Virus record (IMG/VR): IMGVR_UViG_3300012936_000192
Location: 1 to 22,647 of that record
DNA length: 22,647 nt
Reading direction: 5' to 3' (one strand)
DNA from: a virus
In this document: positions 1 through 22,647 of the stretch, one piece after another
How positions within the stretch are numbered: the first letter of the stretch is position 1
Layout: each line of letters opens with the position of its first letter
Program-made: the position numbers and the translations under genes
The notes under the pieces: model-generated
Seen by the model: only the letters and a program-made list of their open reading frames with translations
Databases searched by the model: none
What the model was told of the DNA's origin: nothing

Positions 1-856
1 CCTTCATTAGCTGGTCGTTTATTTTACCAGTGGTCTGGGCTGAGACTCCCAACCTCTCCATTCGTGCTGTCTGTGCCACTAGGGCAGTCTGAACCTCGGA
101 TGATGCGTCGGAGAACCCAGACATGCTCTCATTCAACCCCTGAATAGCCTGAGCAGCGCCGTCAATGCTAACACCAAACCTTGCGTTAGCATCCGTCACG
201 TCCATAATCATGTCGTTGTATCTGGTTCCTTGACCAGTTGCAGCGGCAAGAGAAGCAGATGCGCTGTCAAATTGCCAGACCGCCAACATGGTGGATTCTT
301 GCACCTTCATCATCAAGGAGCCGAGCATGTTGGTGGGGCTTAAAGTTTGAAACAGAGATCTTCCAAAGGCATCCAGTTTTTTACTGAAATCGCCTTTGAT
401 AAAGGTTCCCCAAAGTGTCCCTTCCCAAGCATTACTAATACCACCGAGAGTGTTCGCCAGATTCTTAGCGTGAACGTCCATCTCTTGATTTATTTCAAGA
501 CTTCTCTCATATTCGGCGGTAAGTTCTTTAGCTTTCGCTAACTGTTTTTCAGCGTTAGCAAGCGCCTCTTGATCTTCGGCATTCAATTCGCCATGTAATT
601 TCTTTTGCTGTTGGAGAATTTTAACTTCGTTGGCTAACTGTTCTGTTACTGCCTTGTTTTGCTGTAACGCAGTTCCAATAGCCGTATTAGCCAAGTCTGC
701 AAACTTATTCTGTTCCTGTAGGGCTTGTGCGCCCTCTAAGTATGCTTCACGTAGCTGATCAGCAGCATCTACAGCCTCCTGTAGTGACTCTCTCTTTTGC
801 TGTAATAGACGAATTTGCTTTTGTAATTCTTCAGTCTTTTTTTGTTCGTCCGACAT
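1..856 (-). CDS. Tape measure protein, N-terminal part (runs off the window)
   Basis: The reading frame opens with ATG at 854-856, preceded by an AGAGGTGG ribosome site, and stays open for about 285 codons to base 1. Residues 1 to about 115 are rich in Gln, Glu, Ala, Leu and Lys with a heptad-like pattern, suggesting a long coiled coil. After that come Gly/Ala/Ser/Met-rich helical stretches containing SASASLAAATGQGTRYND and FGVSIDGAAQAIQGLNESM, of the kind found in phage tape measure proteins. It lies downstream of the tube gene and the chaperone-like pair, the usual place for a tape measure. Such proteins set tail length during tube assembly. The full length cannot be seen. A different long coiled-coil tail protein is possible. 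Confidence 0.72.
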   Translation of the reverse strand, partial: MSDEQKKTEELQKQIRLLQQKRESLQEAVDAADQLREAYLEGAQALQEQNKFADLANTAIGTALQQNKAVTEQLANEVKILQQQKKLHGELNAEDQEALANAEKQLAKAKELTAEYERSLEINQEMDVHAKNLANTLGGISNAWEGTLWGTFIKGDFSKKLDAFGRSLFQTLSPTNMLGSLMMKVQESTMLAVWQFDSASASLAAATGQGTRYNDMIMDVTDANARFGVSIDGAAQAIQGLNESMSGFSDASSEVQTALVAQTARMERLGVSAQTTGKINDQLMK

Positions 857-879
857 TCAATTGCCACCTCTTAAATCGC

Positions 880-1218
880 TTAATTTTTAAATGGCCATTT
901 CAGCCCCGTAGATCTTTCAAACTTCTTTACCGACTGGCGCAAGTTGAATTTATTCTTATAGGTTCTTGGATCATTTAATCCATATTTAGCTGCCGATCTA
1001 ACGTATTTCTTTTCTCTGCCAATGGTCTGAGCAAAGTCCCTTACCTGCTGCTTGTTTCCACGAATCTTGACTGGGATTTGGGCTCCTCCGAACATCCTGT
1101 TCATGATAGCCTGAATCGCCCCTCCAAACATAGAAAGCCAGCTTTCGTTGATCTCTCCCTTGTTCATAATGTCAAGGTCAATTTCAATTACCTGCAATTC
1201 GCCGTCTTGCTTTTCCAT
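880..1218 (-). CDS. Conserved small protein between tail chaperones and tape measure
   Basis: This encodes 112 residues starting after a strong GGAGGGA ribosome site. The N-terminus is acidic (ELQVIEIDLDIMNKGEINE), followed by a hydrophobic patch (SMFGGAIQAIMNRMFGG) and a basic C-terminal half (KYGLNDPRTYKNKF, KKFERSTGLKWPF). There is no signal peptide or clear membrane span. I recall similar proteins at the same place in marine T4-like phages, but no function. Its own upstream gap holds a terminator and one copy of the ACTACTTAT motif, so it may head the transcript that includes the tape measure. A role in tail assembly is inferred from position only. Confidence 0.75.
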   Translation of the reverse strand: MEKQDGELQVIEIDLDIMNKGEINESWLSMFGGAIQAIMNRMFGGAQIPVKIRGNKQQVRDFAQTIGREKKYVRSAAKYGLNDPRTYKNKFNLRQSVKKFERSTGLKWPFKN

Positions 1219-1249
1219 CTACACTCCCTCCGAGAATTTATTTCTATGT

Positions 1250-1258
1250 ATAAGTAGT
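1250..1258 (-). promoter_or_regulatory. Candidate late promoter motif, copy A (ACTACTTAT)
   Basis: In the gene direction this reads ACTACTTAT followed by ACATAG. It lies about 11 bases past the terminator at 1270-1311 and 31 bases before the ATG at 1218. It is one of six intergenic copies of ACTAYTTAT. Read on the opposite strand it resembles the T4 late consensus TATAAATA (TATAAGTA), so its direction is not proven. Confidence 0.5.
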
Positions 1259-1269
1259 TCTTTCAACAT

Positions 1270-1311
1270 AAAAAAGGGGCAATAGGCTAATTTCTAACCT
1301 ACGCCCCTTTT
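1270..1311 (-). terminator. Intrinsic terminator after the chaperone-like pair
   Basis: The transcript forms AAAAGGGGC ... GCCCCTTTT with an inner stem TAGGTTA/TTAGCCTA closed by a GAAA-like loop, followed by six U residues. It sits directly after the stop codon at 1327. Confidence 0.88.
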
Positions 1312-1326
1312 AAATTTATTTATTTG

Positions 1327-1506
1327 CTATTTGCCTCTGCGAGACTTGCCCTGAGCTTTTTCCATGGCTTGCTTTTCCTTTTCCATTTGATCTGATAGTC
1401 TTTTTACAAACCATATCCTCAAACCAACTGGCAAGTTATAAGCCTCTATGAAACTCCATCCTCCGTAATACTTTAAGAAGAAGAATTGTTCATAGACATT
1501 CTCCAT
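1327..1506 (-). CDS. Small tail chaperone-like protein; possibly also the frameshift extension of the upstream gene
   Basis: If read from the ATG at 1504-1506 this encodes 59 residues, MENVYEQFFFLKYYGGWSF onward, with a basic tail (GKSRRGK). The ATG lies four bases after the stop of the upstream gene and has only a poor ribosome site, so translation would need reinitiation. The same frame is open upstream to 1587, across a run of seven T in the last codons of the upstream gene, and has no good start there. A shift of +1 (or -2) on that run would fuse this segment to the upstream protein and give about 364 residues. Between a tube gene and a tape measure gene this matches the layout of G/GT-type tail assembly chaperones. 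Sequence: seen. Role and expression route: inferred. Confidence 0.65.
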   Translation of the reverse strand: MENVYEQFFFLKYYGGWSFIEAYNLPVGLRIWFVKRLSDQMEKEKQAMEKAQGKSRRGK

Positions 1507-1510
1507 GTAC

Positions 1511-2422
1511 TTACTGCTTAGGCCAAAAAAAGTCCGTAGTAAACGGAACCTCCATATCCCCGACATGCCCACATTCGCCACATTCAAACATTTGAGTTAA
1601 ATCAAGGTTTGGCATGAGCTTCTGATAAGTTTGGCGTAGATGTCGGGAGTCTCGTGCTGGCAAACTCTGAATTGCTTGAGTAATTTGCCCACGATCAGTT
1701 ACGCCTGAAATAGCAACAGTAAACATTGTAATCTGCTGGGAAAGCATATCTTCTGACAGCTTTCTCTTTCTTCTCGCTTCAACCGATTTCGTCAAAGCCT
1801 TCTCGTCTGCACCAGTCATTGGGCGACATTCAAACTGCCACCCTGTCACGGGCAGTGTGATGGAAACCGTACCACGTTCACCGTTTACTTGAATGTTCTC
1901 CAACTCATCTAGGTACTCTGTACCCGTCTGTGCTGTCTTTTCATTCAAATCAAACTGATGCTTCGTGTTTGCTGAACAGTTTGGACAAGTAACGCCTGTG
2001 GTGTAATCGGCACCATATCCGTTAATTCTTGCATTGACCAAAACTGCATTCTTGTCACCAACCAATAGATCATCTGTCCTGATTCTCTTGTCCACAATTA
2101 GACTCTGTAAGAATCTATCAAGTGCCACACCTTTTTTAAGCAAAGACTGGGAGGTTAGAATATCCTCCTCCTTCGCCGTCATGTGCCTCACCTCAATAAC
2201 CTCTTGACCGTGCAGCGGGTGGTTTGGTTCGTAGAACCTACCGCCTGATGGCAGTTCCACAAATTCGGTCGGGGCAACGAACGTAAGTGGATTGGCTTGG
2301 GTTTGAGGATTTGATGCCATGTGAGGCGGCATCTGTGGCATTCCCATTGTTTCGGGAGTTACAGGAACATTTGAATCTAGATTCGGTGAACCAACTCTAT
2401 CTTCATTTTTTCTTTGACTCAT
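1511..2422 (-). CDS. gp26/gp51-like (T4 base plate protein family) protein, likely tail assembly chaperone
   Basis: This encodes 303 residues. A Pro/Gln/Met-rich N-terminal tail (residues 1-50) precedes the family core: FVELPSGGRFYE (about 53-64), VIEVRHMTAKEEDILTSQSL (75-94), and VGDKNAVLVNARINGYG (121-137). Two CxxC pairs, CPNC at 146-149 and CGEC at 281-284, could bind one zinc. The core matches my knowledge of the T4 base plate family containing gp26 and gp51, which act in baseplate hub assembly. Its position just after the tube gene and before the tape measure, and the overlapping frame at its 3' end, suggest the role of a tail assembly chaperone. Translation starts behind AGAGG. A terminator that carries a promoter-like motif in its loop lies just upstream. 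Confidence 0.75.
   Translation of the reverse strand: MSQRKNEDRVGSPNLDSNVPVTPETMGMPQMPPHMASNPQTQANPLTFVAPTEFVELPSGGRFYEPNHPLHGQEVIEVRHMTAKEEDILTSQSLLKKGVALDRFLQSLIVDKRIRTDDLLVGDKNAVLVNARINGYGADYTTGVTCPNCSANTKHQFDLNEKTAQTGTEYLDELENIQVNGERGTVSITLPVTGWQFECRPMTGADEKALTKSVEARRKRKLSEDMLSQQITMFTVAISGVTDRGQITQAIQSLPARDSRHLRQTYQKLMPNLDLTQMFECGECGHVGDMEVPFTTDFFWPKQ
1525..1531 (-). promoter_or_regulatory. Candidate slippery site (seven U) for programmed frameshifting
   Basis: In the zero frame the message reads GAC TTT TTT TGG CCT AAG CAG TAA, codons 297-300 onward of the gp26/51-like gene. A Phe tRNA on the second TTT can re-pair perfectly one base forward, continuing as GGC CTA AGC AGT into the overlapping open frame. 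No stop intervenes in either frame before the zero-frame TAA at 1511-1513. Direct evidence of shifting is absent. Confidence 0.4.
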
Positions 2423-2446
2423 ATTAACCTCTTATCTGTTAGACTA

Positions 2447-2484
2447 AAAAAAACCCCGTCTACATATAAATAGTATAAACGGGG
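2447..2484 (-). terminator. Intrinsic terminator after the tube gene, with the promoter-like motif in its loop
   Basis: The transcript forms CCCCGTTTA paired with TAGACGGGG (nine pairs, one G-U) closing a 13-base loop, followed by seven U residues at 2447-2453. The loop contains ACTATTTAT. Confidence 0.85.
2466..2474 (-). promoter_or_regulatory. Candidate late promoter motif, copy B (ACTATTTAT)
   Basis: This copy lies in the loop of the terminator at 2447-2484, 43 bases before the ATG at 2422. On the opposite strand it contains an exact TATAAATA, the T4 late consensus, so orientation is uncertain. A transcript started just past the motif would lack the left arm of the hairpin. Confidence 0.5.
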
Positions 2485-2538
2485 AATTTCTTTAATTTTA
2501 GCAAAATATTCTGAGTTTGTTAAATTCTTTTTTGGGTT

Positions 2539-3096
2539 TTATTCAACCTTCCAAACTTCCTGCTCACCGCCCGGTGCGCCAGAATATGGAGAGTGAGTAA
2601 CAACTAGCTGAGCCCAATCATAACGAATCTCAAGCTCAACGTCGGTCATTTCGTCTGACTCATAGTCAAGTTCTCCGAATTTAACATCCTTAACCCAAGG
2701 ATTAATAAGCGTCCAAGTCTCAACAGGATTACCGTCGCCATCAATCTGCTTGATGTTGATCTGGTTACCGATTGCACTAACCGACTTGTTCTTTGACATG
2801 GTTTCAAGCTGATCTGGTGTTTGCGCCGGAGCGTAACCTGATGCTCTAATGATGTTTGCAATTGTTGCTGCCATATCTGGATCAACAGGATCTGCAATCG
2901 TCATAGTAACCGTGCTCCACTCTACTCTACCGGGGTAGTAGTAAGTGTGATTTAAATATTTGTGCCCAATTTCACTCACCGTGAATGCAGGCTTGCTAAC
3001 CTTTTTAAGCGTGTAAGCAGGAATTGTACCTACTTCTAAGACCCATCTATACGCTCTTTTCGGATCTTTCTGTGTTGAATCTGACCAAAAACCCAT
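2539..3096 (-). CDS. gp19: Tail tube protein (gp19-like)
   Basis: This encodes 185 residues, slightly longer than T4 gp19 (163). It opens with MGFWSDSTQKDPKRAYRW, followed by KKVSKPAFTVSEIGHKYLN (about 31-49), then YYYPGRVEWSTVTMTIADP, and ends with beta-rich segments typical of T4-type tube proteins (WVKDVKFGELDYESDEMTDV, IRYDWAQL). Six-fold rings of this protein form the inner tail tube that the sheath surrounds. It follows the sheath gene directly, as in T4. The ribosome site AGGAGAGG is strong, fitting a highly expressed structural gene, and a motif copy plus hairpin lie in the upstream gap. Confidence 0.93.
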   Translation of the reverse strand: MGFWSDSTQKDPKRAYRWVLEVGTIPAYTLKKVSKPAFTVSEIGHKYLNHTYYYPGRVEWSTVTMTIADPVDPDMAATIANIIRASGYAPAQTPDQLETMSKNKSVSAIGNQINIKQIDGDGNPVETWTLINPWVKDVKFGELDYESDEMTDVELEIRYDWAQLVVTHSPYSGAPGGEQEVWKVE

Positions 3097-3153
3097 TTTA
3101 TTTTCCTCTCCTAAAAGTCGTTAATATAATTTCGCCAGTGGCGTTTACTAATA

Positions 3154-3162
3154 ATAAGTAGT
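3154..3162 (-). promoter_or_regulatory. Candidate late promoter motif, copy C (ACTACTTAT)
   Basis: It starts one base after the stem-loop at 3164-3182 and lies 57 bases before the tube ATG at 3096. It is followed by TATTAG. It is one of six copies of ACTAYTTAT. Confidence 0.5.
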
Positions 3163-3163
3163 T

Positions 3164-3182
3164 GGGGGATTAGGAATCCCCC
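3164..3182 (-). other. Stem-loop after the sheath gene
   Basis: GGGGGATT and AATCCCCC form a perfect eight-pair stem with a three-base loop, 18 bases past the sheath stop codon. It lacks a U-run; the ACTACTTAT motif follows instead. It may be a weak terminator or an RNA end-protecting or processing hairpin. Confidence 0.6.
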
Positions 3183-3199
3183 CGCTACCCGTTATTTTT

Positions 3200-6100
3200 T
3201 TAGTCCTCAAACGATGCGCCTGACCGTGAGATAACAAAGTCAAGTGCAATGTACTCAATGGCTCTTGCTGGCTTCAACATAATCTTTGCATAGAGTACGT
3301 TTCTATCAACGAGGTCCGGAGTCGTCGTCGTCTCATCTAGAATTACCTTGAACTCACTAAGTCCAAATCTGGACTTAACTGATGCCAAGAATGGCTCAGT
3401 CTGAGCAATGAATCTCTGCCAAGTAACGCTCGTATTCTGGTCAAACAGAATAGTTGCGGCAATTCTTGAAACTTCTTTCTTCAAGAAAATCATCAAGCGT
3501 CTGACGTTAATTCTGTCAAGCGCAGAAGGAGTAACCTGAAGTGTCTTCTGACCGAAAATTACGATACCCTCTGATGGGAACGTAGCAATCGGGTTAATGT
3601 TTGCTTCGTAGAGAGCGTCACGCTCCTTTGAAGTAAGTCTGTATCTAACCTGTGAGACTGGAAGACCTGCTGAGCCTTCAGTGAGTCCACCACGGTTGAA
3701 GCCTGCTGGTGCAAACCAAACCTCGGTCTTTCTCTGAGAACTCGCCATCGTACCAAGTGCTACAACTGAAGGTGGAGCCCAGAGAACAGCATCGCTGATG
3801 GTGTCTCTAACCTGTACCCATGGGAAGTAAGCACAACCGTAAGATGAATTAAGTCTTCTATCTTTAAGCCTCTGCACGGTACTCTTAACCTGTGGCAATC
3901 TCTTTGCTTCAGGCAGTGTGTTGTCAGTGTTTGGTCGGTAGTCGCCTTCAAGGTCAATAATCGCCAAAGTGTCGGCACGAGACTCACAAGTCGTGAGCAA
4001 GTGTCCCGTCAATCCTTGATTAGTAATACCCGGCATGACTGCCAAGTTACACTCTACAACTTCTGGATCTGCAATTGAATCAATCGCTCTCTTAACCGTG
4101 TTGTATGCGTAATTTGTCTGTGGAGCGCCGTCTGCCAACTCAGCGTTGGAGAAAGGCTCTTTTTGTTTAATATCTACACCATCAGAACCGCCTGCAAGTG
4201 GCACACAGAAAGAATCAAATCCCTTCTCAAGAACTGATTTGTAAGTTCCTTGTCCATCAGAGATAGCAAAGGCATCATCACTACTGTGAGGTTCGTCTGG
4301 AGCGTCTACTACAGTGATTGAACAACCGGCAAATCGTGATCCCGGTGCCCATCTTGCGTGCTGAGAACTTTGCACCTTTGCGGCACCAGTGTCAACTGTC
4401 TCCATTACCAAGTCGTCAAGAGTGAAGTTGCAAACAACGCCCTGACCGTCGGAGTCACCCGCTGCCGCACGACATTGTGCATCTGAAGCAGTGATACCGC
4501 TGAACATGGCGAGGTCAACAGAGTCCGCATCCGGAGCAAAGCAACCTTCTGAGCGAAGCGATGAGCGGGTAATAATGCCGTCATCATCTTCTGATGGATC
4601 CATTGAAACCTCTGAAGACCATGGTCTCAACAGTTCACCGTAAGAGAGATCTGGTCTCGTTGAGCCTGCCTCGTTTGAGCTTGCGCCAAACACTGCTGCA
4701 TCAGGAGACGACAATCTTCCCTCGGTTGAACTGCTTCTACAACCCTGAGCCGGGAACAGGAGAGAAATATTATCAATTCCTGCAATTCCCTTCTTGATAG
4801 AGCCAGCCACAGCCGAGGTGGCAGCGCCGCCATCGCCTTCGGAGCTTCCAAGAGTTGCTGCTGAAGTTAGTGTAGTACATGTACCGTCTACGCCGAATCC
4901 CAACTTGATGGTTCTAGGAGACGCTGGTCCCTCAAAACCGAACGGGATTAGGCTTGGGTCAGCAACACCTGCGTCAACATCTTCATTCATGATAACACGA
5001 ACGAATCGTGACATAGATGGGTACTGACCTGTCGTTCTATATCTGTTTTCGGTATAACTCCAAATAGTCTGCATGTCTCCAATTCTTCTAGCAATGTAAT
5101 CGGAAGAAGCAGGGTTCAGGTTAACCGATGAATATCTTTCAAGGTATTGCGGTGCCTGATCACTATCCTTCGTTGAACGAAGGGTAATCGTGAATCTACC
5201 GTAAGGGTCAAAATCACCCTCTGCGGCTTGGATGTTGGAAACCTCAATCTTAATGTTTTGGGTTGCCCATGCGCCGTCATCAATACCCTCAAAGCGGAAA
5301 AGTCTTTCTACTGGTAGAGCGCCGTCGTCGCCAACTTGGAACTGATCGTGCACACCTTGGTGCTGAGAAATAATCCAACCTGTCTTCGGTGCAGTAGCTT
5401 CTTGTTCGTGTGTTGCCTTGTTCAAGCCCGTGCCATCAAGTGGCAAGAGAAGCGCAAACCCGTTACCGGCGTTCAAGTCGTCAACACCTACAGCACTAAT
5501 GTGCGAATCGTAGGTCTCACCCAAGAAGTGCGACTGCTTCTTCTTGGTAAGGGTGTCGTTGAGAAGCGTAGGGTTCGTGTTAAGAACCTTTCTGATGTAC
5601 TTCTTTGACGATGGATCAAAGTTTACACTGTAGTTCTTTCCGTTGATTCCAATCTTGACTTCGCTCTTGTTTCCTTGGCACTTAACCAAAGCCTGTCCAG
5701 CATCACCCTGTGCGACGGCATCGCCATTGAGACCTTCGCCGACCAGACCAATCTGAGCAGCCTCGTCTTCATGGTAAATAACTGCGCCTAGCGCCATAAC
5801 TGCGTCACCGTCGGCACCGCCTTCAAATGCACCTGTGTTGGAAGCAGCAGCATCACCGCCGTCTGCAACAGCACCAACCACAAAAGTATCAAGTACGCCT
5901 GCGGCGATGGTGGCTGTGTATACTGCGGGTGCACCGGCATCTCCGCTGAGGAACTGTGAAAGTGCAGTGACGGTCAGGGAGTGACCATCATCCGAGTTAT
6001 TTCTTACAGTGATTGTAAGGTCGCCACCGGCTTGTGCAATTGCAATTGTTGAGTTCGCTCCAGCACCGAGAGCTTCCGGCGCAACATCAAGAGTGATAGT

Positions 6101-6583
6101 GCCATTTCCGGCATCTCCAGTGGATGTTCGCTCAAGGGCGATTCCCTGAATTTCACCTGAAGCCTTCTCTCCGTCGCCAACATCTTGAGAACCCAAGAAA
6201 AGACCATAAGCGGCACCATCATCAAGTGCCCAGCCAGCCTTACCTGCTACGGTAGCATCATCATGCTCATGCCCGAGTAGGCGAATAAAAGTTAGTGGGG
6301 CTGCGTTACGCAACCATGCCTGTGCAGCGTAAGCCGCATAGGTTGGAGCGGTTCTATTACCGTCTCTCCAAATGTCTCCACCCTCTCCACCGGGAACAGG
6401 GTTTCCAAACATTTCTACAAATTCCGAAAAGGAACTCACCGTGACCGGTCTCATACCGGGACCACGTTCTGCCCGCCCAATAACCACGGGTCCAATACCT
6501 TCTGCTGCTCCGGGCAACTGCGAGTTATCAATCTCGTTGATGAAGATACCGGGTGAAACAAATCTAAATTTCTTTACTGACAT
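3200..6583 (-). CDS. gp18: Tail sheath protein (gp18-like), unusually long
   Basis: This encodes 1127 residues, against 659 for T4 gp18. The N-terminus (FRFVSPGIFINEID, GIGPVVIGRAERGP, FSEFVEMFGNP, YAAYAAQAWLRNA) is the standard start of a contractile sheath protein. The C-terminal third carries the conserved fold: YPSMSRFVRV upstream, later DTISDAVLWAPPSVVALG, GIVIFGQKTLQ, LDRINVRRLMIFLKKEVSR, FLASVKSRFGLSEFKVILDE and the end FVISRSGASFED. The segment from about 110 to 330 is rich in Ala, Gly and Asp and looks like an inserted surface domain. More poorly recognised sequence lies at about 560-750. The sheath contracts to drive the tube into the host. Translation starts behind AGGAGAG. No frameshift or stop is seen, so the length is real. 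Confidence 0.93.
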   Translation of the reverse strand: MSVKKFRFVSPGIFINEIDNSQLPGAAEGIGPVVIGRAERGPGMRPVTVSSFSEFVEMFGNPVPGGEGGDIWRDGNRTAPTYAAYAAQAWLRNAAPLTFIRLLGHEHDDATVAGKAGWALDDGAAYGLFLGSQDVGDGEKASGEIQGIALERTSTGDAGNGTITLDVAPEALGAGANSTIAIAQAGGDLTITVRNNSDDGHSLTVTALSQFLSGDAGAPAVYTATIAAGVLDTFVVGAVADGGDAAASNTGAFEGGADGDAVMALGAVIYHEDEAAQIGLVGEGLNGDAVAQGDAGQALVKCQGNKSEVKIGINGKNYSVNFDPSSKKYIRKVLNTNPTLLNDTLTKKKQSHFLGETYDSHISAVGVDDLNAGNGFALLLPLDGTGLNKATHEQEATAPKTGWIISQHQGVHDQFQVGDDGALPVERLFRFEGIDDGAWATQNIKIEVSNIQAAEGDFDPYGRFTITLRSTKDSDQAPQYLERYSSVNLNPASSDYIARRIGDMQTIWSYTENRYRTTGQYPSMSRFVRVIMNEDVDAGVADPSLIPFGFEGPASPRTIKLGFGVDGTCTTLTSAATLGSSEGDGGAATSAVAGSIKKGIAGIDNISLLFPAQGCRSSSTEGRLSSPDAAVFGASSNEAGSTRPDLSYGELLRPWSSEVSMDPSEDDDGIITRSSLRSEGCFAPDADSVDLAMFSGITASDAQCRAAAGDSDGQGVVCNFTLDDLVMETVDTGAAKVQSSQHARWAPGSRFAGCSITVVDAPDEPHSSDDAFAISDGQGTYKSVLEKGFDSFCVPLAGGSDGVDIKQKEPFSNAELADGAPQTNYAYNTVKRAIDSIADPEVVECNLAVMPGITNQGLTGHLLTTCESRADTLAIIDLEGDYRPNTDNTLPEAKRLPQVKSTVQRLKDRRLNSSYGCAYFPWVQVRDTISDAVLWAPPSVVALGTMASSQRKTEVWFAPAGFNRGGLTEGSAGLPVSQVRYRLTSKERDALYEANINPIATFPSEGIVIFGQKTLQVTPSALDRINVRRLMIFLKKEVSRIAATILFDQNTSVTWQRFIAQTEPFLASVKSRFGLSEFKVILDETTTTPDLVDRNVLYAKIMLKPARAIEYIALDFVISRSGASFED

Positions 6584-6632
6584 TTCTAAATCTCTCCTTA
6601 GTTTCTCGTTTATGATTCAATGAGCTAGACAG

Positions 6633-6688
6633 AAAAATTCCTTGAAACCCATTTCTCTAATAAATAGTATGATAAAACCCCAAAGGAA
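6633..6688 (-). terminator. Weak inverted repeat with U-tail around motif copy D
   Basis: TTCCTT (6683-6688) and AAGGAA (6638-6643) form a six-pair stem with a long loop, followed in the transcript by five U residues (6633-6637). The loop contains ACTATTTAT. The long loop makes this a weak terminator at best. Confidence 0.35.
6660..6668 (-). promoter_or_regulatory. Candidate late promoter motif, copy D (ACTATTTAT)
   Basis: It lies in the 110-base gap between the tail-completion gene and the sheath gene, 76 bases before the sheath ATG, within the loop of a weak inverted repeat. It reads ATACTATTTATTAG, closely matching copies B and F. Confidence 0.5.
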
Positions 6689-6693
6689 CTAAA

Positions 6694-7542
6694 TTATCCC
6701 CTAAATTTAGATTTATCCCATTCTCCGGGTTTTTCGTCGGTCAACACCCTTTCTCTGGGTATCTTAACCTCCACTGCGTTTTCAGTGACTACGACTTTTG
6801 GTGTGTCTTGGTTGGGTCCATCACCAATCAGCATACCCAACACTTTAATCTCAATCTCTGTTTGATACTTTCTTTCATCTTCGCCCATATCGGCAACGTT
6901 ATTATTCAAAGAAAAATCTTGTCCGATAAAGATTTCAAACTTGTGACCATCATGGCTTATAATTTCATAATTGATCGCTTTCGCCTCTGTGATGAAAGGT
7001 TGAAGGATTTCGTTCATCTGCTGCTGATACTCAGTCCAAAGAGAGACCTTGTAAGTTACGTCTACATAGACAGGCTGTGGGATTGAAACATATTGATAAA
7101 CAACTTTGTCGTTTTTCTTCTCTGTCTTAAAATTAATTTGTTTTCTTTTTCTGAGTGCATCCGCATTCTGGTGGTTTTTTGTTTTTTCTTGATTAATTCT
7201 TCTGGCTACCACGAAGACACCACCACGATCATCTGACGGTGGAACGTTAGCCCAGTACGGACCTTTTCTAGCGGGATCTTTAGTCACGCCTGTTCTTTCT
7301 ACTGTGATAATCGGCAAGATAAGCTGACCAGAGTCATCTCTCGCTTCTCGTGTTCCTTTAGATTGGCGGGCTCGTTCGGCAGTAGACCACAAAACGGCAA
7401 CTTTTTTCCAACCCTTGTTCGTGGTGCAGAAAATATCTAATTCTTCGTTAATCCATTTATGAATAGCTGTGTCCATCGTCTCTAGCGTACAAGGACTGAT
7501 GTTATAAACTTTTTTATCTAGGTTGGTTCCCTTAGTTTCCAT
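6694..7542 (-). CDS. Tail completion / sheath-stabiliser protein (gp15-like by position)
   Basis: I place the start at ATG 7540-7542, giving 282 residues; the preceding in-frame TTG is less likely because GAGAGGGG is well spaced for the ATG. The gene overlaps the upstream gene by 11 bases. Recognisable blocks are LPIITVERTGVTKDPARKGP (about 76-95), VVYQYVSIPQPVYVDVTYKV (148-167), TEYQQQMNEILQPFITEA, and ENAVEVKIPRERVL near the end. T4 gp15 has 272 residues and caps the tail between neck and sheath. The size, the place between neck genes and sheath, and the likely beta-rich middle agree with that role. I recall similar proteins in marine T4-like phages but cannot confirm homology to gp15. Confidence 0.6.
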   Translation of the reverse strand: METKGTNLDKKVYNISPCTLETMDTAIHKWINEELDIFCTTNKGWKKVAVLWSTAERARQSKGTREARDDSGQLILPIITVERTGVTKDPARKGPYWANVPPSDDRGGVFVVARRINQEKTKNHQNADALRKRKQINFKTEKKNDKVVYQYVSIPQPVYVDVTYKVSLWTEYQQQMNEILQPFITEAKAINYEIISHDGHKFEIFIGQDFSLNNNVADMGEDERKYQTEIEIKVLGMLIGDGPNQDTPKVVVTENAVEVKIPRERVLTDEKPGEWDKSKFRG

Positions 7543-8023
7543 CAAACAACCCCTCTCTAGCCATGGTGCACTGTGCCGTAATCTCTAACTTGTTTTGTAC
7601 CTGTCCGAACAACTCTCTAGGCGATCCTAATCTCACGATCTCAAAGAAATCTTTTCCATACTGGATAAAATCGCCTTCTCTGACGTAGAGATCCTGATCT
7701 TCTGTGAGTCTTCTCTTGTGGAAGTGTACCACAATTGTCTTTCTTTTGTCAATACCAAAATTTGTACTTGTGGTTTCCGATCCTTCGTCTTCAACCAAGG
7801 CATACACTCTGACTGGCGGTAAGAATGTTTTATTAATCGCCTCTCCATACAGAGGGTGATAGTTGGTCTTGTCTTGCGAGATGGGATAGTATAAAACAGT
7901 TTGCCCGATAACCCTCTCAATGAGTTCATCGTTTACTTGTTTTACTAAATCTCTCTCCTTTTTCCCCGTGAACAGAGGGGGTGGTGGAGCATCCGGTTGT
8001 TCCCATTTGTTGTCGTCAGACAT
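7532..8023 (-). CDS. Neck / head-tail connector protein (gp14-like by position)
   Basis: This encodes 163 residues starting nine bases after the stop of the gp13-like gene, with GAGGATAG as the ribosome site. After a Pro-rich N-terminus (EQPDAPPPPLFTG) come GQTVLYYPISQDKTNYHPLY (about 40-59), FLPPVRVYALVEDEG, KTIVVHFHKRRLTEDQDLYV (about 94-113) and GDFIQYGKDFFEIVRLG. The YPI-YHPLYGE and HFHKRRL blocks are those of a connector family that I recall from many marine myoviruses. It is shorter than T4 gp14 (256), so the gp14 label is positional. It probably joins the completed head to the tail. Confidence 0.62.
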   Translation of the reverse strand: MSDDNKWEQPDAPPPPLFTGKKERDLVKQVNDELIERVIGQTVLYYPISQDKTNYHPLYGEAINKTFLPPVRVYALVEDEGSETTSTNFGIDKRKTIVVHFHKRRLTEDQDLYVREGDFIQYGKDFFEIVRLGSPRELFGQVQNKLEITAQCTMAREGLFDGN

Positions 8024-8032
8024 TTTCTATCC

Positions 8033-9373
8033 TCACCCTGTAAAGATCGGCATTGGAATCTGTGCCATAATTCTATTAGAATTTTCTAGAGCATCAGCAT
8101 CTCCTTCAATAAGTTTGCCATAAGTCAGTTCATCTAATAATTCTTTTAGTTCGTCACGAAGTGCCGTCTGTTCTTCTTTTGCCGCCGAAACAAGATCGGC
8201 TCCGTTCATCTGCACATCATTACCCGGAATTGGAATGGAACCAAATTTACTTCTAACTTGCCCCAACATCTCTTTTGACAAAGAGAGAGCAAATCGTCGG
8301 ATCCACTGCTTTCCAATAGAATTAATTTTGTCATATGGGACATTTGAAAATGGCAAAGAATTAATATTGTTAATTCCAAAAAGACCAATGTCCCTCGCCG
8401 CCTCTCCATCAGCAACCGGCTCTGACTCCCAATTGTTAGCTCCGACCGAGAACTCAACCCACATCTTGCTGGGGTGGTTATTCGTTGGAATCGGAAATAA
8501 TCTTAATCTGTTGTTTTTAATTTCGTATGAATAGTGAGATGCTCTATTATAAAGTTTGTTTTCAAACTCTGCCGTCTTCAGCTTTGTCTCCCACACTGGC
8601 ACCACATGGAAATAAGAGTCATTCGCATAGGATCCGTAGGTTTGCCAGTTTCCGATGACGCTTGCGCCGCCGCCACCGTAGTAAAACCAACTAGCGTTAG
8701 GGGTCTTCCAATAAACTTTTTTAATTACAACCTTATTATCTCCGATGCTTCGCACGAAATCTTCATGTTCAGAATCATCACCAAACTCATCACTGTTTCT
8801 CAAGATCGTTTGCAGGTCATAATCTTGTGTTCCGGGATCAACATCAAAAGATGCTGAATAAACATTAATAGCGCCGCCAATATTTACTTCTTCGGAAATA
8901 CCGTCAGACATTCTTCTGGCGTAAGCAAAATCAAATCTTGGATATGCTAGGTTGACGTTTGTGCTTGGGGCAACGTCGCTTGATGGTCTCCCGTCTTCTC
9001 CGGGCTCAAGCAACTCCCCATTTTCATCAAAGGAGCCTGTGGAGGCTCCCAAAATGTTTGATAGGACATTCTTCCCCTGATGAATATTAATTAAATATGA
9101 ATACTCTAGAACCGCTTCTTCGTATGCTGCATAAACCTGAGCCTCAGTAATTTCTAAATCTAGAACATCGCCACCGAGCTTCTTATAAACATAAGAAACT
9201 TGATCTGCTGCGCCTCTCTTGAAGGCGTTGATTTGATAGGCTTCCCAAAAATCTGAAGTGTAAACACCGAGGGGCAACGGATAATCTGCTGAATCTACAT
9301 TGTCCGTGTTTCCTCGCTCTGAAAGTGCAATTTTAGATTGCTGGGATTTAGGTGTTAAATCAGGAATTGACAT
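8033..9373 (-). CDS. gp13: Neck protein (gp13-like)
   Basis: This encodes 446 residues, longer than T4 gp13 (309). It begins MSIPDLTPKSQQSKIALSER; an out-of-frame ATG five bases upstream shares the GAGGAG ribosome site. Features include a helical N-terminal part (FWEAYQINAFKRGAADQVSY, ITEAQVYAAYEEAVLEYSYL), a Gly-rich middle (SWFYYGGGGASVIGNW) and a conserved C-terminal block RRFALSLSKEMLGQVRSKFG followed by SIPIPGNDVQMNGADLV and a long amphipathic helix. That last block is what I associate with gp13-type neck proteins of marine T4-like phages. It heads the neck operon directly after the capsid terminator and motif copy E. Confidence 0.72.
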   Translation of the reverse strand: MSIPDLTPKSQQSKIALSERGNTDNVDSADYPLPLGVYTSDFWEAYQINAFKRGAADQVSYVYKKLGGDVLDLEITEAQVYAAYEEAVLEYSYLINIHQGKNVLSNILGASTGSFDENGELLEPGEDGRPSSDVAPSTNVNLAYPRFDFAYARRMSDGISEEVNIGGAINVYSASFDVDPGTQDYDLQTILRNSDEFGDDSEHEDFVRSIGDNKVVIKKVYWKTPNASWFYYGGGGASVIGNWQTYGSYANDSYFHVVPVWETKLKTAEFENKLYNRASHYSYEIKNNRLRLFPIPTNNHPSKMWVEFSVGANNWESEPVADGEAARDIGLFGINNINSLPFSNVPYDKINSIGKQWIRRFALSLSKEMLGQVRSKFGSIPIPGNDVQMNGADLVSAAKEEQTALRDELKELLDELTYGKLIEGDADALENSNRIMAQIPMPIFTG

Positions 9374-9395
9374 GGCATACGGTTCTCCTCATAGT

Positions 9396-9404
9396 ATAAG
9401 TAGT
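9396..9404 (-). promoter_or_regulatory. Candidate late promoter motif, copy E (ACTACTTAT)
   Basis: It reads AACTACTTATACTATGAGGAG in the gene direction, only 22 bases before the ATG at 9373 and just after the capsid terminator. A start a few bases past the motif would leave a leader of about 15 bases that still contains the GAGGAG ribosome site. Confidence 0.52.
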
Positions 9405-9411
9405 TTCCAAA

Positions 9412-9457
9412 CAAAAGAAAGCCCCAACTCAGACCGAAATCTAAGCTGGGGCTTTTT
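9412..9457 (-). terminator. Strong intrinsic terminator after the major capsid gene
   Basis: AAAGCCCCA pairs with TGGGGCTTT, with an interrupted inner stem (AGA ... TCT) around a TTCG-type turn, followed by CTTTTGTTT. It lies 25 bases beyond the capsid stop codon and separates head from neck genes. Confidence 0.9.
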
Positions 9458-9481
9458 AAGAGTTTAGTTAATCGCTAAAGA

Positions 9482-11389
9482 TTACTCAGCCGGTGTGGGC
9501 TGATCTACGTTAACTAGGTCACGAACCAAGACAAGACCGTACATGTCTGGACGAACCATCTTCTTACCGTAACGAGTCATGACACCCTTACGTGGGGTGA
9601 AGTCCTCTGGTCCAAAGATAGTTGGGGTGGTCTGTAGTGGCACGTATGGTGCGTATACATAACCGCTCTCAAGGAAAGAGCTTCCCTTACGTCCGACAAG
9701 GATGAGGTTACGTGGGAAGTATGGGTCAACATAAAGATCAAACTTCTTGTTGATTGAACCTTCCTTCACAGCACCTACAGTGCCTCTGTCGTCGTCGTGA
9801 GTTACACTAGCACGGAAACCGTTGGTGAACTCAAGGATGTTAGCAACCTCTGGTCCGCAAACCAAGAAGTTAGCTCCACCACGGAGAGTCTTGCGGTGAA
9901 TCTGTGCAGAAACGTCATTGATGGTCTCAATAAGCGTCTCGTACCACTCGCTTACAGTACCGGTGAAGTCACCAGACTGTTGGGCAGGGGCAGCAGCAGC
10001 ACCAGTAGACTTGTTAACAAATCTGCCCGGAACACGTGACCAGTAGAAAGTACCAGCCGTTGCCTGAGTGATAAGATCCTTCAAGATCTCTTGGTCAATC
10101 TCAAGAGCAATCTGCTCTGAGAGAACCTGAGTAAGCTCAACTTCTGCGTCAAGATTGTGATAAGCGTTGAGGTCTTGTCCCAATTCTGGGGTCCACTTCG
10201 CCTTCATCTTGCGAGTCGTTGCGGTGATAGCTGTGCTGTCAACCTTAATGTCAATCTCAGGAATGTTCATTCCGTCGCCTTCACCGTCATTGCCGAATGG
10301 ATCAGCAAGAGTAGACTCAAGCTCCCAAGTAGCAGCCATCTCAAGGGCACCAAGTCCACCTGAAACGTTCTGGATTGGATCCTGAACTCCATAAGTAACG
10401 TCAAACGTCACAACACTGACTCCGGTCACACCGGGTGTTGCGCCAGCAGCAAAAAGCCCCGCATTTGCGGCGAATTCGCCATCGCCACCAACAGCAGCAC
10501 CTCTGATCTGATCAGCGTGACCACGAAGAACAACACGAAGATCGCCAGCGTCATTGATGCGCTTAGTTAGGCGTCGGATAAGCTGAATGTCGGCAGCGAG
10601 ATCGCCCGCACCGTCACCGGCAGCATTCCTAAGAGCAGCATCACCCTCAGCAGAGAGTGCAAGCGTCATGACATGATGAGCGGTAATCTGGTCAATATTG
10701 TTAGTACCCGGCAGAACCTCACACTTATCGGATGCCTCGGTGAGATCGCTAAGATCAAGCGTACAAACAACAATTTCGTCTGACGATGTTCCTGCTGCTG
10801 CTTCAGCAAGAAGATCTGCATCAAAGTCAAGCAACTTAGCCTCAGCTTCGGTCAACTCGGATGACATATCAATAGCTGCTGCATTAAGTGTCAAAGCACC
10901 TGCGGCAACCTTTGAAGAACCTCTGGCTGACGAGTAACCTTGGGAAAGGTTATAAAAACCGTTGTCGCCAAGCTCAACACCTTCAATGATCTCTGAACCA
11001 ACTACACCCTGACCGTGAACTGAATCACCCTTAGTGTTATCACGCTGACTGCTCTTGGTGAAATCCAAGAAGAAGATCAAGCCGGATGGCAAGCTCATTG
11101 GTTGAACGCTAACAAGATCGTTAGCAAGTAGCCCACCGAATACACGACGAACAAGTGGGAATGCTACAGCAGCAAAGCCTTGGACGTTGCTGTCTGATCC
11201 CTGAGTATTAGCTTCACGTAGAAGCTCCTTTGCTTGGTTCTCAAGCAAAACTGCCATGGACTGACGATCATAATCGTTGTCAAGCCCCTCAAGAAGTCCA
11301 GTCTTGGACCACTTGTTGAGGAGGGCAGCACCTTCTTTAGCGACGTTGCGTCTAACAACGCCTTCAGTAAGTCTTTCTAAAATAGACAT
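9482..11389 (-). CDS. gp23: Major capsid protein (gp23-like) with a large insertion
   Basis: This encodes 635 residues; T4 gp23 has 521. The N-terminal region (MSILERLTEGVVRRN, LNKWSKTGLLEGL, SMAVLLENQAKELLRE) is the helical pre-sequence. L57-R58-E59 followed by Ala fits the (L/I)xE site cut by the gp21 protease, giving a mature start at residue 60. The block FAAVAFPLVRRVFGGLLAND after it is highly characteristic of gp23. Residues of about 170-340 are Ala/Gly/Asp-rich and absent from the compact T4 form, probably an inserted surface domain. The C-terminal half (RKMKAKWTPELGQDLNAYHN, LSEQIALEIDQEIL, YVYAPYVPLQTTPTIFGPED, RYGKKMVRPDMYGL) is the conserved capsid core. AGGAGGAAAT is the strongest ribosome site in the window. 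Confidence 0.96.
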   Translation of the reverse strand: MSILERLTEGVVRRNVAKEGAALLNKWSKTGLLEGLDNDYDRQSMAVLLENQAKELLREANTQGSDSNVQGFAAVAFPLVRRVFGGLLANDLVSVQPMSLPSGLIFFLDFTKSSQRDNTKGDSVHGQGVVGSEIIEGVELGDNGFYNLSQGYSSARGSSKVAAGALTLNAAAIDMSSELTEAEAKLLDFDADLLAEAAAGTSSDEIVVCTLDLSDLTEASDKCEVLPGTNNIDQITAHHVMTLALSAEGDAALRNAAGDGAGDLAADIQLIRRLTKRINDAGDLRVVLRGHADQIRGAAVGGDGEFAANAGLFAAGATPGVTGVSVVTFDVTYGVQDPIQNVSGGLGALEMAATWELESTLADPFGNDGEGDGMNIPEIDIKVDSTAITATTRKMKAKWTPELGQDLNAYHNLDAEVELTQVLSEQIALEIDQEILKDLITQATAGTFYWSRVPGRFVNKSTGAAAAPAQQSGDFTGTVSEWYETLIETINDVSAQIHRKTLRGGANFLVCGPEVANILEFTNGFRASVTHDDDRGTVGAVKEGSINKKFDLYVDPYFPRNLILVGRKGSSFLESGYVYAPYVPLQTTPTIFGPEDFTPRKGVMTRYGKKMVRPDMYGLVLVRDLVNVDQPTPAE

Positions 11390-11416
11390 TTTCTATTTCC
11401 TCCTAAATGATATAAA

Positions 11417-12460
11417 TTAGTCTCTATTTTTAATTCCAGCAAGAATAGCCCATCTGTCCATCTCGGGACTTCTGGTCTCTTGCAATTTTTCTGTGCGTCT
11501 TGGCATGAATGCTGAAGTTCTCTTTGACACTACTTCGCTCAGCGATTTTGGCTGTCGTTTGCTGCGACTGCTCTGCACTGCGCTTTGAAGGGTCTCAAAC
11601 ATGACCTTCGCTTCTTCTACCGTACCCGCACGACTAATAGCTTCGGCAACTTGATTCTTTTGCCGCTCATTCAGGGAGTCACTATTTAAAATTTTGTTTG
11701 TGTAAAGTAATTTTGCGTTTAATAAATTCGTTTCGTTTAGCTTTGTTTCAAGGTGGGCGATAATCTTCATAGCTTTGTCGCTTCTCTTTGTAACCTTGTC
11801 TAGCTTTTCTTGCAAGTCTTTAACTGCCTTAGCCTGCTCTTTTTCTTCTTTCGCCGCTTCGGTGTCTCTAGCCTTGGCGAGTGCTGCATCGCTCTCAGAC
11901 TCTTGCTCGGCTGGATTTGCAGCATGACCACCGACCGTTCCGGATGGCACAGGCTCGTGGTCTACTTTAAGAAGTTCTGCGACCACGGTATCAATAAGAT
12001 TTTCTGTTAACTCTAATTCTTCTTCGTCCTCGTCCGCATCTAATCCAAGCTCAGCGTCCAAGCCTGCATCACCAGCTAGTGGGTCTTCAGCAGCGCCGGG
12101 TGCAGCGGGGTCCATTCCCATCTCTGCGTCTGCTGCTGCCGCAAGGGCATCAAAGTCAACGACGATTTCTTCTTGTTCGTCAGGACAAGGGCAAAGGTTT
12201 TCACCGTCTGTTGCCGCTGGTGGTACGTCGGGCAGAGAATCTGGTGCTGCTTCAGCGCCCATGTCTCCTCCGAGACCTCCAAGTTCGTCTTCCGGTGCTT
12301 CATCTAGACCAAGCTCATCTTCTTCAGCTTCTAGTAAAGAATTTACCGCACTCTTAATATCTGCCGAATATTTTTCTATAATTGCAGCCTCGGCATTCTT
12401 GATCGCCGCCTCTTTCAAGGCTTCTGCGTCCACAATAGCTTGCTCTAACATTGATGACAT
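11417..12460 (-). CDS. gp22: Prohead core scaffold protein (gp22-like)
   Basis: This encodes 347 residues starting behind AGGAGAG. The middle (about 45-150) is very acidic and Ala/Gly-rich, with an odd CPCP. The C-terminal half is a long coiled coil (KDLQEKLDKVTKRSDKAMKI, ETKLNETNLLNAKLLYTN) followed by NSDSLNERQKNQVAEAISRA and TVEEAKVMFETLQSAV, which I recognise from gp22-type scaffolds. The end is basic (RSKRQPKSLSEVVSKRTSAF). The protein forms the core around which capsid protein assembles and is later degraded by gp21. It is co-transcribed with the capsid gene 27 bases downstream. Confidence 0.9.
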   Translation of the reverse strand: MSSMLEQAIVDAEALKEAAIKNAEAAIIEKYSADIKSAVNSLLEAEEDELGLDEAPEDELGGLGGDMGAEAAPDSLPDVPPAATDGENLCPCPDEQEEIVVDFDALAAAADAEMGMDPAAPGAAEDPLAGDAGLDAELGLDADEDEEELELTENLIDTVVAELLKVDHEPVPSGTVGGHAANPAEQESESDAALAKARDTEAAKEEKEQAKAVKDLQEKLDKVTKRSDKAMKIIAHLETKLNETNLLNAKLLYTNKILNSDSLNERQKNQVAEAISRAGTVEEAKVMFETLQSAVQSSRSKRQPKSLSEVVSKRTSAFMPRRTEKLQETRSPEMDRWAILAGIKNRD

Positions 12461-12502
12461 TTAAAAATCTCTCCTTTTTCCTTAACAGTAAAAAACAAAT
12501 AA

Positions 12503-12545
12503 GGTTTTTTCATTAAATAAATAGTATCAAATTAATCAAAAAACC
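12503..12545 (-). terminator. A/T-rich inverted repeat around motif copy F, possible weak terminator
   Basis: GGTTTTTT pairs with AAAAAACC and, past one mismatch, ATTAA pairs with TTAAT, closing a 15-base loop. In the transcript TTATTTGTTTTTT follows. It lies just after the tubulin-like gene. The loop contains ACTATTTAT. The stem is symmetrical but rich in A-U pairs. Confidence 0.5.
12517..12525 (-). promoter_or_regulatory. Candidate late promoter motif, copy F (ACTATTTAT)
   Basis: It lies in the loop of the inverted repeat at 12503-12545 and 56 bases before the scaffold ATG at 12460. It reads GATACTATTTATTTAATG and would drive the scaffold-capsid unit, the most highly expressed genes of a late phage programme. 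Confidence 0.52.
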
Positions 12546-12564
12546 CATTTAATAACATTAATTC

Positions 12565-13605
12565 CTATTCAAGCCCATTAAGGGCGAGAATCGCAACTAA
12601 ACCGGGCAAATTCTCACGGATGTAGACTCCGGAAAAAAGTGTGTCGGTTCGTCCACCGACATAAGAGACAGCAGCATCTAAATGCTTGCTAACTTCTGGA
12701 TCTTCAGCCATTTCTGGCGTTACTACGAGAAGCATGGCTCCGGTCTTTGGCTTTCCTTTTGGCTCAGGACATGGGGATCTTCTAAGGCAGTTTTGATACA
12801 ATTCTGCTCCTAAGTTCGGACCCGTCTCCTTTGAAATAGTTGAGCCTAAAAACATTCTCCTTGGGGTCTTCAAACAACGCTCTAGATCTTTTGAATCAAA
12901 AGACTGGATTGGCGACTTTTCGCCTGCCAGCTTCAAAACCTGAGTCAGCAGCTTGACAAACGTGGTGTTGGCAGTAGGATACATTCCCAACATGCCGACC
13001 TTTCCACGAAGTAGCTGAACCTGTTTCTCGTTGTCTAAAACAATTTGTGTCTTTTCCGACAGGTCGGAATTAAGTGATGTGGCATTTTCTCTGATTGTGG
13101 AGTTCAACATCTCTTGTGCGGTAGGTTGAGTTGTAACGTAGATTACCGAACCTTCCCCCTGTACCGATGCCAAGTAACGATCAAAAACACCAGAAAGTGC
13201 CGAGGTGCTTGAACCAGTACCTCCACCGCCGCCAGCACAAACAATGAGCCAATCTACCTTGCCCATCTTAGTGCGTAATGCATCTTCAACCACTGCACTG
13301 TTATCAGCGAAAACCTTCTTGCCAATCTTCACATCTTTTGCCGCTCCGTCTGAACCGGGAACAAGCACCATGTGCTGCTCTTGCAGACCCAGTGGCTGAT
13401 CTTTCTCTGTTGTGTTGATAAGAATGGTCTTATTGTATCCTTGTTCAATAAAAGCCTTGGCGAGCTTACCGCCGCCTCCACCGATACCAACGATACCCAC
13501 ACTAATTGCAGTCTCTACGTCGTTGTCCGGTAATTGATTTTCATGCTTCACTTCTACAGCATCACCATAGCTGTCAATAAAATCAAAGTCGTCAAATTCA
13601 CTCAT
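12565..13605 (-). CDS. Tubulin/FtsZ-family GTPase
   Basis: With the ATG at 13603-13605 (AGGGGAAAA ribosome site) it has 346 residues; an in-frame GTG at 13621-13623 lies upstream of that site and is unlikely. After an acidic N-terminal tail come the nucleotide-binding loops of the family: GIGGGGG at 40-46, LINTTEKD at 62-69 (the FtsZ AINTD position), the tubulin signature AGGGGGTGSSTS at 124-135, VLDNEK at 189-194 with the guanine-contacting Asn, and DSKD at 237-240 at the position of the catalytic DxxD loop. All parts needed for GTP binding and polymer-coupled hydrolysis seem present. Phage tubulins such as PhuZ centre the replicating genome or move capsids; whether this one does is unknown. 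Its place between head genes is unusual. Confidence 0.87.
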   Translation of the reverse strand: MSEFDDFDFIDSYGDAVEVKHENQLPDNDVETAISVGIVGIGGGGGKLAKAFIEQGYNKTILINTTEKDQPLGLQEQHMVLVPGSDGAAKDVKIGKKVFADNSAVVEDALRTKMGKVDWLIVCAGGGGGTGSSTSALSGVFDRYLASVQGEGSVIYVTTQPTAQEMLNSTIRENATSLNSDLSEKTQIVLDNEKQVQLLRGKVGMLGMYPTANTTFVKLLTQVLKLAGEKSPIQSFDSKDLERCLKTPRRMFLGSTISKETGPNLGAELYQNCLRRSPCPEPKGKPKTGAMLLVVTPEMAEDPEVSKHLDAAVSYVGGRTDTLFSGVYIRENLPGLVAILALNGLE

Positions 13606-13643
13606 AACATTTTCCCCTGTCACTTGATATAATTAGATAAAAA

Positions 13644-13677
13644 TAAAAAAAAAGCCAAAAAACGCTACTTTCGGCTT
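13644..13677 (-). terminator. Intrinsic terminator overlapping the bS21 stop codon
   Basis: AAGCCGAAA pairs with TTTTTGGCTT (one G-U pair), followed by at least eight U residues. The TAG stop of the bS21 gene lies in the loop, so a ribosome finishing bS21 would sit on the hairpin. Confidence 0.82.
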
Positions 13678-13907
13678 GATTTGTTTTTGTTTCTCTTAGC
13701 AGCACGTCTCTCGTCTCTCTGGCGACGATATTCAGCTTCTGCCCTCTTTCTTCTTTTCTTTACAGATTTCTTCTCAAAGTATCTGCGTTGTCTTACCTCG
13801 TCTAGAATCCCACTTCTCTTAACCTTCTTTGTAAATCTTCTGATAAGTCGTTCTGGATTCTCTCTAGGTCTTGCGACGACCTCTGCATTGATTGGTTGGT
13901 TTGCCAT
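13665..13907 (-). CDS. rpsU: Ribosomal protein bS21 homologue
   Basis: This encodes 80 highly basic residues. The bS21 pattern is clear from about residue 14: RENPERLIRRFTKKVKRSGI, then LDEVRQRRYFEKKSVKKRRK, then a Lys/Arg-rich tail ending KNKSSRK. Cellular bS21 is about 70 residues and binds near the anti-Shine-Dalgarno end of 16S rRNA in the small subunit, where it helps initiation. Phage copies are known in marine phages, including Pelagibacter phage HTVC008M. The gene starts one base after the stop of the upstream head gene and uses a GGGAG site inside it, so the two are translationally linked. A terminator follows at once. Expression with late head genes suggests ribosome tuning for late messages, which is inference. 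Confidence 0.93.
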   Translation of the reverse strand: MANQPINAEVVARPRENPERLIRRFTKKVKRSGILDEVRQRRYFEKKSVKKRRKRAEAEYRRQRDERRAAKRNKNKSSRK

Positions 13908-13908
13908 T

Positions 13909-14343
13909 TTAATCTCCCATTAACTTTCTTGCTACATCCAAGTTCAGTCCGGGAATAGAATTAATATCTACTCCGGGATCGTTTGGATCCATATCTCTCA
14001 TGGGACCATTTGACGGCGACGGAGTTGGTGAGCCGCCAGACGACATGGGGCTCGTGCCCTCAAAAAGATCAACACCATTATAGGCTGACCCGCCGATGGC
14101 TGCGAGCATTTTTTCTTTGTGCTCTTGCAACTCACGAGAAATGCGTCTTCTTTCATCGTCCCTATTGTTTCTTTGTGGCGCTTCTTGTCTCACGGTCTCT
14201 CTGACAACCTGTCTGTCGCTGGTTAAACCAACCGCAACCTCTGACACGATCTTAGACAACACTCCTGATTCCTCAAGCAAAACTTCTTTAATGCACTGCT
14301 TAATTAGTGGCTTTAGCGCCTTCTTTAATTCTTCTCTTTTCAT
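13909..14343 (-). CDS. Conserved prohead-region protein, possible minor scaffold component
   Basis: This encodes 144 residues, overlapping the protease gene by four bases (ATGA) with a weak GGTGA ribosome site. The N-terminus is an amphipathic helix, MKREELKKALKPLIKQCIKE, then EESGVLSKIVSEVAVGL. A charged Arg/Glu-rich helix (about 55-85) is followed by MLAAIGGSAYNGVDLFEGT and a Ser/Pro/Gly-rich low-complexity stretch, ending in DPNDPGVDINSIPGL and a short helix. I recall this layout (LFEGT, DPGVDI) from marine T4-like phages beside the protease. No function is established. Its size and place next to protease and scaffold suggest a small core protein like T4 gp67 or gp68, but no homology is claimed. 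Confidence 0.75.
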   Translation of the reverse strand: MKREELKKALKPLIKQCIKEVLLEESGVLSKIVSEVAVGLTSDRQVVRETVRQEAPQRNNRDDERRRISRELQEHKEKMLAAIGGSAYNGVDLFEGTSPMSSGGSPTPSPSNGPMRDMDPNDPGVDINSIPGLNLDVARKLMGD

Positions 14344-14945
14344 TGTTCACCCACAATATCATTTAAAATTCTATTAATACGGTCTGCCTTGGAGAACAAA
14401 CTTTTTTCCATGCCCTCCTGCACAGCCATGTATGCTCCCGGTGTTGATGGTTCACTGACAAAATCAAAACAGATCAACTGAAAGTCGTCTTCAACGATTG
14501 TATTGCCATTATTATCCTCATGCACCGATCCAAGCCCTCGGCTTGAAATACCCAGCTTTACTCCACCCTCAACGAGTGACTTTAGGATGTTTCCTGATGG
14601 GGTGTTAAGAACCTTAATCTTACCCATTACATTGTTTCCATCCCACCAAACTTTAGTCACCATGTGTGATGCATTCTTCAAGTTGACAACTGAATCTTCT
14701 GGGTGGTCTAGCTCACCCAAAGCTCTGTTCTCTTGAATGAGTTTGTCGTAGTTTTTCATCTCTCTCATGAGTACGTTGTGCGGATAGATTCTTCCGTTAC
14801 CATTCAACTGATCAGACTTTTGCATAATGCCAGTCAGATAAGTCGTACCATTGGCAACCTCAATCTTCTCGGATTCCGTAAGGTGGTCTTGACACACGCC
14901 GCCTTCGCACATTTCATAATACTCTGTTAAAATCTTTTTAGCCAT
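14340..14945 (-). CDS. gp21: Prohead core protease (gp21-like)
   Basis: This encodes 201 residues, close to T4 gp21 (212). Core motifs are YLTGIMQKSDQLNGNGRIYP (36-55), RALGELDHPEDS with probable catalytic His81, NLKNASHMVTKVWW (88-101), TPSGNILKSLVEGG (115-128) and GISSRGLGS with probable catalytic Ser134 or Ser135. The enzyme is packed into the prohead, activates itself, cuts scaffold and capsid proteins after (L/I)xE, and is then lost. Its own N-terminus contains ILTE (5-8), a possible self-cleavage site. It overlaps the upstream small gene by eight bases and the downstream gene by four, so the group is tightly coupled. Confidence 0.93.
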   Translation of the reverse strand: MAKKILTEYYEMCEGGVCQDHLTESEKIEVANGTTYLTGIMQKSDQLNGNGRIYPHNVLMREMKNYDKLIQENRALGELDHPEDSVVNLKNASHMVTKVWWDGNNVMGKIKVLNTPSGNILKSLVEGGVKLGISSRGLGSVHEDNNGNTIVEDDFQLICFDFVSEPSTPGAYMAVQEGMEKSLFSKADRINRILNDIVGEQ

Positions 14946-15204
14946 TTTTCATATCCTCGTTATAAACCCAAATCACACGAATTGGTGACCCACACTGTTT
15001 TGCAACCGTCTCAGTTACTTGGTAGGGGGTCCAAAGGTCACCTCCCCCTCTCCAAGATAAGTACATTCCCGACACGGATTCGGACAAAACCCCCTGTTCG
15101 TCAGAATCACTAGAGGGATACCAAAAATTGTAATACCCAATCTGACTGACAGTGTACCTTGTCCCGCTCGGGATGGTAATAATTTGATCAAATCCTTTGA
15201 ACAT
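14938..15204 (-). CDS. Small protein of unknown function upstream of the protease
   Basis: I choose ATG at 15202-15204, behind AAGAGAGAG, giving 88 residues from MFKGFDQIITIPSGTRYTVS. The frame extends to an ATG at 15231, but that start lies inside a hairpin and lacks a ribosome site. The protein is Trp/Tyr-rich (YYNFWYPSS, MYLSWRGGGDLWTPYQVTET) and ends with IRVIWVYNED, suggesting a small beta fold. I do not recognise the family. The 3' end overlaps the protease gene by eight bases, so it is made with the head proteins. Confidence 0.72.
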   Translation of the reverse strand: MFKGFDQIITIPSGTRYTVSQIGYYNFWYPSSDSDEQGVLSESVSGMYLSWRGGGDLWTPYQVTETVAKQCGSPIRVIWVYNEDMKNG

Positions 15205-15321
15205 ATATCTCTCTCTTGTTAAGCCCTGCATTCACGAGAAGTACCGAACGCAGGGCGAAGTTACGAACCCTTACAGCAATGTCTAACAGGCTGAAGCATC
15301 CACTTTGAAACCCATGTGTTG
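15205..15321 (-). other. Structured untranslated leader between the DUF1360-like gene and the small gene
   Basis: These 117 bases hold no credible gene. The only frame after the upstream stop is a ten-codon one (MGFKVDASAC) without a convincing ribosome site. The segment contains one strong hairpin (15223-15256) plus weaker complementarities such as CAGC/GCTG. No tRNA fold, no U-run and no ACTAYTTAT motif was found. Confidence 0.45.
15223..15256 (-). repeat. Inverted repeat / hairpin just ahead of a ribosome site
   Basis: GCCCTGCGTTC and GAATGCAGGGC form an 11-pair stem with a single G-U pair and a 12-base loop. It ends four bases before the AAGAGAGAG ribosome site of the gene starting at 15204. 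There is no U-run, so it is not a standard terminator. Confidence 0.75.
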
Positions 15322-15753
15322 TTACTCATCTTCTTCTCCTCCATTATACTCATAAAACTTTGCAAGCTCATCTACGCTCATCGTCGCATATGGGTCAGAC
15401 TTACAATCTTCACACTGACCGGCATCATTCTGAACCGGGTCATTGTGGTTGTGGAAAAAATTAATTCCCTTGTCTCCGAAAACCATATTCATGACATATG
15501 AAGCTCCCGAACCCAACCATCCACAAATTAAAAAATTCGCAAGATTGAGTTCAAAAGTAAATAGTTCCGTGAACGGATTTAAACAAAAAAGTAGCGCACC
15601 GACCCAAAATCCCATACACATAGGACAGGAAACAAGCTCTCCAAAAAAGTCAGACCTTTCTTTTATAAAGTTTCTTGGCTTATTGAAGATTGTTCCATAC
15701 ACCAATAGCTGGGTCAATCCATACCCTGTCAACACAAACCATAAAAGTTCCAT
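15322..15753 (-). CDS. DUF1360-like membrane protein
   Basis: This encodes 143 residues starting seven bases after the preceding gene's last sense codon, behind CAGGAG. Hydrophobic segments at about 3-22, 46-62 and 70-92 suggest two or three membrane passes. The pattern YGLTQLLVYG, KPRNF, then CPMCMGFWVG (43-52) matches DUF1360 as I know it. A second pair, CEDC (114-117), lies in the acidic C-terminal tail that ends EYNGGEEDE. The family has no firm function. CPMC/CEDC could bind metal or form disulfides. A membrane protein inside a head-assembly operon is odd: it could anchor prohead initiation at the membrane, or act in superinfection or lysis. These ideas are inference. Confidence 0.72.
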   Translation of the reverse strand: MELLWFVLTGYGLTQLLVYGTIFNKPRNFIKERSDFFGELVSCPMCMGFWVGALLFCLNPFTELFTFELNLANFLICGWLGSGASYVMNMVFGDKGINFFHNHNDPVQNDAGQCEDCKSDPYATMSVDELAKFYEYNGGEEDE

Positions 15754-15756
15754 TCT

Positions 15757-16332
15757 CTACTCCTGATAAAAAGGTGATGCCGATGGGTGGGTCGTTTTCC
15801 ACCCAGTATCGTTAGGTTTAATGGAGCCCTTGATAGGTTCTTGTGCCACATCTCCCAAGTCGGTAGAATCCGTGGGGTCAGTCAACATGTCGGAAATCTC
15901 ACCCTCATGTCTCTGCGTGTATTCAAAGTATGCACGTTCTTCTTCAATAAACTTGCCAATATCAAACACAACTACCTGTGTGGAATCTGCTCCATTATAT
16001 GACTCAGCCACGTATGCCGCCTCCATGGAACCGTAAATATTTCCTGAACGAACAGAGCCCAAATCAATGACACCCTTCGTGGCGAGGTATCTGAACAAAC
16101 GATCCTGCGTGTCGTAAACATCCTCTGACAACGAACCCTTCGCAATGGTTAGAACTTTCTTTGCCTCGGGCATGACAACAATGTCAACGTCCACATGATC
16201 CATAATCATAATGTTGCCATCAAGGGATTTTCTGGCTATCATCTCCATGGATGCTTGAGGTTTTTCCTCAACCGCTGCTGCTTCATCTTCCGGGAGTTCT
16301 GATCCTCCACCCACTTTCATGACAATAGACAT
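15757..16332 (-). CDS. Conserved protein of unknown function in the portal-protease interval
   Basis: This encodes 191 residues and starts with a one-base overlap (TAATG) with the upstream stop; AGAGAGG provides the ribosome site. After an acidic lead (residues 8-30) comes a folded core: MIMDHVDVDIVVMPEAKKVL, RLFRYLATKGVIDLGSVRSG, GSMEAAYVAESYNGADSTQV, and FDIGKFIEEERAYFEYTQRH. The tail is Asp/Thr/Pro-rich and ends SASPFYQE. I recall the SMEAAY and IGKFIEEE blocks from marine myoviruses next to the portal gene, without function. Position suggests a head or portal accessory role. Confidence 0.75.
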   Translation of the reverse strand: MSIVMKVGGGSELPEDEAAAVEEKPQASMEMIARKSLDGNIMIMDHVDVDIVVMPEAKKVLTIAKGSLSEDVYDTQDRLFRYLATKGVIDLGSVRSGNIYGSMEAAYVAESYNGADSTQVVVFDIGKFIEEERAYFEYTQRHEGEISDMLTDPTDSTDLGDVAQEPIKGSIKPNDTGWKTTHPSASPFYQE

Positions 16333-17165
16333 TATTCACTTACCTCTCTTGCCAACTCTTGAATCTTTAAAATCTTTTTAATATCGCTCTCAGTCAACGG
16401 AGCTTGCTTGAAATTATCAAGCGTTTCTAAGACTCGCTTAGCATTAGACAGCATTCTCTGATCTTCTTTGATTTCCTTCATGTTGAAGGATTCCTCAACG
16501 ACCCTCTTTAGGCGACCAATCTCCTCGTTGAGATAGGTCTTTAGACCCACGCCGTTATCCGAAAAAGAGTAAATGAACCTGTTTAAAAGTTCACTCTGTT
16601 CCTCGTGCAGCTTACCAGAGTATTCTTTATTAAATCTTTTCGTAAAAGATTTGTATGTAAGATTTGAAATATGTTCAATACCTTGCGGTTCTTCCGGAAG
16701 GCTTGTCATAATCTCCACTTGCTTTTGCTCCATTAGAACACGAGTCGCCAACGGTCCTTTCTCATTAAAAATCTGAGAAAGCGTTGCTAGATCTTTATAG
16801 TTTGGCACGAAGTTTGCATAAACTTCAGTTCCAAGCTCAGATGAAATGTCGGCAATGGCTTCTGACTGGCTATCAAAAATACTTCTAGTTGGAATCAGTG
16901 CATAGGCTCTTTTCGCCTCGCTCAACATTCTCTCTGCTGCTTCAGCACTGACACCTCTTGTTTCCGAAAGCGCACGGTAAACATCCAACTCCTTATGAAG
17001 TGGTGTTCCTTTTGAAAAGTGTCGCTTGATCACTCCAACGACCTTATCTTTTCTTTCTTCGTCTTTCTGAAGGGAAGCCTTTGTTAATTCCTTAACAAGA
17101 ACTTCAAACAAGAATGCGGTGTTGCGCTTCTTATTATGTCTGAATTTATTTTTTCTCGGACGCAT
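16332..17165 (-). CDS. Conserved helical protein after the portal, possible prohead component
   Basis: This encodes 277 residues, overlapping the portal gene by 20 bases with a GGGGAG ribosome site inside it. The N-terminus is very basic (MRPRKNKFRHNKKRNTAFLF), followed by EVLVKELTKASLQKDEERKD and IKRHFSKGTPLHKELDVYRA. The rest is predicted mostly helical, rich in Lys/Glu/Leu, with coiled-coil potential near 185-265. I recall the KRNTAF-E-L-KELTK pattern as common right after portal genes in marine T4-like phages. In T4 the genes at this place are 67 and 68, which shape the prohead core. Whether this protein is equivalent cannot be told. Confidence 0.75.
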   Translation of the reverse strand: MRPRKNKFRHNKKRNTAFLFEVLVKELTKASLQKDEERKDKVVGVIKRHFSKGTPLHKELDVYRALSETRGVSAEAAERMLSEAKRAYALIPTRSIFDSQSEAIADISSELGTEVYANFVPNYKDLATLSQIFNEKGPLATRVLMEQKQVEIMTSLPEEPQGIEHISNLTYKSFTKRFNKEYSGKLHEEQSELLNRFIYSFSDNGVGLKTYLNEEIGRLKRVVEESFNMKEIKEDQRMLSNAKRVLETLDNFKQAPLTESDIKKILKIQELAREVSE

Positions 17166-19101
17166 TTTCCGTTCTCCCCAATTGTTTAATTAAACGCCCA
17201 ATTTCAACACTATTGTTTAAAATTGTTTGTTCTTCTTCATCATAATTAGTAACGTCAAGAGATTCGGCAAGGGGTGATTTAACTAAACTCATTAAATCGG
17301 ACATTCCCTTGTGTGTATTTCGTCTCGTATTTCTCCCCGTCTCTCGTGACCACGACCCTTTTGTACTTCTCTTTGCAGCACCTGCGGATCTCCGGTCGCC
17401 ACCATTTTGAGGCTTACCGTTAACTGTTTTCGGCGTATACATTTTCCCCTTAGATGCGGGGGTCGTAGTCTGAGTGTCTGAACTTCTTCTAGCTGGGGCT
17501 GCTAAGAGTGCGCTATCGTCACCTTCGTCACCGCCGCCATCGTCGCCGCCCATGTCGTCTCCACCCATGTCGTCTCCACCCATGTCATCACCGCCGTCGT
17601 CTCCACCAAAGTCTGCACCACCGCCGCCATCACTGCCTTCGGATGCTGCACCCTCTGCTGCTGCCTCAAGCTGGGCATCAAAGATTTTATCAAAGAACAT
17701 TTCTCGCTGATTCTGCTGGAACTGTTCGTCCGACAGTTGGAATACGTTCTTGGCAATCCAACGTCGTGAAAAGAAGCCTTCAGTCGCAGCAGAAGCAACA
17801 TCAAACTTTGTATTCCAGTGTTCAAGCTCTTGTAACTCTGCAATCTTAGATGGGTTGTTCAGAGAAAGTTTAAATCCAATAAGATCTTGCTTTCTGAATC
17901 CAAGTGTGTAAAGGTGAATAATGCCAACCTTCTCAAGCTCAGAGACAATCACACGCTGTAGTCGCTGAATAGTTCTAGCGAAGCGAATGTCCTTCTGAGC
18001 CAAAGTAGCCTTGTCTTCGTCGGAACCTTCCGCACGAGAAAGGTAAGAAGCTGGAATCTTTAAAGCAGAGAACAGCTTGTCTCTTAAATACTTTACATCA
18101 TCAATGTCGCCAGTGTAGGTTCCACCCGGCAAACTCTCAACTCTGGTGTTGTTGTTTGCACGAACAGGAATGAAGTAGTCTTCATCAATGCTCATCGGAT
18201 TGTATCTCAAATCAACACGACCAGTACGAGAATCTACAATCTGATTTCTTTTCATCGTTGTCTTTACTCTCTCCATGTACTGTTCTACGTCTTGGGGAGA
18301 AATATTACCAATGTCAATGTAGAACACTCGCCGTTCCGGTGAGCGGACGATTCGGTACGCCATCATGGCATCTTCTAGCAGTGTAAGCTGTCGCCAAATA
18401 CGTCGGGCTGGTTCCAACACCGAAGTACCATAGGGTGCATACCTGTCATTGCCCAAAACTCTGAAGTGTGCAATCTGCCAATTTTCAAAAGTCATGTTTG
18501 CAGAGTTCCACTGATACTGGACATAGTTGGGGTTGGTCTTGTCTTCACCCTCAAGTCTCTCAATTTCGTTTGGTGGCAATCCCATTGTGTTGGTTACACC
18601 GTTGTTCTCGTCAATGTCCAGATAAAGGAAAAAATCTCCATATTTACACATCGTCCTTGACCAACCGAAAAGGTTGTGCTCTACGTTTAGGATATTGTGA
18701 TACAGAGACTGTAGAATATCTTTAATTTCTTGATTCTGGCAATCAATTGTGAGCAGTGGGGTTAATTTTGTGGAAGTCGTGATCTCATCTGCGTAAATGT
18801 CCAGACCAGATGCAATCTCTGGCATGTATTCCATCTGTTCAAAGTCCATGTATCGGATTGCTCGGTCTTGCTGAAGCATTTGAGACGTTGCAAGTCCCTC
18901 AAAGCCACCGGCATAGTCTGACTTCTTGAACTGCTGACCTGAAGCCGAAGAAAATTTTGAAGAATAGCTATCTAGTTGTCTTTTTCTAAACCTTCTCTGT
19001 GTCTGCTTTCTATAATTTACGATTGGACCTGAAAAGAGTCGTGTCAACTGTTTGAACAGCAGCGAATCTTGGTTCCTTACATTATTTTCTCTTTTTGCCA
19101 T
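17146..19101 (-). CDS. gp20: Portal protein (gp20-like)
   Basis: This encodes 651 residues; T4 gp20 has 524. The portal core runs from about 70 to 480: DRAIRYMDFEQMEYMPEIAS, LDIYADEITTS, LFGWSRTMCKYGDFFLYLDI, APYGTSVLEPARRIWRQLTL, LEDAMMAYRIVRSPERRVFY, KYLRDKLFSALKIPASYLSR and EDKATLAQKDIRFARTIQRL. These are standard gp20 blocks. A low-complexity Gly/Asp/Met stretch (about 500-545) with a repeated GGDDM unit follows, then a Ser/Thr/Lys/Arg-rich linker and a short conserved tail (NNSVEIGRLIKQLG). The dodecameric portal is the entry point for DNA and the nucleation site of the prohead. The gene begins five bases after the terminase stop. Confidence 0.95.
   Translation of the reverse strand: MAKRENNVRNQDSLLFKQLTRLFSGPIVNYRKQTQRRFRKRQLDSYSSKFSSASGQQFKKSDYAGGFEGLATSQMLQQDRAIRYMDFEQMEYMPEIASGLDIYADEITTSTKLTPLLTIDCQNQEIKDILQSLYHNILNVEHNLFGWSRTMCKYGDFFLYLDIDENNGVTNTMGLPPNEIERLEGEDKTNPNYVQYQWNSANMTFENWQIAHFRVLGNDRYAPYGTSVLEPARRIWRQLTLLEDAMMAYRIVRSPERRVFYIDIGNISPQDVEQYMERVKTTMKRNQIVDSRTGRVDLRYNPMSIDEDYFIPVRANNNTRVESLPGGTYTGDIDDVKYLRDKLFSALKIPASYLSRAEGSDEDKATLAQKDIRFARTIQRLQRVIVSELEKVGIIHLYTLGFRKQDLIGFKLSLNNPSKIAELQELEHWNTKFDVASAATEGFFSRRWIAKNVFQLSDEQFQQNQREMFFDKIFDAQLEAAAEGAASEGSDGGGGADFGGDDGGDDMGGDDMGGDDMGGDDGGGDEGDDSALLAAPARRSSDTQTTTPASKGKMYTPKTVNGKPQNGGDRRSAGAAKRSTKGSWSRETGRNTRRNTHKGMSDLMSLVKSPLAESLDVTNYDEEEQTILNNSVEIGRLIKQLGRTENASEKK
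17551..17595 (-). repeat. 15-bp tandem repeat coding for GGDDM in the portal tail
   Basis: The unit CATGTCGTCTCCACC (plus strand) occurs twice exactly at 17551-17580 and a third time with four changes at 17581-17595. It encodes consecutive GGDDM units within a longer Gly/Asp-rich stretch. Slippage or recombination probably changes its copy number. Confidence 0.9.
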
Positions 19102-19106
19102 CTTTG

Positions 19107-20684
19107 TTACCCCTTAGTGATCCACATGTGCGGCTCTAGCTCTTTTATTCTTTCTTTGAATTCGTTTTGTTTGGAATAGCCAGACTGACCGGCTATTGCA
19201 GTGTGAAAAGTTGAAGATGACTTGCTCATCCCGCTCAACAATGCCTTTCTATACTCCATCTCTCGCTTGTCTCCAACCAAAGCAGTGTCTCTTACCCAAC
19301 AGGCAATCGCCATTGCCATAATAAGGTCGTCGTTGTACCCTCTCATGGCTTCAGGTTTGCCGTTATTCCAGACAAAGGTCTTAATTTCACCCAAAAGACG
19401 ACTGGAAGATACATTAATTAGATTATTTCTTATAAATTCCTCCAATTTCGCAATAATTAAGGGTCTTGTCTTCATAGATGTTGTAAATCCGGGCACAGAA
19501 TTGCTCCTTTGTTCTGCCACATACTGCTCAACGTACTCGTGCGTTGATTTGATAGAGTAATATAAATTATTATACTCCATATCTATTAGTTTTGTTAAGA
19601 CAGAATATCCAACATTGTTATTTTCTACAACCAACATGCAGTTTCCGTAAGAACTGGCTGCGTCATAGAGCATCTGAGCAAAAAAATCAAGCTCTGGCTT
19701 ACCTTGATACTCTGCAACCTGCCTCATGTTCGTAACGTCTACAACATGAAAGACAGAATAATCTTTTCCGTCGCCTCGGGCAACGTCTGCGGTGAGAATG
19801 TAAGAGTTTTCGGGCTGAAACTTCTCCCAAATATATAAGTTTCTGTCAAAACCTGTTTTATACTTTGGCTCAGAAATTTTACCCAACATTCCCTCAATAT
19901 CTTCTGGGTGGATTACTGTCTCACCCGACATATTAAAGTTACACTCAAGCTCCTGTGCGATTTCTCGGCGAGACATGTTTCTGGTTTCTTTAGCGAACCA
20001 CTCGGCATCACGATCTGGGTGTACGTCCCACGGCAACATGGTGGGGAAAAAGTCGTTTTGTTCTTCGTCAGCAGCAACATAGGTTTTGTGGAACCAGTTA
20101 CCAACACCGTTTGGCGTTGACAGGGCAATACAGCTACCACCGGTTGATAGTGTAGGGTAAAGACCCATCCACAATTCTTCCAAGCCTTCAATGTGTGCAG
20201 CCTCATCAAGCACCAAAAGAGACAGAGCCTCAGAACGACCAGCATCGCCGGATGTTGAAGATGCTTTGATTTGTGAGCCGTTAGAAAGCTCAAAAGATGT
20301 TCTGTTGTCCACGGAGATAGAAGCAATACGCAACCATTCTGGCACATGCCTCATGATGTTCTTAACTTTCTTGACAAGGTTAGATGCAGTTCCAAACTTT
20401 GTAGCCATGACGAGAACATTCTTGTCTCTATGAAACATCATAAGCCAGACAACATAGCCCGCTGAGATGGTGGAAATACCAAGCTGTCTGGCTTTTAAGA
20501 TAATATTAAAACGATGATCTCTGAACGAATGCAGGAGGTCGTCTTGGAAGTCAAAAGTTTTAAATGAAATTAGACCGTGTTGTGGGTGAGAAATTTTTGC
20601 ATAATTGTTCAGAAAGTAAACTGGATCTTTACCGCAACGAACAATTTCCTTTACTATTTCCTCTTTTGATAGCTGATACCCCAT
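19107..20684 (-). CDS. gp17: Terminase large subunit (gp17-like packaging ATPase/nuclease)
   Basis: This encodes 525 residues, compared with 610 in T4 gp17. The ATPase half carries ARQLGIST at 65-72 (the atypical Walker A of this family, T4 SRQLGKTT), and LLVLDEAAH at 156-164 (Walker B with catalytic Glu161). The coupling motif follows near LSTPNG (188-193). The nuclease half has the RNase H-like acids: ADVARGDGKDYS with Asp300, LVVENNNVGY with Glu354, and YNDDLIMAMAIA in the last quarter. It cuts concatemeric DNA and pumps it through the portal encoded next. The ribosome site is weak (AAGAG). T4 gp17 starts with a longer N-terminal part, which is missing here. Confidence 0.95.
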   Translation of the reverse strand: MGYQLSKEEIVKEIVRCGKDPVYFLNNYAKISHPQHGLISFKTFDFQDDLLHSFRDHRFNIILKARQLGISTISAGYVVWLMMFHRDKNVLVMATKFGTASNLVKKVKNIMRHVPEWLRIASISVDNRTSFELSNGSQIKASSTSGDAGRSEALSLLVLDEAAHIEGLEELWMGLYPTLSTGGSCIALSTPNGVGNWFHKTYVAADEEQNDFFPTMLPWDVHPDRDAEWFAKETRNMSRREIAQELECNFNMSGETVIHPEDIEGMLGKISEPKYKTGFDRNLYIWEKFQPENSYILTADVARGDGKDYSVFHVVDVTNMRQVAEYQGKPELDFFAQMLYDAASSYGNCMLVVENNNVGYSVLTKLIDMEYNNLYYSIKSTHEYVEQYVAEQRSNSVPGFTTSMKTRPLIIAKLEEFIRNNLINVSSSRLLGEIKTFVWNNGKPEAMRGYNDDLIMAMAIACWVRDTALVGDKREMEYRKALLSGMSKSSSTFHTAIAGQSGYSKQNEFKERIKELEPHMWITKG

Positions 20685-20701
20685 TCATCACACTCTTACT
20701 C

Positions 20702-21337
20702 TTACATCTCGCCTACGGCGAACTGACCGATGATGGTCTCGTTACCTTCTAACTCTACATTGTTGACACTGGCTACTGCAATCTGAGCGTACTTAACCTT
20801 TGTCATGATGTATCTGTACCCTCTCTGAACCTTGTAACCTGCTTGCTCAATCGCATCTCCAATCTCTTGGATACCGCCGCCTGCTTGGACGACCGGCTCC
20901 ACGATCTTGGCAATCTCTGCTTGCTCATCTGGGTACATCACTGGTTGTCCCTCTTTGATGCTTACACGCTGCATGTCATCTGCACCGAGCTTAGCAGCGA
21001 GACCACCGAGAAAGTTTGCAACCTCAGTCTTGCTGATGTGAATAAGCATCTCCTCAACAGAATCTTCAACGTGCTTCTTCTCAATAGCCACCTGTTCGTG
21101 TTCTTCTTGCCCGTCATCGTCAAAAGGCATACCCGAAAATTCATTCTCGTTAGTTTTCTTTGATTTAGCTGCCTTATCCCAAGACTTCTCGTCTGGATAA
21201 TCTTCGTCACCGGGCTTAGCTGGCTTTTCTCCACGGGCACGCTTCTTGTGAATGTTGGCATACAACCCGTCCTTCTCTTTTAGTCGGGCATATTCTTCCA
21301 TGATGATCTTTTTTAATTCTTTGGTTGAAATCTTCAT
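20702..21337 (-). CDS. Putative internal head protein with capsid-targeting-like N-terminus
   Basis: This encodes 211 residues behind AAGGAG. The first 16 residues, MKISTKELKKIIMEEY, form an amphipathic helix and match the start of the preceding gene's product. I12-M13-E14 fits the (L/I)xE cut site of the prohead protease. Next is a strongly basic motif, LYANIHKKRARGEKPAKPGD, then an acidic linker (55-85), and a folded C-terminal domain (about 85-211) with VAIEKKHVEDSVEEMLIHIS and YKVQRGYRYIMTKVKYAQIA. I recall the YANIHKKRARGEKPAKPG motif from marine phage proteins, without function. The terminase gene follows 17 bases on, so a small-terminase role is conceivable but no supporting motif is seen. 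Confidence 0.7.
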   Translation of the reverse strand: MKISTKELKKIIMEEYARLKEKDGLYANIHKKRARGEKPAKPGDEDYPDEKSWDKAAKSKKTNENEFSGMPFDDDGQEEHEQVAIEKKHVEDSVEEMLIHISKTEVANFLGGLAAKLGADDMQRVSIKEGQPVMYPDEQAEIAKIVEPVVQAGGGIQEIGDAIEQAGYKVQRGYRYIMTKVKYAQIAVASVNNVELEGNETIIGQFAVGEM

Positions 21338-21339
21338 TG

Positions 21340-21621
21340 CTATAGTTCTCCTTGATCCATCTGCACGGTATTGGAAGGCACATCAAGAGAGTCGTGCAAG
21401 CTCTCGTACAAATCATGAAGCACCTTCAGTGCCATATCAAGATTTTTGGCAACATCAGGTTGGTGCTCAAAGTCAATCTCATGATTGGACATTTCCACCA
21501 ACTTAATTGCATTCTCAAGTTTTCTAATATTTCTTGAGGCTTTATTCTCTGGGAGTCTTTGTTTAAAGTTGTGAACTTCTTCTTGAATGATCTCCTTTAG
21601 TCTTGTTCTGGTGATTCTCAT
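21340..21621 (-). CDS. Small helical protein with capsid-targeting-like N-terminus
   Basis: This encodes 93 residues, overlapping the upstream gene by four bases (ATGA), with GGAGGGG as ribosome site. It begins MRITRTRLKEIIQEEVHNFK. I12-Q13-E14 is an (L/I)xE site at the same position as in the next gene. The remainder is helical (SRNIRKLENAIKLVEMSNHE, DMALKVLHDLYESLHDSLD). No family is recognised. T4 internal proteins carry short N-terminal targeting sequences ending at such a site, so packaging into the prohead is a reasonable inference. Confidence 0.7.
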   Translation of the reverse strand: MRITRTRLKEIIQEEVHNFKQRLPENKASRNIRKLENAIKLVEMSNHEIDFEHQPDVAKNLDMALKVLHDLYESLHDSLDVPSNTVQMDQGEL

Positions 21622-22193
21622 TTTAAGTTCCCCTCCGGGGCTGTCTTGTCTGCCGCTGTGCGAGAGTCTGACTGATTCTTTTTAGCACCAGCACCAACCT
21701 CGTCGCCGTCACGCAACCAGTCCTTAAATTTCTTTTCTAAACTGTCTTTGCTTTCAGCAGTTACAGGATCCATACTTTCATAACTCTCAACCTTAAATAC
21801 CTGCTTTGCACACATCCAAGAACGGACTCGGCTCATTCCCTGAATGTGAATGTCTGTTTCGCCGTCCTGTTTCAAGGAAAGACTTTCACCAACGGATTTT
21901 CGGTATTCCTTTTTGATGTGCTTTAGAATGTCTGCCATCGTAGACTCCACGTCATTCTCAAAACTCTTGGCGTGAACCTCCTTCATGGTGATTTCACTAT
22001 TATAATACAAGCACAACTTATCTGCCTGTAAACGAATAGAGAACCCGTCCATCACACGTTTGTCGGTAATCGGAACCTCTTGTTCTCTTTTCAAGCCGAT
22101 GAGAACCGGCTCTCCATTTTCGTCAAGCGCACCGTCGTGAATGTTGGATACAGCCTGAGAAATGCCTCTAACAATTTCTAAAACACTAGCCAT
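21618..22193 (-). CDS. Protein of unknown function
   Basis: This encodes 191 residues, starting three bases after the previous stop with a GAGGAA site. The first half looks folded: VLEIVRGISQAVSNIHDGAL, PVLIGLKREQEVPIT, RVMDGFSIRLQADKLCLYYN. The middle is SFENDVESTMADILKHIKKE and LKQDGETDIHIQGMSRVRSW. The last 50 residues are charged and disordered-looking (GDEVGAGAKKNQSDSRT). No signal peptide, membrane span or catalytic motif is evident. It is coupled by ATGA overlap to the next gene, suggesting the two are made together. A structural or small-terminase role is possible but unsupported. Confidence 0.68.
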   Translation of the reverse strand: MASVLEIVRGISQAVSNIHDGALDENGEPVLIGLKREQEVPITDKRVMDGFSIRLQADKLCLYYNSEITMKEVHAKSFENDVESTMADILKHIKKEYRKSVGESLSLKQDGETDIHIQGMSRVRSWMCAKQVFKVESYESMDPVTAESKDSLEKKFKDWLRDGDEVGAGAKKNQSDSRTAADKTAPEGNLK

Positions 22194-22196
22194 TTT

Positions 22197-22415
22197 TTAT
22201 TCCTCTTTGCAAGCCGAACGAGGTCGGTCTTTTAGTTCCTGTACTTCTGAGCGGACTTCGCCGAGCTTAGCTCTCACATCCTGACAAGTCTTTCTAAGTC
22301 TAACACCCGCAGACTTGTTACACTTGTGCTGACATTTGTGAGCATCCTTTCTGGCTTCTTCCAGCATCGCAATCGCTTCTTCTAAGAGAGCGCATAAATC
22401 ATTTTCACATCCCAT
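22197..22415 (-). CDS. Cysteine-rich small protein with Hc1 (histone H1-like) resemblance
   Basis: This encodes 72 residues starting one base after the preceding stop. The core NKSAGVRLRKTCQDVRAKLG (33-52) followed by EVRSEVQEL resembles the conserved core of Hc1-type bacterial histone-like proteins (pattern NKAAx-R-RK with a following helix). Unlike those, it has six cysteines (3, 8, 28, 32, 44, 69) and the cluster HKCQHKC at 26-32, which could bind a metal. The protein is otherwise two helices, the first acidic (ALLEEAIAMLEEARKDA). A small DNA-binding or nucleoid-like role is inferred from the resemblance only; a pure helical-hairpin structural protein is an alternative. Confidence 0.55.
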   Translation of the reverse strand: MGCENDLCALLEEAIAMLEEARKDAHKCQHKCNKSAGVRLRKTCQDVRAKLGEVRSEVQELKDRPRSACKEE

Positions 22416-22416
22416 T

Positions 22417-22647
22417 TTATTTACCTCTTACCTTATTAGTTTGTTTTTGTGTTGGTGTGCCAAGTTTTCTCAGCACCTCATACAAGAGGCGTTCACTGAG
22501 AGCAACCTTTTCCATATACTCCATGGACTTCTTGAGATTCTTGTCCGTGGTATTATTCTGGATGGCATCCCATTTTTCGTTCGTAGCGTCAATCAAGTCA
22601 AGGACAGCAGCTTTGATTTTTTCATCGCTTTCTTCTCCGCTGTCTTC
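22417..22647 (-). CDS. C-terminal part of an unidentified protein (runs off the window)
   Basis: The frame is open from the window edge at 22647 to TAA at 22417-22419, giving the last 76 residues. They are charged and helical: DSGEESDEKIKAAVLDLIDA, NEKWDAIQNNTTDKNLKKSM, YMEKVALSERLLYEVLRKLG, ending with a basic tail. No family can be assigned. The stop is one base from the next ATG, so it belongs to the same transcript. Confidence 0.65.
   Translation of the reverse strand, partial: EDSGEESDEKIKAAVLDLIDATNEKWDAIQNNTTDKNLKKSMEYMEKVALSERLLYEVLRKLGTPTQKQTNKVRGK

Follow-up and report, generated by a model that had tools for sequence, protein, structure and literature searches.

A candidate two-element late promoter, read in the gene direction, in a clade of far-T4 phages

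How does a phage mark the starts of its head and tail genes when the marking sequence looks familiar only backwards? The window analysed here, a 22,647-bp virus fragment, carries six copies of the 9-mer ACTAYTTAT, which the initial annotation placed at 1250, 2466, 3154, 6660, 9396 and 12517 as a candidate phage-specific late promoter, leaving its direction open. All six are present at these coordinates and lie on the minus strand, along which the genes run. Each copy (6/6) is intergenic, and the measured distances to the start codon agree with the 22-76 nt range given. Only 0.24 copies are expected, and none of 100 shuffled sequences reached six. Tube, sheath and gp13-like genes, named as being served, are borne out by family matches (phrog_4542, phrog_23 and phrog_211).

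As the window is only a fragment, whole-genome scanning was moved to relatives, a set of 80 related viral contigs whose capsid protein is 52-58% identical, and sites were scored with a PWM trained on loci of the same set. The elements in the window, all on the minus strand, are as follows.

12517..12525, minus strand: -10 box ACTATTTAT, 56 nt before the scaffold-like gene (11417-12460; 347 aa, without a family match), which precedes the capsid gene; PWM 23.1; position occupied in 47/49 relatives
12539..12545, minus strand: -35-like GGTTTTT, register -20..-14, upstream of the scaffold-like gene's box
9396..9404, minus strand: -10 box ACTACTTAT, 22 nt before the gp13-like (Ad2) neck gene (8033-9373); PWM 20.0; 29/63 relatives
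9418..9424, minus strand: -35-like GGGCTTT, which also forms part of the upstream terminator's 3' arm and T-tract
9418..9455, minus strand: intrinsic terminator of 17 pairs, ending on the neck promoter's -35; folding z -6.7
6660..6668, minus strand: -10 box ACTATTTAT, 76 nt before the sheath gene (3200-6583); PWM 23.8; 32/33 relatives
6682..6688, minus strand: -35-like TTCCTTT upstream of the sheath box
3154..3162, minus strand: -10 box ACTACTTAT, 57 nt before the tube gene (2539-3096); PWM 17.5; 5/27 relatives
3176..3182, minus strand: partial -35-like GGGGGAT within a G/C hairpin, upstream of the tube box
2466..2474, minus strand: -10 box ACTATTTAT, 43 nt before the baseplate hub gene (1511-2422; phrog_150); PWM 11.7; site in 0/19 relatives; the -35 position reads TAAAGAA, without a -35 element
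2446..2484, minus strand: terminator-like hairpin of 11 pairs with a T8 tail, its loop being the 2466 box; folding z -4.8
1250..1258, minus strand: -10 box ACTACTTAT, 31 nt before a 112-aa gene of unknown function (880-1218); PWM 12.8; exact motif in 3/9 relatives
1272..1307, minus strand: terminator-like hairpin and T tract, with CCCTTTT (1272-1278) at the -35 position of the 1250 box
15557..15565, minus strand: weak candidate ACTATTTAC inside a gene (15322-15753); PWM 11.8

The sites before the tube, hub and 112-aa genes are poorly conserved among relatives, and two of the six window sites (2466 and 1250) have a poor -35. Between 12,526 and 22,647 there is no exact copy of the motif; the initial annotation had found none in the tightly coupled gaps of the packaging region. 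The relaxed form ACTAHTTAH gives three genic sense copies there (14300, 15557 and 17242), as well as one genic antisense copy in the window, at 11681. The counterpart of the 15557 candidate in relative G003 precedes a prohead protease gene.

The relatives bear directly on strand and gene specificity. In an unseeded count over 314 of their pre-gene gaps, the commonest 9-mer is ACTATTTAT, with 91 sense and 0 antisense occurrences, and ACTATTTAC (43/0) and ACTATTTAA (21/0) show the same polarity. A scan for enrichment in gaps before late genes, as suggested by the initial annotation, finds 250 intergenic sense copies of ACTAHTTAH against 0 antisense in the window and 80 loci, where gaps make up only 4.9% of the sequence. 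Five long relatives (~597 kb) contain 31 sense and 0 antisense PWM matches; strand bias, gene specificity and the unseeded count are independent of PWM training. By PWM, the relatives have sites before scaffold-capsid genes (47/49), sheath genes (32/33) and neck genes (29/63), but before none of 73 capsid genes themselves, 0/44 copies of a 163-aa gene and 1/54 of a 283-aa gene, and antisense matches are zero for every gene class. Some sites in relative G001 lie outside structural genes.

A second element accompanies the box. Within the window's clade, GKCNTTT occurs in one fixed register upstream, with a spacer of ~17 bp, and its held-out score is 2.9 in register, falling to ~0 one position away and to strongly negative values at larger shifts. 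There is also a purine signal ~5-6 nt after the box. The initial annotation had missed the -35 element. Intrinsic terminators in sense orientation lie directly upstream of 65 of 226 sites (~29%), compared with 2.3 expected. The -35 could be suspected of being a terminator by-product, an explanation that is rejected because the element is equally sharp in the 75 sites without a hairpin, 47 of which have TTT at -16..-14. Placement of the promoter within a hairpin loop is likewise rejected as a general design (2/226 sites vs 0.7 expected); the 2466 box in its loop is a local oddity.

The direction left open by the initial annotation, which set sense placement against an antisense T4 consensus, can now be assigned: the former stands and the latter does not. 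An antisense reading would have gp55 recognize the reverse complement, ATAAATAGT, and direct transcripts against the genes. In its favor, that reverse complement is T4-like and TATAAATA, the T4 box, is exact at 2465-2472 on the plus strand as annotated, a single match that is unremarkable at 0.36 expected. Three window copies, however, give ATAAGTAGT in antisense, a poor T4 match, and in T4 itself all 16 of 16 intergenic boxes follow the strand of the downstream gene. The fixed-spacing -35, the coupling to start codons and the upstream terminators all lie on the sense side, while in the cultured phage Mel-JY01 the box switches strand together with a minus-strand gene. Antisense T4-type promoters are rejected as extremely improbable, given the strand bias, the side on which the -35 lies, the terminators and this two-strand control. 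Their T4-like look is a by-product: only the two central bases separate the sense box TATTTATA from TATAAATA, and the reverse complement of the sense box resembles the T4 box. The sense direction rests on the 250 to 0 strand bias, the sense-side -35, the sense terminators upstream and the Mel-JY01 box that tracks the gene strand, which together strongly support a putative phage-specific late promoter read with the genes.

Two further explanations accept the sense orientation. A conserved word in gaps, mostly 20-60 nt ahead of start codons and in one copy forming a hairpin loop, might instead be a leader RNA element acting in processing, stability or translation control. This is very unlikely: with a terminator immediately ahead of 29% of sites, the RNA downstream needs new initiation; the fixed -35 spacing and the purine ~5-6 nt downstream are promoter geometry; and the loop location is not general (2/226). 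Sense promoters could also be read by a housekeeping or alternative host sigma, for which two elements ~17 bp apart would be normal. Like bacterial sigma-70 promoters, these sites combine such spacing with a TA-rich -10, yet neither hexamer of TTGACA - 17 - TATAAT fits, and sigma-70 consensus sites in the window show no excess (20 vs 21.3 expected from shuffles), with none at the motif in sense. Nor is there a fit to the Bacteroidetes promoter consensus, TTTG/TAnnTTTG. Phages whose deposited records concern Flavobacterium and Microcystis hosts have a related box, and the relatives encode a gp55-like sigma of their own, making a host sigma an unlikely reader.

That candidate reader was sought, as proposed by the initial annotation, together with gp33. 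A gp55-like sigma (phrog_234, E 4.6e-8 to 9.9e-6) is present in five relatives (G001, G002, G003, G004 and G009); the window fragment itself has no sigma gene, and its phage would presumably encode one elsewhere. The search for gp33 gave no phrog_254 match in G001-G004, immuto, Mel-JY01 or RM378, gp33 being a protein that diverges fast. The homologue in G009 is 254 aa long. Eighty sigma homologues were collected. The cultured phages immuto and Mel-JY01 also have homologues (25-30% identical; gp152 in immuto) that are annotated as hypothetical and can likely be named candidate late sigmas. The sigma of the relatives has an extra conserved, helical C-terminal domain, with residues near invariant across 48 sequences. 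Pfam, hhalign and Foldseek gave no significant match to sigma region 4 in the C-terminus, and fold searches with the full-length sigma and the C-terminal domain found no significant PDB structure. The clamp model PF02916 matches T4 only; as it fails even in Mel-JY01, where a loader is present, it is too insensitive to establish absence; the clamp loader phrog_168 is strong only in T4 and Mel-JY01.

The sites resemble T4 late promoters in having a TA-rich -10 box just upstream of structural genes on the same strand, at a median of 31 nt from the start codon (25.5 nt in T4), and in the relatives a gp55-family sigma is encoded in the same genomes. They differ in that the box is TAYTTAH (ACTATTTAH), the central AA of T4 being replaced by TT, and in that the clade's sigma has the added C-terminal domain compared with T4 gp55. 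The fixed-spacing -35-like element is a further difference: T4 late promoters show no sequence conservation at -35 (PMC2988020, PMC7892883), and the clade's putative promoter is therefore new as a variant. Immuto and Mel-JY01 share a TATTTAT box with sense-biased intergenic copies (35 vs 4 and 23 vs 4, respectively), but lack the GKCNTTT -35 and have A or C as first base, Mel-JY01 using mainly ATATTTAT. These putative late boxes are newly described and absent from their records. As the sigmas of both phages also carry the C-terminal part, its pairing with the -35 is only putative. The Rhodothermus phage RM378, likewise far-T4, has a related capsid protein and its own sigma (NP_835731). That sigma belongs to phrog_1740 instead of phrog_234 and shows region 2 of sigma-70 along with a weak region 4; no box of the clade's type was found there. 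A phrog_1740 sigma was rejected as the box reader, the long relatives giving only weak, stop-containing stretches. The mega-phage LR756508 gave no clear signal for the same box over ~200 kb, and a limited literature search returned nothing relevant on this box in phage late promoters.

Each site, then, is very probably a sense late promoter at which a single transcription unit of head or tail genes would begin. Its parts would be a -10 box, ACTATTTAH (core TAYTTA), and GKCNTTT in fixed register ~17 bp upstream, with transcription likely beginning at the purine ~5-6 nt beyond the box and the terminator of the preceding unit often ending on the -35. Region 2 of a phage gp55-family sigma on host RNA polymerase is the probable reader of the box, and the sigma's extra helical, helix-turn-helix-like C-terminal domain the probable reader of the -35.

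The textbook example of a sliding clamp that replaces the -35 contact is late transcription in T4. In the far-T4 phages, which are common in water, the paper describing the group reported no detection of the T4 core genes that regulate transcription (PMC4360716). The present result adds a candidate late promoter across the clade and a candidate for the late sigma, which two cultured phages also encode. The motif can be used to mark putative late transcription units in many uncultured phages. Sequence comparison makes it highly likely that this large, little-known aquatic group has late switches resembling those of T4 but with a further element upstream, absent from T4. It is conceivable, though somewhat doubtful, that the clade's gp55-family sigma reads both elements through its own C-terminal DNA-binding domain, without a T4-type clamp or gp33. 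If true, the clade would represent a living intermediate, with ordinary two-element promoters on one side and the T4 late system, which depends on the clamp and has no -35, on the other. The cultured homologues allow a direct test of whether a gp55-family sigma is able to use a -35 and dispense with the clamp.

Six copies of the 9-mer ACTAYTTAT, proposed in the initial annotation as a candidate phage-specific late promoter, lie in the window at 1250-1258, 2466-2474, 3154-3162, 6660-6668, 9396-9404 and 12517-12525. All share the minus-strand orientation of the genes, against an expectation of 0.24 copies and with fewer than six in every shuffle, and all are intergenic, 22-76 nt 5′ of a start codon. 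The same bias extends to 80 related contigs collected by their capsid protein (52-58% identity), in which the exact box occurs 143 times in sense and 5 times in antisense, against about 8 expected per strand. When simple gene calls are used and the window is included, the intergenic copies number 126 in sense and none in antisense, in gaps that make up 4.9% of the sequence. Across the clade, the box lies a median of 31 nt from the start codon.

An unseeded count of 9-mers in 314 distinct gaps recovers the same signal. The top word is ACTATTTAT (91 sense, 0 antisense), followed by its shifted forms, ACTATTTAC (43/0) and ACTATTTAA (21/0), and this ranking gives ACTATTTAH as the clade consensus. 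Half of the window copies, three of six, have the C of ACTACTTAT, which is a minority form across the clade. The relaxed form ACTAHTTAH has 250 intergenic sense copies and no antisense copy, settling as sense the direction that had been left open. Within gene 15322-15753 of the window, ACTATTTAC also occurs at 15557-15565 (minus strand); its counterpart in the related contig G003 precedes the prohead protease, and the copy is a possible internal promoter. The nearby 90-nt gap 15232-15321 (minus strand), 5′ of gene 14938-15231, lacks the box and any obvious ribosome-binding site, and the frame of this gene may be mis-called.

Alignment of 114 distinct sites reveals a conserved block at -20 to -14, counted from the first A, which reads G-G/T-C-N-T-T-T in 75 sites without a strong upstream hairpin. 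Scored against a matrix from the other half, held-out sites yield 2.9 bits in register, about zero when shifted by one and strongly negative values further away. Between hexamers defined as AYTTAT and GKCNTT there is a 17-bp spacer, and 13-14 nt past the first A, at the expected position of a start site, a purine followed by A is over-represented. Box, upstream block and downstream purine are arranged as in a two-element promoter. In the window, the -35-like element is present at the scaffold and neck sites, reduced to a CNTTT half at the sheath site and partial at the tube site, while the hub and 112-aa gene sites fit it poorly.

Many sites directly follow a terminator. A hairpin with a T tract lies immediately upstream at 65 of 226 sites, compared with 2.3 in shuffled flanks, and the -35 element is often the last G run and T tract of this hairpin. 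The terminator features of the window are:

9418-9455, terminator hairpin, one of the two clearest in the window (z -6.7)
near 1272-1307, terminator-like hairpin with a T tract, the other of the two clearest
2446-2484, minus strand, terminator-like hairpin of 11 pairs with a T8 tail and the box at 2466 as its loop

Because RNA of the downstream unit must start anew after an upstream terminator, this placement argues for initiation at the predicted sites rather than processing. A transcript started at 2466 would lack the 5′ arm of the hairpin and so escape termination, and only read-through RNA would terminate. A box within a hairpin loop was not borne out as a general arrangement across sites. 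In L014, a locus from a relative, three promoter copies follow in succession at 8761, 9309 and 9932, each behind its own terminator; two have nearly identical leaders, and the series resembles the duplication of a small gene cassette.

The genes served were defined by a weight-matrix site no more than 150 nt upstream. Such sites precede nearly all scaffold (47/49) and sheath (32/33) genes and just under half of the neck genes (29/63). They are rarer before tube (5/27) and hub (0/19) genes, and other tightly coupled genes have 0 or 1. None of 73 capsid genes, which come after the scaffold gene, has its own site, and no antisense matrix site lies upstream of any tested gene class. A matrix scan of five long relatives (about 597 kb) returned 31 sense and 0 antisense sites, mostly 5′ of terminase-proximal, scaffold, neck and sheath genes. 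Some sites in the relative G001 lie outside the structural part, so the box is not confined to virion genes.

The window, a 22,647-bp virus fragment, has no near match among named phages. It encodes a far-T4 myovirus gene set (sheath, tube, hub, gp13-like adaptor, capsid, protease, portal and terminase), and the named phages closest to it are Flavobacterium phage immuto, Microcystis phage Mel-JY01 and Rhodothermus phage RM378. Its sheath protein (3200-6583, minus strand) has 1127 aa, much longer than the roughly 660 aa of T4 gp18, and family matches are confined to residues 749-1126. The head gene cluster includes a Tubulin/FtsZ-like gene at 12565-13623 (minus strand; Pfam Tubulin E 6.9e-5, under the curated cut-off; PHROG PhuZ E 7e-4), whose product has a GGGTGS signature and an N-terminal glycine-rich loop; tblastn against named phages gave no match.

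The same procedure applied to TATAAATA in T4 found 16 intergenic boxes, all oriented with the downstream gene at a median of 25.5 nt from the start codon. These sites, only 16 in number, show no comparable -35 block, in agreement with a review (PMC2988020) and a cryo-EM study (PMC7892883) that describe T4 late promoters as lacking a conserved -35. Most boxes also follow gene direction in immuto ([AC]TATTTAT, 35 with and 4 against) and Mel-JY01 (ATATTTAT, 23 with and 4 against), where one minus-strand gene is preceded by two minus-strand boxes. The -35 block is absent from both sets. Exact ACTAYTTAT has no copy within the first 55 kb of immuto, which holds DNA polymerase, reductase and other early-type genes.

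A gp55-like sigma, whose presence the initial annotation had suggested checking, is the probable reader. The T4 gp55 family, phrog_234, matches proteins in all five long relatives (G001, G002, G003, G004 and G009; E 4.6e-8 to 9.9e-6) with a weak hit in immuto; coverage is mainly of region 2. The proteins have about 234-254 aa, compared with 185 in T4. A further 80 homologues were collected. The C-terminal stretch NKKAxYLYxREITGLNTKQVVxxLN, which T4 gp55 lacks, ranks among the most conserved parts of 48 aligned sequences. AlphaFold predicts confident C-terminal helices (mean pLDDT 86 for the whole protein, 90 for the C-terminal piece), consistent in the model with a helix-turn-helix. Fold searches of the PDB gave no significant match for either model. 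Among its weak matches the whole protein has sigma factors, and in a viral library phage sigma factors; the C-terminal piece weakly matches mostly helix-turn-helix or homeodomain folds that bind DNA, sigma-A included. Identification as a gp55-like sigma is well supported, and the C-terminal domain is proposed to be region 4. Homologues in immuto (MW353177.1, 78130-78828) and Mel-JY01 (PP395634.1, 158764-159534) are annotated as hypothetical proteins. The corresponding check for gp33 did not detect T4 gp33. A clamp search of the relatives gave no match either; its model, however, is not sensitive enough to indicate absence, as it fails on Mel-JY01 too, although this phage has a clamp loader.

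The Far-T4 description paper reported no T4-type transcription-regulation genes (PMC4360716), and the literature searched gave no earlier account of this box. Sequence anatomy and comparative evidence bear out the late-promoter idea, and strongly support the sites as predicted late promoters of a far-T4 clade that would work in a T4-like manner. They differ from T4 late promoters in box sequence and in the presence of a -35, failing two defining features of the T4 family, and are therefore set apart as a variant.
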